This document shows positions 1 through 64,000 of a DNA stretch of 64,000 bases, in pieces (position 1 is the first letter of the stretch; each line of letters begins with the position of its first letter). A program made the position numbers and the translations under genes. Where the stretch lies: the NCBI RefSeq assembly GCF_008520305.1, contig NZ_ML703271.1, forward strand, positions 62,001-126,000, in the 5' to 3' direction. The notes beneath the pieces were generated by a model, which saw only the letters and a program-made list of their open reading frames with translations, had not been told where the DNA came from and did no database searches. Origin of the DNA: Mesorhizobium sp. SARCC-RB16n. Lineage in GTDB: Bacteria > Pseudomonadota > Alphaproteobacteria > Rhizobiales > Rhizobiaceae.

Positions 1-519
1 TCCTTGCCGGCGACGCAGCGCTGCCGGCTCGGCCTGGTGCGTACGCACCAGGTGCCGAAACCGTTCAGCGGCATGACCACTTTCGAGAATGTTTTTGTTG
101 CCGCATCGCATGGTGCCGGTCTCGGCCGCGACGAGGCCTATGAGGAGGCGCTGAACTCGCTGAAACTGTGCGGCATGATTGGCGTCGCCAACAGGCGCGC
201 CGAGACGCTAGGGCTGCTCGATCGCAAGCGGCTGGAGTTGGCGCGCGCATTGGCGGCCAGACCGACGCTGCTGCTGCTGGACGAGATCGGCGGCGGCCTG
301 ACCGACGGCGAAGCCGGCGAACTGGTCGAGACGATCAAGGAGTTGCGCCGCCGCAAGATCGGCATCGTCTGGATCGAGCACATCGTGCATATCCTGCTGC
401 AGGTTGCCGAGCGGCTGATATGCATGGATGCGGGCAAAATCATCGCCGATGGCGAGCCGCAAACGGTGATGGCCGACCCCGAGGTCGTACGCGCCTATCT
501 CGGCGGAGGCCCGAAATGA
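1..519 (+). CDS. Liv-type ABC importer ATP-binding subunit (LivG-like), 5' truncated by window edge
   Basis: C-terminal part of the first ATPase of a branched-chain amino acid/HAAT-type importer. The frame is open to the left edge, so Walker A and the true start lie outside the window. Visible are the Liv-type stretch FSGMTTFENVFVAA just after the Q-loop, Walker B LLLLDE (about residues 89-94 of the visible part) and the H-loop WIEH. The position that normally reads LSYGQQ or LSGGQ is LGLLDRKR here, and Walker B is followed by IGGGLT instead of a proline-containing D-loop. I have the impression that some rhizobial Liv ATPases share this divergent signature. The stop overlaps the start of the next gene (ATGA), so translation is coupled. 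The substrate is not readable from the ATPase; the downstream SDR and aldehyde dehydrogenase suggest an aromatic compound rather than an amino acid. Confidence 0.85.
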   Translation, partial: SLPATQRCRLGLVRTHQVPKPFSGMTTFENVFVAASHGAGLGRDEAYEEALNSLKLCGMIGVANRRAETLGLLDRKRLELARALAARPTLLLLDEIGGGLTDGEAGELVETIKELRRRKIGIVWIEHIVHILLQVAERLICMDAGKIIADGEPQTVMADPEVVRAYLGGGPK

Positions 520-1244
520 GCCTGCTGTCGGTCGAAAACCTGGTTGTCCGGCACGGCCTGCTGCAGGCGGTGCGCGGTGTCAGCTTCAGCATCGAACGCG
601 GCGAGACGCTGGCGCTGGTCGGCGCCAACGGCGCCGGCAAGACGACACTGCTCAGGGCCATCGCCGGCGCGCATCAGCCTGCGGCCGGTCGCGTGCTTCT
701 GGACGGCGCCGATATCACCGGCGTGCCGTCGCACAAACGGGTCGGCATGGGCGTCGCACTGGTGCCGGAGGGGCGAAAGCTGTTCGTGCAGATGACGGTC
801 GAGGAGAACCTTTTGCTCGGCAGGACTGCTGGGCGCCCAGGCGACTGGAGCGTCGCCAAGGTGCTCGAGATGTTTCCCAATCTGAAGCCGCGCCGCCATG
901 CCAAGACCGGCCATCTGTCGGGCGGCGAGCAGCAGGCGACCGCGATCGGCCGGGCGCTGATGAGCAATCCTGACGTGCTGCTGCTCGACGAGGTTTCGCT
1001 TGGCCTGTCGCCGCTGATCGTCGACCGTGTCTACGCGGCACTTCAGGGCCTGATCAGTTCGGGTACGACGATCATCCTGGTCGAACAGGACCTCAACCGG
1101 GCGCTTTCGGTCTCGAACAAGGTCATCTGCATGCTGGAGGGGCGAATTGCGCTCGAGGGCGACAGCAAGAGCGCGTCGCGCGAGGATGTGACGAAAGCTT
1201 ATTTCGGCCTGCACTGGAAAAGCACCGGGAGCGTTCCGGCATGA
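516..1244 (+). CDS. Liv-type ABC importer ATP-binding subunit (LivF-like)
   Basis: Second cytoplasmic ATPase of the HAAT importer, 242 residues, the usual LivF length. Walker A GANGAGKT (about 36-43), the LivF-type VPEGRKLF after the Q-loop, a canonical signature LSGGEQQ (134-140) and Walker B LLLDE (155-159) are all present. In contrast to its partner upstream, this ATPase has an intact signature. The start chosen is the ATG that overlaps the preceding stop as ATGA; the open frame runs much further upstream but that part only shadows the previous gene. Its own stop again overlaps the next start, so the four transporter genes form one tightly coupled operon. Confidence 0.92.
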   Translation: MSLLSVENLVVRHGLLQAVRGVSFSIERGETLALVGANGAGKTTLLRAIAGAHQPAAGRVLLDGADITGVPSHKRVGMGVALVPEGRKLFVQMTVEENLLLGRTAGRPGDWSVAKVLEMFPNLKPRRHAKTGHLSGGEQQATAIGRALMSNPDVLLLDEVSLGLSPLIVDRVYAALQGLISSGTTIILVEQDLNRALSVSNKVICMLEGRIALEGDSKSASREDVTKAYFGLHWKSTGSVPA

Positions 1245-2137
1245 GCAACCAGATCATCCAGGGCATCCTGCTCGGCGGCTACTACGCGCTGATCGCCTGC
1301 GGCCTGTCCTTCATGTTTTCGGTGATGCGCATCATCAACCTCGCCCATGGCAGTCTTGCCGTCGTCGCCGCCTATGCGTTGTGGTTTCTGGCCTCGCGGT
1401 TCCACGTCTCACCGTTTCTCGGCTTGCTCATCGTATTGCCGGTGATGGCCGTGATCGGCTGGGCGCTGCAGCGCTTCCTGCTCGAGCGCAGCGCGCGTGG
1501 CGGCGCCCTGCTGCCGATCCTGACGACGTTCGGCCTCGCCATCGTCATCGACAACATGCTGTTCGAACAGTTCGGCGCGAACACGCGTTCGCTGGCGCCC
1601 TATATCGGCAGCCTGTCCTACGATTCCTGGGAATGGCCTGGCAGCATCTATGTCGGCAAGCTCGCGGTGATCATGTTCGCCACCGCCGTGATCCTGCTTG
1701 GCGGGCTGCAGCTGTTCCTGACCCGCACCGGGCTTGGGCGCTCGATCCGTGCCACTTCGGAAGACCCAGACACCGCCGGGCTGGTCGGCGTCGATGCACG
1801 GCGCGCCAATACCATTGCGGCTGCCATCGCCTTGGTCACGGTCGGCCTTGCCGGCGCGTTCCTCGGCATGCGCGGCACATTCGATCCCTATGCCGGCGCG
1901 CCGCAATTGCTGTTTGCGTTCGAGGCTGCGGTGATCGGCGGTGCCGGGTCGCTGTGGGGAACGCTGATCGGCGGCATCGTGCTGGCGCTGGCCCAGACGC
2001 TCGGCGCGCAAGTGCACCCGCAGGGATTCCTGATCGGTGGCCATGCCGCCTTCCTCGTCGTGCTGTTCGTGCGGCTTTCGGCGTCCGGCCTTGGCCTGCG
2101 TGGGCTATTGCGCCTGCCTTCCCGGATCGCGTCATGA
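1241..2137 (+). CDS. Liv-type ABC importer permease (LivH-like)
   Basis: Inner-membrane permease of the HAAT family, 298 residues, with about eight hydrophobic segments and the family hallmarks near the N-terminus: ILLGGYYALIACGLSFMFSVMRIINLAHG. That glycine-rich motif followed by the first conserved loop is typical of LivH. A second conserved loop, RTGLGRSIRATSEDPDTAGLVGVD, is the cytoplasmic coupling region that contacts the ATPases. Near the C-terminus, FAFEAAVIGGAGSLWGTLIGG is also typical. It starts inside the stop codon of the LivF-like gene and ends inside the start of the LivM-like gene. It should form a heterodimeric channel with the next gene product. Confidence 0.92.
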   Translation: MSNQIIQGILLGGYYALIACGLSFMFSVMRIINLAHGSLAVVAAYALWFLASRFHVSPFLGLLIVLPVMAVIGWALQRFLLERSARGGALLPILTTFGLAIVIDNMLFEQFGANTRSLAPYIGSLSYDSWEWPGSIYVGKLAVIMFATAVILLGGLQLFLTRTGLGRSIRATSEDPDTAGLVGVDARRANTIAAAIALVTVGLAGAFLGMRGTFDPYAGAPQLLFAFEAAVIGGAGSLWGTLIGGIVLALAQTLGAQVHPQGFLIGGHAAFLVVLFVRLSASGLGLRGLLRLPSRIAS

Positions 2138-3198
2138 GCACGGCCTCGTCCTCACCAGTCATCGAGCGCGGTACGGCGGCGTCGCGTATCGCGGCGATCG
2201 CGGTCGCCGTCATCATCGCGCTGCTTGCAATTGCCCCGCAATTCCTGTCGGCCGGCGCGGTCGACCGCATGACGGCGCTGTTCATCTACGTGATCCTGGC
2301 GGCAATGTGGAACGCACTGGCCGGTCTCGGCGGGCTGGTCTCGGTCGGCCAGCAGGTGTTCTTCGGGCTTGGAGCCTATTTCGCCATCCGGCTGGCCGAT
2401 GTCGGCCTCAATCCTTTCCTGGCGCTTTTTGCATCGGGAATTATCGTCGGCGCGGTTTCCTGGCCGCTGTCGCTGTTCATGCTGCGGTTGAGGAACGGCG
2501 AGTTCGCCATCGGCATGTGGGTGATCGCGGCCCTCACCCATCTGCTGGTCAATCTCGATCGGCTGGTGCAAGGCGAAACCGGCACCTCGCTGATCTCGCT
2601 CAATGTCTACGACGGCTCGATAAGGCGGGTGACGATCTACTGGCTGGCGCTGGCCTCGATGACGGCGCTGCTCACTGTCCTCTTCGGCCTGCTGCGCGGC
2701 AGCACGGGCGCCGCCATCCGCGCGATCCGCGATAACGAGGATGCCGCCGCCTCGGTTGGCGTGCGCGTCACCGGCACCAAGCGTCTGCTGTTCGTGCTTG
2801 CCGCCTTCGGTATCGGCATCGCCGGCGCGCTGTGGCTGGCGACCTCCATCACCTTCCAGCCGAAAACCTACTTCAATGTGCAATGGACCGCCTACATGAT
2901 CTTCATGGTGCTGGTCGGCGGTATCGGCACTTTCGAGGGCGCCATTCTCGGCGCGCTGGTGTTCTTCCTGATCGAAACATGGTTCGGGGGCGCCGGCGTC
3001 TGGTACCTGATCGGCCTCGGAGCCACGGCGGTGCTGTTTTCGCTGTTCCTGCCGCGCGGCCTGTGGGGGACGATCGAGGAGCGCTTTGGGCTACATCTGC
3101 TGCCGGTAGGCTACCGCGTCAGGCTACCGGCGGACATCTCCGATGGCGACACGACGCCGTCGCCACAGCAAGCCACAACACATCGGGAGAAGGCATGA
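2134..3198 (+). CDS. Liv-type ABC importer permease (LivM-like)
   Basis: Second permease of the HAAT importer, 354 residues. The LivM landmarks are present: LAAMWNALAGLGGLVSVGQQVFFGLGAY near residues 60-85, the cytoplasmic loop STGAAIRAIRDNEDAAASVGV, and the glycine-rich segment MVLVGGIGTFEGAILGA. The C-terminus carries a hydrophilic tail of about 40 residues. The start is the ATG overlapping the LivH-like stop; the longer open frame upstream is a shadow. The stop overlaps the SDR gene start (ATGA), so the importer and the two following enzymes are probably one operon. The periplasmic binding protein must be encoded to the left of the window. Confidence 0.92.
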   Translation: MSTASSSPVIERGTAASRIAAIAVAVIIALLAIAPQFLSAGAVDRMTALFIYVILAAMWNALAGLGGLVSVGQQVFFGLGAYFAIRLADVGLNPFLALFASGIIVGAVSWPLSLFMLRLRNGEFAIGMWVIAALTHLLVNLDRLVQGETGTSLISLNVYDGSIRRVTIYWLALASMTALLTVLFGLLRGSTGAAIRAIRDNEDAAASVGVRVTGTKRLLFVLAAFGIGIAGALWLATSITFQPKTYFNVQWTAYMIFMVLVGGIGTFEGAILGALVFFLIETWFGGAGVWYLIGLGATAVLFSLFLPRGLWGTIEERFGLHLLPVGYRVRLPADISDGDTTPSPQQATTHREKA

Positions 3199-3986
3199 CC
3201 ATGCTTTTCGGCAAGACGATCCTCGTCACCGGCGTTGCCTCCGGCATCGGTGCGCGCACGGCGGAGCTTGCCGGTCAACTCGGCGCCGATGTGATCGGCG
3301 TCGATGTGCGCGAGCCGGCTGTACCCGTCGGCAGTTTCGTCAAGGCCGACATCTCGTCGAAGGCGGGCGTCGATGAGCTCATCGCGCGCCTGCCTCAACG
3401 CATCGACGCGCTCTGCAATGTCGCCGGCCTCTCCGGAAACACCGGCGCGGCATCGACGCTCGCCGTCAATTTCTTCGGGCTGCGGGCGCTCTCGGAAGGG
3501 CTTGCGCCAAAACTTCGCGAAGGCGGCGCCATCGTCAACGTCGCCTCGATCGCAGGCTATGGCTGGCGCGCCAATCTCAACCGCGCCGCCTCGATGATCG
3601 CCATCGAGGGCTTTCCCGATGTCGCCAAAGTGGTCGCCGACCACGCTGTGAGGAACGAGGAAGGCTATCCAGTTTCCAAGGAACTGCTGCTCCTGTGGAC
3701 CTTCCGCGCCGCGCACCAGGACCTGTTCAAGAGCCATGGCATCCGCGTCAATGCGGTGAGCCCGGGCCCGGTCGAGACGCCGATCCTGAAACAGTTCCGC
3801 ACCGTGCTTGGCGACGCCCGCGTCGACAGCGACATCGCCCGGGTCGGACGTGCCGGCACATCGGGTGACATCGCGCCGGTCGTGCTGTTCCTGTGCTCGG
3901 ATGGAGCTCGCTGGGTCAACGGCGCCAATGTGCCGGTCGACGGTGGCCTCGAAGCATCGATCAATGCCGAAATGTTCGGCTTCTAA
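3195..3986 (+). CDS. Short-chain dehydrogenase, coniferyl-alcohol-dehydrogenase-like
   Basis: Cytoplasmic NAD(P)-dependent alcohol dehydrogenase of the SDR superfamily, 263 residues. The cofactor motif TGVASGIG is at 12-19, NVAG at 75-78, the catalytic Ser in VASIAGYGW at about 118, and the catalytic pair Tyr158/Lys162 in GYPVSKE. The spacing between Ser and Tyr is longer than usual (about 40 residues), as in the coniferyl alcohol/3-alpha-hydroxysteroid dehydrogenase branch. The start is the ATG that overlaps the LivM-like stop. Together with the aldehyde dehydrogenase 40 bp downstream this would give alcohol to aldehyde to acid oxidation of a substrate brought in by the importer; an aryl alcohol is the best guess, but substrate specificity is inferred. 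Confidence 0.8.
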   Translation: MTMLFGKTILVTGVASGIGARTAELAGQLGADVIGVDVREPAVPVGSFVKADISSKAGVDELIARLPQRIDALCNVAGLSGNTGAASTLAVNFFGLRALSEGLAPKLREGGAIVNVASIAGYGWRANLNRAASMIAIEGFPDVAKVVADHAVRNEEGYPVSKELLLLWTFRAAHQDLFKSHGIRVNAVSPGPVETPILKQFRTVLGDARVDSDIARVGRAGTSGDIAPVVLFLCSDGARWVNGANVPVDGGLEASINAEMFGF

Positions 3987-4026
3987 CATCCAATCTGTGA
4001 GGCTCATCGGGAGCGAGGAAAGAACA

Positions 4027-5472
4027 ATGGATATCGGACTTCTGATCGACGGCGACGAAAAGGCGGCATCGGGCAAGGCTTCCTACGAGCGCATGGACCC
4101 GTTTACCGGCAAACTGGCGACGCGTGCCGCCGCGGCGAGCGTGGCCGACGCCAAGGCAGCCGTCGAAGCCGCAGCTGCCGCCTTCCCAGCATGGTCGAAG
4201 ACCGGTCCCGGCGAACGCCGGGCCTTGCTGTCCAAGGCGGCCGATGTGATGGCTTCCAAGGTCGGCGAATTCACGAAGCTGATGATGGAAGAGACCGGCG
4301 CCACCGGACCCTGGGCTGGCTTCAACGTCATGCTGGCGGCCAACATGCTGCGCGAGGCAGCGGCGATGACGACACAGATTTCGGGTGAGATCATCCCGTC
4401 CGACAAGCCGGGGACGCTGGCCATGGCGATCCGCCAGCCAGCAGGCGTGTGCCTCGGCATCGCGCCGTGGAACGCGCCGGTCATTCTCGGCACGCGCGCC
4501 GTGGCTATGCCGATCGCCTGCGGCAACACGGTGGTGCTGAAGGCCTCCGAAATGTGCCCGGGCACGCACCGGCTGATCGGCCAGGTGCTGGTCGAGGCCG
4601 GCCTGCCCAAGGGCGTCATCAATGTCGTCACCAATGATCCCAGGGATGCCGCTGCAATCGTCGAGACGCTGGTCGCGCATCCCTCGGTCAAGCGTGTCAA
4701 CTTTACCGGCTCGACTAAGGTCGGCCGGATCATCGCCGAACTCGCCGGCAAGCACCTCAAGCCGGCGCTGCTCGAACTCGGCGGCAAGGCGCCGCTCTTG
4801 GTGCTGGACGATGCCGACATCGACGCGGCGGTCAACGCGGCCACCTTCGGCGCCTTCATGCATCAGGGCCAGATCTGCATGTCGACAGAGCGGCTGATCG
4901 TCGATGACAAGATCGCCGACGAATTCGTCGCCAAGCTCGCTGCCCGTGCGTCCCAGCTTCCAGCCGGCGACCCGCGCGGCCATGTCGTGCTCGGCTCGCT
5001 GATCAGCAGCCAGGCGGCTGACAAGATGGAGGAGTTCGTTGCCGATGCGGTGGCCAAAGGCGCGAGGCTTGTCGCCGGCGGCAAACGTACGGGCACCGTG
5101 GTGGAGGCGACACTTCTCGACCATGTGACACCGGCAATGCGAGTCTATGCCGAAGAATCCTTCGGGCCGGTCAAGCCGGTGATCCGGGTGAAGGACGAGG
5201 ACGAGGCCGTGCGGGTCGCCAACGACACCGAATATGGCCTGTCGTCAGCGGTGTTCAGCCGCGACATCAAACGTGCCATGGCGGTCGCCGCCCGCATCCA
5301 GGCAGGCATTTGCCATATCAACGGACCGACGGTCGGAGACGAAGCGCAGATGCCGTTTGGCGGCGTCAAGGGCTCCGGCTATGGGCGCTTCGGCGGCAAG
5401 GCCTCGATCGCCGAATTCACCGACCTGCGCTGGGTGACGATCGAGGACCCGGGGCAGCACTATCCGTTCTGA
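4027..5472 (+). CDS. Aldehyde dehydrogenase, aryl-aldehyde (vanillin/salicylaldehyde) type
   Basis: NAD(P)-dependent aldehyde dehydrogenase of 481 residues that would oxidise an aldehyde to its acid in the cytoplasm. Catalytic elements are all present: oxyanion Asn149 in PWNAP, Lys172 in VVLKASE, general base Glu250 in LLELGGKAP and nucleophile Cys284 in HQGQICMSTER. The GQICMSTER context is typical of vanillin, salicylaldehyde and benzaldehyde dehydrogenases. The ATG at 4027 is preceded by GAGGAAAG and lies 40 bp after the SDR stop; the longer open frame is a shadow of the SDR gene. It pairs naturally with the upstream alcohol dehydrogenase. The gene ends convergent to the aldose epimerase-like gene with only 27 bp between. 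Confidence 0.88.
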   Translation: MDIGLLIDGDEKAASGKASYERMDPFTGKLATRAAAASVADAKAAVEAAAAAFPAWSKTGPGERRALLSKAADVMASKVGEFTKLMMEETGATGPWAGFNVMLAANMLREAAAMTTQISGEIIPSDKPGTLAMAIRQPAGVCLGIAPWNAPVILGTRAVAMPIACGNTVVLKASEMCPGTHRLIGQVLVEAGLPKGVINVVTNDPRDAAAIVETLVAHPSVKRVNFTGSTKVGRIIAELAGKHLKPALLELGGKAPLLVLDDADIDAAVNAATFGAFMHQGQICMSTERLIVDDKIADEFVAKLAARASQLPAGDPRGHVVLGSLISSQAADKMEEFVADAVAKGARLVAGGKRTGTVVEATLLDHVTPAMRVYAEESFGPVKPVIRVKDEDEAVRVANDTEYGLSSAVFSRDIKRAMAVAARIQAGICHINGPTVGDEAQMPFGGVKGSGYGRFGGKASIAEFTDLRWVTIEDPGQHYPF

Positions 5473-5499
5473 ACCAGCTTCGTTTCAAACGGCTGACGG

Positions 5500-6429
5500 T
5501 TAAACAGCCAGCGACGGCGTGAAGCGGACGCCGGCGGATTGCTTCTGGCCAGGCTCCAGCACGATGCAGCCGGTGTCGATCTGCTCGTCGTCCATCCGGT
5601 TGAAAGCATCAGTGATGTTGCTGACCGGCTCGGCGCAAAAGAACGGCTCGCCCGGCGGCGTGTAGAGGACGAGGAAATCGAGCGGCGCCTCCGCCTCGAT
5701 GTCCAGCTGCCGTTCGTATTCGGGCCAAGAAATCCGGGCGCGACGCGCCCATCCGGTGAAGACTGTGTCGAAGTCCACTTCCGATACATCAAAGCCGATG
5801 GACGGATCGGCCCCCGCGGGCAGCAGGACATGCAGGATGGGCAGCACCTCCGCATCGGTTTCCCACATGCCTGATACCCGTGCCTGGACATGCGTCCACG
5901 GCGTCGACGGGAAATAGGGATGGAGGCCGAAGCCGACCGGCATCGGCGCGTCCGACAGGTTGCGCACCGCAATGGTCATGGAAAGCCTGCCGTCGGCTAG
6001 CGATATCTCCTGCTCAGCTTCGTAGCTCCACGGCCAGGAATCGGCGGCGTGGCGATAGCGCAGGATGATCATGCTGGCTTCGTGGTTCACCACCGCCCAT
6101 GGGTGACGCCAGCCATGGCCATGCTCATGGTGCGGATCGTCCGGACCCGTCGGCAGTTGAATGGAGCGCCCTGCGAATTCGAAGCGGCCATTCCTTATCC
6201 GGTTGGAATAGGGCACGAGCGGAAAGCAGGCCATGTCGCCGGCATCGCGACGGCTGATCGCCGCCGGATCGGCCGGGCGCAACCAATCCACGGCGGCGCC
6301 ATCTTGCCACCAGCGATATGACACCAGCGCCCCGCCAGCGGCCGGAGCAATATCGACCGTCGCGATGCCGTCACTGATCGAGACCAGTTCCGTGCGTTGC
6401 GCAGCAACTGCAGCGGAATTCTTTGTCAT
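5500..6429 (-). CDS. Aldose 1-epimerase-like protein (galactose mutarotase fold)
   Basis: Protein of 309 residues with the galactose-mutarotase fold, likely interconverting anomers of a free sugar before oxidation. Motifs match the family: FPLVPYSNRIRNGRF near residue 70 (substrate-binding Arg), HHEHGHGWRHPW (His motif), GFGLHPYFP in the middle and a late Glu in FCAEPVSNITDAFN. The frame could start 27 bp upstream, but GGGGGAG sits 5-6 bases before the ATG at 6429, so this start is preferred. It is divergent from the FadR-type regulator gene with only about 50 bp between, which suggests shared control with the sugar-acid genes 7279-10828. Confidence 0.82.
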   Translation of the reverse strand: MTKNSAAVAAQRTELVSISDGIATVDIAPAAGGALVSYRWWQDGAAVDWLRPADPAAISRRDAGDMACFPLVPYSNRIRNGRFEFAGRSIQLPTGPDDPHHEHGHGWRHPWAVVNHEASMIILRYRHAADSWPWSYEAEQEISLADGRLSMTIAVRNLSDAPMPVGFGLHPYFPSTPWTHVQARVSGMWETDAEVLPILHVLLPAGADPSIGFDVSEVDFDTVFTGWARRARISWPEYERQLDIEAEAPLDFLVLYTPPGEPFFCAEPVSNITDAFNRMDDEQIDTGCIVLEPGQKQSAGVRFTPSLAV

Positions 6430-6481
6430 CGGCACTCCCCCATCCCTTGACTCCAATCGCCATGGTTATAAGACATATCAT

Positions 6482-7282
6482 ATGAATAGTATGAAGAATA
6501 AGAAATCTTTCAGCACGGCGCGCACGTCACGGGTTGCCGTGGCGGTCTCCAGCGGTTCCACCGCGCTGCACGCGACAGTCGTCGAGCAGATCGGCCTGCG
6601 CATCGTGCAAGGCGACTTCCTGCCCGGCGAGGCCCTGCCCAATGCCGACGATTCCAGCGAGATGCTGGGGGTCAGCCGTACGGTACTGCGCGAGGCAATC
6701 AAAGTTTTGGCTGGCAAGGGGCTCGTCGAATCGCGGCCGAAGACCGGCACACGGGTGCGTCCGCGCTCCGACTGGAATTTCCTCGACCCCGATGTCCTGT
6801 CTTGGCGCTATGCCGGCGGTGTCGGCGCCGAGGATGTGCGGGCACTGTTCGAATTGCGCCGCGCTATCGAGCCGATGTCGGCGGCTCTTGCCGCCCAGCG
6901 CGCCACGCCGGCGCAGATCGCCGAGATCCATGCGGCGCTGGCCGAAATGGAAGCCGTGAGCGATGACGGCGACCGCTTCGCCAAGCCCGACCTGGTATTC
7001 CACCAGACCATCCTGCGCATGACCGGCAACGAGTTGATCGGCTCGCTGGCGGCACTGGTCGAAACCGCGTTGGTGATGAGCTTTCGCCTCTCCAACGACA
7101 ATCCGGAAGGGCAGCGACACTCTTTGCCGCTGCACCGGGAAGTGGCCGAAAAGATCGCCGCCGGCGACGCCGCGGGCGCGCAAAAAGCGCTGCTGGTGCT
7201 CATCGACAACGCCGAGGACGATGTGCGCCGCAGCGTCGACAACCGCAACAAACGCCGCAACGACCGGGGCCAGCAATCGTGA
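6482..7282 (+). CDS. GntR/FadR-family transcriptional regulator
   Basis: DNA-binding regulator of 266 residues. An N-terminal winged helix-turn-helix (LPNADDSSEMLGVSRTVLREAIKVLAGKGLVESRPKTGTRV, about 50-100) is followed by an FCD ligand domain (ALFELRRAIEPMSAALAA onward, with the metal/ligand His residues in VFHQTILR and LPLHREV). This architecture is shared with galactonate/sugar-acid repressors such as DgoR. Two ATGs lie close together (6482 and 6491); I use the first. The stop overlaps a GTG start for the dehydratase (GTGA), so the regulator is the first gene of the sugar-acid operon and probably controls itself and the divergent epimerase. Ligand is inferred to be a sugar acid or its keto-deoxy derivative. 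Confidence 0.85.
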   Translation: MNSMKNKKSFSTARTSRVAVAVSSGSTALHATVVEQIGLRIVQGDFLPGEALPNADDSSEMLGVSRTVLREAIKVLAGKGLVESRPKTGTRVRPRSDWNFLDPDVLSWRYAGGVGAEDVRALFELRRAIEPMSAALAAQRATPAQIAEIHAALAEMEAVSDDGDRFAKPDLVFHQTILRMTGNELIGSLAALVETALVMSFRLSNDNPEGQRHSLPLHREVAEKIAAGDAAGAQKALLVLIDNAEDDVRRSVDNRNKRRNDRGQQS

Positions 7283-9006
7283 CCGAGACCAAACGCAAAC
7301 TGCGGTCCGAAGCCTGGTTCGGCGGCGAAGGCAAGAACGCCTTCATGCACCGCAGCTGGATGAAGAACCAGGGCATTCCGGCTGATGCTTTCGACGGCCG
7401 CCCGGTGATCGGCATCTGCAACACCTGGTCGGAACTGACCCCGTGCAATGCCCACCTGCGGGGGCTGGCCGATCACGTCAAGCGCGGTGTCTACGAAGCC
7501 GGCGGCCTGCCGCTGGAATTCCCTGTGATGTCGCTGGGCGAAAGCAACATGCGCCCGACCGCCATGTTGTTTCGGAACCTGGCCAGCATGGATGTCGAGG
7601 AGTCCATCCGCGGCAATCCAATCGACGGCGTCATCCTGCTGGTCGGCTGCGACAAGACCACGCCGGCGCTCTTGATGGGTGCCGCCTCGTGCAATCTGCC
7701 GACTATCGCCGTCTCCGGCGGGCCGATGCTGAACGGCAAGTTCCGTGGGCAGGATATCGGCTCGGGCACACATGTCTGGAAATTCGCCGAGGAGGTCAAG
7801 GCCGGCCGCATGCCGGTCGCCGATTTCCTCGCCGCCGAGCAAGGCCAGAGCCGGTCGGCGGGCAGCTGCATGACGATGGGCACCGCCTCGACCATGGCCA
7901 GCATGGTGGAAGCACTCGGCATCGGCATGCCGGATAATGCCGCGATCCCAGCGGTGGATTCGCGCCGTGGCGTGCTCGCCCAGCTGGCCGGACGGCAGAT
8001 CGTCGATCTTGTCCGCCGCGACGTGACGATTTCGCAGATCCTCACCAGGCAAGCCTTCGAGAATGCCATTCGCGTCAACGGCGCGATCGGCGGCTCGACC
8101 AATGCGGTGCTGCATCTGATCGCAATCGCCAACCGCGTCGGCGTCGATCTCAGCCTCGATGACTGGGACCGCCTTGGCCGCGGCGTTCCAACCATCGTCG
8201 ACCTGATGCCGTCGGGGCGGTTCCTGATGGAAGATTTCTACTATGCCGGGGGGCTAGCTGCGGTCATGGCGTCGCTTGATGAAGTGGGGCTTCTTCATCG
8301 CGACGCCATGACCGTCAGCGCCAAGACGATCGGCGAACTGATCGACGGCGCGCCCAACTACAACAGCGAGGTCATCCGGCCGCTGAGCGAGCCGCTGACC
8401 AGAGAAGGTGGCATCTCGATCCTGCGCGGCAATTTGGCTCCCAACGGCGCGGTCATCAAGCCGTCGGCGGCAACGCCCGAACTGATGCAGCATCGCGGCA
8501 AGGCGGTCGTCTTCGAGAACATCGAGCACTACTACGCCCGCATCGACGATCCGGAGCTGGATATCGACGCCTCCTCGGTAATGGTGCTGAAGAACTGCGG
8601 GCCACGCGGCTATCCCGGCATGGCCGAAGTCGGCAACATGCCGCTGCCGGCCAAGCTGCTCAGAGAAGGCGTCTCCGACATGGTGCGCATTTCGGACGCG
8701 CGCATGAGCGGTACCGCCTACGGCACCGTGGTGCTGCATGTGGCGCCCGAGGCTGCGGCAGGCGGCGCGCTGGCGCTGGTGCGCGACGGCGATCTCATCG
8801 AGCTCGACGTCGCCGGCCGCCGGCTGGAGTTGCTGGTGTCCGACGAGGAACTGGCGATCCGCCGTCGCGACTGGAAGCCGCCGGCGCCGCCCGAAGGTGG
8901 CTACCAGAGCCTCTATGTTGAGCGCGTTCTGCAGGCCGACAAGGGCTGCGACTTCGACTTTCTCGTCGGCCGGCGCGATGCCGGCATCCCCCGGCATTCC
9001 CATTAG
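7279..9006 (+). CDS. IlvD/Edd-family sugar-acid dehydratase, L-arabinonate-dehydratase type
   Basis: Dehydrates an aldonic acid to a 2-keto-3-deoxy acid; 575 residues, the normal size of the pentonate dehydratase branch. The [2Fe-2S] cysteines are visible at Cys56 (SELTPCNAH), Cys124 (VGCDKTTP) and Cys197 (AGSCMTMGTAST), and the C-terminal catalytic Ser lies in SDARMSGTAYGT at about 480. From memory it resembles the Rhizobium leguminosarum L-arabinonate dehydratase over its whole length, including the WFGG and HRSWMKNQGIPAD N-terminal segment. It starts at a GTG overlapping the regulator stop and is followed 11 bp later by the SDR. Related enzymes accept D-fuconate or D-galactonate, so the exact sugar acid is uncertain. 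Confidence 0.88.
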   Translation: MTETKRKLRSEAWFGGEGKNAFMHRSWMKNQGIPADAFDGRPVIGICNTWSELTPCNAHLRGLADHVKRGVYEAGGLPLEFPVMSLGESNMRPTAMLFRNLASMDVEESIRGNPIDGVILLVGCDKTTPALLMGAASCNLPTIAVSGGPMLNGKFRGQDIGSGTHVWKFAEEVKAGRMPVADFLAAEQGQSRSAGSCMTMGTASTMASMVEALGIGMPDNAAIPAVDSRRGVLAQLAGRQIVDLVRRDVTISQILTRQAFENAIRVNGAIGGSTNAVLHLIAIANRVGVDLSLDDWDRLGRGVPTIVDLMPSGRFLMEDFYYAGGLAAVMASLDEVGLLHRDAMTVSAKTIGELIDGAPNYNSEVIRPLSEPLTREGGISILRGNLAPNGAVIKPSAATPELMQHRGKAVVFENIEHYYARIDDPELDIDASSVMVLKNCGPRGYPGMAEVGNMPLPAKLLREGVSDMVRISDARMSGTAYGTVVLHVAPEAAAGGALALVRDGDLIELDVAGRRLELLVSDEELAIRRRDWKPPAPPEGGYQSLYVERVLQADKGCDFDFLVGRRDAGIPRHSH

Positions 9007-9017
9007 AGAGGCGCGCG

Positions 9018-9797
9018 ATGACGGATCAGATCGGCAGCTACGCGACCTACCCCAGCCTCAAGGGCCGCAGCGTGTTCATCACCGGGGGCGGCAGCGGCAT
9101 CGGCGAAAGCCTGGTGCGCCATTTCTGCGCGCAAGGCAGCCGCGTCGCCTTTGTCGACCTGGCCGAGGAGCCTTCCCGGCGCCTGGTCGATGCGATCGCG
9201 ACCGAGGGACACGCCGCGCCGCTGTTCATTCCCTGCGACCTGCGCAATGTCGAAGAGCTGCAGGCCGCCACCGCGCAGGCGGCGCGGCACAACGGCCCGA
9301 TCCAGGCGCTGTGCAACAATGCCGGCAATGACGACCGCCACCAGACCAAGGACGTGACGGTGGCGTATTGGGACGACCGCATGGCGGTCAATCTGCGCCA
9401 CCAGTTCTTCGCCGCCCAGGCAGTGCGCCCGCAGATGAGCGCGCAGGGCGGCGGCTCGATCATCAATTTCGGTTCCATCACCTGGATGGTCGGCGATCCC
9501 GATTGCCCCGCCTACGTGACCGCCAAGGCGGCGGTGTACGGCATGACGCGAGCGCTGGCCCGCGAACTCGGCCCCGAGCGCATCCGCGTCAACTGCATGG
9601 TGCCTGGCTGGGTGATGACAGAGCGCCAGATGCGGTTGTGGCTGAACCCGGCCGGCGAACGCCAGATCTCGGAGCGGCAATGCCTGCCCGACCGGCTGCA
9701 GCCTTCCGATATCGCGCGCATGGCGCTGTTCCTCGCCGCCGACGACAGCCTGATGTGCACGAGCCAGCAGTTCATCGTCGATGCGGGTTGGGTGTGA
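9018..9797 (+). CDS. Short-chain dehydrogenase of the sugar/keto-deoxy-acid type
   Basis: Cytoplasmic SDR of 259 residues. TGGGSGIG cofactor motif (about 22-29), NNAG, catalytic Ser in NFGSITW and the YxxxK pair in PAYVTAKAA are intact; the late VPGWV motif is usual for the classical family. GAGGCGCG precedes the ATG. Two roles fit the neighbourhood: oxidation of the free aldose to its lactone, or oxidation of 2-keto-3-deoxypentonate at C4. The second would make a 2,4-diketo acid that an FAH-family hydrolase, encoded next, could split. I cannot choose between these from sequence alone. Confidence 0.82.
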   Translation: MTDQIGSYATYPSLKGRSVFITGGGSGIGESLVRHFCAQGSRVAFVDLAEEPSRRLVDAIATEGHAAPLFIPCDLRNVEELQAATAQAARHNGPIQALCNNAGNDDRHQTKDVTVAYWDDRMAVNLRHQFFAAQAVRPQMSAQGGGSIINFGSITWMVGDPDCPAYVTAKAAVYGMTRALARELGPERIRVNCMVPGWVMTERQMRLWLNPAGERQISERQCLPDRLQPSDIARMALFLAADDSLMCTSQQFIVDAGWV

Positions 9798-9829
9798 CTG
9801 GCACGGTCTCTAAGGAAGAAGGGTATTTC

Positions 9830-10828
9830 ATGCGTCTTGTTCAGTACACAACGCTCGATGGCGGCAGGCGGGTCGGCCTTGTCTCCGATGACGGCGATCG
9901 CCTGCATCCGCTCGAAAACACCAGCACGGTGCTGGAACTCGCCGAAGCGGCAATCGCGCAAGGCGCGTCCATCGCATCGCTGGTCGAGAAGCGGACGGGC
10001 ACTGCAACGATCGACTATGACGAGCTGTTGCGCGATGGCCGCGTGCTCGCTCCCGTCGACCATCCCGAACCGGCGCGGTTCCTGGTCACCGGCACCGGCC
10101 TGACCCACACCGGAAGTGCCGCCGCGCGCGACAAGATGCATGTGCTGACCCATGGCGAGGACGCAGAGGAATCGGATTCGCTGAAGATCTTCCGCATGGG
10201 CCTGGAAGGCGGCAAGCCCGGTGCCGGCAAGATCGGTATCCAGCCGGAATGGTTCTTCAAGGGCGTCGGCACCTGTGTCGTGCCGCCTGGCGCCGATCTG
10301 CCCATGCCGGCCTTCGCGCGCGCCGGCGCCGAAGAGGCCGAGATCGTCGGCCTCTACCTCAACGGGCCTGATGGCCGCCCCTATCGCATCGGCTATGCGC
10401 TGGGCAACGAATATTCCGACCATGTGACGGAGGCCGAGAACTACCTCTATCTCGCCCATTCCAAACTCCGCGCCTGTTCGATCGGACCCGAGATTTTGAT
10501 CGGCGACCTGCCCGAAGAGGTGCGCGGCCATTCCCGCATCCTGCGCGACGGCGCTGTCATCTGGGAACAGGACTTCCTGTCGGGCGAAGCGCACATGTCG
10601 CACTCGATCGCCAATCTCGAGCACTTCCATTTCCGCTACCCGATGCACCGCAGGGCGGGCGACCTGCACGCCTACTTCTTCGGCGCGGCGGTGATGAGCT
10701 ACGCCTCCGGCGTCAAGACGGCTTCCGGCGACGAGTATGAAATCCAGGCACAGACGTTCGGCAAGCCACTGCGCAACCGGATGGTTTCGGTGCCGGACGA
10801 GGGACTGGTCACCGTCACCCAGCTGTGA
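9830..10828 (+). CDS. gguC: GguC/AraD1-type FAH-family protein
   Basis: Fumarylacetoacetate-hydrolase superfamily protein of 332 residues, matching the length and opening (MRLVQYTTLDGGRRVGLV) of the GguC/AraD1 proteins found with sugar-acid genes in Agrobacterium and other proteobacteria. The core FAH region includes PEWFFKGVGTCVVPPG, the acidic metal ligands in GAEEAEIVGLY, and EYSDHVTEAENYLYLAHSKLRACSIGPE. FAH enzymes cleave C-C bonds next to a keto group or dehydrate keto-deoxy acids. The open frame extends far upstream, but GGAAGAAGGG just before the ATG at 9830 and the family length decide this start. It closes the enzyme set dehydratase, SDR and FAH protein; the importer operon begins 53 bp downstream in the same direction. 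Confidence 0.82.
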   Translation: MRLVQYTTLDGGRRVGLVSDDGDRLHPLENTSTVLELAEAAIAQGASIASLVEKRTGTATIDYDELLRDGRVLAPVDHPEPARFLVTGTGLTHTGSAAARDKMHVLTHGEDAEESDSLKIFRMGLEGGKPGAGKIGIQPEWFFKGVGTCVVPPGADLPMPAFARAGAEEAEIVGLYLNGPDGRPYRIGYALGNEYSDHVTEAENYLYLAHSKLRACSIGPEILIGDLPEEVRGHSRILRDGAVIWEQDFLSGEAHMSHSIANLEHFHFRYPMHRRAGDLHAYFFGAAVMSYASGVKTASGDEYEIQAQTFGKPLRNRMVSVPDEGLVTVTQL

Positions 10829-10881
10829 CGGCGAAAGCCCCGGAAATTACGGTCCAACAGAACGACAATGGGAGATTAAAA

Positions 10882-11907
10882 ATGGGACTGAAGAAAGCGT
10901 TCCTGAGACTAGCGACGATCGGGCTCGGTATCGGCCTGATGACATCGGCGGCGCTGGCCGCGAACCTGCGCGTGCTGGCCTGGGACGGCTACGCCGACCC
11001 AGACTGGGTGAAGGACTTCACCGCCGCCACCGGCATTGGCGTCGACGTCGTCTTCATCGGCAGCGATGACGAGATCTGGGCCAAGATTAAGGGCAGCGAA
11101 GGTCAGGACTTCGACGTCTTCGCCGTCAACACCGCCCAGCTGCAGCGCTATATCAAGGCCGATCTGGTGTCGCCGATCGACATCACCAAGCTGCCGAACC
11201 AGAAGGACGTGCTGCCGCGCTTCCGCGATCTGTCCCAGGTCAGCGGCGACACCAAGGACGGCAAGGTCTACGGCATTCCGTTCTGCTTCGATTCCATCGG
11301 GCTGATCTACGACACCGACAAGGTCAAGCCGGCGCCTACCTCGATGTCGGTCTTGTGGGATCCGGCCTACAAGGGCAAGATCCTCGCCTACGACAATGGC
11401 GAGCACAATTTCTCGTTCACCGCGCTGACGCTCGGCTACAAGGATCCGTTCAACCTCAATGCGGAGCAGATGGCTGCGGTCAAGGCCAAGCTGGTCGAGC
11501 TCAAGCGCAATGTGCTGAGCTTCTACACCACCGCCGACGAGGCGCAGCAGATCTACCAGAACAATGACGTTGCGCTGATCTGGGCCAATTATGGCCAGCA
11601 GCAGGTCAAGGCGCTGCAGAAGATCGGCGCCCATGTCGCCTACGTCAACCCGAGCGAAGGCGCGCTTGCCTGGCTCGACAACTGGGTGATCTCCAAAGGC
11701 GTCCGCGACAACGCGGCGGCCGAGAAGTGGATCGACTTCATGCTGACGAAGAAGATCGGCGGCGAGCTTTCCGAGCGTACCGGCTTCGGAAATACCGTGG
11801 TCGAGTCGAGCAGCGCCGGCGGCAACGACAAGCTGGTCTGGCTCAACAATGTCGAGGACCCGCTCAAGCGTTCGGACATGTGGAATGAGGTCAAGGCGAC
11901 ACCCTGA
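10882..11907 (+). CDS. PotD/PotF-like periplasmic substrate-binding protein
   Basis: Substrate-binding protein of a spermidine/putrescine-type ABC importer, 341 residues. The N-terminus is a clear Sec signal peptide (MGLKKAFLRLATIGLGIGLM followed by a small-residue site ending ALAAN). The mature part opens with LRVLAWDGYADPDWVKDFTAATGI, the PotD-like fold start. A frame opens 57 bp earlier, but GGGAG shortly before the ATG at 10882 and the signal peptide position fix the start. It lies 53 bp after the FAH gene on the same strand and could be co-transcribed with the sugar-acid operon. Members of this family also bind opines, amino acids and other cations, so polyamine is only a family label. 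Confidence 0.85.
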   Translation: MGLKKAFLRLATIGLGIGLMTSAALAANLRVLAWDGYADPDWVKDFTAATGIGVDVVFIGSDDEIWAKIKGSEGQDFDVFAVNTAQLQRYIKADLVSPIDITKLPNQKDVLPRFRDLSQVSGDTKDGKVYGIPFCFDSIGLIYDTDKVKPAPTSMSVLWDPAYKGKILAYDNGEHNFSFTALTLGYKDPFNLNAEQMAAVKAKLVELKRNVLSFYTTADEAQQIYQNNDVALIWANYGQQQVKALQKIGAHVAYVNPSEGALAWLDNWVISKGVRDNAAAEKWIDFMLTKKIGGELSERTGFGNTVVESSSAGGNDKLVWLNNVEDPLKRSDMWNEVKATP

Positions 11908-11934
11908 TCCTTTCGCGCCTGACTTCGAAGGACC

Positions 11935-11961
11935 CGGCGGTCCGGACGTTCCGGACCGCCG
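11935..11961 (+). promoter_or_regulatory. Strong stem-loop between binding-protein gene and ATPase gene
   Basis: A perfect 12-bp inverted repeat, CGGCGGTCCGGA and TCCGGACCGCCG separated by CGT, lies 27 bp after the binding-protein stop and 21 bp before the ATPase start. No run of T follows, so it is not a classical terminator. Such hairpins after binding-protein genes usually protect the upstream mRNA from 3' decay and lower downstream expression; that role is inferred here. Confidence 0.75.
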
Positions 11962-11982
11962 AAGCGTATGCGAGAATATTCC

Positions 11983-13086
11983 ATGAACCAGAACATCGAC
12001 CTCTTGACGCTGCGGTCCGTCTCGAAATCCTACGGCACGGTTCCCGTGCTGCACGACATCGACCTGTCGATCCGGGATGGTGAGTTCCTCACCGTTCTTG
12101 GACCGTCAGGCTCCGGGAAGACCACGGTCCTGCGGCTAATCGGCGGACTGGAGCCGCTGACCGCGGGCGAAATCCGGCTGGACGGCCAGGACATCAGCCG
12201 CATGCCGATCAACAAGCGGCCGTTCAACACCGTGTTCCAGGACTATGCGCTGTTCCCGCACATGACCGTTTCCGGCAATGTCGGCTACGGGCTTTCGGTG
12301 CGCCATATCAAGCGCAAGGAGATCGCAAGCCGTGTGTCGCAAGCCCTCGAACTGGTGCAGCTCGGGCGTTTCGCCGAGCGCTTTCCGGCGCAGCTTTCCG
12401 GCGGGCAGCGCCAGCGTGTCGCGCTCGCCCGGGCGCTGATCTGCCAGCCGCGCCTGATCCTGCTCGACGAGCCGCTCGCGGCACTCGACCTCGAACTGCG
12501 CCGGCAGATGCAGGAATTCCTGAAATCCATCCAGCGCGAAATCAAGACCACTTTCCTGTTCGTCACCCACGACCAGGAAGAAGCGATCGGCATGGCTGAT
12601 CGGATCTGCGTCATGCAGGCCGGCCATATCCGTCAGCTCGGTACGCCGCATGAGCTCTACTACAAGCCGAATTGCGAATTCGTGGCGCGCTTCTTCGGCG
12701 AGAACAATCTGGTGGCTGGAAAACTTGGGCCGGTCCAGGGCGAGCAGCGCCCGATCGAGACGGCCCTTGGACGCCTGGTCTGTTCGATCTGCGACCAGCC
12801 GCATCTGAAGACCGCCCCCGACGGGGTCAGCGCCTTCGCGGCGTTCCGTCCCGAAGCCTTGCATCTTGCGGATGCCAAGGATGGCGCCAACCGCTTTTCC
12901 GGCACCATTACCGATCTGGCCTTTGCCGGCTCGTCGACGGTCGCAACGATCATGGCTGGGGCGAACGATGCCGCGCAGCGCCTGCGACTGCGCATGCCAA
13001 GCCGGATCGACGGCAGCGCGCTGAAATCCGGCGAGATGGTCTCGCTTTGCTTTGCGCCGCATGAAGGCCATCTGGTGCTGGCATGA
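11983..13086 (+). CDS. PotA/PotG-like ABC importer ATP-binding subunit
   Basis: Cytoplasmic ATPase of the polyamine-type importer, about 367 residues. Walker A GPSGSGKT, Q-loop VFQDYALFPHMTV, signature LSGGQRQR, Walker B LILLDEP and H-loop FVTHDQEEA are canonical. The C-terminal third is a TOBE-type regulatory domain (FRPEALHL region onward). Two ATGs are possible, 11968 and 11983; neither has a strong ribosome site, and I prefer 11983 because GCGAGA lies upstream at usable spacing. The stop overlaps the first permease gene as ATGA. Substrate follows the binding protein and is not defined here. Confidence 0.87.
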   Translation: MNQNIDLLTLRSVSKSYGTVPVLHDIDLSIRDGEFLTVLGPSGSGKTTVLRLIGGLEPLTAGEIRLDGQDISRMPINKRPFNTVFQDYALFPHMTVSGNVGYGLSVRHIKRKEIASRVSQALELVQLGRFAERFPAQLSGGQRQRVALARALICQPRLILLDEPLAALDLELRRQMQEFLKSIQREIKTTFLFVTHDQEEAIGMADRICVMQAGHIRQLGTPHELYYKPNCEFVARFFGENNLVAGKLGPVQGEQRPIETALGRLVCSICDQPHLKTAPDGVSAFAAFRPEALHLADAKDGANRFSGTITDLAFAGSSTVATIMAGANDAAQRLRLRMPSRIDGSALKSGEMVSLCFAPHEGHLVLA

Positions 13087-13955
13087 GCAGAGCCGGCTCG
13101 ACGCACTCTGCGGAAGGTCGCTTGTCGCAGCTGGTTACAGTGCTGGCGTTTGCCCTGCCTGTCATCTTCGTCCTCGTGCCGCTGGCGATCTTCCTGGTCT
13201 ACAGTTTCTTCGGCGTCGACCAGGGCACGATCGTCTACGCGCCGACGCTCAGCAACTATGTCAGGTTCTTCACCGATCCGATCTTTCTGCCGGTGTTCTG
13301 GAACACCATCGTGCTCTGTGTGTCAGTCGCTGTCATCTGCATCCTGCTTGCCTATCCCGCCGCCTATTTCCTGACGACGCTGAAAGGGCGGTGGCGCTAT
13401 GCCTTGCTGATGCTGCTCCTGGTGCCGCTGCTGATGAGCTACGTCATCAAGATCTATGCGATCCGCAGCATCCTCGGCCTCAACGGCTTCCTCAACAAAG
13501 CGCTGGTGGCGCTCGGCATCCTGGATCAGCCATCGACGCTTTTCGTCTTCAACATGAACGCCATCCTTTTGACGCTGAGCCTGCTTTTGATCCCTTTCGC
13601 CATCCTGCCGATCTTCCTGTCGCTGGAGCGGATCCCGCAGACCTTGCTGCGTGCCTCGGACGATCTGGGCGCGAGCAGCCTGCAGACATTCCTGCGCATC
13701 ACCTTGCCGCTCAGCCTGCCCGGCGTCGCCTCGGCGGCAAGCTTCGTCTTCGTGCTTGCGATCGGCGACTTCTTGACGCCGCAGATGGTCGGCGGGATCA
13801 GCGGCTTCACCTTCGGCCGCATCCTCTACAGCCAGTTCGGCACTGCCTACAACTGGCCGTTCGGCGCGGCGCTGTCGGTGGCGCTGGCGATCGTGGTGAT
13901 CTGCGCAATCCTCGTCGGCGAAAGGTTTGGACGCAGCCGGGGGACGTCAGTATGA
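13083..13955 (+). CDS. PotB/PotH-like ABC importer permease
   Basis: Inner-membrane permease of 290 residues with about six transmembrane segments. The first hydrophobic helix follows a short polar N-terminus, then a periplasmic loop with YSFFGVDQGTIVYAPTLSNY. The cytoplasmic EAA-type coupling loop is RIPQTLLRASDDLGASSLQTFLRITLPLSLPG, where the usual EA is RA. The segment FVLAIGDFLTPQMVGG is typical of this family. The gene overlaps both neighbours by ATGA, so it is translated together with the ATPase and the second permease. Confidence 0.88.
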   Translation: MSRAGSTHSAEGRLSQLVTVLAFALPVIFVLVPLAIFLVYSFFGVDQGTIVYAPTLSNYVRFFTDPIFLPVFWNTIVLCVSVAVICILLAYPAAYFLTTLKGRWRYALLMLLLVPLLMSYVIKIYAIRSILGLNGFLNKALVALGILDQPSTLFVFNMNAILLTLSLLLIPFAILPIFLSLERIPQTLLRASDDLGASSLQTFLRITLPLSLPGVASAASFVFVLAIGDFLTPQMVGGISGFTFGRILYSQFGTAYNWPFGAALSVALAIVVICAILVGERFGRSRGTSV

Positions 13956-14749
13956 GCGCGCCCCGGCCTTCCACGATCTTCCTGGCCGCGATCACGGCGC
14001 TGGTCGCGGTGCTGCTCTACAGCCCATTGTTCGTGCCGATCGTGTCGTCGTTCTTCACCATTTCACATGGCAATGTCGACTGGTCGTCGCCCACCCTTTC
14101 GACCTATGTGGCGCTGGCTGGAAACCATGAGATCCTGGCCGCCTTGCGCACCACGCTGATCGTTGGTCTCTGCACCGTCGTGCTCTCGGTGGTCAGCGGA
14201 ACGCTGCTGGCGCTCTACTATCACGGTCGCCGCTTCGGACGCTCTTACCTGCAGTTCATCATCTTCCTGCCGTTCCTGATGCCACCGATCATCAGCGGCC
14301 TGGCACTGCTGATCTTCTTCCGCGAGATCGGCCTCGAGCGCTCGCTGCTGACCGTCGTCATCGGCCACACGGTGTTCGTGCTGGCAATCGTCTATCGCAC
14401 CGTGCTGATGCGGCTGCAGTCGATGAGCCGCACGCTGGTCGAGGCATCCTACGATCTCGGCGCGACGGGCTGGCAGACCTTCTGGCGCATCATCCTGCCG
14501 AACCTGTCGAGCGCCATGGTCGGGGGCGCCATCCTGGCCTTCGCGCTGTCGTTCGACGAAACCATGATCACCATCCTCGTCACCGGCACGCAAAGCACGC
14601 TGCCGGTCAGGCTGTGGGCGATGATGCGGCTTGGCTTTTCGCCCGACATCAACGCGCTGGTGGCGCTGATCCTGATGTTCACCGTGCTGCTCTGCGTGCT
14701 TGCTGCCCGTTTTCTGATCCCCAGGCAGATGGCGACGGAACGGACCTGA
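13952..14749 (+). CDS. PotC/PotI-like ABC importer permease
   Basis: Second permease of the polyamine-type importer, 265 residues, about six membrane spans. The EAA loop reads RTLVEASYDLGATGWQTFWRIILPNL, and ALSFDETMITILVTG after it matches PotC/PotI. The start is the ATG overlapping the preceding stop; the longer open frame is an out-of-register shadow of the first permease. This is the last gene of the plus-strand run beginning at 6482 or 10882. Only 17 bp separate its stop from the stop of the convergent FAD-linked dehydrogenase gene. Confidence 0.88.
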   Translation: MSAPRPSTIFLAAITALVAVLLYSPLFVPIVSSFFTISHGNVDWSSPTLSTYVALAGNHEILAALRTTLIVGLCTVVLSVVSGTLLALYYHGRRFGRSYLQFIIFLPFLMPPIISGLALLIFFREIGLERSLLTVVIGHTVFVLAIVYRTVLMRLQSMSRTLVEASYDLGATGWQTFWRIILPNLSSAMVGGAILAFALSFDETMITILVTGTQSTLPVRLWAMMRLGFSPDINALVALILMFTVLLCVLAARFLIPRQMATERT

Positions 14750-14766
14750 GTTTCAAGCCAGGATGA

Positions 14767-16170
14767 TCATCCGGCAGAAATAGTTGGGTCGAGGTTGAAG
14801 ACGCGACCCGGATTGAGGATGTTCTTCGGATCGAGCGCCGTCTTCAGCCGCCGCATCGTGGCGATTTCAGTGTCGCTGCGCACCAGATGCAGCCACTGCT
14901 TCTTGTCGAGGCCGATGCCATGCTCGGCCGACACGCCGCCTCCGGCCGCCGCCACGCCGCGATAGATGATGCCATATGCCGCCGCCGGATCCTTGGTCAG
15001 GACCTGATAGTGCAGGTTGCCGTCGCCGAGATGGCCGAAGACATAGATGTCGGCGCCGGGATCGACGGCATGGATGGCGGCGTCGGCTTCTTGCAGGAAT
15101 GCTCCCATCCTCCGCAACGGGATGCTGACGTCGACGCCGATCAGGCCTTTGATCGAAAACAGAACGCGGTTGGCGTCTTCGCGCACATCCCAGAGCGCGC
15201 GGAATTCGCGCGGCGATTGCGAGACGACCACATCGTCGACGACGCCGTCCTCGACCGCCTGCATCAGGACCTCGGCGAAGCGCTCGCCGTCGCGTTCGGG
15301 CTCGCTGCCCTGGATTTCGGCCAGCACATAGACCGGCGAGCCAGCCGGCAACGGCGCCGGCATGGTCATGCTGGCAACCATGACGTCATAGAGCGGCGCG
15401 AAATTGACCTCATAGGCCGACAACAACGGGCCGAGCCTGAGCCGCAACAATCCCAGCAGGGCGATCGCCGCATCGAGCGAAGGCAGCGCGCAGAAGGCGT
15501 TCACCTCGGACGCGGGCTTGGGATGCAGCCTGAGCGCGGCGCGGGTGACGACGCCGAGCGTCCCTTCAGCGCCGATGAAGAGTTGGCTGAGGTCGTAGCC
15601 GGAATTGTCCTTGGGCAGGCCTTTGAGCGACGTCAGAACGCTGCCATCGGCAAGGACCGCCTCGAGCCCCAGCACCTGCGCCCGGTACATGCCGTAGCGC
15701 AGCACGCGGATGCCGCCGGCATTGGTGGCGATGTTGCCGCCGACCGTGGCGGAGCCCCGCGCGCCGATATCGACACCGAACATCAGTTCGGCGCCGTCGG
15801 CGGCCTCCTGCACCGCCTGCAGGGTGGCACCGGCTTCGGCAACGATGGTGGCGGCTTGACGATCCGGCGCGGCAAGGCCGGTCATGCGCTCCAGCGACAG
15901 CACGATCTCGTCCGGCTGGACGCGTGCGCCACCGGCCAGTCCGGTGCGTCCGCCCTGGACGACGACTGGCTGGCCGAGAGCGTTGCACGCTGCCAGCACG
16001 GCCGCGACACCATCGGTATCGCGCGGACGCAACACGGCTTCAGGAAGGGCGCCGAGCTTGCCGTCGGGATCGTCGCGATAGCGCTGGTCGACGTCGGAGC
16101 CGGCGAGCACACCGCCCACGCCCAGCCTGTCGCCAAGCGCGGAGAGAAGCTGTTGTGTTTCAGGCGACAT
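14767..16170 (-). CDS. FAD-linked D-2-hydroxyacid dehydrogenase (GlcD/D2HGDH family)
   Basis: Flavoprotein of 467 residues that oxidises a D-2-hydroxy acid to the 2-oxo acid. The N-terminal FAD-binding half has VVQGGRTGLAGGA (residues about 75-87) and the conserved GSATVGGNIATNAGG segment; the C-terminal substrate domain shows the metal-binding motif FGHLGDGNLHY and the final EHGIGLDKKQWL. The frame opens 141 bp upstream, but that part would overlap the regulator gene, and the family start MSPETQQLL at 16170 lies 16 bp after its stop. D-2-hydroxyglutarate, D-lactate and glycolate are all known substrates in the family. In an operon with a hydroxylysine-type kinase and lyase, D-2-hydroxyglutarate is attractive but unproven. 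Confidence 0.85.
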   Translation of the reverse strand: MSPETQQLLSALGDRLGVGGVLAGSDVDQRYRDDPDGKLGALPEAVLRPRDTDGVAAVLAACNALGQPVVVQGGRTGLAGGARVQPDEIVLSLERMTGLAAPDRQAATIVAEAGATLQAVQEAADGAELMFGVDIGARGSATVGGNIATNAGGIRVLRYGMYRAQVLGLEAVLADGSVLTSLKGLPKDNSGYDLSQLFIGAEGTLGVVTRAALRLHPKPASEVNAFCALPSLDAAIALLGLLRLRLGPLLSAYEVNFAPLYDVMVASMTMPAPLPAGSPVYVLAEIQGSEPERDGERFAEVLMQAVEDGVVDDVVVSQSPREFRALWDVREDANRVLFSIKGLIGVDVSIPLRRMGAFLQEADAAIHAVDPGADIYVFGHLGDGNLHYQVLTKDPAAAYGIIYRGVAAAGGGVSAEHGIGLDKKQWLHLVRSDTEIATMRRLKTALDPKNILNPGRVFNLDPTISAG

Positions 16171-16186
16171 TGCCAATCCTGTTCCA

Positions 16187-16840
16187 TCAGTCGGCGCGAA
16201 GATTTTCCGAGAGAACCGCGGCCGCCGCGGCGATGTCCTGTTCAAGGGATGCGCGAACGGCTGGACCGTTGCGCTGTTCCAGCGCGACGACGATCCTGCG
16301 GTGTGCGTCATTGGATTGCGGAATGTAGCGGTCAGCCCGCATCAGGACCTTGAGATAGGGTCCAACCCGACCCCAGAGATCGCGGATCATGTTCAAGAGG
16401 ATCGGCGCGCCGGCGTGCTCATAGATAGCAAAATGGAAGGCCTCGTTCAGGGAAAGATAGGCCCCGGCGTCGCCGGCCTCGATGGCGCGCTGCATGCCGG
16501 CGAGCGCGGCCTGTATGTCGACCAGCGCGCTCTCACTCATCCGCGTGGCCGCCATCTCGCCGGCCAATCCCTCGACGGCGATGCGGATGCGCGTCAGTTC
16601 CTCGAAAGCGGGCTCGGACAGCAAGGGCACGATGATCGAGCGGTTGTTCTGCATTTCCAGAAGCCGCTCGGCGACCAGCCTTTGCAGCGCCTCGCGGATC
16701 GGCGTGGTCGAAATGCCAAAGGTTTCGGCAAGCTTGCGGATGACAAGCGTCTGGCCGGGGCTGAAACCGCCTGAAATCAATTCCTGCTTGAGCGCGCCAT
16801 AGGCGCGATCATTGAGGGTTTGATGTTCGAGCTTCAGCAT
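16187..16840 (-). CDS. GntR-family (FCD-type) transcriptional regulator
   Basis: Regulator of 217 residues: N-terminal winged helix (LNDRAYGALKQELISGGFSPGQTLVIRKLAETFGISTTPIREALQRL, about 9-55) and an all-helical FCD ligand domain with the conserved NEAFHFAIYEHAG and SNDAHRRIVVALE metal-ligand motifs. It sits inside the operon, 15 bp after the lyase stop and 16 bp before the dehydrogenase start, so it is probably autoregulated with the whole unit. An imperfect palindrome at 20547-20572 upstream of the first operon gene is a reasonable candidate operator. Confidence 0.87.
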   Translation of the reverse strand: MLKLEHQTLNDRAYGALKQELISGGFSPGQTLVIRKLAETFGISTTPIREALQRLVAERLLEMQNNRSIIVPLLSEPAFEELTRIRIAVEGLAGEMAATRMSESALVDIQAALAGMQRAIEAGDAGAYLSLNEAFHFAIYEHAGAPILLNMIRDLWGRVGPYLKVLMRADRYIPQSNDAHRRIVVALEQRNGPAVRASLEQDIAAAAAVLSENLRAD

Positions 16841-16855
16841 GCGCGCCCGCTCAGC

Positions 16856-18169
16856 TCACCATTTCGACAGTGCGAGGTCGAGCGTCTCGGCCAGTTGCTC
16901 GGCATTGTCCCTGGCAAAGGGCAGCGGCGGCCTGATCTTCAGCACATTGCCGCGCGGACCGCAGGACGAAATCAGCACGCCGTCCTCGCGCATGGTTTCG
17001 ACGACGGATGAGGTCTTGGCAGCGGCAGTGGCCCCATCCTCTGCCGCCAGCTCGACGCCGAAATAGAGGCCATTGTGCCTGACGTCGGCGACCATGCCGT
17101 GCCGCCTCTGCAAGGCGCGCAGCAGGTCTCCCGTATAGGCGCCCACGTTTCGTGCGTTCTCGATCAGTCCCTCGCCTTCGATCACCTCAAGCACGGCGAT
17201 ACCGACGGCGGCCGCGACCGGATTGCCGCCGAAGGTGTTGAAGTAGCCGGTGTTCGAACCGAACGAGCTCACCAGCTGCGGCCGCACGATCACCGCGCCC
17301 ATTGGATGCCCATCGCCGATCGGCTTGCCCATGGTGACGATGTCCGGCTCGAGGCCATAATTGGCGAAGCCCCACATGCCCTGGCCAAGCCGGCCGAAAC
17401 CGGACTGGACTTCGTCGGCGATGACGATGCCGCCCGCCTTCCTGACGTGATCGGCCACCTCGCGCATGACGGCCGCATCGGGGAAGAAGATGCCGTCGCT
17501 GGAAAAGGCCGAGTCGAGAAGCAGCGCCGCCGGGCGGATGTTTTGCGCGCGCATATCCTCGATCGCGGCGGCGACATTTTTGGCGAAGTCATGGGCGGCG
17601 CGGCCATGGTCGCGGAACGTGTCCGGCGCTGCCACGGTGCGATGCTGCGCGGGCACGCCCGCTGCTCCGACCGCTGCCGGCGACAGCTGCGCTGTCGCGA
17701 TGGTGGCGCCGTGATAGGCGAAATCGGTGATGATCACGCCAGTGTTGCCGCTGGAGTGCTGGGCGATGCGGATGGCGAGGTCGTTGGCCTCGCTGCCGGT
17801 GCAGGTGAACATGGCGTGGCCGAGATGGAGCGGAAGCGTGCCGAGCAGCTTTTCCGCGTAATCGAGGATGATCTCGCTGAGGTAGCGCGTGTGGGTGTTG
17901 AGCGTGGCTGCCTGCCCCGACAAGGCCTCGACGACGCGTGGATGGCAGTGTCCGACCGAGGCGACGTTGTTGTAGGCGTCGAGGAATTTTCGGCCCTGCG
18001 AATCGTAAAGCCAGACACCGCTGCCGCGCACCAGATGGATCGGGTTGCGGTAAAAGGCGCGATAGGTCGGCCCGAGCAACCTGGCGCGGCGTTCGAGCAG
18101 CGCGCGCCCTTGTGCGGAAACTCCGGCATCGGCAGAGGCACTTGCGGGCAAGGACTGAGACACGGGCAT
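16856..18169 (-). CDS. Class III PLP enzyme, PHYKPL/ETNPPL-like phospho-lyase
   Basis: PLP enzyme of 437 residues in aminotransferase class III. It contains FLDAYNNVASVGHCHPRVVEA (about 62-83) and NTHTRYLSEIILDYAEKL, which closely follow the animal AGXT2L1/AGXT2L2 proteins, now known as O-phosphoethanolamine and 5-phosphohydroxylysine phospho-lyases. The PLP pocket is intact: GSEAND at 125-130, AYHG at 151-154, DEVQ at 252-255 and the Schiff-base Lys282 in TMGKPIGDG. The next upstream gene, a hydroxylysine-kinase-like protein, ends one base before this start, the pairing expected for kinase plus phospho-lyase. The expected reaction is loss of ammonia and phosphate to give an aldehyde. Ordinary transaminase activity cannot be excluded. 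Confidence 0.82.
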   Translation of the reverse strand: MPVSQSLPASASADAGVSAQGRALLERRARLLGPTYRAFYRNPIHLVRGSGVWLYDSQGRKFLDAYNNVASVGHCHPRVVEALSGQAATLNTHTRYLSEIILDYAEKLLGTLPLHLGHAMFTCTGSEANDLAIRIAQHSSGNTGVIITDFAYHGATIATAQLSPAAVGAAGVPAQHRTVAAPDTFRDHGRAAHDFAKNVAAAIEDMRAQNIRPAALLLDSAFSSDGIFFPDAAVMREVADHVRKAGGIVIADEVQSGFGRLGQGMWGFANYGLEPDIVTMGKPIGDGHPMGAVIVRPQLVSSFGSNTGYFNTFGGNPVAAAVGIAVLEVIEGEGLIENARNVGAYTGDLLRALQRRHGMVADVRHNGLYFGVELAAEDGATAAAKTSSVVETMREDGVLISSCGPRGNVLKIRPPLPFARDNAEQLAETLDLALSKW

Positions 18170-19228
18170 CTACTCCGGCTTGGAATGATCGAGAAAATAG
18201 CGGCGGGCGTCCGCGGGCGACAGCCCGTCCAGCCGTTCGAGCGAGGTCCAGACCTCGGTAATGAGGCGCAGGACATAGTCGCGCTTGGCCGGAAACCGCT
18301 CGGCCTGCCAACTGGCGATATTGGCGATGAGCGCAAGCCGTGCACGAATGAGGTGGAAGAGGATGCCAAGCTCTTCGATTTCGAGCGGCTGCACCGACTG
18401 ATAACCGGCGACGAAGCGAGCCGCAGGCGCCAGCGGATGACCTTCAGCCGGCCAGCGGTAGACGGCACCGATTGCGAGATCGCAGATCAGCGGCGAGTGG
18501 ATCATGTCACCGAAATCGAGGATGCCGCTGACCATTTCCGGCCGCGAGGCATTCATCACCACATTGTAGGAATTCATGTCGTTGTGGACGATCTGGGCGC
18601 GCAGCCCGGGGATGACGGGTGCGGCATGTTCCTCGAAGGCATCGATGACGCGCTCGACCATGGCGCGATGGCCGGCGTCAGTGATGCACGCCAGCATCGG
18701 CCGTGTCTTCGCCACCTTGCGAATGTCCCACAGAAGGTCGCTGCCGGCGGCCGGATGGAAGAAGCCGCGCAGTGCCCGGCCGAGCCGGGCGAGGAAGATG
18801 CCGAGATTGCGATCCTGCGCCGCCGACGTGGGCGAGCGCGAAAGCAGCTGGCCGGGCAGATAGGTGACCAGCCGCACGATGCGCGGCGCCGATCCGCCGA
18901 CGCTGACCATAAACTGCGCTTCGCCTTCGAGGCTCTTGCGCACCGAGGGAACAGGCAAGGCCGGATCGACCGCCAGGATGTGGTCGAGCGCCATGTTCTG
19001 GAAATCGGTGAAGCCGGCCTCTTCCGCCGGATGCGAGACCTTCAGGACGAACTCGCCCTCGCCTTCTGTCTGGATATGGAAATTATGGTCGCGCTCGCCT
19101 GGCAGCGGGCGCGCGCTGCCGGCGAGCCCGTAGTGCCGGCGCAATATGGCAAGCGCCTCGGCGATCGAAACGTCAGGCGCATCCTCGGCGAGCGTCTCGC
19201 CGAAGGCATCCGACACGGCCGCGTTCAT
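18170..19228 (-). CDS. APH-family small-molecule kinase, hydroxylysine-kinase-like
   Basis: Aminoglycoside-phosphotransferase-fold kinase of 352 residues. The ATP lysine lies in EFVLKVSHPAEE, the catalytic loop is IVHNDMNSYNVV (HxDxxxxN) and the metal-binding Asp is in GILDFGDM. The order and wording RPLPGERDHNFHI, RLVTYLPGQ and GILDFGDMIHSPL track the animal hydroxylysine kinase HYKK closely, from memory. Its ATG overlaps the peptidase stop (ATGA) and its stop abuts the phospho-lyase start, so the pair is co-translated. Phosphorylation of the hydroxyl of 5-hydroxylysine, or of ethanolamine or a similar amino alcohol, is the likely step before elimination by the next enzyme. Confidence 0.82.
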   Translation of the reverse strand: MNAAVSDAFGETLAEDAPDVSIAEALAILRRHYGLAGSARPLPGERDHNFHIQTEGEGEFVLKVSHPAEEAGFTDFQNMALDHILAVDPALPVPSVRKSLEGEAQFMVSVGGSAPRIVRLVTYLPGQLLSRSPTSAAQDRNLGIFLARLGRALRGFFHPAAGSDLLWDIRKVAKTRPMLACITDAGHRAMVERVIDAFEEHAAPVIPGLRAQIVHNDMNSYNVVMNASRPEMVSGILDFGDMIHSPLICDLAIGAVYRWPAEGHPLAPAARFVAGYQSVQPLEIEELGILFHLIRARLALIANIASWQAERFPAKRDYVLRLITEVWTSLERLDGLSPADARRYFLDHSKPE

Positions 19229-20526
19229 GGCCCGACCTCGGGATCGATGGGTTCGAGACCGCACCAGTCGGCGATGAACAGCGCGATGGTCTGGGTGACC
19301 TTGCGCACGGAGTCGAGATCGACGGCCTCGTCATAGCCATGCGGCATGCGGCAGATCGGGCCGTAGACGATCGCCGGCGTGTCGGCATAGAGACCGAAGA
19401 AGCGCGCATCGGTGGTGGCCGAGGTGACATGCTCGGTCAGCGGCTCGCCCCAGACGGCGGTGTGGCTGCGCCGCAGCACCACTTCCATATCGTCGGCGCC
19501 TTCCAGCACATACCCCCCGGCCATGAAGCCGTTATAGGTCATCCTGGGCGGGCGATTGGCGAGGAACGGATCGGCGTGCGCCGCATTGGCGATGCAAGCC
19601 TCGAGTTCGGCCCTGGCATCTTCGAGCTTCTGGCCGGGATAGGTCGCGACACGCATCTCGAAGACGCAGCGCGCCGGAACGCTCGATGTCCATTCGCCGC
19701 CCTCGATCTTGCCCAGGTTGAAGCGGATCGGGTGCGGGTGATCGCAGAAATGCCTGTCGCTGACCTTCCTCGCATTCCAGACGATTTCGAGCTGCTTCAG
19801 CGCCTGGATGATGAGGAAGGCCTTCTCGATGGCATTGGCGCCGGCAGAAAAGGCACCCGACGCGTGCTGCGGATCGCCGTCGACCTCGACCTTGAACCAG
19901 ATCGGCCCGACCTGCGCCCGCATCAGCCTTGGCTCCAGCGGCTCGGGTATGAAGGCGGCATCGGCGCGATAGCCACGCTGCAGACAAGCGAGCGCGCCGT
20001 TGCCGGTGCACTCCTCCTCGACCACAGACTGCAGATATACATTCGCAGCCGGCTGGTAACCGAGGCCGCGCAAGGCGGCCAGCGCATAGAGGCAGGCCGA
20101 CAGGCCGGCCTTCATGTCGCCGGCGCCGCGGCCATGCATCCAGCCGTCCTCGATCGCCGGATCGTAGGGGTCGCGTACCCAGCGATCGAGCGGTCCTGTC
20201 GGCACCACGTCGATATGGCCGTTGAGGATCAGCGAGCGGCCGGTGGCGTTTCTCGGCGTATGGGTGGCGACGACGTTGAAGGCATCGTCATATGAAACCG
20301 CCACGGGTGAAAATCCGGGCAGGTCGCGGATTGCATCGACATCGACGCGCCACATATCGACCACATAGCCATTGGCTTCATACGCAGCCGCCATGAAGGA
20401 TTGCGCGGCATGCTCCTCGCCGCGTTGCGAGGGAAAGCGCACGAGATCAGCCATAAAGGCGAGCTGACGGTCGAAACCATCGTCGACCGCCCGCAAAATG
20501 GCCTCATCCGCAATTCGCTCAGGCAT
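19225..20526 (-). CDS. M20-family metallopeptidase/deacylase (ArgE/DapE type)
   Basis: Zinc hydrolase of 433 residues, the first gene of the five-gene minus-strand operon. Metal-binding motifs are present: LNGHIDVVPTG (His-x-Asp), GRGAGDMKAG (bridging Asp), VEEECTGNGA (catalytic Glu pair) and a late His in RMPHGYDE. The dimerisation insert PQHASGAFSAGANAIEK is typical of ArgE/DapE relatives. The frame opens 39 bp earlier, but AGGAAAG is placed for the ATG at 20526. In this operon it could release the amino acid that the kinase then acts on, for example from an N-acyl or small peptide form; the substrate is inferred only. Confidence 0.84.
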   Translation of the reverse strand: MPERIADEAILRAVDDGFDRQLAFMADLVRFPSQRGEEHAAQSFMAAAYEANGYVVDMWRVDVDAIRDLPGFSPVAVSYDDAFNVVATHTPRNATGRSLILNGHIDVVPTGPLDRWVRDPYDPAIEDGWMHGRGAGDMKAGLSACLYALAALRGLGYQPAANVYLQSVVEEECTGNGALACLQRGYRADAAFIPEPLEPRLMRAQVGPIWFKVEVDGDPQHASGAFSAGANAIEKAFLIIQALKQLEIVWNARKVSDRHFCDHPHPIRFNLGKIEGGEWTSSVPARCVFEMRVATYPGQKLEDARAELEACIANAAHADPFLANRPPRMTYNGFMAGGYVLEGADDMEVVLRRSHTAVWGEPLTEHVTSATTDARFFGLYADTPAIVYGPICRMPHGYDEAVDLDSVRKVTQTIALFIADWCGLEPIDPEVGP

Positions 20527-20546
20527 GATATTCCGCTTTCCTGTGA

Positions 20547-20572
20547 ATGGTGTATCATATCTCATATGCCAT
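20547..20572. promoter_or_regulatory. Imperfect palindrome in the divergent peptidase/GNAT promoter region
   Basis: ATGGTGTAT and ATATGCCAT form an imperfect inverted repeat (7 of 9 bases pair) about 20 bp upstream of the peptidase start, in an AT-richer stretch than its surroundings. Position and size fit a GntR-type operator for the regulator encoded in the same operon. This is a visual candidate only. Confidence 0.4.
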
Positions 20573-20703
20573 TTCCGGAAAAGGCAAGAAGACAGGCCGG
20601 CCTAAATTATGGCCCACCCCTGCAGCCTCTTGGCAGGCGGCCGCAGAATTGGCATCAGCTTCTTGACATGCCGGCAGGCTGCGCGACGGAAGATCGAGGA
20701 CAG

Positions 20704-21351
20704 ATGCAAGTCACCGAAGGCACATTGCCGTATGAAATCACCGATCTCGCGTCAGGCTACCGGCGTATCCCGGCCGGCAAGATCGTCAATGCGGTGACGT
20801 GGATGGAAGCGCGCGCGCCGGTGCAGGGTCTCGCGCATCCGCTGGCGATGACCCGCGTCACCAACCCCAAGCCCGCCTTCTACCGTTCGGTCTTTCTCGA
20901 GATCGGCGCTCCCTGGCTGTGGGACCGCGCCGCCGAAATGTCGGACGCCGACATCGCGGCGCATTTCGCCGACCCGCGCCAGCATCTTTATTACGGTCAC
21001 GATGAAAGCGGCGACCATGTCGGCATGGCCGAATTCACTGTCGCCGACGGCAACGAGATCGAGATCACCTATTTCGGTCTCTTCCCTTCCTTGACCGGCC
21101 GAGGCCTTGGCAAGCGGCTGATGGCGGGTGCGCTCGATCAGGCATGGCGCCTAAAGCCGGGGCGTATCTGGCTGCACACCAGCAGCATCGATCATCACAG
21201 CGTCATCGGTTTCTACCGGGCTTGCGGGTTTGAACCCTATGCGGCCGGGTTCGAAATCACCGACGATCCCCGGATCAAGGGAACCCTGCCGCGCGATGCG
21301 GCCCCGCAGATCCCGCTGATCGAAACGGAATGGGTGCCCGGCCCCCGATGA
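20704..21351 (+). CDS. GNAT-family N-acetyltransferase
   Basis: Protein of 215 residues with a C-terminal GNAT domain. The acetyl-CoA pyrophosphate loop is seen in TYFGLFPSLTGRGLGKRLM, followed by IWLHTSSIDHHSVIGFYRACGFEPY, the usual end of the fold. The N-terminal 80 residues have no motif I recognise. An earlier in-frame ATG at 20566 would add 46 residues, but GAGGA directly before the ATG at 20704 favours the shorter form. The gene is divergent from the peptidase-kinase-lyase operon. It might acetylate the amino-containing substrate or an intermediate; this is suggested only by position. Confidence 0.8.
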   Translation: MQVTEGTLPYEITDLASGYRRIPAGKIVNAVTWMEARAPVQGLAHPLAMTRVTNPKPAFYRSVFLEIGAPWLWDRAAEMSDADIAAHFADPRQHLYYGHDESGDHVGMAEFTVADGNEIEITYFGLFPSLTGRGLGKRLMAGALDQAWRLKPGRIWLHTSSIDHHSVIGFYRACGFEPYAAGFEITDDPRIKGTLPRDAAPQIPLIETEWVPGPR

Positions 21352-21422
21352 GACCGTCTTCGCAACCCGCGAGGACCCGCGCGACACCGTGCCGGTCGCG
21401 CAGCATTCCTATCGGCAACCCG

Positions 21423-23069
21423 TCAGGTCGCCCGCGGCGCCGGCAGTCGCTCGCGCAGTTCGTCGACAAGCACCCTGGTATTTTCGGAATAGTCGATCGG
21501 CACGACGACGAGGTGGACGCCGCCGCCGGTGAAGGCCTGTTCCAGCGCCGGTCGCAATTCGGCGATTGCGCCGACCCTGGTCCCCTTGGCGCCATAGGCC
21601 TCGGCGTATTTTACGAAGTCGGGATTGCCGAAGGTCATGCCGAAATCCGGAAATTCGTCGACCGCCTGCTTCCAGCGGATCATGCCATAGGCATGGTCTT
21701 CGAGTAGCAGCACGACGAGGTTGAGCTTGAGCCTGACGGCCGTCTCCAGTTCCTGGCTGTTCATCATGAAGCCGCCATCGCCGCAAATCGCCATGACACG
21801 GCGCTTGGGATAGAGCAGCGCCGCCATCATCGCCGACGGCAGCCCGGCGCCCATGGTGGCCAGCGCGTTGTCGAGCAGCAGCGTGTTTGCCATGCGCGTG
21901 CGGTAGTTGCGCGCGAACCAGATCTTGTACATGCCGTTGTCCAGCGCGAGGATCCCGTCGGCCGGCATTACGGCGCGTACGTCGTGCACGATGCGCTGCG
22001 GCGTGAAGCGGTCTTCGGTGGCGCGCGCGGCGATGCGGCTCAAAATGCCTTCGCGCAGCGGCAGCAGGGCCTGTGCGTTGGGGATCTTGCCTTCGACGCG
22101 GTCCGCCAGCAGCGCCAGCGACGGACCGAGGTCACCGACGATCTCGGCTTGCGGGAAATAGACCTGCTCGACATCAGCCGAGTGGTAGCCGACATGAATG
22201 ACCTTCGGTCCCGTCGCGCCCATGATGAAGGGTGGCTTCTCGACCGTGTCGTGGCCGATGGTGATGATCAGATCGGCCTGCTCGATGGCCTCGTGGACAT
22301 AGTCGCGCTCCGAAAGGGCCGCCGTCCCCATGTAGAGCTCGGTGCCGCCGGGCACCGTGCCCTTGCCCATCTGCGTGGTGAAATAGGGGATTTGCGTGCG
22401 CAGCACGAACTGGGCGATGTCAGGGGTCACGCGAGGGCGTGACGCCGCGGCGCCGAACATCAGCAGCGGACGCTTGGCCTCCATGATCATGCGAGCGGCG
22501 CGATCGAGCGCGTCCACGCTGGCTATGGGCAGGTCGACCGGATGCGTCGGCACCAGCGCGACCGGCTCGCATTCGGCCGCGGCGATGTCTTCCGGCAGCT
22601 CCAGATGCACGGGCCCCGGCCGCTCCTCCTGCGCGACGCGGAAGGCTTCGCGCACCAGCGAGGGGATCATCTTCGGCGAGACGATCTGGCGTGACAGCTT
22701 GGTCAGCGGCTTCATCGCCGCGACGATATCGACGATCTGGAAACGCGCCTGCCTGGATGACAGGATGCCCTTCTGGCCGGTGATCATGATCATCGGCATC
22801 GCGCCGAGCAGCGCATAGGCCGAGCCGGTCGTCAGATTGAGCGCGCCGGGGCCGAGCGTGGTGATGCACACGCCGGGCTTGCCGGTAAGCCTGCCATAGG
22901 TGGCGGCCATGAACGCGGCCGCCTGCTCGTGGCGGGTCAGGATCAACTGGATCGACGAGCGGCGGATCGATTCGACGATGTCGAGATTTTCCTCGCCCGG
23001 AATGCCGAATATCCGATCGACCCCTTCGTTCTGGAGGGCCGCCACGAACAGATCCGAACCCTTGGTCAT
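21423..23069 (-). CDS. Thiamine-diphosphate enzyme, acetolactate-synthase-like large subunit
   Basis: ThDP-dependent enzyme of 548 residues. The N-terminal Pyr domain has FGIPGEENLDIVESI and the activating Glu in RHEQAAAFMAATYGRLTGKPGVC; the C-terminal PP domain has GDGGFMMNSQELETAVRLKLN, the ThDP-Mg motif. Wording is closest to biosynthetic or catabolic acetolactate synthases, and no small regulatory subunit follows, which favours a catabolic or other decarboxylase/ligase role. AGGAGAG eight bases before the ATG at 23069 decides against the earlier start at 23114. It is convergent with the GNAT gene and stands alone on its strand. Confidence 0.83.
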   Translation of the reverse strand: MTKGSDLFVAALQNEGVDRIFGIPGEENLDIVESIRRSSIQLILTRHEQAAAFMAATYGRLTGKPGVCITTLGPGALNLTTGSAYALLGAMPMIMITGQKGILSSRQARFQIVDIVAAMKPLTKLSRQIVSPKMIPSLVREAFRVAQEERPGPVHLELPEDIAAAECEPVALVPTHPVDLPIASVDALDRAARMIMEAKRPLLMFGAAASRPRVTPDIAQFVLRTQIPYFTTQMGKGTVPGGTELYMGTAALSERDYVHEAIEQADLIITIGHDTVEKPPFIMGATGPKVIHVGYHSADVEQVYFPQAEIVGDLGPSLALLADRVEGKIPNAQALLPLREGILSRIAARATEDRFTPQRIVHDVRAVMPADGILALDNGMYKIWFARNYRTRMANTLLLDNALATMGAGLPSAMMAALLYPKRRVMAICGDGGFMMNSQELETAVRLKLNLVVLLLEDHAYGMIRWKQAVDEFPDFGMTFGNPDFVKYAEAYGAKGTRVGAIAELRPALEQAFTGGGVHLVVVPIDYSENTRVLVDELRERLPAPRAT

Positions 23070-23406
23070 GAACCGTCTCTCCTGCGATGCGCGCATTCCG
23101 TCAGCCACCTTCATATGGCACCAGAACGCGACGCCTCAAAGAGCGCAAGCCGTCTGCTGGCGATAACGCCATCAATTTCGGCTAGGCGGCCGCCAATGCG
23201 CTGCTCGAAGCGCGATGGCGAACAAATCACTTCTTCTGGGCAATATCGCCCTTGAAGGCGTCGCTCTCCATTCCTAAATCCCTAGCGCGGGCCGGGCCCC
23301 TCTGACTGTCGCTTTTGGCGACCGTGATGTCGGACCGCTATAACGGGCCCCCTTTCCATTTCTTTCGGTCGAGCGGGCTCATTCCTTCATTGGTTAGGAG
23401 CCCCTG
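23070..23406. other. 337-bp intergenic region, divergent promoters
   Basis: No gene is visible. The left part carries the leader and ribosome site of the ThDP enzyme. A small hairpin (GTCGC/GCGAC) lies near 23308-23322. A good plus-strand promoter candidate is at 23315-23344, and TAGGAG precedes the zinc-ribbon gene start. Confidence 0.6.
23315..23344 (+). promoter_or_regulatory. Candidate sigma-70-type promoter for the zinc-ribbon/Tim44 genes
   Basis: TTGGCG at 23315-23320 and TATAAC at 23339-23344 are separated by 18 bp. They lie about 62 bp before the ATG of the zinc-ribbon gene in otherwise non-coding sequence. Called by eye. Confidence 0.45.
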
Positions 23407-23706
23407 ATGACATCATCTCTCCTTGGCATGGTTTGCCCCTCCTGCCGCGTCGCCCTCGTGATGAGCGAACGCCAGGGGATCGAGATCGACTACTGTCCGC
23501 AGTGCCGCGGCGTCTGGCTCGATCGTGGCGAACTCCACAAGATCATCGAACGTTCCGGCAGGGATGCGTCGCCCGCGCCGCAGCCACAGCCGGCAGCGTT
23601 CTCCCAGCCGCACCACGGGCGGGGCCGCGAAGACGATTATTCCCGATCGCATGGCCAACGCTATCCGAAGCGGAAGAAATCGTTCTTCGAAGAGTTGTTC
23701 GACTGA
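23407..23706 (+). CDS. Small zinc-ribbon (zf-TFIIB-type) protein
   Basis: Protein of 99 residues with an N-terminal zinc ribbon: CPSC near residues 10-13 and CPQCRGVWLDRGELHKII near 30-47, the standard zf-TFIIB pattern. The C-terminal half is low-complexity, rich in Pro, Gln, His and Arg, and ends in a basic patch KRKKSFFEELFD. The family is widespread and of unknown function. A TAGGAG ribosome site precedes the ATG. The Tim44-domain gene follows 74 bp downstream on the same strand and may be co-transcribed. Confidence 0.85.
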   Translation: MTSSLLGMVCPSCRVALVMSERQGIEIDYCPQCRGVWLDRGELHKIIERSGRDASPAPQPQPAAFSQPHHGRGREDDYSRSHGQRYPKRKKSFFEELFD

Positions 23707-23780
23707 CCGTATGAGGCCGGGCTTTCCAAGGCCGGTGTTTTGCCCAAACGTCCGAAACCACATCGATAAAGGTCACCCCG

Positions 23781-24770
23781 ATGATTTCCGGCACAAGCCG
23801 ATTCGCCGCCCTCTTTGCCGGCCTGTTCCTTGCATTCTCCATGGTCGCGATCGATCATGCCGAGGCGCGGCGCGGCGGCAGTTTCGGCAGTCGTGGCACG
23901 CGCACATTCCAGTCGGCGCCGCCGACCCGGACCGCGCCGGCGCCTACCGCGCCGGTCGAACGTTCGATGACACCCAACACCGGCGTGAACAATGCGGCTC
24001 GGCAGCCGCAGGCCGGCCTGCAGAGACCCGGCTTCATGAGCGGCTTCGGCGGAACGATGATGCGCGGCCTGCTGCTCGGCGGCCTGATCGGACTGCTCGT
24101 GGGCCAGGGTTTCGGCGGTTTGGCCGGCATGTTCGGCTTCCTGCTTCAGGCCCTGCTCATCGGTGGCGCAATCATGCTAGCCATCCGGTTCTTCCGTTCG
24201 CAATCCGCGCGTGGCTCCGCGCCCGCGCTCGCCGGTATGGGCAATGCCCAGGCTTCGCGGTTCGAGAACCGCGCAACGGCACAGGAGACCGGAACCGCGG
24301 GATCCTTCACAATTCCCGGCTTTGGCGGCGGTTCGGGCGGAGGCCATGAGGCCACCCGTTCCGAGGAGATCACGCTGGCCCAGACCGACCTCGACGCCTT
24401 CCAGCAGTTGTTGACCGAGGTCCAGGAAGCATTCGGCCGCGAGGACCATGCCGCCTTGCGGCGGTCGGTGACGCCCGAGATGGTGTCCTATTTGTCGGAA
24501 GAACTGGCCGACAATGCCCAGAAAGGTCTCAGGAACGAAGTGTCCGATGTCACCCTGCTGCAGGCCGACATCGCGGAAAGCTGGCGCGAGGATGACCGCG
24601 ACTACGCCACGGCCGCATTGCGCTATGAGTCGCGCGACGTGACGCGGGAACGGGCGAGCGGCAAGGTCGTCGAAGGCGACGAGGATCATCCCACGGAGAC
24701 GACCGAGTTGTGGACATTCACGCGCCAGAACGGCTCGACCTGGAAGCTCTCCGCGATACAACAGGCCTGA
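23781..24770 (+). CDS. Tim44-like domain membrane protein
   Basis: Protein of 329 residues. An N-terminal signal or membrane anchor (residues about 8-25, FAALFAGLFLAFSMVAI) leads into an Arg/Gly/Pro/Thr-rich linker, then a Gly-rich hydrophobic stretch of two likely membrane segments (about 90-135). A Gly/Ser spacer connects to a C-terminal Tim44-like domain (about 195-329: TDLDAFQQLLTEVQEAFGREDHAAL and the final LWTFTRQNGSTWKLSAIQQ). Bacterial Tim44-domain proteins of this layout are common in alphaproteobacteria; their role is thought to be at the inner membrane but is not settled. No enzymatic motif is visible. Confidence 0.82.
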   Translation: MISGTSRFAALFAGLFLAFSMVAIDHAEARRGGSFGSRGTRTFQSAPPTRTAPAPTAPVERSMTPNTGVNNAARQPQAGLQRPGFMSGFGGTMMRGLLLGGLIGLLVGQGFGGLAGMFGFLLQALLIGGAIMLAIRFFRSQSARGSAPALAGMGNAQASRFENRATAQETGTAGSFTIPGFGGGSGGGHEATRSEEITLAQTDLDAFQQLLTEVQEAFGREDHAALRRSVTPEMVSYLSEELADNAQKGLRNEVSDVTLLQADIAESWREDDRDYATAALRYESRDVTRERASGKVVEGDEDHPTETTELWTFTRQNGSTWKLSAIQQA

Positions 24771-24827
24771 TCCCAGGCCGTAGCCGGTCGCCGTTTCGAC
24801 GACAAGGGCTGCCGGCTTGGCTGGTGC

Positions 24828-25934
24828 TCAAGTCACGATCTTGACGCACATCGGCGTGCCGATCTCGATGGCGCGCCCGGTATCGGTGAGCATGCCGGTG
24901 CTGGCATCGCGGGCAAAGATCGAGATGCGGTCGGCGCTCTGGTTGGCTGAGAACAGATGGCCGCCCGACGGTGTCAGCGCCAGATTGCGCGGCGTGGCGC
25001 CGCCGCAAGGGACGTGGCCGACAAGGCTCAAGCCACTGGTCTGCTGATCGACCGCCATGATGACGACGCTGTCATGGCCACGGTTGCCGCCATAGACAAA
25101 ACGGCCATCCGGCGAGATCTGGATGTCGGCGCAGTGGTTGGTCTCACGCGCCTCGTCCGGTACCGCCGGCTTGACGTCGAGGATCGACAACCTGCCGGTC
25201 GCATTGTCGAGCGCCATCGACACGACAGTCGAATCCAGTTCGTTCATGACAAAGACGAAGCGTCCGTTCGGGTGGAGGGCGATGTGACGCGGGCCGGCAC
25301 CCGGTGGGAGTGCGGATTCTGCGAGCTTCACCAGGCTTCCGTTCTGTCCGATCCGATAAGAGACAAGCCGGTCGATGCCGAGGTCGGCGACGATTGCCGT
25401 TCCACCGGCAATGGTTTCGTTGACGCTGTGCGCATGCGACCGCTCCTGCCGCGCCGCATTCGGTCCGGTCCCCTTGTGCGAAACGCTGGCCACAGGCGGC
25501 GACAGTGCACCGTCCTTGTCAAAAGCATAGACCGCTACCGCCCGATCCGGGCCGCCCTCCCCGGCGCCATAATTGGCAACCAGGAGCTTCGTCCCGTCAC
25601 GGGCGATGGCGTTGTGCGCGGTGATGCTGCCAAGGGCGGGCTGCTTGTTCAGATAGCTCAGCCTGTTCGAGGCCCGATCGAAGCCGTAGGCGGAAACAGT
25701 TCCCTCACGCCAGGTGGACACTTCCGAGTTGGCATAGAGACGCGAACCATCCGAGGTGACCGACAGGAAGGTCGGATTGTCGATGTCATTGGTCTCGGCC
25801 AGCTTCTGGATAGCCAGTGTCCTTTCATCAAAACTGTAGACACCAAGACCGACACCGCGGGCGCCCTGAAAATACGGTGCCTCCCGGTTCAGGCTGCCGA
25901 CAAACACCAGACAAGCATTCCAGACACTGCGCAA
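24828..25934 (-). CDS. Beta-propeller lactonase family protein (6-phosphogluconolactonase-like)
   Basis: Protein of 368 residues made of seven-bladed-propeller repeats of the cycloisomerase/YbhE-type lactonase family. Recurrent blade phrases are visible, such as NPTFLSVTSDGSRLYANSE, GPRHIALHPNGRFVFVMNELDSTV, ISPDGRFVYGGNRGHDS and TPRNLALTPSGGHLFSANQ. The TTG at 25934 is chosen because GGAGGAGG lies four bases upstream; the open frame continues to 26015 without a ribosome site. No signal peptide is evident with this start. Such enzymes hydrolyse sugar lactones, so it may serve the sugar-acid locus that begins at 26131 on the other strand. Confidence 0.8.
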   Translation of the reverse strand: MRSVWNACLVFVGSLNREAPYFQGARGVGLGVYSFDERTLAIQKLAETNDIDNPTFLSVTSDGSRLYANSEVSTWREGTVSAYGFDRASNRLSYLNKQPALGSITAHNAIARDGTKLLVANYGAGEGGPDRAVAVYAFDKDGALSPPVASVSHKGTGPNAARQERSHAHSVNETIAGGTAIVADLGIDRLVSYRIGQNGSLVKLAESALPPGAGPRHIALHPNGRFVFVMNELDSTVVSMALDNATGRLSILDVKPAVPDEARETNHCADIQISPDGRFVYGGNRGHDSVVIMAVDQQTSGLSLVGHVPCGGATPRNLALTPSGGHLFSANQSADRISIFARDASTGMLTDTGRAIEIGTPMCVKIVT

Positions 25935-26061
25935 GATTCCTCCTCCCCTCCCACGCTTTCGCGCGCAAAAAACCAGCCAAAATTTCGCCTGTCCTCGCTT
26001 GCAACGCAACCCCATATGTGAAAATAGTATTTACAAAAGAAGATTGACGGGAGGAGACATC

Positions 26062-26127
26062 GTGCAATCAGGCGCTTGGATGAGTGCTCATGGTTGTCCG
26101 GGCGCTCTCGCGAGACCGGTGGATTAA
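26062..26127 (+). CDS. Possible 21-codon leader ORF before the first MaoC gene
   Basis: A GTG at 26062 follows GGGAGGAG at ideal spacing and opens a 21-codon frame ending in TAA at 26125-26127, three bases before the ATG of the MaoC gene. The peptide has no recognised motif. The strong ribosome site belongs to this frame, while the MaoC gene has only GGTGGA before it, so the short frame could couple translation or be the remnant of a rearranged gene start. Existence as a translated gene is speculative. Confidence 0.3.
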   Translation: MQSGAWMSAHGCPGALARPVD

Positions 26128-26130
26128 GCC

Positions 26131-26682
26131 ATGAACGATTTCGCGCCGACCGTTGGCGTTGCCTCGACGTATCCCAAAAACATGCCCGAGGATCACGCCG
26201 CGCTGCCGGTGTGGAACGCCGAGAACTGGTTCTACGAGGACTGGCCCGTCGGCCAGAAGATCCGCTCGCTGCGCCGCACCATGGCCGAGGGCGACAGCCA
26301 CCTCTTCAACACGCTGGTGCTCGACATCCATCCTTACGTGCAGGACCAGATGTTTGCCGAAAGCGAAGGCATTTTCGGCAAGCGGCTGATCGCCGGCGCG
26401 TTCGTCTTCTCGGCTGGGCTGGGGCTGGTCGCCACCAACTGCGTCAACGCCTTTTCCTATGGCTATGACAAACTGCGCTTCATAAAGCCTGTCTTCATCG
26501 GCGACACGATCTATTCGATTCGTTCCAACCTCGACAAAAAGCCTCGCTACAAGGAGATGGGGCTGATCCGCGCCAGCTACGAGGTGTTCAAGGGCGAAGG
26601 CGAGTTGGTACTCTATTGCGAACACCTGCAGACGGTGAAGTACCGCAACCCTGCCGATTTCGTCGGCAAGACGGAGAAATAG
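26131..26682 (+). CDS. MaoC-like hot-dog protein, catalytic His apparently lost
   Basis: MaoC/hydratase-2 fold protein of 183 residues. The body [23 protein letters not shown] (about 109-131) is nearly identical to the matching part of the MaoC protein at 37712-38158. In the usual active-site motif (GDxNPxHxD) this protein reads [13 protein letters not shown], where Val stands at the catalytic His position, and the following AHG is AGA. It may therefore be a non-catalytic partner subunit, as in hydratases with one active and one degenerate hot-dog. It is followed one base later by a CoA-transferase gene, which fits acyl-CoA chemistry. Confidence 0.78.
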
Positions 26683-26683
26683 A

Positions 26684-27844
26684 ATGCCGGCTGCAGCCGA
26701 ATTGCCGCTTGCCGGCCTCGTCGTCGTCGACATGAGCCAGTTCCTGTCCGGGCCCTATTGTTCGCTGAGACTGCTCGACCTCGGTGCCCGCGTCATCAAG
26801 ATCGAGCGCCCGGATGGCGGCGACCTGTCGCGCCGGCTCTATCTCAGCGACACCGAGATCGGTGGCGATTCCACCATCTTCCATGCCATCAACCGGGCCA
26901 AGGAAAGCCTTGCCATCGATCTGAAGAACGAGGCGGACCTCAAGGCATTGCGCAGGCTGCTGGCCAAGGCCGATGTGCTGATCCAGAACTTCCGGCCGGG
27001 TGTCATCGAACGCCTTGGCCTCGACTACGAAGCCGTCCGCCAGATCAACCCGCGCCTGGTCTATGCCTCGATCAGCGGCTATGGCGAGGAAGGCCCGTGG
27101 GTCAAGCGGCCCGGCCAGGACCTGCTGGCGCAGTCGCGCTCCGGCGTGATGTGGCTGAACGGCGACGAGGACCAGGGGCCGGTGCCGTTCGGGCTCGCCA
27201 TCGGCGACATGCTGGCGGGCGCGGCCTGCGCGCAAGGCATCCTGGCCGCGCTGGTGCGGCGCGGCATCACAGGCCAGGGCAGCCATATCGAAACCAGCCT
27301 TCTGGAGGCGCTCGTCGATTTCCAGTTCGAGGTGCTGACCACGCATCTCAATGACGGGCGCCGTCTGCCCAGGCGCTCAAGTTTCCGCAGCGCGCATGCC
27401 TATCTCTCGGCGCCTTACGGCGTCTACCCGGCCAAGGACGGCTATCTCGCCATCGCCATGACGCCTATCCCCAAATTGGCCGACCTTCTGTCGCTCAGCG
27501 AGTTGGCCCCCTATCGCGACAGACCGGCATCGTGGTTCACCGCGCGTGACGACATCAAGGCAATCATCGCCCAGAGGATCGCAACGAAAACCATCGACGA
27601 ATGGCTTGCCATTCTCGAGCCCGCCGACATCTGGTGCGCCAAGGTGTTGACTTGGCCCGAGATGCTGGCAAGCGAAGGCTTCCAGTCACTCGACATGCTA
27701 CAGACGGTGACGCGCGAGGATGATGTCTCGATCCTCACCACAAGTTCTCCGCTCAGGGTCGATGGGATGAGGGCCAAGGTCGACCGCGCGGCGCCGCGCA
27801 TCGGCGAGCACAGTGCGAGAATCCGCGCGGAATTCGGCCTGTGA
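26684..27844 (+). CDS. CaiB/BaiF (family III) CoA-transferase
   Basis: Family III acyl-CoA transferase of 386 residues. The N-terminal PLAGLVVVDMSQFLSGPYCSLRLLDLGARVIKIERPDGGDLSR is the family signature, and the catalytic Asp lies in RPGQDLLAQSRSG at about residue 146. GLAIGDMLAGAACAQGILAALVRR and GQGSHIETSLLEALVDFQ follow in the usual order. Members move CoA between carboxylic acids. It is one base after the MaoC stop, and its own stop overlaps the next start as GTGA, so MaoC, CoA transferase and the binding-protein homologue are one translationally coupled unit. Substrate unknown. Confidence 0.88.
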   Translation: MPAAAELPLAGLVVVDMSQFLSGPYCSLRLLDLGARVIKIERPDGGDLSRRLYLSDTEIGGDSTIFHAINRAKESLAIDLKNEADLKALRRLLAKADVLIQNFRPGVIERLGLDYEAVRQINPRLVYASISGYGEEGPWVKRPGQDLLAQSRSGVMWLNGDEDQGPVPFGLAIGDMLAGAACAQGILAALVRRGITGQGSHIETSLLEALVDFQFEVLTTHLNDGRRLPRRSSFRSAHAYLSAPYGVYPAKDGYLAIAMTPIPKLADLLSLSELAPYRDRPASWFTARDDIKAIIAQRIATKTIDEWLAILEPADIWCAKVLTWPEMLASEGFQSLDMLQTVTREDDVSILTTSSPLRVDGMRAKVDRAAPRIGEHSARIRAEFGL

Positions 27845-28980
27845 GCACGCTCAAGGGCATGACGTGGAGCCATCCGCGCGGCTATGATCCGATGGTCGCC
27901 TGCTCATCTCTGTGGGAACGGAAAACCGGCATTGCGATCGAGTGGGACAAGCGTTCGCTGCAGGATTTCGAATCCTTCCCGGTCGAGGAGCTGGCGCGCG
28001 CCTATGACCTCATCGTCATCGACCATCCGCATGTCGGCCAGATCACGGCGGAGCGCTGCCTTGAGCCTCTCGACGTCACCGGCCGCGAGGCGGAGCGCGC
28101 CGCGCTCGCCGCGGGCAGCGTCGGCCAGTCCTATTCGAGCTACGCCTGGCAAGGCCGGCAATGGGCGTTTCCGATCGACGCGGCGGCGCAGGTGCAAGCC
28201 TGGCGGCCGGATGCGCTCGATGCGCCGGCAGCGACGTGGCGCGAGGTGCTCGATCTCGCCCGGCAGGGCCGTGTGCTGTTGCCGCTGCGGCCGCCGCATT
28301 GCCTGATGACGTTCTACACTCTGGCCGGCAATCTCGGACGCCCTTGCGCGACCGATCCGTCGGGTGATCTCATCGATATCGAGACGGGCTGCCAAGTTTT
28401 CGAGACAATGCGTGAGATCGCGGCGCTGGTCGACCCGGCTTGTTTCGAGATGGACCCGATCGCCGTTTTTGAACGGATGACGGAGGCCGGTTCCCGCATT
28501 GTCTGCGCGCCGCTGATCTATGGCTATGTCTCCTTTGCGACGTCGGGTTTTCGCGCGAACAGGCTGGCCTTTGCCGACATTCCAGTCGTTGGTTCCGATG
28601 GTCCGATCGGCTCGGCGCTTGGTGGCACAGGCATTGCGGTCTCGGTCTTTTCCGAGGCGAAAGATGCGGCGATCGATTTTGCCTATTGGATCGCCGGCGG
28701 CGATGTCCAGCGCGGTCCCTATGCCGCCGGCGGCGGTCAACCCGGACATGCAGCTGCTTGGGAAGACCAGACCGTCAATGAAGTGACCGGCAATTTCTAT
28801 CGGCACACGCGCGCGACGCTGGAGGAGGCCTGGGTGCGGCCGCGCCATGACGGCTACATGGCATTCCAGCAGGCTGCATCCGATCGCATCAATTCCGGCC
28901 TGACCTCCGGCGATCGAGCCGGTCAGGTCGTCGCCGATCTCACCGGCCTGTTCCGCGCCACTACGCAGGCGGCCACCTGA
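27841..28980 (+). CDS. Solute-binding-protein-like protein without signal peptide
   Basis: Protein of 379 residues that looks like an ABC-importer type I sugar-binding protein: LIVIDHPHVGQIT, YSSYAWQGRQWAFPIDAAAQVQAWRPD, and ALGGTGIAVSVFSEAKDAAIDFAYWIAGG match the order of MalE-like proteins. It has no N-terminal hydrophobic segment, starting MSTLKGMTWSHPRGYDPMVACSS from a GTG that overlaps the CoA-transferase stop. It is therefore expected to stay in the cytoplasm. A role as a cytosolic ligand sensor or carrier is only a guess. The stop is 16 bp from the convergent amidohydrolase gene. Confidence 0.72.
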   Translation: MSTLKGMTWSHPRGYDPMVACSSLWERKTGIAIEWDKRSLQDFESFPVEELARAYDLIVIDHPHVGQITAERCLEPLDVTGREAERAALAAGSVGQSYSSYAWQGRQWAFPIDAAAQVQAWRPDALDAPAATWREVLDLARQGRVLLPLRPPHCLMTFYTLAGNLGRPCATDPSGDLIDIETGCQVFETMREIAALVDPACFEMDPIAVFERMTEAGSRIVCAPLIYGYVSFATSGFRANRLAFADIPVVGSDGPIGSALGGTGIAVSVFSEAKDAAIDFAYWIAGGDVQRGPYAAGGGQPGHAAAWEDQTVNEVTGNFYRHTRATLEEAWVRPRHDGYMAFQQAASDRINSGLTSGDRAGQVVADLTGLFRATTQAAT

Positions 28981-28996
28981 CGGACCTGAACTGGAT

Positions 28997-29836
28997 CTAC
29001 TTCAACCGCCACAGCTTGCGGGCGTTACCCGACAGCAGGCTGTCGCGCTCCGCAATGCTGCAGCCCGAAAGCAGCGCATGTGTCGCCGCCATCCAGGTCG
29101 AAAGGCCGCCGCCCAGCGTACAGACGGGCCAATCGCTGCCCCAGACGACGCGATCCCAGCCGAATGAATTGATGGTGTGTTCGACATAAGGCTGTAGCGT
29201 CCCGACGGTCCAACTGCCTGGGTCGGCATAGGCGACCACGCCGGAGACCTTGGCCATCACGTTCGGGCGCCGCGCGATCTCGCTCATATGTTCGCGCCAG
29301 GGATGCTCAGCATTGCCTTTAATGTCGGGAACGCCGCAATGGTCGAGCACGAACTGGACATTGGGCGCCAGATCGGCGAGCGCTATCGCCTTGGGGATCT
29401 GGTGCGGCAGCACGACGAGATCGAAGGTCAGGCCAGTGCCGCCCAGCCGCTTGATGTTCTCGCGAAACAATGCGCCTTCCGAAAGCGCATCCGGCATGAC
29501 GTGAAGGACGCGGCGAAAGCCCTTGACGAAGGGATTTGCCCGCTGGCGTTCGAGATAGGCCGGGAAATCCGCCTCTTCGGGCCGGCAGGATGCGATCGCT
29601 CCTGTGAGCATGCTGCCGGGTTGCCGCGACAAACCTTCGACACGGGCGGTTTCCGCCTCGATGTCGGCCGGATCGACATCCACCTCCATGTGCAGCACAC
29701 GCCCGACGCCGACACGCTGGGCCTCCACCGCATATTCCTCATAGGAGAAATCGCGGTTCAGTGCCGGCACGCCGACAAGCCAGGGATAGCGCAGAGCCGA
29801 GCGATCGATGAGATGCAGATGGGTGTCGATGATCAT
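28997..29836 (-). CDS. Amidohydrolase-superfamily lactonase (fucono-/rhamnonolactonase-like)
   Basis: TIM-barrel hydrolase of 279 residues in the amidohydrolase-2 group that includes L-fuconolactonase, L-rhamnonolactonase and 2-pyrone-4,6-dicarboxylate lactonase. It opens with MIIDTHLHLID (first His pair), has VQFVLDHCGVPDIK in the middle, and ends with DRVVWGSDWPVC carrying the active-site Asp. GGAGGAG is placed before the ATG. It is transcribed after the IclR gene on the same strand. In this locus it would open a sugar lactone before dehydration by the enolase-superfamily enzyme. Confidence 0.82.
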   Translation of the reverse strand: MIIDTHLHLIDRSALRYPWLVGVPALNRDFSYEEYAVEAQRVGVGRVLHMEVDVDPADIEAETARVEGLSRQPGSMLTGAIASCRPEEADFPAYLERQRANPFVKGFRRVLHVMPDALSEGALFRENIKRLGGTGLTFDLVVLPHQIPKAIALADLAPNVQFVLDHCGVPDIKGNAEHPWREHMSEIARRPNVMAKVSGVVAYADPGSWTVGTLQPYVEHTINSFGWDRVVWGSDWPVCTLGGGLSTWMAATHALLSGCSIAERDSLLSGNARKLWRLK

Positions 29837-29877
29837 GGCAGGCTCCTCCGATAGCTTTCTCAGATCATCTCACGGGG

Positions 29878-29902
29878 GAATTCTTCATTCAAATAAGAAT
29901 TC
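29878..29902. promoter_or_regulatory. Perfect inverted repeat between IclR and lactonase genes
   Basis: GAATTCTT and AAGAATTC are perfect 8-bp arms separated by nine bases, overlapping the last bases of the IclR gene and about 42 bp upstream of the lactonase start. It lies in an AT-rich pocket and could be an operator for the lactonase gene. Visual call only. Confidence 0.4.
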
Positions 29903-30686
29903 ACGCTGATGAGCCGACGGCCGACCCAGCCAGATGCGACAGCTTTTCACAAGTTGCCAACAACAGCTCGATGGTCCTTGTGATGTCGGGCGCCGACGGC
30001 GCGTTGACCACGGTGATGTAGGGGATCGACAGTGCCGCGATGGCCCTGCCGTCGGAACCGCGCACCGGGGCGGAGAGGTTGAAGACCCCTGCGGTCTGCA
30101 TGGAGGCCATCATCTCGTAGCCGCGGTCGCGGATCTGGTCGAGTCGGGCGAAAAACTCGGCCGGTTGCGCGGTCTTGTCGGTGCTGCGGACATGTTCGGA
30201 AATCATCATCTGCCGCTCTTCCGGTGAGCGGAAGGCGAGCAGGACATGACCGGAACCGGTGTCGAACAGGCTGATGTGCGAGCCGACCCGGATCGAGATG
30301 CCCCAGTAATTCGGGGCCTCCTGCTGGGCGATCACGACGGCGGAACCGCGATCAAAAACAACGAGTTGATTGGCCTGCTGCGAGGTCTCGGCCAGTTCGC
30401 GCATCAGCGGCGTGGCATAGGAAACCAGCCGCCGCACCGGCGCGTGCAGCTGCGCCAGGCCAAACAGCTTCAGCGTCAGCGAATAGCGGTCGCCGTCAAG
30501 TCGCGTGACGTAGCCGCGCCGCACCAGCCGGTCGAGCATGCGGTAGAATTCATTGGGGCTGCGGTCGAGTTTCTTGGCGATTTCCGCCTGCGTCAGCCCG
30601 CCATCGACGCCGGCCAGCAGTTCGAGGATGTCGAGCCCCTTGTCGAGCGCCGGCGCGCGATAGCGCTCGTCTTCGCTGTCGTCCAT
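29901..30686 (-). CDS. IclR-family transcriptional regulator
   Basis: Regulator of 261 residues: an N-terminal winged helix (APALDKGLDILELLAGVDGGLTQAEIAKKLDRSPNEFYRMLDRLVRRGYV, about 11-60) and a C-terminal IclR effector domain (TPLMRELAETSQQANQLVVFDRG, then FNLSAPVRGSDGRAIAALSIPYI). It is divergent from the sugar ABC importer operon, with about 165 bp between, and lies upstream of the lactonase on its own strand. It is the natural candidate to control both. IclR regulators often respond to aromatic acids or sugar acids; the ligand here is inferred to be a pathway intermediate. Confidence 0.87.
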   Translation of the reverse strand: MDDSEDERYRAPALDKGLDILELLAGVDGGLTQAEIAKKLDRSPNEFYRMLDRLVRRGYVTRLDGDRYSLTLKLFGLAQLHAPVRRLVSYATPLMRELAETSQQANQLVVFDRGSAVVIAQQEAPNYWGISIRVGSHISLFDTGSGHVLLAFRSPEERQMMISEHVRSTDKTAQPAEFFARLDQIRDRGYEMMASMQTAGVFNLSAPVRGSDGRAIAALSIPYITVVNAPSAPDITRTIELLLATCEKLSHLAGSAVGSSA

Positions 30687-30755
30687 GGGCGATCCCTCCA
30701 GTGAATTCAGCTCTTCATATACGCAGGAACGAGACCGGCGGAAACAAATTTCGCC

Positions 30756-30790
30756 TTGACGTATTCATGAATGTTTTGTTTGTATATGAA
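30756..30790 (+). promoter_or_regulatory. Promoter/operator region of the sugar ABC importer operon
   Basis: TTGACG at 30756-30761 is a good -35 match; -10 candidates near TTTGTATAT (30779-30787) have slightly long or imperfect spacing. A perfect palindrome ATTCATGAAT at 30763-30772 sits inside the promoter spacer, and ATGAAT recurs at 30786-30791, making a plausible IclR operator. Visual call only. Confidence 0.4.
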
Positions 30791-30852
30791 TGTAGCACTT
30801 CTTCATCAGACGAGGTGCGGTCGCCGCTGAGGCGCACCAAGGGAGGATACCA

Positions 30853-32172
30853 ATGAACAGACTGCTTTCCGGCGTGTCCGCCGGCGCATTGGCGCTCGCA
30901 TTCAGTGCGGGTACCGCCCTTGCCGGCGACCTGCCCGGCAAGTTCGAAGGCGTGACCGTCGACGTGAAGCTGATCGGCGGCCAGCAATATGAAAAACTCT
31001 ATGAGCGCATTCCCGAATGGGAGAAGGCGACCGGCGCCAAGGTCAACATCCTGACCAAGAAGAACGGCTTCGACATCGACAAGGAGCTCAAGTCCGACAT
31101 CGCCTCGGGCAGCACCAACTGGTGCGTCGGCTGGAACCATTCGTCGTTCGCGCCGCAGTACACCGGCCTCTATACCGATCTCAGCAAGCTCCTGCCGAAG
31201 TCGGAGATCGACGCGTTCGTACCCTCGACGATCAAGGCGGCAACCATCGACGGCAAGCTGGAGATGCTGCCGCGCGCGCAGTTCGACGTTTCGGCGCTCT
31301 ACTACCAGAAGAGCCTCTACGAGAACGCCGACAACAAGACCAAGTTCAAGGCCAAATACGGCTACGATCTGGTGCCGCCGGACACCTGGAAAGAAGTCAC
31401 CGACCAGGCCGAGTTCTTCGCCAACCCGCCGAATTTCTACGGCACGCAATTCGCCGGCAAGGAAGAGGCGATCAACGGCCGCTTCTACGAAATGGTCGTC
31501 GCCGAGGGCGGCGAATATCTCGACAAGGATGGCAAGCCTGTCTTCAACTCCGAGGCCGGCATCCGGGCGCTCGACTGGTTCGTCAACCTCTACAAGGCCA
31601 AGGCCGTGCCGGCCGGAACCACCAACTACCTCTGGGACGATCTCGGCCAGGGCTTTGCCTCGGGCACCGTCGCCATCAATTTGGACTGGCCGGGCTGGGC
31701 AGGCTTTTTCAACGATCCGAAATCGTCGAAGGTCGCTGGCAATGTCGGCGTCAAGGTCGCGCCGAAGGGCTCCGCTGGAGTACGCACGGGCTGGTCGGGT
31801 TTCCATGGCTTCTCGGTGACCGAGAACTGCCCGAACAAGGAGGCCGCTGCCTCCCTGGTCTGGTGGCTGACCAATGAGGACAGCCAGAAGCTCGAGGCCG
31901 CCGCCGGCCCGCTGCCCACCCGCACCGCGGTCTGGGATTGGGACCTGCAGCAGGCAGCCAACGATCCTTACAAGAAGGAGGTTCTGTCGGCTTTCCAGGA
32001 GGAAGCCAAGCACGCCTTTGCCGTGCCGCAGACGCCTGAATGGATCGAGATCTCGAACGCCGTCTATCCCGAGTTGCAGGCGGCGATCCTCGGCGACAAG
32101 ACCTCCAAGCAGGCGCTGGATGAGGCTGCCGCCAAGGCGACGCAGATCCTGCAGGACGCCGGCAAACTCTAG
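30853..32172 (+). CDS. Sugar ABC importer periplasmic binding protein
   Basis: Binding protein of 439 residues in the carbohydrate (CUT1/MalE-like) family. The N-terminus is a Sec signal peptide (MNRLLSGVSAGALALAFSAG then TALAGD). The mature part begins LPGKFEGVTVDVKLIGGQQYEKL and shows the usual lobes with YDLVPPDTWKEVTDQAEFF and a Trp-rich ligand region (LDWPGWAGFF, GWSGFHGFSV). GGGAGGA precedes the ATG. It is the first gene of an eight-gene plus-strand run through 38158. The carbohydrate is not identifiable; the enzymes downstream suggest a deoxy sugar or uronic/aldonic acid. Confidence 0.87.
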   Translation: MNRLLSGVSAGALALAFSAGTALAGDLPGKFEGVTVDVKLIGGQQYEKLYERIPEWEKATGAKVNILTKKNGFDIDKELKSDIASGSTNWCVGWNHSSFAPQYTGLYTDLSKLLPKSEIDAFVPSTIKAATIDGKLEMLPRAQFDVSALYYQKSLYENADNKTKFKAKYGYDLVPPDTWKEVTDQAEFFANPPNFYGTQFAGKEEAINGRFYEMVVAEGGEYLDKDGKPVFNSEAGIRALDWFVNLYKAKAVPAGTTNYLWDDLGQGFASGTVAINLDWPGWAGFFNDPKSSKVAGNVGVKVAPKGSAGVRTGWSGFHGFSVTENCPNKEAAASLVWWLTNEDSQKLEAAAGPLPTRTAVWDWDLQQAANDPYKKEVLSAFQEEAKHAFAVPQTPEWIEISNAVYPELQAAILGDKTSKQALDEAAAKATQILQDAGKL

Positions 32173-32188
32173 GCATTGTTCCCAAGAC

Positions 32189-32218
32189 CGCCTCCCCCAC
32201 AACGATATGGGGGAGGCG
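32189..32218 (+). promoter_or_regulatory. Strong stem-loop between binding-protein and permease genes
   Basis: CGCCTCCCCC and GGGGGAGGCG are perfect 10-bp arms around a 10-base loop, 16 bp after the binding-protein stop. No T-run follows. It is the position and form of an mRNA-stabilising or attenuating hairpin that keeps binding-protein levels above permease levels. Confidence 0.75.
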
Positions 32219-32254
32219 ATCGCGTCTTGGCGCGAGCGCTTGGGGTGATCCACA

Positions 32255-33217
32255 ATGGACCTTCCGTCGTCGGCTGCGACGAGGAAGCCGACAACCGAAA
32301 CAGTACCTCATGGAATCCTGATGAAGGGCTTCAAGCCATCCGCGCCATTCCTGCTGCTTCTTCCGGCCATCATCGTGCTGGCGGCGGTCGTCGTGGTGCC
32401 GTTGCTGCTCTCGCTCTATTCCAGCTTCACGCCTTTCCGGCTGACCAAGCCCGAGACATTCTTCGTCTTCATCGGCTTCCGGAACTATCTTTCGATCCTG
32501 GCCAACACGGATTTCTGGTGGGCGTTCGGCCGCACCGTTCTTTTGCTGACGATCGCGCTCAATCTCGAAATGCTGCTCGGCCTTGGCCTTGCAATGCTGG
32601 TCGAGAAGGCGACGCGCGGCCAGCGCATCTTGCGCACGCTGATGATGTTCCCGATGATGTTCTCGCCGATCCTCGTCGGCTTCCAGTTCAAGTTCATGTT
32701 CAACGACAATATCGGCCTGGTGAACAACGCCCTGCAGTCGCTCGGCATCACCAGCGACGCCATACCCTGGCTGATCGAGGGCCACCTCGCCTTCATCGCC
32801 ATCTCGGTCGCCGAGATCTGGTCGTCGACGGCGATCTTCGCCATCCTGATCCTCGCAGGGCTGCTCGCCATGCCCAAGGAGCCTATCGAGGCGGCGCGCG
32901 TCGATGGCTGCACGCCGTGGCAGACATTCCGCTATGTGACATGGCCTTTCGTCATGCCCTTCGCCTACATCGCCATGACCATCCGCTCGCTCGACGTCGC
33001 GCGCGCCTATGACATCGTCAAGATCATGACGGATGGCGGGCCGGCCGGCCGCACCGAGCTGTTATGGACGCTGGTGGCGCGCACCGCCTATAGCGATGGA
33101 CGCATGGGCATGGCCAATGCCATGGCCTATTTCTCGATCCTGCTGTCGATCGCCTTCACCGTCTATTTCTTCAACAAGCTCGCCGCGGCGCGTACGCAGA
33201 TCGGCGCGGAGTGGTGA
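32255..33217 (+). CDS. Sugar ABC importer permease 1 (MalF-like)
   Basis: Inner-membrane permease of 320 residues with about six spans. The first span is FLLLLPAIIVLAAVVVVPLLLSLYSSF, and the EAA loop is MPKEPIEAARVDGCTPWQTFRYVTWPFVMP. YDIVKIMTDGGPAGRTELL near the C-terminus is a common CUT1 permease motif. The start at 32255 has GGGGTGA upstream; an internal ATG at 32321 would remove a polar 22-residue extension and is possible. Its stop shares a base with the next start (TGATG). Confidence 0.88.
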   Translation: MDLPSSAATRKPTTETVPHGILMKGFKPSAPFLLLLPAIIVLAAVVVVPLLLSLYSSFTPFRLTKPETFFVFIGFRNYLSILANTDFWWAFGRTVLLLTIALNLEMLLGLGLAMLVEKATRGQRILRTLMMFPMMFSPILVGFQFKFMFNDNIGLVNNALQSLGITSDAIPWLIEGHLAFIAISVAEIWSSTAIFAILILAGLLAMPKEPIEAARVDGCTPWQTFRYVTWPFVMPFAYIAMTIRSLDVARAYDIVKIMTDGGPAGRTELLWTLVARTAYSDGRMGMANAMAYFSILLSIAFTVYFFNKLAAARTQIGAEW

Positions 33218-34083
33218 TGGACGATAATTCTTCCGCCCGCCTCAAGCGCCGGCTGCTTGGTGTCGTCTATCGCATCGGCCTGTTCCTGGTGATGCTGACG
33301 ATCTGCCTGCCTGGCCTGTGGATCGTGCTGTCGTCGCTCAGGCCAACGGTCGAGATCATGGCCAAGCCGCCGGTATGGATCCCGCAGGAGATTTCCTTCG
33401 ACGCCTATGTCGCGATGTTCTCAGGCATCGGCAAGGGCGGCATCCCGGTCATCGAATATTTCCGCAACTCGCTGATCATCTCGGTGACCTCGACGGCGAT
33501 CGCGGTCGCCATCGGCATGGCCGGCGGCTACGCCTTCGCGCGCTATCGTTTTCGCGGCAAGTCAGGCGTCTTCCTCGGCCTGATGCTGACGCGCACGGTG
33601 CCCGGCATCGCGCTGTCGCTGCCGCTGTTCTTCCTCTATGTCCGGCTCGGCATCATCGACACGCATTTCGGCCTGATCCTTGCCTATGTCGCGCTCAATG
33701 TGCCGTTCACCATCTGGCTGATCGACGGCTTCTTCCACCAGGTGCCGAAGGACCTCGCGGAAGCGGCGCAAATCGACGGCTGCACGCGCTGGCAGGCCTT
33801 CTGGCAGGTGGAGTTCCCGCTCGCCGGGCCCGGCATTGCGTCGGCGGCGATCTTCGCATTCCTGACCTGCTGGAACGAATTCGCGCTGGCCTCGCAGCTG
33901 ACCCGATCGGTCAGCGCCAAGACGCTGCCGGTCGGCCTGCTCGACTACACCGCCGAATTCACCATCGACTGGCGCGGCATGTGCGCGCTGGCCGTGGTGA
34001 TGATCATTCCGGCGCTCACCCTCACCTACATCGTCCAGAGACACCTCGTCGGCGGCCTGACCTCCGGCGCGGTGAAAGGCTGA
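33217..34083 (+). CDS. Sugar ABC importer permease 2 (MalG-like)
   Basis: Permease of 288 residues with about six spans. The conserved EAA loop reads VPKDLAEAAQIDGCTRWQAFWQVEFPLAGPG, and FLTCWNEFALASQLT after it is typical of MalG-type permeases. The ATG at 33217 overlaps the upstream stop as TGATG and is preferred; GTG at 33214 and ATG at 33211 are alternatives in the same frame. The ATPase gene follows after four bases. Confidence 0.88.
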   Translation: MDDNSSARLKRRLLGVVYRIGLFLVMLTICLPGLWIVLSSLRPTVEIMAKPPVWIPQEISFDAYVAMFSGIGKGGIPVIEYFRNSLIISVTSTAIAVAIGMAGGYAFARYRFRGKSGVFLGLMLTRTVPGIALSLPLFFLYVRLGIIDTHFGLILAYVALNVPFTIWLIDGFFHQVPKDLAEAAQIDGCTRWQAFWQVEFPLAGPGIASAAIFAFLTCWNEFALASQLTRSVSAKTLPVGLLDYTAEFTIDWRGMCALAVVMIIPALTLTYIVQRHLVGGLTSGAVKG

Positions 34084-34087
34084 TCCC

Positions 34088-35185
34088 ATGGCAACGGTTT
34101 CCCTCAAAAAGCTGACCAAGCGTTACGGCAATATCGAGATCGTGCATGGCATCGACCTCGATATCACGGATCGCGAATTCATCGCGCTGGTCGGCCCGTC
34201 AGGCTGCGGCAAGTCGACGACGCTGCGTATGATCGCCGGGCTGGAAGAGATAAGCGCCGGTTCGATCGAGATTGGCGGGCGCGTCGTCAACGATTTGCCG
34301 CCGCGCTCGCGCAACATCTCGATGGTGTTCCAGTCCTATGCGCTCTACCCGCATATGACGGTCCGCGAGAACCTCGGCTTCTCCCTGAAGATCGCCGGCG
34401 CCGCCAAAGAGGATATGGACCGCCGCGTCGCCGAGGCCTCAGCCATCCTCGGGCTCGATACTTTGCTCGACCGCCGCCCGTCGCAACTCTCCGGCGGTCA
34501 ACGCCAGCGCGTAGCCATGGGCCGTGCCATCGTGCGCGATCCCGATGTCTTCCTGTTCGACGAGCCGCTTTCCAATCTCGATGCCAAGCTGCGCACTCAG
34601 ATGCGCACCGAGATCAAGAAGCTGCACGCCAAGGTGCAATCGACGGTGATCTACGTCACCCACGACCAGGTCGAGGCGATGACGCTTGCCGACCGCATCG
34701 TCATCATGCGCGACGGATACATCGAACAGGTCGGCACGCCCGACGAAGTCTTCCGGCGCCCGGCGACGCGTTTCGTTGCCGGGTTCATCGGCTCGCCGCC
34801 GATGAACCTGCACGAGGCGACGGTCGACGACGGCCAGCTGGTTTTCGCCAGCGGCGCCAAGCTGCCGCTGCCCGGCCAGTTCAAGGCCAATGTCGCCGCC
34901 GGCGACAAGGTCGTGTTCGGGCTGCGGCCGGACGACATCTATCCGACCGGCCATGGCATCAGCTCCGGCGGTGCTGCCGACGTGCATCAGATCGAACTGC
35001 CGATCACGGTCACCGAGCCGCTCGGCAACGAAACGCTGGTGTTCGTCGAGTTCAACGGCAGCGACTGGGTCTCGCGCATGCTGAACCCCCGCACGCTGCG
35101 ATCCGGGGAGCGCGTCGCCATGAGCCTCGACCTGTCGCAAGCACATCTGTTTGCCACCGAGACCGGAAAGACATTGCGGAGCTGA
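34088..35185 (+). CDS. Sugar ABC importer ATP-binding subunit (MalK/UgpC-like)
   Basis: ATPase of 365 residues. Walker A GPSGCGKST, Q-loop VFQSYALYPHMTV, signature LSGGQRQRVAMGRAIV, Walker B VFLFDEPLSNLDAKLR and H-loop YVTHDQVEAMTLADRI match the CUT1 group exactly. The C-terminal portion from about residue 235 is a TOBE/OB-fold domain with GFIGSPPMNL and VFGLRPDDIY. Such ATPases can be shared between several sugar importers. The enolase-superfamily gene follows five bases after its stop, so importer and enzymes are one operon. Confidence 0.92.
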   Translation: MATVSLKKLTKRYGNIEIVHGIDLDITDREFIALVGPSGCGKSTTLRMIAGLEEISAGSIEIGGRVVNDLPPRSRNISMVFQSYALYPHMTVRENLGFSLKIAGAAKEDMDRRVAEASAILGLDTLLDRRPSQLSGGQRQRVAMGRAIVRDPDVFLFDEPLSNLDAKLRTQMRTEIKKLHAKVQSTVIYVTHDQVEAMTLADRIVIMRDGYIEQVGTPDEVFRRPATRFVAGFIGSPPMNLHEATVDDGQLVFASGAKLPLPGQFKANVAAGDKVVFGLRPDDIYPTGHGISSGGAADVHQIELPITVTEPLGNETLVFVEFNGSDWVSRMLNPRTLRSGERVAMSLDLSQAHLFATETGKTLRS

Positions 35186-35190
35186 CCGAC

Positions 35191-36303
35191 ATGGCAAGAA
35201 TCGAGAAAATCGAACTGCGGATGGTGGACCTTGTGCCCAAGGTCAAGCGCACCGACGCCATTCAGAGTTTCGTCAGCCAGGAAACGCCAATCGTGACGAT
35301 CACCGATTCCGACGGTGCCGTCGGTACCGGTTACAGCTACACGATCGGCACTGGCGGTTCGTCGGTGATGCGGCTCTTGTCCGACCACCTGGTGCCACGC
35401 CTGATCGGCCGCGACCCCGACATGATCGAGGCGATCTGGCACGATCTCGAATTCGCCACCCATGCCACCACGATCGGTGCGATCACGGCCATCGCCATCG
35501 CGGCGATCGACACCGCACTTTGGGATCTGTGTGCGAAGAAGCAGAACCTGCCGCTATGGAAGCTCGCCGGCGGCGCCAAGGACCGCTGCCCGCTCTACAC
35601 CACCGAAGGCGGCTGGCTGCATATCGAGACGCAGGCTTTGGTCGACGATGCGCTGGCGGCCAAGGCGAAGGGATTTCGCGGCTCGAAGGTGAAGATCGGC
35701 AGGCCGCACGGATCGGAGGATCTTGCGCGCCTGGCGGCGGTGCGCAAGGCGGTCGGCGACGGTTACGAGATCATGACCGACGCCAACCAGGGATTCTCCG
35801 TCGACGAGGCGATCCGGCGTGCGGCGAGGTTGCGCGAACTCGATCTCGCCTGGATCGAGGAGCCGATGCCGGCCGACGACATAGACGGGCATATCAGGTT
35901 GTCGAATTCGACGCCGACGCCGATTGCCATCGGCGAGTCGCTCTATTCGATGCGCCACTTCCGCGAATACATGCAGAAAGGCGCCTGCTCGATCGTGCAG
36001 GTCGATGTCGGCCGCATTGGCGGCATCACCCCCTGGCTCAAGATCGCCCATGCGGCGGAGGCCTTCGACATTCCGGTCTGCCCGCATTTCCTGATGGAAT
36101 TGCATGTCAGCCTGACCTGCGCTGTTCAGAACGGCAGGTATGTCGAGTACATTCCGCAACTCGACCAGTTGACCGGCAGGCGTATGCGCATCGAGGATGG
36201 GCATGCGCTGGCGCCCGACGAGCCCGGTATCGGCATCGATTGGGACTGGGACGCGATCAAGGCCATGAGCATCGCCGAATTCACCACGGCGATCACCGGA
36301 TAG
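35191..36303 (+). CDS. Mandelate racemase/enolase-superfamily enzyme, probable sugar-acid dehydratase
   Basis: Enolase-superfamily enzyme of 370 residues with the mandelate-racemase residue set: Lys166 and Lys168 in GSKVKIG (KxK), metal ligands Asp197 in TDANQG, Glu224 in IEEPMP and Glu249 in IGES, Asp272 in VDVGRIGG and His299 in CPHF. The KxK plus Asp-His pair is what acid-sugar dehydratases and racemases of this subgroup use. Placed between a sugar importer, a mutarotase and an Idh-type dehydrogenase it most likely dehydrates an aldonic acid to a 2-keto-3-deoxy acid. Exact sugar acid unknown. Confidence 0.85.
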   Translation: MARIEKIELRMVDLVPKVKRTDAIQSFVSQETPIVTITDSDGAVGTGYSYTIGTGGSSVMRLLSDHLVPRLIGRDPDMIEAIWHDLEFATHATTIGAITAIAIAAIDTALWDLCAKKQNLPLWKLAGGAKDRCPLYTTEGGWLHIETQALVDDALAAKAKGFRGSKVKIGRPHGSEDLARLAAVRKAVGDGYEIMTDANQGFSVDEAIRRAARLRELDLAWIEEPMPADDIDGHIRLSNSTPTPIAIGESLYSMRHFREYMQKGACSIVQVDVGRIGGITPWLKIAHAAEAFDIPVCPHFLMELHVSLTCAVQNGRYVEYIPQLDQLTGRRMRIEDGHALAPDEPGIGIDWDWDAIKAMSIAEFTTAITG

Positions 36304-36313
36304 GGAAATTGAC

Positions 36314-36643
36314 ATGCAGCGGATGGGGATGATTCTGGGGCTGAAGCCGGAGAAGGTCGAGGAGTATGTCCGCCTCCACGCCGCCGTCTGGCCCGACGTG
36401 CTGATCATGATCTCGGCCTGCAACATCAAGAACTATTCGATCTACCTGAAGCGGCCGGAGAACCTCTTGTTTTCCTATTTCGAATACCACGGCACCGACT
36501 ACGCGGCCGACATGGCCAAGATGGCGGCCGACCCGAAGACGCAGGAATGGTGGGCTGTCTGCATGCCGTGCCAGGAGCCGCTGGCGACCCGCAAGGACGG
36601 CGAGTGGTGGGCTTCGATGGACGAGGTCTTCCATCATGACTGA
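36314..36643 (+). CDS. L-rhamnose-mutarotase-family protein
   Basis: Small ferredoxin-like-fold protein of 109 residues in the RhaM/FucU-related L-rhamnose mutarotase family. MQRMGMILGLKPEKVEEYVRLHAAVWPDVL is the family N-terminus with the catalytic His22; NYSIYL, FSYFEYHG, a Trp pair and the C-terminal MDEVFHHD follow as expected. It would speed anomer interconversion of a 6-deoxy sugar. Its stop codon lies inside the next gene, which starts eight bases earlier. Its presence points to L-rhamnose, L-fucose or a related deoxy sugar as the pathway substrate. Confidence 0.85.
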   Translation: MQRMGMILGLKPEKVEEYVRLHAAVWPDVLIMISACNIKNYSIYLKRPENLLFSYFEYHGTDYAADMAKMAADPKTQEWWAVCMPCQEPLATRKDGEWWASMDEVFHHD

Positions 36644-37712
36644 GGCCGGTTTCGACCCTGCCTCGCTCGTTCAGTCCTGGCCGAAACCTTCGAAACCCCG
36701 GCCGATCGTCACCTTCGGCGCCGGCTCGATCGTCGGCGACGCGCATTTTCCCGCCTACCGGAAGGCGGGATTTCCGATCGCGGGTCTCTACGATCCAGAC
36801 CAGGACAAGGCGCAGGCCCTGGCCGACAAATGGGACGTGACGGCGTTCCGCTCGGTGGAAGAAGCCGCTGGTGTCAAGGACGCGATCTTCGATCTGGCAA
36901 CGCCACCGGGGCGGCACGCCGAGATCCTGAAGTCTCTGCCCGACGGTGCGTTCGCACTGATCCAGAAGCCGATGGGCAACTATCTCGGCGAGGCAACCGA
37001 AATCCTCGAGATTTGCCGCACCGGGAATCTCAAGGCGGCCGTGAATTTCCAGCTTCGCTTCGCGCCGATGATGCTGGCGCTGAAGGACGCAATCGCCAAG
37101 GGTTGGCTCGGCGAGGTCGTCGACTTCGACGCCTGGCTGGCGCTGGCGACGCCGTGGCAATTGTGGGAATTCCTGCTCAAGGCGCCGCACGTCGAGATCG
37201 CCATGCATTCGATCCATTATCTCGACTTGATCAGGCAGTTGCTCGGCGATCCAAAGGGCATCCATGCCAAGACACTCGGCCATCCCAACCATAAGGTGGC
37301 GCAGACGCGCACCAGCGCCATTCTCGACTATGGTGACACCGTGCGCTGCGCGCTGTCGATCAATCACGACCACAAGTTCGGGCGCCGGCACCAGGCATGC
37401 GAGTTCCGCATCTGCGGCACCGAAGGTGCCGCCTACCTCAAGCTCGGTCTCAACCTCGACTATCCCAGAGGCGAGCCGGACATTCTGGAGATCTATCCGA
37501 AAGGCGGGACCGATTGGATTGCCGTGCCTTTGGCCGGCGCATGGTTTCCCGATGCGTTTGTCGGGCGCATGGCCAATGTCCAGCGCTTTGCTTGCGGAGA
37601 GGACGATGAGTTGATCAGCTCGGTCGAGGACGCCTGGAACACCATGGCTCTGGTGGAAGCCGCCTATCGTTCGAGTGCAGTGCCGGCGACGCCGATCGCA
37701 GAAAGGCCCTGA
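36636..37712 (+). CDS. Gfo/Idh/MocA-family oxidoreductase
   Basis: NAD(P)-dependent sugar or polyol dehydrogenase of 358 residues. The Rossmann half has [21 protein letters not shown] (about 29-49), and the family EKP motif reads QKPMGNY, the Glu replaced by Gln while the Lys is kept. The catalytic helix contains [20 protein letters not shown] with the usual His. It overlaps the mutarotase gene by eight bases and its stop overlaps the next start (TGATG). It may oxidise the free sugar to its lactone, feeding the lactonase encoded at 28997-29836. Confidence 0.83.
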
Positions 37713-38158
37713 TGGAACAGATCCAGTATTTCGAGGACTACGAGATCGGTTCGACGCGGCTGACCAGCGGCCGCACCATCACCGAAACCGACTTCATCGT
37801 CCATGCCGGCCACACCGGCGATTTCTTCCCGCACCACATGGACGCCGAGTTCATGAAGACGACGCCGTTCGGGCAGCGCATCGCGCATGGCACGCTGGTG
37901 TTCTCGGTTGGGATCGGGCTGACGGCGAACGTCATCAACCCAGTCGCCTTTTCCTATGGCTACGACCGGCTGCGCTTCATCAAACCGGTGTTCATCGGCG
38001 ACACCATCCGGACAAGAACCACCATAGCGGCCAAGGAGGACGACCCCAAGCGGCCAGGGTCGGGACGCGTGATCGAACGCTGCGAGGTGATCAACCAGCG
38101 CGGCGAGGTGGTGCTGGCGGCCGACCATATCTACATCGTCGAACGCAAGCCTATCTGA
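37712..38158 (+). CDS. MaoC-like (R)-hydratase, canonical active site
   Basis: Single hot-dog MaoC protein of 148 residues. The hydratase motif is intact: [37 protein letters not shown] (about 25-61), with Asp in GDFFP and His in the PHH position. The later [20 protein letters not shown] is almost the same as in the MaoC protein at 26131-26682, which lacks the His. The two may be paired subunits or recently diverged paralogues. Hydration/dehydration of an enoyl-CoA is the family reaction. It is the last gene of the plus-strand run; 11 bp separate it from the convergent phnV stop. Confidence 0.83.
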
Positions 38159-38169
38159 GGTAGTGCCCG

Positions 38170-38967
38170 CTATGCGCCGGTGGCGCGCTTGGTGATGCGC
38201 TCCAGCCCAAGCAGCAGGACGAGCGTCGCCGCTACCAGGATCATGGTGAGTGCGGCCCCGGCAAAGATGTCGCCGCGGTCGGTGAGCGAGAAAATCGACA
38301 CCGGCAGCGTCACCCAGCCCGGCGGATAGACCATCACGGTCGCGCCAAGCTCGCCCATGGATAGCGCGAAGCTCAGCCCGAAGGCTGCGACCAGGTAAGG
38401 CGCGAGCAAGGGCAGCGTGACATGCCAGAGCCGGTAGGCCGGCCGCGCTCCGAGGCTCGACGCGACCTGCTCGAAGTCGGGCGACAGCCGCGCAAGGCCG
38501 GCCGAGACATTGCCGAAGGTGAAAGCCGAGATCAGCACGAAATGCGCGATCATGACGATTGCGATCGTGCCGTTGAGCAGCAGCGGCGGATGGCTGAAGG
38601 CGACCAGCAGGCCAAGGCCGACGGACACCGAAGGCACCGCGCTCGGGATGAAGAACAAAAGGCCGAGCAGCCGCTGCAATGCGGGCCCTTGAAGACGAAG
38701 CGACAATGCCGCCCAGGCGCCGCTGACCAGCGCCAATGCGCTTGCCGCGAAGCCGGTGACGAGGCTCGCCTTGACCGCATTCCAGGCCGCGCCCCTGGCG
38801 ACATCGCCGTAGTGCTCGATGGTCAAGCCATTGGGGAGCACGCCGTTCCATTGGTCGGCAAGACTGGACAAGAGGATGACCGCCAGCGGCGCTAGGAACA
38901 GCACGCCGAAGATCAGCGCGAAGATCACCCAGATGACCAAGCGGCCGGAACGTGACCATACCAGCAT
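38170..38967 (-). CDS. phnV: AEP ABC importer permease (PhnV-like)
   Basis: Permease of 265 residues with about six spans and the EAA-type loop LSPDFEQVASSLGARPAYRLWHVTLPLLAP. The segments FIPSAVPSVSVGLGLLVAF and ALSMGELGATVMVYPPGWVTLPVSIF are typical of the 2-aminoethylphosphonate/iron-type permeases. It starts two bases after the PhnU stop. Assignment to AEP rests on the neighbouring phnW-phnA-phnY genes and the order S-T-U-V, as well as on general similarity. It is the last gene of the phosphonate cluster. Confidence 0.83.
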   Translation of the reverse strand: MLVWSRSGRLVIWVIFALIFGVLFLAPLAVILLSSLADQWNGVLPNGLTIEHYGDVARGAAWNAVKASLVTGFAASALALVSGAWAALSLRLQGPALQRLLGLLFFIPSAVPSVSVGLGLLVAFSHPPLLLNGTIAIVMIAHFVLISAFTFGNVSAGLARLSPDFEQVASSLGARPAYRLWHVTLPLLAPYLVAAFGLSFALSMGELGATVMVYPPGWVTLPVSIFSLTDRGDIFAGAALTMILVAATLVLLLGLERITKRATGA

Positions 38968-38969
38968 CG

Positions 38970-39830
38970 CTAGACTCCCAACCGGCCAGCGGCGAACCGG
39001 TAGAGGCCGAACAGGCCAAGCGACAGGGCTATGTTGACCACGGCAATGATGCAGGCGACCTGGTAGGCCGACTCCTGGATCGCCTTGCCATAGATCAGCA
39101 GCGGCAAAGTGATGACGCCCTTTGCGCCGATGAAGAGCACGATGCCGAATTCGTTGACGGTGAGCAGCAGGCAGAGGCTCCCGCCGGCGATGAGCGCGGG
39201 CACCGCCGCCGGCAGGATGACCTGGCGGACAATGCGGAACGGCCGCGCGCCAAGCACGCTTGCCGCTTCGATCTGGCCGCGATCAACCAAAGAGAAGGCG
39301 GCGAGCAGGGGCCGAAGAATGAACGGCGTGTACACCGTGACTTCCGCCAGCACGACACCCCAGGTCGAATAGAGGAAATCGACAGGAGGCAGCGGCAGCG
39401 AAAAGGCTTCCATCAGCCCGGAGTTGAGCATGCCGGCGGAGCCGTAGAGGAAGGTGAAGGCCAGCGTCACCAGAAAGGTCGGCAGGGCGATGAAGGTGTC
39501 GATCAGCCTGGCGATGAAGCCGCTGCCGGGAAATGGCACGAAGGCGAGGATAAGCGCCAGCACCAGGCCGACGATCAGGCATCCCGCCGTCGCCGCGACC
39601 GAGATCGTCACCGTGTTGACCAGCGCGTTGAGGAAGAAACGCGAATGGAGGACGCGGACGATCTCCGCGACATTGGCGACACCGCTGTCGTCGAGGAAGG
39701 CCTGGCGTACAATCAGCGCCAGCGGATAGAAGAACAGCAGCGCCAGCAGGGCCGCCGGCGGCACGATCCACAGCCGGCCCGGCTCCCGCTTCCTGGCCGT
39801 CGGCGCACCAATGGCAAGCGCTTCAGACAC
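38970..39830 (-). CDS. phnU: AEP ABC importer permease (PhnU-like)
   Basis: Permease of 286 residues. The open frame extends into the ATPase gene, but the protein begins at the GTG at 39830 (VSEALAIGAPTARK) preceded by GGAAGA, giving an eight-base overlap with phnT. The first span is RLWIVPPAALLALLFFYPLALIVRQAF; the EAA loop is VDRGQIEAASVLGARPFRIVRQVILPAAVP. YGSAGMLNSGLMEAF and FIGAKGVITLPLLIYGKAIQES match PhnU-type permeases. It forms the channel with PhnV. Confidence 0.83.
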   Translation of the reverse strand: MSEALAIGAPTARKREPGRLWIVPPAALLALLFFYPLALIVRQAFLDDSGVANVAEIVRVLHSRFFLNALVNTVTISVAATAGCLIVGLVLALILAFVPFPGSGFIARLIDTFIALPTFLVTLAFTFLYGSAGMLNSGLMEAFSLPLPPVDFLYSTWGVVLAEVTVYTPFILRPLLAAFSLVDRGQIEAASVLGARPFRIVRQVILPAAVPALIAGGSLCLLLTVNEFGIVLFIGAKGVITLPLLIYGKAIQESAYQVACIIAVVNIALSLGLFGLYRFAAGRLGV

Positions 39831-40968
39831 CGGCGTCTTCCGGAAGAAGCGATGTATCGGCCGGCGCAAAGAACAGCGGCACCTTTGTGCCGGGTTCCGG
39901 CAAGGCGACAGGCAGTTTCGTTGCCGAGACGCGCACCGGCGTGCCGTCGACATCGAGTACCAGATGGGTGAGTTCGCCCTGCCAGTGCACTTCCCTGAGC
40001 GTGCCGACAATGCGGTTGGTGTGCTCGTTGTCGGCCGTCAGGCTCAGATGCTGCGGCCTGATGCAGAGCAGGCTCTTGTCGCCGGCCTTCTCGCCGCGGC
40101 CGGCCCCGGTGAGCACGGCATCACCATGCGTGGCCGTGGCAAAGCCCTTCGAGCCGGCAGCCTCTGCAACCGTCACCGGCAGAAGATTGGCGCGGCCGAG
40201 GAACTCGGCGGTGAAGCGGTTTGGCGGACGGCGGTAGAGTTCGGCCGTCGGCCCATGCGAACAGACCCTGCCGTCGCGCATGATGGCGATCTTGTCGGCA
40301 AGCGTCAGCGCCTCGGTCTGGTCGTGGGTGACGTAGAGGATGGTCAGACCCGGCAGGCTGCGGTGCAGACGGGCGATTTCCTCGACCATGTTGCGGCGGA
40401 TCTGCGCGTCGAGCGCCGAAAGCGGCTCGTCTAGCAGGAGCACGCGTGGCCGCACGGCAAGCGCCCGTGCAATCGCGACGCGCTGCTGCTGGCCACCTGA
40501 AAGCTCGCGGGGATAACGCCGGGCAAACGTCGCCATGCCGACGGTGGCGAGCGCATCCTTGACCCGTTCGCCGATCAGCGCCTTGTCGGCGCCTTGTGCC
40601 CGCAGGCCAAAGGCGACGTTGTCCTCGACCCGCATGTGCGGGAACAGTGCGTAGTTCTGCACCACCATGCCGAGCCCGCGCTCATAGGGCGGCAGATCGG
40701 TCACGTCGGTCGCGCCGATGCGGATGCGGCCACTTGCCGGCCGTACGAAGCCGGCCACGGCGCGCAATGCCGTGGTCTTGCCCGACCCAGATGGGCCGAT
40801 CATCGCCAGGATCTCGCCCGGCGCGATGTCGAGGGTCAGCGGATGCAGGACGACATGGGTGCCGTAGGCGACGCTGACCTTGTCGAAGTGGACATTGGAA
40901 CCGGCGCCGCGAACTTTCGCGGCGTCGATGTCCACGACACTGGGACCCGTGAAGGCGGCGGCCGACAT
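39823..40968 (-). CDS. phnT: AEP ABC importer ATP-binding subunit (PhnT-like)
   Basis: ATPase of 381 residues. Walker A GPSGSGKT, Q-loop VVQNYALFPHMRV, signature LSGGQQQRVAIARAL, Walker B VLLLDEPLSALDAQIR and H-loop YVTHDQTEALTLADKIAIM are canonical, followed by a TOBE domain (CIRPQHLSLT onward). The only plausible in-frame ATG near the family start is at 40968; the frame continues upstream to 41022 into phnS. A GGAG lies about ten bases before it. It belongs to the phnSTUV importer. Confidence 0.87.
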   Translation of the reverse strand: MSAAAFTGPSVVDIDAAKVRGAGSNVHFDKVSVAYGTHVVLHPLTLDIAPGEILAMIGPSGSGKTTALRAVAGFVRPASGRIRIGATDVTDLPPYERGLGMVVQNYALFPHMRVEDNVAFGLRAQGADKALIGERVKDALATVGMATFARRYPRELSGGQQQRVAIARALAVRPRVLLLDEPLSALDAQIRRNMVEEIARLHRSLPGLTILYVTHDQTEALTLADKIAIMRDGRVCSHGPTAELYRRPPNRFTAEFLGRANLLPVTVAEAAGSKGFATATHGDAVLTGAGRGEKAGDKSLLCIRPQHLSLTADNEHTNRIVGTLREVHWQGELTHLVLDVDGTPVRVSATKLPVALPEPGTKVPLFFAPADTSLLPEDAGV

Positions 40969-40997
40969 GGCATGGTTCTCCGGGTTTCCCTTGCCGA

Positions 40998-42026
40998 TCA
41001 ACTTCCGGTCGCTTCGTTCCACTTCTTGACGTATTCGGGAAGCTTGCTCAGCGCCTCGTCCCAGTTCGGCGACCAGATGGTCAGGCCTTTCATCGCCTCC
41101 TGCAGCTTGGCGAAATTGGCGTCGGACGGCGCCACATCCTTGCGGGCGGGCATGCCGATGGCAATCGAGCTTACGGTCGACTGGGCTTCCTTGGCCAGCA
41201 GGAAATCGATCAGCTTCTTGCCGTTGTCGCCGTTGGGCGCACCGGTGACCAGACCGATTTCATAAGGCAGCGCGAAGGTTGAGCGCACGCCGTCAGGCCC
41301 CGCCGGCCAGAACACCTTGATGTTTGGATTGTCGGCCATCTGCGACATGTTCATCTGCAGGTCGCCGTTGGCGACGTGCAGCTCGCCCTTGTTGACCAGC
41401 GCGGTCAGCTTGCCGGTCGAGGCGGACGGGCCGACATTATTGTCCTGCAGCTTCTTCATGAAGGCGAAGCCTGCGTCCTCGCCGCCAAAGGCATGGATGA
41501 TCTGCAGCATGACGGCCGTGCCGTCGCCGGCCTGGCCGGGGGTCGAATACTGGATCTTGCCCTTGAACTTCGGGTCAAGAAGATCGTTGTAGCTCTTCGG
41601 CGCTTCCGACAGCACGGCGCTGTTGTAGATGAAGTCCATGTAGTTGTTGACCAGCGGCCGGTACTTGTCGGTGCCGCCGTCGATCTGGGATGCGGCTTCA
41701 GGCTTGTAATCCTGCAGCAGGCCGTCCACGGCGGCGCGCTGGATGAAAGGCGGCAAGGTCACCAGCACGTCGGCCTGCGGGTTCGACTTCTCCTTGGCGA
41801 CACGCTCGACGACGCCGCCCGAGCCTGCCTCGATATACTGAACGGTGATGCCCGTGGCCTTGGTGAAGGCGGCGAATTCTGTCTCGTACCAGCTGCCATT
41901 GCCGTCATGCAGGCCATCGGCGGAGTAGATAGTGACGACGCCGTCGGCGAGCGCCGGCCCAACGAGAGCCGCCGACGCGAGCAATGCGGCGAAAGCCGCG
42001 ACCATGGTTGCGTTTCTTGATTTCAT
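40998..42026 (-). CDS. phnS: AEP ABC importer periplasmic binding protein (PhnS-like)
   Basis: Binding protein of 342 residues. The ATG at 42026, with AAGGGG upstream, begins a Sec signal peptide ([20 protein letters not shown] ending ALAD); the longer frame adds an improbable polar extension. The mature protein shows [30 protein letters not shown], the standard opening of 2-aminoethylphosphonate binding proteins, and [15 protein letters not shown]. It delivers AEP or related aminophosphonates to PhnTUV. The 253-bp gap upstream suggests its own promoter. Confidence 0.86.
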
Positions 42027-42279
42027 AACGAGTTCCCCTTTGATTGAAGGCACATTCTGCGATGCACTAGGACCAATCGGCCTTGGGTCTCTGACGGACG
42101 TTGAGCCGGTTGGATGTCTTCCTTGTGACAACTTGGGGATCGGCGATCGATAAGTAAAATCTATTTATTTTATGAGAGCCAAACTTTTCCTGATATTTGT
42201 CATGGAACTGTCGCATCCATGTCGTGGACGCGAACGTGGCTGCGCCGAGGTCGGCTATCAGCTTGAAAAATATCGGCTA
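42027..42279. other. Intergenic region upstream of phnS
   Basis: No gene is visible. It holds the phnS leader, an AT-rich tract (42147-42173) beside GATCGATAAG, and a 12-bp direct repeat TCGGCTATCAGC at 42251-42262 and 42273-42284, the second copy covering the stop of the dehydrogenase gene. A phnS promoter is likely in the AT-rich part. Confidence 0.5.
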
Positions 42280-43290
42280 TCAGCGGAACGCGATGCCTGC
42301 CGTCTGCGCCCGCAATCGCGGATCATGCGAGCGGACGGTCACCGGGCGGCCTTCGAGAATCTCGAAACAGCGCGCGAGCGTGTCGTCCTCGAGCCTCCGC
42401 ATCGCCTCATGCGTGAAAAAGGTGAGATGCGGAAAAAGGATCACATTGTCGCGACCGAACAGCGCGCTCATCGGATGGCCCGACTTCGCCAGCGGCTCCG
42501 CCGAATAGACATCGAGCCCGGCGCCACCGATGCGCCCGGCCACGATCGCCTCGAAGAGGGCCGCCTCATCGACCAGCGCACCGCGCGAGACATTGACGAT
42601 GACGGCCGAGGGTTTGAGGCAGGCGAGCTCATGCTTGCCGATCAGGCCGCGTGTCTGGTCGTTCAGCACACAATGCATGGAAACGAAATCGCAGGCACGC
42701 AACATGGCATGGAGGTCGTCGGCCTTCTCGATGCCGGCGGCGTGCATTGTCGCGGCATCGACACCGGGATCAAAGCCAAGGACGCGCGCACGAAATCCCT
42801 GACCGGCCATGCGCGCCATGCTGCGGCCGATCTTGCCGCAGCCGACGAGCCCAAGCGTGGCGCCGGCAATATCGCGCCCCAACCAGCGCTGTTCGGGCCA
42901 GATCCAGCCATCGCGCGACATTGCCTGCGTGATCGCCGGCAGCCGCTTGGCCAGCGCAATCATCAGCGCGAAGGCGCCTTCGGCGACGGTTTCCTCGGCA
43001 TAGTCGGGTACGTTGACCACGGGAATGCCGCGCCGCATCGCAGCGGGGATGTCGATGGCATCGATGCCGACGCCATATTTGACGATGCCCTTCAGCTGGG
43101 GAGCGGCGTCGATCACCCGCGCGGTGATCGGCGTGTAGCACATGAGCAGAAGATTCGCGTCGGCGACCGCGCTGGCGAGATCGTCTTCGGGGATGCCATC
43201 CGGCAGCGTCACAAGGTCGACGCCCCTCGCCCGCAAGCCGGCATCGATTTCAGGACATTCGAGTTCCCGGTCTGTGCGGACGGCCTTCAT
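42280..43290 (-). CDS. D-isomer-specific 2-hydroxyacid dehydrogenase in the AEP cluster
   Basis: NAD-dependent dehydrogenase of 336 residues related to SerA. The substrate loop KYGVGIDAIDIPAAMRRGIPVVNVPDYAEETVAEGAFALMIAL, cofactor motif GLVGCGKIGRSMA, catalytic Arg in VNVSRGALVDE, Glu in LDVYSAEPL and His in LFPHLTFFTHEA are present. It starts two bases after the pbfA stop, so it is in the catabolic transcript. No step of the known AEP or hydroxy-AEP routes needs it. Phosphite dehydrogenase PtxD is in the same family and of similar length, but its characteristic ALKGFDN loop is absent. Possible roles are reduction of a keto-phosphonate or of glyoxylate/pyruvate, both inferred. Confidence 0.82.
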   Translation of the reverse strand: MKAVRTDRELECPEIDAGLRARGVDLVTLPDGIPEDDLASAVADANLLLMCYTPITARVIDAAPQLKGIVKYGVGIDAIDIPAAMRRGIPVVNVPDYAEETVAEGAFALMIALAKRLPAITQAMSRDGWIWPEQRWLGRDIAGATLGLVGCGKIGRSMARMAGQGFRARVLGFDPGVDAATMHAAGIEKADDLHAMLRACDFVSMHCVLNDQTRGLIGKHELACLKPSAVIVNVSRGALVDEAALFEAIVAGRIGGAGLDVYSAEPLAKSGHPMSALFGRDNVILFPHLTFFTHEAMRRLEDDTLARCFEILEGRPVTVRSHDPRLRAQTAGIAFR

Positions 43291-43292
43291 GG

Positions 43293-44651
43293 TCAGGCTG
43301 CCAACACCGCGGCTTCGACGATGTCGAGCGCCCGGTCGAGATCGGTCTTCGAAATGACCAAGGGCGGCGAGAGTGTCAGCACGTTGCCTTGGCTGATCTT
43401 GAAGCTCAGGCCTTGCTCCAGGCAGGCATAGAAAACGCGCTCGGCGAGATCGCGCGCCGGCTGGCGCGTGGCTCGATCCTCGACGAGTTCGACACCGACC
43501 ATCAGCCCCCTGCCCCTGACGTCGCCGACATGAGGCGAACGCGCCATCAGGTCCTGCATGCGTCCGAGCATATGGCGGCCAAGCTCGGCCGAGCGTTCGA
43601 CCAGTCCCTCCTCCAGGATGATGTCGATGGCCGTCAGCGCGGCACGCGTCGTCACCGGGTTCTTCTCATGGGTGTAGTGACCGATGGCAAAGCCGCCGGT
43701 GACGTCGAGGTCGCGGCGCGCGATCACCGCGGCGATCGGCAGGATGCCGCCGCCCAGCGATTTGCCGAGGACGACGATGTCGGGGATGACGCCGTCATGC
43801 TCATGGGCGAAGAATTTTCCGGTCTTGCCGAGGCCGGTCGGTATCTCGTCGAAGATCAGCAATGTGCCGTGCCGGTCGCAGGCCTCGCGCACCCGCTTCC
43901 AGAAACCGGGCGGCGGCGGATTGGGCGTCGCGCGCATCGGTTCGGCGACGACCGCCGCCACATCCTGCTCGCGGCCGAGGACGTAGGCGATCATGTTGGC
44001 GCAAGCGAGTCCCGAAGCTTCAAGAGAATCGTGGCCGTAGGGACAGCGATAGCCGTCCCAGGGCGCGACATGCTCGGTGCCGGTCATCATCGGGCCTGAT
44101 ATGTGCGAGCGGAACGTCGCCTCGCCACCGACGCTGGCAGCGCCGAAGCCGGCGCCGTGGAAGGCATCCCAGAACGACACTGTCTTGAACCGGCCGGTGG
44201 CGGCGCGCGCGATCTTCAGCGCGACCTCGATGGCATCCGAGCCGCCGGTGGTGAACAGCACCTTGCCGAGATCGCCTGGCGCTAGGGCTGCGAGTTTCTC
44301 TGCCAGTTCGACGGCGGGCTCGCAGGTGAAGCGGCGCGGCGCGAAAGAGAGATCGTCGAGCTGCTTCTTGATCGCAGCCACCAGCCTTGGGTGGCCGTAG
44401 CCGAGGTGATGCACGCTGTTGCCGTGGAAATCCATGAAGCGGCGGCCGGCGGTATCCTCGATCCAGATGCCTTCGGCCTTGGCGATCGTCGACAGGCAGG
44501 GGCTGGAAAGGCTCTGGTGCATGAAGGCGGCCGCGTCACGATCGAGCAAGCCGCGAATGCGGGGATCGTCCTGGCCGGTGTCCCAGCGACCGCGCGCGGC
44601 CGTGGTGTTGGAATCGCCCTCGGTATGCACAAGCTCGGATATCGCGGCCAT
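43293..44651 (-). CDS. pbfA: Class III PLP lyase, (R)-1-hydroxy-2-aminoethylphosphonate ammonia-lyase (PbfA-like)
   Basis: PLP enzyme of 452 residues in the class III fold. The PbfA-like phrases AAFMHQSLSSPCLSTI, RRFMDFHGNSVHHLGYGHPRL, FAPRRFT and ATGRFKTVSFWDAFHGAGFGAASVGGEATFRS are present; the PLP Lys297 is in VLGKSLGGG and Asp268 in FDEIP. PbfA converts (R)-1-hydroxy-AEP to phosphonoacetaldehyde and ammonia, which PhnY then oxidises. Location directly after phnY supports this over ordinary transaminase. The ATG at 44651 with GGAGAGG before it is preferred to the TTG at 44663. Confidence 0.83.
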   Translation of the reverse strand: MAAISELVHTEGDSNTTAARGRWDTGQDDPRIRGLLDRDAAAFMHQSLSSPCLSTIAKAEGIWIEDTAGRRFMDFHGNSVHHLGYGHPRLVAAIKKQLDDLSFAPRRFTCEPAVELAEKLAALAPGDLGKVLFTTGGSDAIEVALKIARAATGRFKTVSFWDAFHGAGFGAASVGGEATFRSHISGPMMTGTEHVAPWDGYRCPYGHDSLEASGLACANMIAYVLGREQDVAAVVAEPMRATPNPPPPGFWKRVREACDRHGTLLIFDEIPTGLGKTGKFFAHEHDGVIPDIVVLGKSLGGGILPIAAVIARRDLDVTGGFAIGHYTHEKNPVTTRAALTAIDIILEEGLVERSAELGRHMLGRMQDLMARSPHVGDVRGRGLMVGVELVEDRATRQPARDLAERVFYACLEQGLSFKISQGNVLTLSPPLVISKTDLDRALDIVEAAVLAA

Positions 44652-44722
44652 TGCCCTCTCCAAAACGCGAATGAGGGAGCGCTGGCCGCTCCCTCTGTTT
44701 CCTGTCCGTCAGTCGCGCCCGG

Positions 44723-46180
44723 TCACGACCAGGGCAGCGAAAACGTCTTCACATTGGTATAGCTCTTCATCGCCTCGATGACGCCTTCCTTGTAGCCATT
44801 GCCCGAATCCTTGATGCCGCCGAAGGGCGACATCTCGATGCGGTAGCCCGGCACTTCCCAGATATTGACGGTCCCGACCTGCAGGCCGGCAATGTATTTC
44901 TGCATGCGGGGAAAAGAGTTGGTGCAGACGCCCGACGACAGGCCGAAGGCGGTCGAGTTGGACAGCGCGATCAGTGCCTCATCGTCATCCGGCGCGCGCA
45001 CGATCGGGATGATCGGCCCGAAGGTTTCTTCCATCACCAGTTCGGATGTGTGCGGCACGCGATCGACGACGATCGGCGGCAGCAGAGCGCCCTGGCGGCC
45101 GGGGTTGTAGAGGATCTCAGCACCCTGCTCCACTGCCATGTGGACGCGGGCTTCGAACAATGCCGCCGCCTTCTCGTGCACGACGGTGCCGAGGTCGGTC
45201 GAGCGGTCCATCGGGTCGCCGAAGCGGATCTTCTTCGCCCGCTCCAGCACCAGCGGCACGAAACGGTCGGCGACGCTTTCCTGGACCAGGATGCGCTTGA
45301 CCGCCGTGCAGCGCTGGCCGGAGTTTTTCGTAGCTCCGGCCACGGCGAGATCGGCGGCCTTGGCCAGATCGTCGTCGGAGAGATCGTTGAGGATGATCAG
45401 CGGATCGTTGCCGCCGAGCTCCAGCACCTGGCGCTTGTAGCCGGCGGTGCGGGCGATCATCTTGCCGACCGGCACGCCGCCGGTGAAGGTGATCAGGTCG
45501 ATGTTGTCATTGGTGATCATCTCGTTGCCGATGTCGGCCGGCCAGCCGGTCACCACCGAGAGCATTTCCGGCGGCAGGCCGGCTTCGTAGAGGATGTCGG
45601 CCAAAAGCAACGCTGTCATCGGTGTCAGTTCAGTCGGCTTCACCACCACGCAATTGTTGGTGGCGATCGCCGGCGCCACCTTGTGCGAGACCATGTTGAG
45701 CGGATGGTTGAACGGCGTGATCGCCGAGATCGCCTTCAGTGGCTCGCGGGTGGTGAAGATCTTGCGCGCCTTGCCGTGCGGAGTGAGATCGCAGGAGAAG
45801 ATCTGGCCATCGTCCTGGATGCACATCTGCGCCGACAGCGTGAAGACATCATAGGCGCGGCCGACTTCGTAGAGCGAATCGGTCTTGGAGATGCCGAGCT
45901 CGAGCGTGATGAGATCGGAAATTTCTTCCCGGCGCGATGCCAGCACTTCCGCGGTGCGAAACAGGATCTGCTGGCGCTCATAGCGCGTCAGCTTCGACTT
46001 GTAGCCGGCAGCGATCTCGAAGGCTTGGCGGGCATGTTCGGCGCGACCGGCGGGAACGGTGCCGATGACGGTGTCGTTCCAGGGGTAACGCACCTCGACG
46101 ACGCTGTCGGCATCGACTTTCTTGCCGGCAATGCGCATCGGCTCGTGGCGAACTTTGATGGCAGGGTCAAGCTTGGTCAT
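44723..46180 (-). CDS. phnY: Phosphonoacetaldehyde dehydrogenase
   Basis: Aldehyde dehydrogenase of 485 residues that oxidises phosphonoacetaldehyde to phosphonoacetate. The catalytic residues fall at the same numbers I recall for the Sinorhizobium meliloti enzyme: Arg108 (VGRAYDV) and Arg290 next to the nucleophile Cys291 ([10 protein letters not shown]), which bind the phosphonate, and Glu254 in VLELGGND. Asn159 in PFNHP and Lys181 in VVVKPTE are also present. It lies between pbfA and phnA; a 233-bp gap with a palindromic repeat separates it from phnA. Confidence 0.93.
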
Positions 46181-46258
46181 GTCGGTATTCCTGGGTGCTC
46201 AGAGAACCGCGTTGATTTTTCGGAGGCAGGAGCATCACGCCTCGGCAATGGCTTCCCT

Positions 46259-46392
46259 CACTCCGTCGCCGCTTTGCGGCGCCACCTCTCCCCCCTCCGG
46301 AGGGAGAGGAAGGGAGCCAAGGCTGGCGAACTCGCGCCCTTCCTCTCCCCCGTCGATCGGGGGAGAGGTGGCGAGCGAAGCTCGACGGAGTG
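46259..46392. repeat. Palindromic intergenic repeat inside the phn operon
   Basis: An element of 134 bp bounded by inverted ends CACTCCGTCG (46259-46268) and CGACGGAGTG (46383-46392). It contains two internal hairpins, one around 46274-46300 (CCTCTCCC/GGGAGAGG type) and one at 46342-46368 (CCTCTCCCCC and GGGGGAGAGG around GTCGATC). The form resembles the short palindromic repeats dispersed in Mesorhizobium genomes. It is transcribed between phnA and phnY and may affect mRNA stability there. Confidence 0.75.
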
Positions 46393-46413
46393 GGGGTCGA
46401 CATCTGGCTCAGC

Positions 46414-47670
46414 CTAGGCCAGCGCGGCCGCCATGGTCGCGTAGTAGAAGGCGTCGAAATTGCGCAGCGTGGGTTCGTTCGGCAGGTCGGGCAGCACGCG
46501 GTTGACGATGAACGGCACTTCCTGCTCGGTCAGCCCGCCATGCGAGCGCAGCGGCTCGTTGAGGGCAGCGAGATCATGGCGGTGTTCGCTGGTGCCGATC
46601 GTTTTGTTCTCGGTCGAAATCAGCACGATGTCGCCGATGCGGTTGGCCGGCAGCTCGAAACGCTCGCAGGCATCAGGGCTGTCGACGACCAGCATGATGC
46701 CGTCGATCTTGGCCAGCCGCGCCATGATGCCGGCCCGGTCAGCGCCATCAGGCAGATAGGCGGTGGCGAAAGAGCCGAGAGCCCCGTGATGCACGACATA
46801 GGGGTCGGTGATCGGCAGGATGACGCGGGCGGCGTCCTTGCCCAGCCATTCGTCGAGCAGGTCCTGGACATAGACGACGTCGGGCGAACCGTCCGCCTTG
46901 TGCTTGGGCTTCATTCCGTGGTCGGCGGTGACGACGATCGCCGCGCCCAGCGCGTCAAGCTCGGTCAGGTACTTGTCGAACATCTCGTAGAAAGCGTTGG
47001 CCTGCGGCACGCCCGGTGCGTATTTGTGCTGCACGTAATCCGTCGTCGTCAGGTACATGATGTCGGGACGGAATTCCTTGAGCAGCTGGACGCCGGCGGC
47101 AAAGACGAATTCCGACAGTTCGGCCGAATAGACTTCCGGCACCGGCAGCCCGAAATGCTTCGAGGCATTGTCGATGCCGTGCTCGGCCACGGTGGTGGTG
47201 TCCGACTTTTCGGCCGAGAAGCACAGCGCGCGGCCTTCGTCGAAGGCGAGGCCCTTGCCGAGCAGCGCACGCAGCTTGTCCTTGGCGGTCACCACCGCGA
47301 CCTTGGCGCCGGCATCATAGAAGGCCTGAAAAATGGTCGGCGCGCGCAGGAAGCGCGGGTCGTTCATCATCACTTCCTTGCCGGTCTCGCGCTCGTAGAG
47401 ATAGTTGCCGCAAATGCCATGCACGGATGGCGGGCGACCGGTGGCGATCGACAAATTGTTGGGGTTGGTGAAGCTCGGGATGACCGAGTGGGCAAAGCGG
47501 ACCGTGCCCTTCTCCTTGATCCTGACCAGAGCCGGCATCAGCCCGGCCTTGATCGCTTCGTCGAGATAGGCCGGCTCGCAGCCGTCAAGGCAGATGGCGA
47601 TCGCCGGCACGCGCGGCCATGCGTAGGTGCGGCCGTTGACCGCGACGTTGATAGGAGACATCTGGTTCAT
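46414..47670 (-). CDS. phnA: Phosphonoacetate hydrolase
   Basis: Alkaline-phosphatase-superfamily C-P hydrolase of 418 residues that splits phosphonoacetate into acetate and phosphate. The two-zinc site can be read residue by residue and matches the S. meliloti numbering I recall: Asp29 (CLDGCEP), nucleophile Thr68 (PSFTNPNN), Asp211 and His215 (TTTDYVQHK), Asp250-His251 (VTADHGMK) and His377 (RSHGGL). The enzyme is the last step of the PhnW-PhnY-PhnA route. It lies 24 bp after phnW in the same operon. Confidence 0.95.
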   Translation of the reverse strand: MNQMSPINVAVNGRTYAWPRVPAIAICLDGCEPAYLDEAIKAGLMPALVRIKEKGTVRFAHSVIPSFTNPNNLSIATGRPPSVHGICGNYLYERETGKEVMMNDPRFLRAPTIFQAFYDAGAKVAVVTAKDKLRALLGKGLAFDEGRALCFSAEKSDTTTVAEHGIDNASKHFGLPVPEVYSAELSEFVFAAGVQLLKEFRPDIMYLTTTDYVQHKYAPGVPQANAFYEMFDKYLTELDALGAAIVVTADHGMKPKHKADGSPDVVYVQDLLDEWLGKDAARVILPITDPYVVHHGALGSFATAYLPDGADRAGIMARLAKIDGIMLVVDSPDACERFELPANRIGDIVLISTENKTIGTSEHRHDLAALNEPLRSHGGLTEQEVPFIVNRVLPDLPNEPTLRNFDAFYYATMAAALA

Positions 47671-47694
47671 CTGGTATCCTCGAAATCGGCCGCT

Positions 47695-48894
47695 TCAGGC
47701 GGCGAGTTTGGCGCGCTCGGCGATTGCCGCGGCGGGTGGAGCGGCGGTGTCGACGCCCATTTCATCAAGCGATTGCGCCGCCGCCTCGACGACGCGGCGC
47801 ATGACATGCTCGTCCATCTGGCCGATACAGCCGACGCGGAAGGAATCCACGACCGTCAGCTTGCCGGGGTAGATGATGAAGCCCTTCTCCTTCATCAGTT
47901 CGTAGAAGCGCTCGAAGGCGAAGTTGGCGTGGGCCGGATTGAAGAAGGTTACGATGATCGGCGACAGCCAGCGGTCCTTGAGCAAGGTCTCGAAGCCAAG
48001 CTCGCGCATGCCGGTCACCATGACGTCGCGGTTTCTGACATAGCGGGCGCCACGACCGGCGACGCCGCCTTCGGCCTCGTGCTGGCGCAGTGCCTCGAGG
48101 AAGGCGGCGACGACATGCGTCGGCGGGGTGTAGCGCCATTGGCCGGTCTTGTTCATGTGCACCCATTGTGCATGGACGTCGAGCGACAGCGAGTGGCTGC
48201 GGCCCTTGGCGGCCTCCAACTCGCTCTTGCGGGCGATGATGAAGCCGAAGCCCGGCACGCCCTCGATGCATTTGTTGGCTGAGGAAACCATCGCCTCGTA
48301 GCGGATCTCGTTGACGTCGAGGGCAACGGCGCCGAAGGCACTCATGGAATCGACGAGCAGCTTGCGACCCTTGGCATGGACGGCCTCGGCAATCTCGGCG
48401 ACCGGGTTCAAGATGCCCGAACTCGTCTCGCAATGGATGGCGATGACATGCGTGATGGCGTGGTCGGCCTCGAGGGCGGCCGCCACCTCGTCGCCGCGCG
48501 GCGGCAGGTAGTCGCCCTTGTCGATCAGCGTATAGGCGCGGCCGAGATACTGCATCGTCTGTGCGGCACGCAGGCCGTAGGCACCATTGGCCAGCACCAG
48601 AACCTTGCCGTCTTTCGGCACGAACGAGCCCAGCATCGCCTCGACGCAGAACGAGCCGCTGCCTTGCATCGGCACACAGTCGAATTCTCCATTCATGTCG
48701 CCGGTCAGCGCCAACAGACGGCGGCGCATGTCTGATGTCATGGCGCGGAAGTCGCCGTCCCACGATCCCCAGTCGCGCAGCATCGCCTGCTTGACCGAAT
48801 AGGCCGTGGTGAGCGGCCCGGGGGTCAAAAGATAGGGCTCGCCCAGGGCCGGCCTGGCCAGCGGCTCCGCGGCAAATTTTGTCTCGGCGAGCAT
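47695..48894 (-). CDS. phnW: 2-Aminoethylphosphonate:pyruvate aminotransferase
   Basis: Class V PLP aminotransferase of 399 residues that converts AEP and pyruvate to phosphonoacetaldehyde and alanine. YLLTPGPLTTAYSVKQAMLRDWGSWDGDF near the N-terminus is the family hallmark; Asp182 in VDSMSAFGA and the Schiff-base Lys208 in SSANKCIEG are present, with VPGFGFII after it. GGAGGA five bases before the ATG at 48894 rules out the longer frame from 48936. It is the first gene of the AEP operon, divergent from the LysR gene. Confidence 0.93.
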   Translation of the reverse strand: MLAETKFAAEPLARPALGEPYLLTPGPLTTAYSVKQAMLRDWGSWDGDFRAMTSDMRRRLLALTGDMNGEFDCVPMQGSGSFCVEAMLGSFVPKDGKVLVLANGAYGLRAAQTMQYLGRAYTLIDKGDYLPPRGDEVAAALEADHAITHVIAIHCETSSGILNPVAEIAEAVHAKGRKLLVDSMSAFGAVALDVNEIRYEAMVSSANKCIEGVPGFGFIIARKSELEAAKGRSHSLSLDVHAQWVHMNKTGQWRYTPPTHVVAAFLEALRQHEAEGGVAGRGARYVRNRDVMVTGMRELGFETLLKDRWLSPIIVTFFNPAHANFAFERFYELMKEKGFIIYPGKLTVVDSFRVGCIGQMDEHVMRRVVEAAAQSLDEMGVDTAAPPAAAIAERAKLAA

Positions 48895-49160
48895 GATGTC
48901 CTCCGACAGGTCGCTGCTTTTTTTTTGTGGCGCCATTGTCGGCCCGGACGACGTATTTGTAAAATCGTTATTTTGTATCGATGTATCGATTGGAACGATA
49001 GTCTCTGAGCGTATCGGGTAGGCTGCATGCTGCTCATGACACGGCTGTGAACATAGGAAGGTTCATCCCCAGTCATCAGAGGAATCGTTCATTCCGGCCT
49101 TTTGACTAGCGAGGCTTATGATAAAGTGCAGGCGACTTCGCGACCCGAAAGGCACACAGG
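48895..49160. promoter_or_regulatory. Divergent phnW/LysR control region
   Basis: The 266-bp region carries the phnW leader with a poly-T/poly-A tract (48915-48923), an AT-rich stretch and a double ATCGAT site (ATCGAT-GT-ATCGAT, 48977-48990) that is itself a near-palindrome and a good candidate binding site for the divergent LysR regulator. No gene is visible in it. Confidence 0.5.
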
Positions 49161-50030
49161 ATGCGCTACGTTCAGCTGCGAGCTTTTCACCAGGTGGCGA
49201 TCTCAGGTGGCTTTTCGCGGGCGGCCGAAGCGCTGTTCCTGACCCAGCCGGCAATATCGGACCAGGTGCGCAAGCTCGAGGAAGAGTATGACGTCCTGTT
49301 GTTCAACCGGAACAAGAAGCAGGTCACGCTGACCCATTCCGGCCAGAAGCTGCTCGAAATAACCCACCGCATGTTCGACACCGAGCAGCAGGCACTCGAG
49401 CTCCTGACGGAGTCGCGCGCCCTGCGTTCCGGCACGCTGCGCATCGTCGCCGATGCAGCGCACCATCTGCTTCACATCCTCGGCAGCTTCAGGGCCCGCT
49501 ATCCGGGCGTGCAGGTTTCGGTGCGCGCCGGAAACACCGAGACTGTGATCAGCAGCCTCTACAGCTACGATGCCGACATCGGCGTGCTGGGCGAAGTGCC
49601 TGCCGGGCGCGACTTCGAGGTGCTGAAACTGAACTCGACGCCGATCATCGCCTTCACCTCGATCGACCATCCGCTGTCGGGGAAAAAATCGCTGACGCTC
49701 AAACAGCTGGCGCAGGAATCGCTGGTCATGCGCGAGCGCGGTTCGAAGACGCGCCAGAAGCTGGAAGACCTGGCCGCGGCTTCGAAGGTCGAACTCAGGC
49801 CGGCGATCGAGGCCGAAGGCCGCGAGGCTGTCCGCGAGATCGTCGCATCTGGTGCCGGCATCGGCTTTGTGTCGGCGGCCGAATTCGGCCAGGATACGCG
49901 GCTGGTCCCAATCATGATCGACGCTCCCGAGACCCTGATGGACGAGGCGCTGATCTGCCTGCGCGAGCGCAGCGGCGGCAAGCTGGTGCGCGCCTTTCTC
50001 GACATGGCGCGCTCGATGTCGGCGGATTAA
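49161..50030 (+). CDS. LysR-family regulator of the AEP cluster
   Basis: LysR-type regulator of 289 residues. The N-terminal helix-turn-helix is MRYVQLRAFHQVAISGGFSRAAEALFLTQPAISDQVRKLEEEYDVLLFNR; the effector domain begins near GTLRIVADAAHH and ends with DEALICLRERSGGKLVRAFLD. It is divergent from phnW with a 266-bp shared control region, the classic LysR arrangement, so it probably activates phnW and the genes after it in response to AEP or a derivative. The stop codon overlaps the first base of a palindromic repeat. Confidence 0.88.
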   Translation: MRYVQLRAFHQVAISGGFSRAAEALFLTQPAISDQVRKLEEEYDVLLFNRNKKQVTLTHSGQKLLEITHRMFDTEQQALELLTESRALRSGTLRIVADAAHHLLHILGSFRARYPGVQVSVRAGNTETVISSLYSYDADIGVLGEVPAGRDFEVLKLNSTPIIAFTSIDHPLSGKKSLTLKQLAQESLVMRERGSKTRQKLEDLAAASKVELRPAIEAEGREAVREIVASGAGIGFVSAAEFGQDTRLVPIMIDAPETLMDEALICLRERSGGKLVRAFLDMARSMSAD

Positions 50031-50078
50031 TGCATGTCGCCCGGAAGTGTCTTCGGTTCCGGGATAACGACATGCATA
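50030..50078. repeat. Palindromic repeat with ATGCATGTCG ends
   Basis: ATGCATGTCG (50030-50039) and CGACATGCAT (50069-50078) are perfect 10-bp ends; CCCGGAA and TTCCGGG form a nested inner stem. The element lies immediately after the LysR stop. Its form is that of a dispersed rhizobial palindromic unit, and the hairpin could also slow or end LysR transcription, although no T-run follows. Confidence 0.75.
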
Positions 50079-50136
50079 AAATCAGAAGCTTACAGCGGGT
50101 CGGGCGAATCCTATTCGCCGCGACATGCTGTAGTTG

Positions 50137-50183
50137 AGCATGATCTCTTCCGAAAACCGGCTCCTACTTTTCGGGATCATGCT
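50137..50183. repeat. Palindromic repeat with AGCATGATC ends, copy 1
   Basis: AGCATGATC (50137-50145) and GATCATGCT (50175-50183) are inverted ends flanking GAAAACCGG and TTTTCGGG-like inner sequence. A second copy with the same ends and inner GAAAACCGG occurs at 57410-57462, so this is a repeat family rather than a chance hairpin. It overlaps the last base of the FAD-enzyme stop region. Confidence 0.8.
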
Positions 50184-52639
50184 TAGGCCGCATCGGCTTT
50201 CACCCGCTCCGACTTCGGATCGTAGGGGCTGCGCAGATGCGCCGTGGCGGTGTGGCGCACGCCGGCCAGATCGATCTCGAAATGACCGCTGCTCAGGAAC
50301 GAGGCGTCGACGCCCGCTTCGTGCTCGATCAGCCCGAGCGCCACCGAACGGCCTAGCGTATGGCCATAAGCGGCCGAGCGGACCTCGCCGACCGGTTTGC
50401 CGTCGCGCAGGATCAGTTCGCCGCCCCACAGCATCGGCTCGGCATCGTCTGCTGTGAACAGCACGATGCGCCTGGTCGGTACCGAGGACTTCGCGGCGGC
50501 GAGCGCATCACGCCCGATGAAACCGCCCGGCTTGTCCATCGCGACGGCAAAGCCAAGCCCCGCCTGCCATGGGTTGATATCAGGCGTCAGTTCGCGACCC
50601 CAGGCGCGAAAACCCTTTTCGATGCGCAAGGCGTCGAGCGCGTAGTAACCGGCGTCAGCCAAGCCGAATTCACGGCCGGCCTCGTGCAGCGCCGCGTAGA
50701 CGCCGACGGCGAATTCGGTCGGCACGATCAGTTCCCAGCCGAGCTCACCGACATAGGTCATGCGGTTGGCATAGGCGGTGGCGTAGCCGATATCGATTTT
50801 GCGAATGGTGGCGAAAGGGAAACCGGTGTTGGAAAGATCCGCCGATGACAGTTTGCCCAGGAGGTCGCGCGAACGCGGCCCCATCAGGGCCAGCACCGCA
50901 TAGGATGAGGTGACATCGGTCAGGATGGCATGCGCGCCCGCCGGAATGTTCTTGACGATCCAGTCGGCGTCGTGGACTGCCTGCGCGGAACCGGTGACGA
51001 TGAAGAATTTTTCCGCGCCAAGCCGCATCACGGTGAGATCGCTTTCGTAACCGCCGCGCACGTTGAGCACGCCCGTATAGACCGACGTGCCGACCGGCAC
51101 ATCGACGTCGCCGGCGCAGATCCGGTTCAGCACGGCACAGGCGTCGCGCCCCTGGACAAGAAGCTTGGCGAAGGAGGTCTGGTCGAAGATGGCGACGGCC
51201 TCGCGCGTCGCCTTCATCTCGCGCCGCACTGCCTCGTGCCAGTTCTGGCGACCGAAGGCATAGTCGTTCTCGGCCTTCTCTCCTGGCGCCGCGAACCAAT
51301 TGGCGCGCTCCCAGCCCATCTTGGAGCCGAAGCAGGCGCCCTTGGCGGCAAGGCGGTCGTAAAGCGGCGAGCGGCGGAAGGGCCGCGCGGTGTCCAATTC
51401 GCGGTTCGGCCACGGCATGGCGTAGTGCAGGCCGAGTGTCTCCTTGACGCGGTCATGCAGCCAGCGCGGATTGTTGTTGAACGAGGCGAAGCGCCTGATA
51501 TCGACCGGCCACAAATCCATGGTCGGCGCGCCGTTGACGATCCATTCGGCCAGTGCCCTGCCGGCGCCACCGGCACTGGCAATGCCCATCGAATTGAAAC
51601 CGGCGCCGACATAGAAATTCTTCAACTCCGGCGCCTCGCCGAGGAGGAAATTGTTGTCGGGCGTGAAGCTCTCGGGACCGTTGTAGAATTTCTTGACTTC
51701 GGCCTGCGCCAGCTGTGGCACGCGCACCAGCGCGTTTTCCATCAGGATCTCGAACTGGTCCCAATCGTCGGGCAGCAGCGCGAATTCGAAATTTTCGGGA
51801 ATGCCGTTCATGCCCCACGGCTTGGCATGCGGCTCAAAGCCGCCCATGACCAGGCCGCCGACCTCCTCCTTGAAGTAGATGAAGCCATCGGGGTCGCGCA
51901 TCACGGGTAGATCCGGATGCACGCCTTCGACCCGGCCAGTGACGATGTACATGTGCTCGGCCGAATGCATCGGCACCGAAACGCCGCACATCAGCCCGAC
52001 CTTGCGCGCCCATTGGCCGGCGCAATTGACGACGATCTCGGCGGCGATGTCGCCATGGTCGGTCTCGACACCGCAGGCGACGCCGTTCCTGACGCTGATA
52101 CCAGTGACCTTGACCCGCTCGAATATTTTGGCGCCACCATTGCGCGCGCCCTTGGCCAGAGACTGCGTCAGATCAGTCGGATTGGCCTTGCCGTCTCCAG
52201 GCAGCCAGACAGCGCCGACGAGGTCGTCGACAGCCATGACCGGCCAGAGCTCGGCGGCCTCGCGAGGCGAGATGACGTCGATCTCAACCCCTTGGGCACG
52301 GGCCGACGCAGCCGTGCGTTTGAGCACCGTCATGCGGTCGGCGGTGCGCGCAACAGACAACGAGCCGCAATTCTTCCAGCCGGTGGCAAGACCGGTCTCG
52401 GCCTCCAGTTCGCTGTAGAGCTGCGTGGAGTATCTGATCAGGCTGGTCATGTTGGAATGGCTGCGCAGCTGGCCGACAAGACCAGCCGCGTGCCACGTGG
52501 TGCCGCCGCTGAGTTGCCCCTGCTCGAGCAGCACCACATCGCTCCAGCCCAGTTTGGTCAGATGATAAGCGACCGAACAGCCGATGATGCCGCCGCCGAC
52601 AATGACGATCCGAGCCTGGGTGGGAAATTCATGTGCCAT
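50183..52639 (-). CDS. Dimethylglycine/sarcosine-dehydrogenase-like FAD and folate enzyme
   Basis: Large flavoprotein of 818 residues. An N-terminal FAD domain (IVIVGGGIIGCSVAYHL, about 11-27, then GQLSGGTTWHAAGLVGQLRS, where the conserved His for covalent FAD is present) is followed by an FAO_M-type middle domain and a C-terminal aminomethyltransferase (GCV_T) domain (SFAKLLVQGRDACAVLNRICAGDVDVPVG and RMTYVGELGWELIVP). This layout oxidatively removes N-methyl groups and passes the carbon to tetrahydrofolate. The start MAHEFPTQARI follows the DeoR gene by 82 bp on the same strand. The substrate could be dimethylglycine or sarcosine; an N-methylated aminophosphonate is a speculative alternative given the neighbouring AEP cluster. 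Confidence 0.85.
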   Translation of the reverse strand: MAHEFPTQARIVIVGGGIIGCSVAYHLTKLGWSDVVLLEQGQLSGGTTWHAAGLVGQLRSHSNMTSLIRYSTQLYSELEAETGLATGWKNCGSLSVARTADRMTVLKRTAASARAQGVEIDVISPREAAELWPVMAVDDLVGAVWLPGDGKANPTDLTQSLAKGARNGGAKIFERVKVTGISVRNGVACGVETDHGDIAAEIVVNCAGQWARKVGLMCGVSVPMHSAEHMYIVTGRVEGVHPDLPVMRDPDGFIYFKEEVGGLVMGGFEPHAKPWGMNGIPENFEFALLPDDWDQFEILMENALVRVPQLAQAEVKKFYNGPESFTPDNNFLLGEAPELKNFYVGAGFNSMGIASAGGAGRALAEWIVNGAPTMDLWPVDIRRFASFNNNPRWLHDRVKETLGLHYAMPWPNRELDTARPFRRSPLYDRLAAKGACFGSKMGWERANWFAAPGEKAENDYAFGRQNWHEAVRREMKATREAVAIFDQTSFAKLLVQGRDACAVLNRICAGDVDVPVGTSVYTGVLNVRGGYESDLTVMRLGAEKFFIVTGSAQAVHDADWIVKNIPAGAHAILTDVTSSYAVLALMGPRSRDLLGKLSSADLSNTGFPFATIRKIDIGYATAYANRMTYVGELGWELIVPTEFAVGVYAALHEAGREFGLADAGYYALDALRIEKGFRAWGRELTPDINPWQAGLGFAVAMDKPGGFIGRDALAAAKSSVPTRRIVLFTADDAEPMLWGGELILRDGKPVGEVRSAAYGHTLGRSVALGLIEHEAGVDASFLSSGHFEIDLAGVRHTATAHLRSPYDPKSERVKADAA

Positions 52640-52721
52640 GAGCGTTCCGCCAGTCGAGGGATGGCCGAGACACTATCATGGAAAAACCAAATATCAACTC
52701 ATAAAGTCACAAAAAATCACA

Positions 52722-53510
52722 TCAAGATGCAACGATGAGTTCGGGACCCTTTTGCGAGAGCGCTTCGACAAGCGCGAGGTCGGGGTCGGCATCGACGATT
52801 ACGCCTGCGGCACGTTCGAAATTCGGAATCCTGAGCGGCGTCAGCTTGCCGAACTTGCTGCTATCGAGGACGAAATAGGCCTTGCCGGCAAGGGCGATCA
52901 TGCGGCCGCGCTGTTCGGCGCCGGCACGGGTGAAGTCGGTGACCTCCCCGTCCGGAGACAGTGCCCCGCCGCCGAGAAAGGCGACGTCGACGCGAAAGCG
53001 GGCCATCGCATCGAGCGTGTCGATGCCGGAAGCCGCTTCCTCGCCCGGGTCGATCTCGCCGCCCAGCACGTGCACGCGCATGCCGGGGACATGGCACAGA
53101 TGCAGCGCTATTTTCAGGCTGGCCGTGCAGATCGTCAGATCGCGCAGTTCCGTCAGGGCATGCGCGACGGCCAAAGTGGTGGTGCCGGAATCGAGAAAGA
53201 CCACCATGCCATCCCTGACCAAGCCGGCCGCCGTCCTGCCGATCGCCGCCTTGCCGGCGGCATTTTCCTGGCTTCGCAGGCTCATCGCCGGTTCACTCGG
53301 CTCGAAGCTGGCAGCCCCGCCATGTACGATGCCGAGCCTGCCCTGGTCCGACAGCAGCTTCAGATCACGGCGGATGGTTTCGCGCGACACGTCGAAGAAC
53401 TCGGCCAACTCGGCGACACTGACGGAACCCTGGGCGCTCAGCCGCCTCAGGATCTCGTCGTGGCGGCGCGGGGCAAGGGCGCGCACCGGCAGGCGGGAGA
53501 CGGGAGACAT
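52722..53510 (-). CDS. DeoR-family transcriptional regulator
   Basis: Regulator of 262 residues: N-terminal helix-turn-helix (RRHDEILRRLSAQGSVSVAELAEFFDVSRETIRRDLKLLSDQGRLGIVHGGA, about 15-67) and a C-terminal DeoRC sugar-isomerase-like sensor domain (IGRTAAGLVRDGMVVFLDSGTTTLAVAHAL onward). It is transcribed directly before the FAD/folate enzyme and probably regulates it. DeoR regulators usually bind phosphorylated sugars or related small phosphates; a phosphonate ligand is conceivable but not shown. Confidence 0.87.
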   Translation of the reverse strand: MSPVSRLPVRALAPRRHDEILRRLSAQGSVSVAELAEFFDVSRETIRRDLKLLSDQGRLGIVHGGAASFEPSEPAMSLRSQENAAGKAAIGRTAAGLVRDGMVVFLDSGTTTLAVAHALTELRDLTICTASLKIALHLCHVPGMRVHVLGGEIDPGEEAASGIDTLDAMARFRVDVAFLGGGALSPDGEVTDFTRAGAEQRGRMIALAGKAYFVLDSSKFGKLTPLRIPNFERAAGVIVDADPDLALVEALSQKGPELIVAS

Positions 53511-53596
53511 GGCGATCCCTTATGTCGAGCATTGATGTTGCAATATGTGGCAGCGAACCGGTCCGCTGGCAACCGTGCGCGGCCCTGCCCTCGCGC

Positions 53597-53756
53597 TCAG
53601 GATTTTCGCGACAACCCGCCGCCCTCTATCGCATTGACGAGTGTGTCGCTGCCTTCACGAAGATGCTGTCTCAGAACGCCCACGGCCTTCTTGCCGTCGC
53701 GCTGACGGCAAGCGGCCAGCAGGCCGCGATGCTCCGTCTGCGCACGTGCTCCTATG
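53597..53756 (-). pseudogene. Truncated C-terminus of a GntR/FCD regulator
   Basis: On the minus strand a frame ending with TGA at 53597-53599 reads EHRGLLAACRQRDGKKAVGV followed by LRQHLREGSDTLVNAI, the unmistakable last helices of an FCD domain of a GntR regulator (HxxLLxAC, DxxxAVxxLRxHL). Only about 50 codons remain. The similarity stops at about 53750, exactly where the acyltransferase gene ends. No start or N-terminal part is visible nearby. It is a remnant, probably cut by the event that brought in the acyltransferase gene. Confidence 0.75.
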
Positions 53757-54867
53757 CCGACGTGGCCAGCCTATCCCCGACCGGGTTCAGATCAGCAATT
53801 CGCGGCACCGCATATCTCATGCGCATGCGCAAGAACGGTGCCTCGATACAGGTGTAGCTGAGGTAGCCGATCGGGATTGTCGCAAGAAAGCACAAGGCGG
53901 ACCAAAGGCAAGCAACGTAGAAATTGCTGATACTCATGATGTTCGCGTCGATGAACGCCGCCAATTGCATGACGAAGAACAGGTGCAGGAGATAGATCGA
54001 ATAGCTGTAAGCTCCCGCTTTCTCCAGGATCTTGAACGGCAGGCTTGTCCGCGTTCTTGAAAAGCTGGTGTCGTAATAGGCGATGCCGAATGCGTAGGCC
54101 GCCGCCTCCAAGGTCGGCAAGATGATCCATATCCAATGGGGCGAGGGATAACCGCCAAGTTGGTAAAATCCGCCAGCGGCATCGAACCACCAGAAGAACC
54201 CTGAAAATGCGATGAGAACAGCCAGCGCCAGCCAATGCCGATCCTTCGCACGGAGATGAAAGGCAAGAATGCCGGCCACAAACTGATCGGCATGGCCGAT
54301 GATGGTCGTGGACGCCGCCAACTGCACCTCGCCGAGGTCGGTATAGAGTGCAGATCTTAGCAAAATGGTTGCCGCGATGAACAGCAGAGGGGCGAACGGA
54401 AATCGCCTGGACGCCATCAGCAGGAATGGAAGCAGAACGTAGAAATGCGCTTCGACGGTTATGGACCAGCCACCGTTCGGAAGAGTGGGAAAGACGAGGC
54501 CCTTGCCGACATCGGTGAAATACTCGTCCAGAGGCTGGCCAGCGAGATGCCTGCGGCAGGCCTCGATGACGATGACGGCCAGCAGAAGCGGCAGCAGCCT
54601 CAGCGCCCGGTTGGCAAAGAACGGCAAATAGTTGACCTGTCTTCCGTCAAGCAGCTTGGCAAAAAGATAGCCCGAGAGCGCCATGAACAGCGAAACGCCG
54701 GTGTGTCCTTCGTCCAGAAGGCTGAAGACTGGCAGAGCCGGTACGAACCCATAGGGGACGGGGCCATCGGGAGACTGATGAAGGAAATGCCAGGTGAAGA
54801 CCAGGAAAGCCGCAAGGCCCCGAACATGGTCAAGCGCCGGATAATGTTTTCCAGTCGAAGACTTCAT
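53752..54867 (-). CDS. Acyltransferase-3 family membrane protein
   Basis: Integral membrane acyltransferase of 371 residues with about ten hydrophobic segments. The N-terminal motif YPALDHVRGLAAFLVFTWHFLHQ (catalytic His region) and VSLFMALSGYLFAKLL are diagnostic of the acyltransferase-3/OafA group, which O-acylates sugars of surface polysaccharides or Nod factors. Codon use and base composition look more AT-rich than the neighbours, and the gene ends exactly at a broken GntR gene. Both point to horizontal acquisition. It has no functional link to the flanking catabolic operons. Confidence 0.82.
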   Translation of the reverse strand: MKSSTGKHYPALDHVRGLAAFLVFTWHFLHQSPDGPVPYGFVPALPVFSLLDEGHTGVSLFMALSGYLFAKLLDGRQVNYLPFFANRALRLLPLLLAVIVIEACRRHLAGQPLDEYFTDVGKGLVFPTLPNGGWSITVEAHFYVLLPFLLMASRRFPFAPLLFIAATILLRSALYTDLGEVQLAASTTIIGHADQFVAGILAFHLRAKDRHWLALAVLIAFSGFFWWFDAAGGFYQLGGYPSPHWIWIILPTLEAAAYAFGIAYYDTSFSRTRTSLPFKILEKAGAYSYSIYLLHLFFVMQLAAFIDANIMSISNFYVACLWSALCFLATIPIGYLSYTCIEAPFLRMRMRYAVPRIADLNPVGDRLATSA

Positions 54868-55151
54868 GATTCAGACCAAATGCCCGCCCTTTGGACGACG
54901 GTTGCCGCGCTGCGTCGTTTGTAGTTGCGTCAGCAACGGCACCGCAGCGAGGATAACTCGCCTACATCTCCCACTTTGCCGCGCCTCTCGTTAATTTAGA
55001 CTTCTATTTATTGTGAAAGTTTACTTCCGGCACACCCCAGCGACCATATAGCGTCCCAAGCGCAATCGTCGCGAAAAAGGGGTACGACCCAGCCTCATGC
55101 GATGAGCGGAGCGTCGACGTCTCTTCCCTGCCTATGCACAGACTGCTTTGC
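54868..55151. other. Intergenic region between eutE and acyltransferase genes
   Basis: 284 bp with no gene visible. An AT-rich tract at 54992-55022 could hold the acyltransferase promoter (minus strand). I see no clear terminator for the ectoine operon that ends at 55152. Confidence 0.5.
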
Positions 55152-56153
55152 TCAATCGACCTTTACGGCGACCACCGCGGCGCAGTCGCCGGCCTTGACC
55201 AGGCCTGGGAAATGCCGCGCCGCCAGCATGCCAGACATTTTCGCCCGGATGTCCTGCGGAGCAACGCCGGTGCGGCCGGTGGAATGGATGCGCGCCAGCA
55301 CCGCGCCTTCTTCGACAGGCCCGCCAAGATCGACCATGGTTTCTATCATGCCGTCGTCTTCGGCGAAGCAGAAGCAATCTCCCGACGGCATGTCCAGCCA
55401 CTGGGTTCTGCCCGTTTCGACCGCCCCGGCGACGATACCTGCATGACGCAGCACGTTGAGGATGCCGCGCCGGGCGATCCGCACCGTCTCGGCTCGCGAT
55501 GTGCCGCCGCCGCCGAGCTCGGTGGTGACGAAGACCTTGCCCATCTCTTCGGCCGCCGTGTCATACATGCCGATCGCATCGATCTCGGTCATGCGCATCG
55601 AGAACGGTGCCGAGAATGCCGCCACCGCGGCAAAGGCTTTCTGCTCCAGCGCCTTGTCGGGCAAAGTGTGGGCGGCGCAGAACGGCACGAAATCCAGCGT
55701 TTTGCCGCCGGAATGGAAGTCGAAGACGATGTCCGCGCGGGGGAGCAACTCGCGTTGGAAATAGTCGGCGATCTTCTGCGTCACCGTGCCGTCGGGCCGG
55801 CCGGGAAAGCTGCGGTTCATGTTGCCCTTGTCGATCGGCGAGGTGCGGGTGCCCGCCCGGAAAGCCGGATAGTTCATCGCCGGCACGATGATCACCGTGC
55901 CGCTGACCTGGCCGGGATCGAGCGTGCGGGCGAGTTCGTAGAGCGCCAGCGGCCCTTCATACTCGTCGCCATGGTTGCCGCCGGTCAGCAGCGCCGCCGG
56001 CCCCTTGCCATTGCGGATGACGCAGATCGGAATCATCACCGAGCCCCAGGCCGAGTCGTCGCGGCTATAGGGCAGGCGCAGGAAGCCATGCTGGATGCCG
56101 TCACGATCGAAATCGACGGTCGGCGCGACCGGCGACGGGCGAAGACTGGACAT
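55152..56153 (-). CDS. eutE: N-alpha-acetyl-L-2,4-diaminobutyrate deacetylase
   Basis: Zinc deacetylase of 333 residues of the succinylglutamate desuccinylase/aspartoacylase family, also called DoeB. Zinc ligands His and Glu are in TGGNHGDEYEGPLAL and the third His in IVFDFHSGGKTLDF; GNMNRSFPGRPDGTVTQ and VTTELGGGG are typical of DoeB. It removes acetate from the ring-opened ectoine to give 2,4-diaminobutyrate. The start at 56153 lies six bases after the eutD stop; the longer open frame overlaps eutD. Last gene of the ectoine operon. Confidence 0.88.
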   Translation of the reverse strand: MSSLRPSPVAPTVDFDRDGIQHGFLRLPYSRDDSAWGSVMIPICVIRNGKGPAALLTGGNHGDEYEGPLALYELARTLDPGQVSGTVIIVPAMNYPAFRAGTRTSPIDKGNMNRSFPGRPDGTVTQKIADYFQRELLPRADIVFDFHSGGKTLDFVPFCAAHTLPDKALEQKAFAAVAAFSAPFSMRMTEIDAIGMYDTAAEEMGKVFVTTELGGGGTSRAETVRIARRGILNVLRHAGIVAGAVETGRTQWLDMPSGDCFCFAEDDGMIETMVDLGGPVEEGAVLARIHSTGRTGVAPQDIRAKMSGMLAARHFPGLVKAGDCAAVVAVKVD

Positions 56154-56158
56154 CGGGC

Positions 56159-57337
56159 TCAATCCTTCACCACCAGCTTGCGCGGCACATTGGCCAGGCA
56201 CTCCACACCGGTTTCGGTGATCAGGATGGACTCGGTGATCTCCAGCCCCATTGTCTCCAGCCAGAGACCGGTCATGAAATGGAAAGTCATGCCGGGCTTG
56301 AGCTCGGTCCGATCGCCGGGGCGCAGGCTCATCGTGCGTTCGCCCCAGTCCGGCGGATAGGAAAGCCCGATCGAATAGCCGGTGCGGTTGTCCTTGACGA
56401 TACCGTATTTCTTCAGCACGGCAAAGAAGGCATTGGCGATGTCCTCGCAGGCATTGCCTGGTTTCGCGGCCGCCAAGCCCGCCTCCATGCCTTCCAGCGT
56501 CGCCTTCTCGGCATCGAGGAATTCCTGCGTCGGTTTGCCGAGGAAGACGGTGCGCGACAGCGGGCAATGATACCTGTTGTAGCAGCCGGCGATCTCGAAG
56601 AACGTGCCCTCGCCCCGCTTCATCGGCTGGTCGTCCCAGGTCAGATGCGGCGCCGAGGCGTCCGCGCCTGACGGCAGCAGCGGAACGATCGCTGGGTAAT
56701 CGCCGCCGATGCCGTCCACGCCGCGCGTGCCGGCATCGTAGATCTCGGCGACGAGATCGCATTTGCGCATGCCGACTTCGATCTTGTCGACGATGCGCTG
56801 GTGCATCGCCTCGACGATACGGGCGGCCTTGCGCATATAGTCGATCTCGGTCGGGCTCTTTACCGCGCGCTGCCAGTTGACCAGCGCGGTGGCGTCGACG
56901 AAGCGGGCATTGGGCAGATGCTTCTGCAGGGCGGCGAAGGCGGCGGCGGAGAACCAGTAATTGTCCATCTCGACGCCGACGGTGAGCTTGCCCCAGCCGC
57001 GATCGCTCAGCACGCTCGACAGGAAGTCCATCGGGTGGCGTTCGGTCGACTGCACATAGTGGTCAGCGTAGCCGACGATGTTGTCGTGGGCGAGATAGGC
57101 AGTGCGCTTGGCGCCGTTGGCGTCCTGGCCACGACCATACCAGACCGGCTCGCCCGACGGGGGCACGATGACGGCCTGGTGCACATAGAACGACCAGCCA
57201 TCATAACCGGTCAGCCAGGCCATGTTGGAGGGATCGCTGACGATCAAAAGATCGACGCCCTTCGCCTCCATGGCTTTCCGTGTCTTGGCGAGGCGCTCCG
57301 CATATTCGCTTCGCGAGAATTTCAGGTTCGGCTGCAT
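56159..57337 (-). CDS. eutD: Ectoine hydrolase
   Basis: M24-fold (creatinase-like) hydrolase of 392 residues, also called DoeA, which opens the ectoine ring to N-acetyl-diaminobutyrate. The N-terminal domain has EYAERLAKTRKAMEAKGVDLLIVSDPSNMAWLTGYDGWSFYVHQ. In the C-terminal pita-bread domain the first two metal-binding Asp of true M24 peptidases are missing: the motifs read GTFFEIAGCYNRYHCPLSRTV, with Glu and Cys instead, as expected for this branch rather than a prolidase. The start is MQPNLKFSRSEY with GAGG upstream; the frame continues upstream through a repeat. Confidence 0.88.
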   Translation of the reverse strand: MQPNLKFSRSEYAERLAKTRKAMEAKGVDLLIVSDPSNMAWLTGYDGWSFYVHQAVIVPPSGEPVWYGRGQDANGAKRTAYLAHDNIVGYADHYVQSTERHPMDFLSSVLSDRGWGKLTVGVEMDNYWFSAAAFAALQKHLPNARFVDATALVNWQRAVKSPTEIDYMRKAARIVEAMHQRIVDKIEVGMRKCDLVAEIYDAGTRGVDGIGGDYPAIVPLLPSGADASAPHLTWDDQPMKRGEGTFFEIAGCYNRYHCPLSRTVFLGKPTQEFLDAEKATLEGMEAGLAAAKPGNACEDIANAFFAVLKKYGIVKDNRTGYSIGLSYPPDWGERTMSLRPGDRTELKPGMTFHFMTGLWLETMGLEITESILITETGVECLANVPRKLVVKD

Positions 57338-57360
57338 TTGTTGGTCCTCGTTTGTTGGGA

Positions 57361-57396
57361 CTGGAGCCGGTTCAACTCCGTTGAATCCGGCTCCAG
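57361..57396. repeat. Palindromic hairpin between eutC and eutD
   Basis: CTGGAGCCGG (57361-57370) and CCGGCTCCAG (57387-57396) pair perfectly, with an inner TTCAA/TTGAA stem. A run of seven T follows on the plus strand only; both flanking genes run on the minus strand, so it is not a terminator for them. It sits just beside the AGCATGATC-type repeat and may be part of the same mobile palindromic unit. Confidence 0.7.
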
Positions 57397-57409
57397 GTAG
57401 TTTTTTTGT

Positions 57410-57462
57410 GGGAGCATGATCCACCGGGAAAACCGGTTGCCACTGTTCGGGATCATGCTCCC
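57410..57462. repeat. Palindromic repeat with AGCATGATC ends, copy 2
   Basis: GGGAGCATGATC (57410-57421) and GATCATGCTCCC (57451-57462) are perfect 12-bp ends around an inner GAAAACCGGTT segment and TTCGG. The same ends and inner GAAAACCGG occur at 50137-50183. It is in the eutC-eutD gap, about ten bases after the eutC stop, and would be transcribed as a hairpin. Confidence 0.8.
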
Positions 57463-57472
57463 GCGGCCGGCA

Positions 57473-58465
57473 TCAGCTTTCAAACATGGTTCCGGCTTTC
57501 GCGGCCAGCGCGCGGTCGCGGGCGAGCGTGGCGATCGCCGTATCCTGCACACCGGTGCCGGTAAGATCGGCGATGGTGATGTCGCTGGCCGAGCGCCGGC
57601 CATGTTTCGCGCCGGCGATGATCTGGCCCAACTCGGTCACATCCGTCTCGGCAGCCATCACGCCCGCCGCGATGGCATGGTGCAGTTCGCCCAGCCGCCG
57701 CGTCTGTTTCGCGCTGTCGGCGACATAGAGATCGGCCATGCGCAGGATTGCCGGCGCGATCTCGTTCTTGTGCTCGGCGTCGGACCCCATGGCGGTGATG
57801 TGCTGGCCGGTCGAGACAAACCCCGCTTTGATCAGCGGTTCGGTCGATGGCGTGGTGGTGACGATAATGTCGGCGCCGGCAACAGCGTCGGCCGCTTCGG
57901 GTTCGGCGCGCACGTCGATGCCGAGCCTTTCGCGCAAGGTAGCAGCGGCCGTCTCCGCCTTGGCGGCATCGCGTGCCCAGATGCGGGCCTGCGTTATCGG
58001 CCGCACCAGCTTCAGGGCTTCGAGCTGCAGCCCGGCCTGGATGCCGGCACCGAAGATCGCGGCGACGGAGGAGTCCGGTCGTGACAGATGCTTGGCCGCA
58101 ACGGCTCCGGCGGCAGCGGTGCGGACGTCGGTGAGATAGCCATTGTCGAGCAGCAAGGCTTCGACCAGGCCGGTTCTGGCTGACAAAAGCACCATCATGC
58201 CGTTGACGCTGGGCAGACCGAGCTTGGGATTGTCGAAGAAGCCGGGACTGATCTTGATGGCGAAGCCATCGATACCGGGGACATAGGCCGTCTTCACGTC
58301 GACCTCGCCGCGATGCTCGGGGATGTCGAGCCGCAGGATCGGCGGCATCGCCACCGGCAGGGTGGCAAGCGCACGGAAAGCATTTTCGACGCAGGCGACG
58401 GCATCGAGATCGAGCATCACGATCGTGCGCAGTTCAGCTTCGGTGAGGATCGTCATCCTGCTCAT
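57473..58465 (-). CDS. eutC: Ornithine-cyclodeaminase-family protein of the ectoine operon
   Basis: Cytoplasmic NAD-binding protein of 330 residues in the ornithine cyclodeaminase/mu-crystallin family. LDIPEHRGEVDVKTAYVPGIDGFAIKISPGFFDNPKLGLPS contains the conserved Lys, TAAAGAVAAKHLSR and the Rossmann motif AIFGAGIQAGLQLEAL follow. In ectoine clusters EutC with EutA and EutB is proposed to handle hydroxyectoine-derived intermediates. The ATG at 58465 overlaps the eutB stop (ATGA), which fixes the start over 58474. Confidence 0.86.
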   Translation of the reverse strand: MSRMTILTEAELRTIVMLDLDAVACVENAFRALATLPVAMPPILRLDIPEHRGEVDVKTAYVPGIDGFAIKISPGFFDNPKLGLPSVNGMMVLLSARTGLVEALLLDNGYLTDVRTAAAGAVAAKHLSRPDSSVAAIFGAGIQAGLQLEALKLVRPITQARIWARDAAKAETAAATLRERLGIDVRAEPEAADAVAGADIIVTTTPSTEPLIKAGFVSTGQHITAMGSDAEHKNEIAPAILRMADLYVADSAKQTRRLGELHHAIAAGVMAAETDVTELGQIIAGAKHGRRSASDITIADLTGTGVQDTAIATLARDRALAAKAGTMFES

Positions 58466-59454
58466 GCGGCACACTCCGAAATCGATGGTATCTCCCCGCA
58501 GACTATCTTCCGGTGCAGTTGCATGTCGATGTTGCGGCCGGAAAGCAGAACCACCACCGGCCCCTCCGCCTTGACCTTGCCGGCGAGCAGCGCCGCGATG
58601 CCTACCGCACCGGCTCCTTCGACGATCTCGCGTTCCTGTTCATAGGCATGGCGAATGCCGGCGGCGATCTCGTCCTCACTGAGCAGGACGACGTCATCGA
58701 GCAGGTCGCGGCACATGGTGAAGGTCAGTCGGTTGTCAAGGCCAATGCCGCCGCCGAGCGAATCCGCCAGCGTCGGCAGTTCCTCGACCAGCACGGGACG
58801 GCCCGCATCGAGGCTGGCCTTCATTGCCGCTCCGCGCGCCATCGAGATGCCGACCACTTTTGTCCCGGGGCGGATGCCCTTGACGGCGGCCGCTACACCC
58901 GAGGCCAATCCACCTCCAGACAGTTGCACCAATACCAGAGCGGCGTTAGGCACCTGCTCGATGATTTCCAACCCAAGCGTGCCTTGACCGGCAATGATGG
59001 CCGGATGGTCGAAGGGCGGCAGCATGACAAGTCCCTCCTCCGCCACCAGCCGCTCGACCTCTTGCTGGGCATCGTCCTGGCTGTTGCCGACGATACGGAT
59101 TTCCGCGCCGAGGCGGCGGATTTCGTCGAGTTTATTCTTGGGTACCAGTCGAGACATGCAGATCACCGCACGCATGTCCTCGAGCTTCGCCGCGTGGGCG
59201 AGCGCACGGCCATGATTGCCGGTCGATGCCGCAACGACGCCGCGCGCCTTCTCCTCGGCATCAAGCGAAGCGACGGCGTTCGAAGCGCCGCGCAGCTTGA
59301 AGCTGCCGGTGATCTGGCGGTGCTCGAGCTTGAGATGGATCGGCACGTCCATTCGCTCGGAGAGACCCGCCGAAAGTACGGTCGATGTACGCTCGACCTT
59401 GTCTGCAATTCGCTCGCGCGCGGCACGGATATCGCCAAGGGTCACTGTTGCCAT
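58462..59454 (-). CDS. eutB: Threonine-dehydratase-like PLP enzyme of the ectoine operon
   Basis: Fold-type II PLP enzyme of 330 residues. The Schiff-base Lys54 is in TGSFKLRGASNA, the substrate loop is STGNHGRALAHAAK, and the phosphate-binding glycine loop is SGGGLASGVAA. In hydroxyectoine utilisation EutB is thought to dehydrate/deaminate a hydroxylated diaminobutyrate derivative. The frame runs upstream to 59739 but the ATG at 59454, five bases after the eutA stop, gives the family length. Confidence 0.88.
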   Translation of the reverse strand: MATVTLGDIRAARERIADKVERTSTVLSAGLSERMDVPIHLKLEHRQITGSFKLRGASNAVASLDAEEKARGVVAASTGNHGRALAHAAKLEDMRAVICMSRLVPKNKLDEIRRLGAEIRIVGNSQDDAQQEVERLVAEEGLVMLPPFDHPAIIAGQGTLGLEIIEQVPNAALVLVQLSGGGLASGVAAAVKGIRPGTKVVGISMARGAAMKASLDAGRPVLVEELPTLADSLGGGIGLDNRLTFTMCRDLLDDVVLLSEDEIAAGIRHAYEQEREIVEGAGAVGIAALLAGKVKAEGPVVVLLSGRNIDMQLHRKIVCGEIPSISECAA

Positions 59455-59459
59455 GATCG

Positions 59460-60239
59460 TCAATCGCGCGGCAAGGGCAGCGTCATCAGACGGCCGAATT
59501 CGGGATGGGCCGTCTCGTCGCTGCAAAGGCGCAGGCAGTTCCAGGCGGTAGCCTGGTTGCTGGTCACCACCGGGCGGCCGATCGCCTGTTCCATGCCGGT
59601 GACCGCGAGCGCACCGCGTAGCGCCGTGCAGGAGACGAACAGCGCGTCCGCCTGCGGATGCATCGCCCGGCGCGCGACATCGACAAGCGCTGCCGGAGCA
59701 ATGCGCGCCATCTCGCGGTCGTCCTCGAAGCCGAGGCAAGTAAAGCTTAGGATTTCGAAGCCACGTTCGGCGAAATAGGTCGCCATCGGCCTGGAGGTTT
59801 CGAGCGTATAGGGCGTGAGGATGCTGATCCTGCGCACGCCGAAGGCGTTCAGCCCGCGCACGCCAGCCATCGGCGGAGTGACAACAGGTACGCCTGGCTT
59901 GGCGGCCTGGATCGCCGTCTCGATCTCGGCGTCGCCAATCACCACCGATGCCGACGTGCAGGAATAGCAGATTGCGTCGAGCGGCTCGTCCGGCAGGATC
60001 AAGGCAGCGCCCGCCGTCAGCGCCGGCTGCATCTTGCGCAAGTTCTCAGGCGTCGTCGGATTGGCATAGGGAATGCGCGCGACATAGACGCCGATCCGTT
60101 CGCTCGCCACCATGCGGCGAAAATCCGGCTCGGTCGTATGGTCGGTGGCAAGGATGATGAGGCCGACGCGCCGCTCCAACGGTCGTTCATCGAGCGCTGG
60201 CCGGTTGGGCACAAGCTTGATCTCGGGCAAGGGCTTCAT
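59460..60239 (-). CDS. eutA: Asp/Glu racemase or arylmalonate-decarboxylase-like protein of the ectoine operon
   Basis: Protein of 259 residues in the Asp/Glu/hydantoin racemase superfamily. The paired catalytic cysteines are seen in ICYSCTSASVVIG (about 90-102) and LFVSCTALRG (about 200). VGLIILATDHTTEPDF near the N-terminus matches EutA/maleate isomerase-like members. It probably changes a stereocentre in the hydroxyectoine branch. It starts four bases downstream of ehuD and precedes eutB by five bases. Confidence 0.86.
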   Translation of the reverse strand: MKPLPEIKLVPNRPALDERPLERRVGLIILATDHTTEPDFRRMVASERIGVYVARIPYANPTTPENLRKMQPALTAGAALILPDEPLDAICYSCTSASVVIGDAEIETAIQAAKPGVPVVTPPMAGVRGLNAFGVRRISILTPYTLETSRPMATYFAERGFEILSFTCLGFEDDREMARIAPAALVDVARRAMHPQADALFVSCTALRGALAVTGMEQAIGRPVVTSNQATAWNCLRLCSDETAHPEFGRLMTLPLPRD

Positions 60240-60242
60240 CTT

Positions 60243-60902
60243 TTATCTTTCGATCTTGCCGTAGCGGCGTTCCAGCCAGCGCAGCAGCACGACCGAAATC
60301 AGGCTGATGGCGAGGAAGAAGGCACCGACCAACGTGATCGGCTCGAGGTAGCGATAGTAGGTGTTGGCGACGCTTTTTGCCTGGTTCATCAATTCCAGTA
60401 CGGTGATCGCCGAGAGCAGCGGCGTCTCCTTGAACATGGCGATGAAGTAGTTGGCCAATGCCGGGATCATCGGCGGAATGGCCTGCGGGATGATGATGTG
60501 GGACCAGGTCTGCCGGGTGCTGAGATTGCAGGCCTTGGCGGCTTCCCACTGGCCACGCGGTACATTGTCGATGCCGGCGCGGTAGACCTCCGCCGTGTAG
60601 GTGCCGTAATGCAGGCCGAGCCCAATGACCCCAGCGACCAGCGGCGGCAGCAGGATGCCGATGTCGGGCAGCACGTAGAAGATGAAATAGAGCTGTACCA
60701 GGAGCGGTGTGCCGCGGATGAATTCGGCCACCCAGCCGACGGTACGCGACAGCGCCTTGTTGGGCGAGCGGCGCGCCAGCGCGATGCCCAAGCCGACGAT
60801 CGCCGCCAGCACCGAGCCGAGCAGCGTCGCCAGGATGGTGATCTTCACCCCCTGGATCAGCGTCGGCAGGATCTGCCGGACAAAATCCCAATCCCAATCC
60901 AT
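60243..60902 (-). CDS. ehuD: Ectoine/hydroxyectoine ABC importer permease
   Basis: Polar-amino-acid-type permease of 219 residues with about five spans. ILPTLIQGVKITILATLLGSVLAAIVGLGIAL opens the protein; RGTPLLVQLYFIFYVLP and the EAA loop VPRGQWEAAKACNLSTRQTWSHIIIPQAIPP are canonical. The frame begins with TTG at 60914; the ATG at 60902 (MDWDWDF) is more likely, although no strong ribosome site is visible for either. It pairs with EhuC. Confidence 0.88.
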   Translation of the reverse strand: MDWDWDFVRQILPTLIQGVKITILATLLGSVLAAIVGLGIALARRSPNKALSRTVGWVAEFIRGTPLLVQLYFIFYVLPDIGILLPPLVAGVIGLGLHYGTYTAEVYRAGIDNVPRGQWEAAKACNLSTRQTWSHIIIPQAIPPMIPALANYFIAMFKETPLLSAITVLELMNQAKSVANTYYRYLEPITLVGAFFLAISLISVVLLRWLERRYGKIER

Positions 60903-60936
60903 CAGCGAGCCCAATTCATCGGGAATGCCCTTGCCA

Positions 60937-61596
60937 TCAGACGCGCACTCCGTCGAGGCCGCGCGCCATGTGGCGTTCCAGCGAGCGCACGGCCCATGAG
61001 ATGAGCAGCGCCAGGATGAAATAGATGACGAGAATGGTGGTGAACGGCACCATGGTGTTGCCGGTCTGGGCGCGCACCACCTGTGCCTGGAAAGTGAGAT
61101 CGGCGAGCGAGATCAGCGAGACGACCGATGTCGCCTTGAGCAGCTCGATGGCATTGTTGCCGAAGGTCGGCAGCATCACCAGAAACGCCTGCGGCAGGAT
61201 AACATGGCGCATGCCTTGCCAGCGGCCCAGATTGAGCGCGATGCAGGCCTCATGCTGTTCGCGGCCGATCGATTGCACGGCGCCGCGCACCACCTCGGCG
61301 GCGTAGGCGCCGACATTCAAGCCCAGCGCCAATACGCCGGCCTGCAACGGGGTCAGTTCGAGACCCAGCAGGGGCAACACGAAATAAGCGAAGAACAGCT
61401 GCACGAAGATCGATGTGCCGCGGAAGAATTCGATATAGGCCGTCGCCAAGGCCCGCAGCGCGAAGAAGCGCGACAGGCGCCCCAAGCCGGCGAGAAAGGC
61501 CATGATCAGGGCCAGCACCGACCCCATCAGCGTCAGCTCGATGGTGACAAGCGCTCCCTGCAATATCAGGCCGAAATAGCCGGACCACTGGGTCAT
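60937..61596 (-). CDS. ehuC: Ectoine/hydroxyectoine ABC importer permease
   Basis: Polar-amino-acid-type permease of 219 residues with about five spans. YFGLILQGALVTIELTLMGSVLALIMAFLAGLGRLS is the N-terminal hydrophobic part; FFRGTSIFVQLFFAYFVLP and the EAA loop IGREQHEACIALNLGRWQGMRHVILPQAFLV follow. It starts 168 bp after ehuB, with a palindromic repeat in the gap, and ends 34 bp before ehuD. Confidence 0.88.
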   Translation of the reverse strand: MTQWSGYFGLILQGALVTIELTLMGSVLALIMAFLAGLGRLSRFFALRALATAYIEFFRGTSIFVQLFFAYFVLPLLGLELTPLQAGVLALGLNVGAYAAEVVRGAVQSIGREQHEACIALNLGRWQGMRHVILPQAFLVMLPTFGNNAIELLKATSVVSLISLADLTFQAQVVRAQTGNTMVPFTTILVIYFILALLISWAVRSLERHMARGLDGVRV

Positions 61597-61624
61597 TGAG
61601 GTTCCAACGTTGTGATTCTAGCCC

Positions 61625-61749
61625 CTTCTCCCCGTTTACGGGGAGAAGATGCCGGCAGGCAGATGAGGGGCAGCGCTAGCTCGGCAAAACCTGGCGCCGC
61701 CCCTCATCCGTCACTTCGTGACACCTTCTCCCCGTGAACGGGGAGAAGG
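61625..61749. repeat. Nested palindromic repeat between ehuB and ehuC
   Basis: About 125 bp of nested inverted repeats: hairpin CTTCTCCCCGTTTACGGGGA at its left end (61625-61648), hairpin CCTTCTCCCC/GGGGAGAAGG at its right end (61724-61749), and an inner pair GATGAGGGGC (61662-61671) and GCCCCTCATC (61699-61708), plus a small TCAC/GTGA stem. The left and right hairpins also pair with each other. This is a dispersed rhizobial-type palindromic unit placed exactly between the binding-protein gene and the permease gene. Confidence 0.8.
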
Positions 61750-61764
61750 CAAGAAAAGCGCGCG

Positions 61765-62616
61765 CTACTTCGCTGCGCAGAGCTTGTCGCGCGTGGTCGA
61801 CATTGCCGCCGCCGCCGAGAAGCCATAGGGCTCGATGATCTTGGCGAACTCACCCGACTTCTTCATCTTGGCGAGCTCGACGTCGAAGGCATCGCGCAGC
61901 GCCTCGTCGCCTTTCTTGAAGGCAGCGCCGTCGCAATAAACCGGCGCGCCCTGCACCGGGGCGATGACTTCGAGGTTCGGATCGGCGGCCTTCTTCATCA
62001 GATCATTGATCGACAGGACGGGCAGCGAATAGGCATCGATGCGGCCGTCCTGCACCATCTTCAGGCCGCTCTGGCCATCCGGCACGACGATGACACGTTC
62101 ACGAGGGACACCGGCGGTGAGTGCGAGCTTCTCCTCGGTGCCGCCGCCCGGCGCGCCGATGGTGGCGGACGTGTCCTTGGCGACATCCTCGTAGCTCTTG
62201 AAGCCTTTCGGATTTCCCTTCTTCACCAGCATCGCCTCGGCGTCGCACAGAACCGGCTCCGAATAGGCAACCGCGGCGCAACGCTCTGGCTTCATGAACA
62301 GGCCGGCGGTGACGACGTCGAAGCGGCCGGCCTGCAGGCCGGGGATCATGGCGCCATATTCCGAGATCGAGGCGACGATATCCGCCACTCCGAGACGCTT
62401 GAAAATCTCGCGCGCCACGTCGGGCGCGGCGCCCGAAACCTTGCCGTCGGCAGCCACCGCCGTATAGGGCGGCTCGTTGGCAATAGCGACGCGTGCGAAC
62501 CCTTGCGCCTTGAGTTGTTCGAGCTTCTTGTCCGCGGCCGAGCCCATGCTTGATGTCGCGAGCACCGCCGTAACTGCAAGACCCGCGACGCCGGCCAGAA
62601 TGCCAAGTTTCTTCAT
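61765..62616 (-). CDS. ehuB: Ectoine/hydroxyectoine periplasmic binding protein
   Basis: Family 3 solute-binding protein of 283 residues. The signal peptide is MKKLGILAGVAGLAVTAVLA followed by a small-residue cleavage area before DKKLEQLKAQGF. The mature part has VAIANEPPYTAVAADGKVSGAAPDVAREIFKRLGV (ligand lobe) and AYSEPVLCDAEAMLVKKG. AGGAG lies nine bases before the ATG at 62616; the frame opens at a TTG nine bases earlier. It captures ectoine and hydroxyectoine for EhuCD-EhuA. Confidence 0.88.
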   Translation of the reverse strand: MKKLGILAGVAGLAVTAVLATSSMGSAADKKLEQLKAQGFARVAIANEPPYTAVAADGKVSGAAPDVAREIFKRLGVADIVASISEYGAMIPGLQAGRFDVVTAGLFMKPERCAAVAYSEPVLCDAEAMLVKKGNPKGFKSYEDVAKDTSATIGAPGGGTEEKLALTAGVPRERVIVVPDGQSGLKMVQDGRIDAYSLPVLSINDLMKKAADPNLEVIAPVQGAPVYCDGAAFKKGDEALRDAFDVELAKMKKSGEFAKIIEPYGFSAAAAMSTTRDKLCAAK

Positions 62617-62686
62617 TGTTCCCAACTCCTTGTTCTTGTCTTGGTTTGCGTGATTTCAGGACGGCTTGGCCGCCCTTGGCATGCGG

Positions 62687-63478
62687 TCAGACACGGTGTC
62701 CGGCCGCGATGATCTTCTTCAGGAACCCTTGCGTGCGTTCCTGCTTGGGATTGCGGAAAATCTCGTCGGGCTTGCCTTCCTCGACTATTCGGCCGCGATC
62801 GAAGAACAGCACCCGGTCGGCGAAATCGTGGGCGAACCCCATCTCGTGCGTGACCAGCAGCATGGTCATGTCGGTCTCGGCGCAGAGCCGCCACAAGACG
62901 TTGAGCACTTCCTCGACCAGTTCCGGGTCGAGCGCCGACGTCACCTCGTCGAACAACATGATCTTTGGCTGCAAAGCGAGCGCGCGGGCGATCGCCACCC
63001 GCTGCTTCTGGCCGCCGGACAATTGGGCCGGCATCGCCTTCGCCTTGTCGGCCATGCCGACCATGTCGAGCAGCTCCATGGCCCGCTTCTCGGCGGCCGC
63101 GCGCGGCGTGCCCTTGGTCAGCATCGGCGCCAGCGTCACATTGTCGATGACGCTCTTGTGCGGGAACAGGTTGAACAGCTGGAAGACCATGCCGGTCTTC
63201 TGGCGCATCCGCGCCAGATGGCGCTCGTCGGCCGGCAGCAGCTGGCCGTTGCGCTCCATGTGGTAAAGCTGCTCGCCGTCGATCTGGATGTGACCGCCGT
63301 CGATGCGCTCCAGCGTCATCAGGATGCGCAGGATCGTCGTCTTGCCCGAACCGGAAGGGCCGATCAGCGCCAGTTTCTCGCGCGGCATGACCTGCATCGA
63401 GAGGCCGTCCAGCACCTTGAAGCTGCCAAAGCTCTTCGAGATGCTGTCGACCTTGATGATGGATGCGGATGCGGACAA
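62687..63478 (-). CDS. ehuA: Ectoine/hydroxyectoine ABC importer ATP-binding subunit
   Basis: Polar-amino-acid-type ATPase of 263 residues. Walker A GPSGSGKTT, Q-loop VFQLFNLFPHKSV, signature LSGGQKQRVAIARAL, Walker B IMLFDEVTSALDPE and H-loop LVTHEMGFAHDFADRV are intact. The early insertion ERNGQLLPADERHLARMRQKTGMVF is usual in this group. It is the first gene of the ehuABCD-eutABCDE operon, 182 bp from the stop of the enuR fragment on the same strand. Confidence 0.9.
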   Translation of the reverse strand: MSASASIIKVDSISKSFGSFKVLDGLSMQVMPREKLALIGPSGSGKTTILRILMTLERIDGGHIQIDGEQLYHMERNGQLLPADERHLARMRQKTGMVFQLFNLFPHKSVIDNVTLAPMLTKGTPRAAAEKRAMELLDMVGMADKAKAMPAQLSGGQKQRVAIARALALQPKIMLFDEVTSALDPELVEEVLNVLWRLCAETDMTMLLVTHEMGFAHDFADRVLFFDRGRIVEEGKPDEIFRNPKQERTQGFLKKIIAAGHRV

Positions 63479-63533
63479 ATGAATTTCCCCGTCTGGAGAA
63501 GCCTGGTGCCCTTAACGATGCGGAACGGGCCAA

Positions 63534-63568
63534 ATCATGTCAATTGGGAAAATAATATCATGACAATT
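63534..63568 (-). promoter_or_regulatory. Direct repeat and -35 element upstream of ehuA, candidate EnuR site
   Basis: On the minus strand AATTGWCATGAT occurs twice (plus-strand 63534-63545 and 63557-63568), 23 bp apart, in an AT-rich island. The proximal copy contains TTGACA (63538-63543), the best -35 element here; a weak -10 (CATCGT/CGTTAA) lies around 63512-63520. Direct repeats of this kind are known as operators of some MocR-type regulators such as GabR. Binding by the upstream-encoded regulator is inferred. Confidence 0.5.
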
Positions 63569-63659
63569 ATTCTGATTGCGCACATTTTCCAGTCAATCGC
63601 AGCCGGCTTTTTGGGCATGCCGTTGCCCCAGAGCCGCCTGGTACTTTTGGACGCCGTGC

Positions 63660-64000
63660 TCAGATTGCGAGCAGCAAATGCTCCGGATTGCCAAGCAAGA
63701 GTTTGGTGACAACGCCGAGACCGGCCCGCAGTTCCCCCTCGGTGGTCGAACCCAGCGAGATGCGTACCGCCGGATGCCAAGGCGCATCCGAAATGCGGAA
63801 GGAGGTGCCCGGTGCAATGGCCACGCCTTGCAACCGGGCCTGGGCGACAAAGCTCTCTTCGGAACGGTCGGCCGGCAGTGGCAGCCAGATATGCAAGCCG
63901 TCGCGTCGGGCACGGTAGTCGACGCCGGCCAGTACCTCTGCCGCGATGTCTTGCCGCCGCGCCAGCGCTGCGCGCTGCCAGTGGACAAGGTCGATGGCCG
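63660..64000 (-). CDS. enuR: MocR-type regulator, C-terminal part (probable EnuR), truncated by window edge
   Basis: The minus-strand frame is open to the right edge and ends at 63660. The visible ~113 residues (AIDLVHWQRAALARRQDIAA, then DGLHIWLPLPADRSEESFVAQA, ISDAPWHPAVRISLGSTTEGEL) are the C-terminal end of a fold-type I aminotransferase domain, as in MocR regulators. The GntR DNA-binding domain and PLP Lys lie outside the window. Position just upstream of ehuA on the same strand matches EnuR, the regulator of ectoine use. Name inferred from context. Confidence 0.75.
   Translation of the reverse strand, partial: AIDLVHWQRAALARRQDIAAEVLAGVDYRARRDGLHIWLPLPADRSEESFVAQARLQGVAIAPGTSFRISDAPWHPAVRISLGSTTEGELRAGLGVVTKLLLGNPEHLLLAI

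Follow-up and report, generated by a model that had tools for sequence, protein, structure and literature searches.

Which genes of this Mesorhizobium locus form a unit, and what might that unit degrade? In the window, the whole 64,000-nucleotide stretch of DNA analyzed here, five genes follow one another on the minus strand, namely those for an M20 deacylase, an APH-type kinase, a class III PLP enzyme, a GntR regulator and an FAD 2-hydroxyacid dehydrogenase. A sequence-only reading of this DNA had named the same genes in this order and at these positions, and its layout is borne out; all five proteins score above the curated Pfam cut-off for their families.

20556..20568, minus strand: 13-bp inverted repeat CATAT-GAG-ATATG, candidate operator, conserved upstream of the M20 gene
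19225..20526, minus strand: M20-family deacylase of the ArgE/DapE type, first gene (Peptidase_M20, M20_dimer; PRK06837)
18170..19228, minus strand: small-molecule kinase with an APH fold, probably acting on amino alcohols (APH, 91.9 bits; kinase half of PRK06148)
16856..18169, minus strand: class III PLP enzyme, predicted phospho-lyase for O-phospho-amines (Aminotran_3; 5g4i, 6tor)
16187..16840, minus strand: GntR/FCD regulator, probably a local repressor (GntR, 64.8 bits; FCD, 85.4 bits)
14767..16170, minus strand: FAD-linked D-2-hydroxyacid dehydrogenase, co-directional neighbor (FAD_binding_4, FAD-oxidase_C)

The M20 and kinase genes overlap by four nucleotides (ATGA), and the PLP enzyme gene begins without any gap, its ATG standing straight after the kinase stop codon. 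In the window these two are thus separate genes and not, as had been proposed, a fusion. Spacers of 15 and 16 nt separate the PLP enzyme from the GntR gene and the GntR gene from the FAD gene, respectively. Third-position G+C is of the coding type in all five frames and four of the five genes are contiguous in all 33 related loci, which together place the arrangement beyond chance. Scans for promoters (one site versus 0.9 in shuffles) and terminators (two sites versus 3.6) gave no signal.

Enzyme classes encoded by the locus

The PLP enzyme is strongly identified, by sequence and fold, as a putative phospho-lyase, the class that the sequence-only reading had named; it lies nearer to solved phospho-lyases than to transaminases. 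Against solved enzymes it scores 369 bits with 5g4i and 334 bits with 6tor, the next entry reaching 161 bits, and chains of these same two structures occupy Foldseek ranks 1–4 at 44% and 41% identity. Its Aminotran_3 match reaches 237.7 bits (cut-off 30.5), and the PLP lysine, K282, is invariant. In printed alignments with two lyases and three racemase entries (two distinct proteins), residues N67, N68, V69, R95 and P283 are common to the lyases and absent from the racemase relatives; the window enzyme has all of them, within the motifs NNV (67–69) and MGKP (280–283) and at R95, and these lyase-type residues are invariant across 39 alignment rows. Our guess is that R95 binds the phosphate.

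The kinase is probably an amino-alcohol kinase, judging from profile comparisons. Beyond its Pfam APH assignment, it matches the kinase half of PRK06148 with 280.5 bits, below the cut-off of that fusion model, and the top match of the kinase-family profiles among solved structures is 6ef6, an aminopropanol kinase (E-values 7.5e-19 for profile A1 and 3.4e-18 for profile A3). Identity between the window kinase and 6ef6 is 17–18%, and by fold 2ppq and N-acetylhexosamine kinases outscore it. The catalytic residues D217, N222 and D238 are invariant in the alignments, and HNDMNSYN (HxDxxxxN type) and DFG-like LDFGDM motifs are present; since such motifs are common to many APH kinases, they carry no specificity for HYKK.

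The first protein of the row matches PRK06837 with 667.5 bits against a cut-off of 376, which places it in the ArgE/DapE-type subfamily of M20 enzymes. An upstream in-frame ATG would lengthen this protein, and the extended frame is open in just 16 of 32 loci, interrupted by stops in 14 and out of frame in two, which makes position 20526 the likelier start. The search queries P0001, P0004 and P0005 include 10, 12 and 13 extra residues, respectively, ahead of the favored start codons.

The four-gene unit and its candidate operator

The order M20–kinase–lyase–GntR is unbroken in 33 of 33 Mesorhizobium loci, while the FAD gene stands next to the GntR gene in six of them, scattered on the tree. Conservation of gene order therefore extends to the first four genes and not to the FAD gene, and we reject a five-gene unit. 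Read from this conservation, the stable unit is a four-gene operon of predicted catabolic function, composed of M20 deacylase, kinase, phospho-lyase and GntR regulator.

Upstream of this operon, 30–42 nt before the M20 start codon of the window, lies the 13-bp dyad. Each of the 33 Mesorhizobium loci (L001–L033) holds one exact copy, which in all 32 loci measured lies no more than 70 nt from the start of the M20 gene, and the dyad is single-copy in ten of ten genomes, where a reversed control returned none. The window likewise holds one exact copy; with up to two mismatches it holds two sites versus 0.41 expected, a count that 8 of 100 shuffles equal, so that the weight is carried by conservation alone. 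Conserved ahead of all 33 operons and present as a single copy in each of the ten genomes, the dyad is likely the operator of the operon.

The kinase–lyase tie extends well beyond Mesorhizobium. Among distant relatives, 32 of 34 non-Mesorhizobium loci encode both domains in a single open frame, and the two genes are adjacent in all 11 annotated plasmid loci inspected (13 kinase matches were inspected among the 60 matches listed, from 312 records, and two had no annotated features). These 11 loci are not independent, as L074 and L140 are apparently copies of one cluster. Within three genes of the pair, nine of the 11 have a GntR gene and five (L071, L074, L139, L140 and L141) an SDR enzyme. Four of ten Mesorhizobium genomes also carry a lyase match within a frame of 1025–1110 residues, which in one of them (G006) includes a kinase too. 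The contexts of the plasmid loci are too varied for a substrate to be named from neighboring genes. Two candidate partners were also tried: the SDR of L139 as an aminopropanol dehydrogenase was uninformative, its best matches being 4x54 (an unnamed SDR) and FabG-like enzymes, and the DadA-like oxidase of the cassette scored 294 bits against the cut-off of 600 for L-pipecolate oxidase.

A proposed route and its possible substrates

With moderate confidence, we propose that the four-gene unit breaks down an N-acylated amino alcohol. The M20 enzyme would first take off the acyl group, the kinase would then phosphorylate the hydroxyl adjacent to the terminal amine, and the PLP enzyme would eliminate phosphate and ammonia to give an aldehyde, to be oxidized by an enzyme encoded outside the operon. 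The GntR protein, bound to the dyad, would repress the operon until an intermediate appears. The enzyme classes, the kinase–lyase tie, the four-gene unit and the conserved dyad stand on the sequences themselves, whereas we infer the acylated substrate, its amino alcohol, the order of the steps and the repression. The sequence of release, phosphorylation and elimination put forward earlier proves coherent, since one operon encodes the deacylase together with the probable kinase of amino alcohols and the predicted phospho-lyase. Amide hydrolysis beside the kinase–lyase pair also recurs outside Mesorhizobium, in two of the 11 plasmid loci (L068 and L072), where hydantoinase/carbamoylase-type amidases, which we take to be M20 enzymes, lie near the pair together with genes annotated as histone deacetylase family.

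Breakdown of ethanolamine, 1-amino-2-propanol or 4-amino-3-hydroxybutyrate, to acetaldehyde, propionaldehyde or succinate semialdehyde, is a special case that we regard as possible and put forward tentatively. The lyase 6tor is named for O-phosphoethanolamine, which the 5g4i enzyme presumably also accepts, and the top profile match of the kinase is an aminopropanol kinase. In Rahnella (L141) the pair sits beside genes for GABA transaminase, succinate-semialdehyde dehydrogenase and an ABC transporter, and in Microvirga (L070) a gabT gene lies near it. However, the kinases of these two loci are about 40% identical to that of the window and their substrates may differ, neither pair has an annotated M20 gene alongside, and the neighboring GABA genes may have GABA itself as their substrate.

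Hydroxylysine as substrate, the proposal of the sequence-only reading and a second special case, is possible but rather unlikely. Starting from acyl- or peptidyl-hydroxylysine, release, phosphorylation at C5 and elimination would give 2-aminoadipate semialdehyde, to be oxidized by a dehydrogenase encoded elsewhere, without passage through D-2-hydroxyglutarate. An L-piperidine-6-carboxylate dehydrogenase (NF050084) scores above cut-off in nine of ten operon-bearing genomes, the copy in the tenth ending at a contig edge, and in just one of 14 control genomes; this enzyme, however, also works in lysine or pipecolate breakdown, and the operon itself holds no pointer to a six-carbon amino acid. AGXT2L2 is a phosphohydroxylysine lyase (PMC9283133), and a soil bacterium contains lipids whose head group is proposed to be hydroxylysine (PMC4484230), although the latter paper itself places the hydroxyl probably elsewhere than in 5-hydroxylysine. 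More doubtful still is a bacterial pathway dedicated to a hydroxylated diamine or amino acid in acylated form, such as N-acyl-hydroxylysine derived from modified peptides or from membrane lipids containing amino acids, in which a single local GntR repressor with one operator in the genome would control deacylation, phosphorylation and PLP elimination.

The weakest reading, that all five genes form one pathway in which carbon is recovered through D-2-hydroxyglutarate, is very improbable, and we reject this leg of the sequence-only reading. The FAD gene of the window is indeed co-directional and its product closer to D-2-hydroxyglutarate than to D-lactate dehydrogenases (306 bits with 3pm9; 269 bits with human D-2-hydroxyglutarate dehydrogenase, 6lpn). 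A close ortholog was found in nine of the ten operon-bearing genomes; in three of four cassette genomes searched (G001, G002 and G006) it lies some 10 kb downstream. Against this, its adjacency to the operon in six of 33 loci requires at least four changes on the tree, the ortholog lies outside the cassette in G002 and G006, and none was found in G009, which keeps the operon. Hydroxyglutarate synthase (HglS) was found in just two of the ten genomes, most of which are drafts with no stated completeness, and in one of the six genomes with the FAD gene adjacent to the operon; in both cases its neighbor is another FAD paralog, which shares 34% identity with that of the window. Most likely the FAD enzyme comes from another module and is a neighbor of the operon, not one of its constant members.

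Relation to known systems

Deacylation, phosphorylation and elimination are known chemistry, and kinase–phospho-lyase pairs, fused or adjacent, are common across bacteria. No bacterial operon of this exact gene set appeared among the literature matches listed. The compact four-gene form described here, which has a regulator of its own and a single conserved site in each genome, is convenient for finding the substrate, and this would help to name a family now mostly annotated as phosphotransferase plus aminotransferase.

The Herbaspirillum operon Hrubri_0242-0245 pairs a "hydroxylysine kinase" gene with a "4-aminobutyrate aminotransferase" gene (PMC13275390); there an AsnC/Lrp regulator and a 2-haloacid dehalogenase stand in place of the GntR and M20 genes of the window. 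The Rhodococcus amino-alcohol cluster (RMM/AAUM, Aut) encodes an APH phosphotransferase and an aminotransferase-like protein alongside a GntR regulator (PMC6620236). The distantly matching kinase 6ef6 belongs to this Mycobacterium/Rhodococcus RMM/AAUM microcompartment, whose genes also specify shell proteins, dehydrogenases and a permease; among the ORFs scanned beside the window operon (a part of the window ORFs) none of these, shell families included, was found. The fused proteins of PRK06148 ("hypothetical protein") and PRK06149 ("aminotransferase"), as NCBI names these models, join both domains in a single chain, whereas the window kinase and lyase are separate genes that score below the cut-offs of both.

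Nearest among solved proteins, in sequence and in fold, are the Arthrobacter aurescens TC1 phospho-lyase A1RDF1 (5g4i) and the human O-phosphoethanolamine phospho-lyase (6tor); the NNV and MGKP motifs of the window enzyme recur in both, as does its arginine R95. In animals, hydroxylysine kinase (HYKK) is followed by the PLP phospho-lyase AGXT2L2/PHYKPL, a likeness of enzyme order, and the window pair differs in that M20 deacylase and GntR regulator genes belong to its operon. If the acyl-hydroxylysine route were true, the locus would represent a bacterial counterpart of animal hydroxylysine catabolism with a defined operon.

A conserved four-gene operon and its variable neighbours

The window carries genes for an M20 deacylase, an APH-type kinase, a class III PLP enzyme, a GntR regulator and an FAD 2-hydroxyacid dehydrogenase, each with a strong family match. 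The junctions are tight: in gene order, a 4-nt overlap (M20/kinase), no gap (kinase/PLP enzyme), 15 nt (PLP enzyme/GntR) and 16 nt (GntR/FAD). The kinase is 87–94% identical (best segment) to those of 33 Mesorhizobium loci, and by this measure the window is Mesorhizobium-like.

Features of the window discussed in the text
20556-20568, 13-bp inverted repeat CATATGAGATATG, upstream of the M20 start (from conservation)
20526-19225, minus, M20 deacylase
19228-18170, minus, kinase
18169-16856, minus, PLP enzyme
16840-16187, minus, GntR regulator
16170-14767, minus, FAD dehydrogenase
10825-14749, convergent with the FAD gene, polyamine-type ABC transporter (family and model matches)
40998-50030, 2-aminoethylphosphonate cluster: PhnS binding protein, PbfA, phosphonoacetaldehyde dehydrogenase, PhnA, PhnW and associated LysR regulator

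The M20, kinase, lyase and GntR genes are contiguous in all 33 loci, a set picked by its kinase and thus uninformative about genomes without one. The FAD gene follows GntR within 300 nt in only six. Of the five-gene operon proposed by the sequence-only reading, four genes form the stable unit and the fifth is a variable neighbour. In the other 27 loci a DadA-like oxidase comes next, followed in 26 by the rest of a cassette (branched-chain/urea-type ABC transporter, second GntR gene, aldo-keto reductase); the sequence of the remaining locus, L023, ends ahead of it. In genome G002, the FAD gene lies after the cassette and a gene for a putative solute-binding protein (judged by its start); the ABC transporter that adjoins it in the window comes next here too. 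The matches in genome G006 fall in that same order (cassette, FAD gene, transporter), and G009 has cassette and transporter and lacks the FAD gene. A tree was built from the four-gene stretch by a quick method, with SH-aLRT as its sole support. The FAD-adjacent and cassette states need five changes on it, of which well-supported branches require at least four; among 500 shuffles, 32 were equally low. These scattered states would be explained most simply if the cassette had been lost repeatedly, and exchange between strains could also produce them.

The exact 13-bp repeat occurs once in each of the 33 loci, no more than 70 nt ahead of where M20 starts in the 32 measured (one locus was dropped by a filter), and once in each of 10 whole genomes, where the reversed control gave none. 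When a free two-base spacer was allowed in four genomes, two more sites appeared, both in G006, and the reversed control gave one match, in G004. Because the frame from an upstream ATG is open in just 16 of 32 loci, conservation of the repeat is not coding conservation. On the simplest reading, the repeat would be the single candidate operator of a dedicated local regulator.

Elsewhere in the window lie an acetolactate synthase-like TPP enzyme close to the operon (21423-23114; PRK08322, 815 bits), which is also near it in 5 of the 33 related loci; a sugar-acid type cluster (3808-10828: aldehyde dehydrogenase, aldose epimerase, GntR, dihydroxy-acid/phosphogluconate dehydratase, SDR, AraD1/GguC); and a GcvT-like folate-binding domain fused to a DAO-type oxidase (50183-52639).

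A predicted phospho-lyase and its kinase

Among solved structures, the PLP enzyme best matches the Arthrobacter phospho-lyase 5g4i (369 bits) and human 6tor (334 bits); an amino acid amide racemase ranks next, with 161 bits. The four best Foldseek matches of its AlphaFold model (pLDDT 88) are chains of 5g4i and 6tor, at 44 and 41% identity. In the printed alignments, residues N67, N68, V69, R95 and P283, invariant across 39 aligned rows, are common to both lyases and missing from three racemase entries (two distinct proteins). On the bit scores, the Foldseek ranking and these residues shared with the lyases, the PLP enzyme is a predicted phospho-lyase. Matches to the 2-aminoethylphosphonate degradation cluster exceed NCBI cut-offs; its PbfA matches the model for (R)-1-hydroxy-2-aminoethylphosphonate ammonia-lyase, so two distinct lyases belonging to the class III aminotransferase family are predicted in the window.

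Kinase and lyase had been described as fused back to back; in the window they are two separate genes. In a genome scan, 32 of 34 non-Mesorhizobium loci encode the two in a single open frame (744-1046 aa), which ties the two activities together; of the remaining two, L035 has them apart and L042 runs off its contig. An M23 peptidase domain lies between the halves in two of three fusions scanned and is absent from the third. The frames of L059, L062 and L066, from two Thorarchaeota assemblies and one Saprospiraceae assembly, span 1014-1046 aa; in the two of these that were scanned, L059 and L066, this cell-wall-type domain separates the halves. In L140 (7971-16990), from a Pseudomonas shirazica plasmid, a few kb separate the kinase-lyase pair from a class 1 integron that carries annotated resistance genes.

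Candidate substrates

The M20 gene itself favours an acylated substrate. Hydantoinase/carbamoylase-type amidases, presumably M20 enzymes, and histone-deacetylase-family genes close to the pair in Chelatococcus and on a Comamonadaceae plasmid point the same way, as does a Hist_deacetyl gene upstream in Mesorhizobium locus L002. Histone-deacetylase-family genes recur around kinase-lyase pairs (L002 3999-5120; plasmid loci L068 5907-6950 and L072 3858-4898 and 7883-8911).

Every single substrate has a minority chance at most. The solved relatives point tentatively to other amines (ethanolamine, 1-amino-2-propanol, 4-amino-3-hydroxybutyrate), as do genes for GABA transaminase and succinate-semialdehyde dehydrogenase close to the pair in Rahnella. 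Hydroxylysine, the substrate first proposed, is the less probable of the two. The L-piperidine-6-carboxylate dehydrogenase (NF050084) exceeds its cut-off in 9 of 10 operon-bearing genomes (the tenth match is broken at a contig end) versus 1 of 14 controls, so the product of a hydroxylysine route could be used, but this enzyme also functions in lysine breakdown. Both proposals are special cases of the four-gene operon reading, and their odds are not exclusive.

Carbon recovery through D-2-hydroxyglutarate, also proposed, fares poorly. The window FAD enzyme scores 269 bits against human D-2-hydroxyglutarate dehydrogenase (6lpn) versus 175 bits against D-lactate dehydrogenase. The FAD gene is nonetheless a variable neighbour, and hydroxyglutarate synthase (HglS) was found in two of the 10 genomes that carry the operon; one of the two belongs to the six in which the FAD gene is adjacent. 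In both (L076, L077) the synthase gene adjoins its own FAD dehydrogenase paralog, which is distinct from the window's and shares 34% identity with it. This variability and distribution count against the route.

Distribution and relation to known chemistry

At E 1e-30 the kinase has a match in 54 of the 199 genomes scanned from its own family group. Identity is about 90% in two of them (G083 and the centre G006) and at most 41% in the rest of the matches listed. The M20 gene has no match in the 34 distant loci (E 1e-15) or in 28 loci with 1.5-kb flanks (L080-L107, E 1e-10). Within this sample the four-gene set is characteristic of Mesorhizobium, and the kinase-lyase pair is far more widespread.

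We saw no description of this gene combination in the literature among the matches listed. The four-gene operon is moderately interesting because it is directly testable. Older work reports amino-alcohol kinase and phospho-lyase activities in bacteria. The operon is real and conserved, with predicted chemistry of a known kind.
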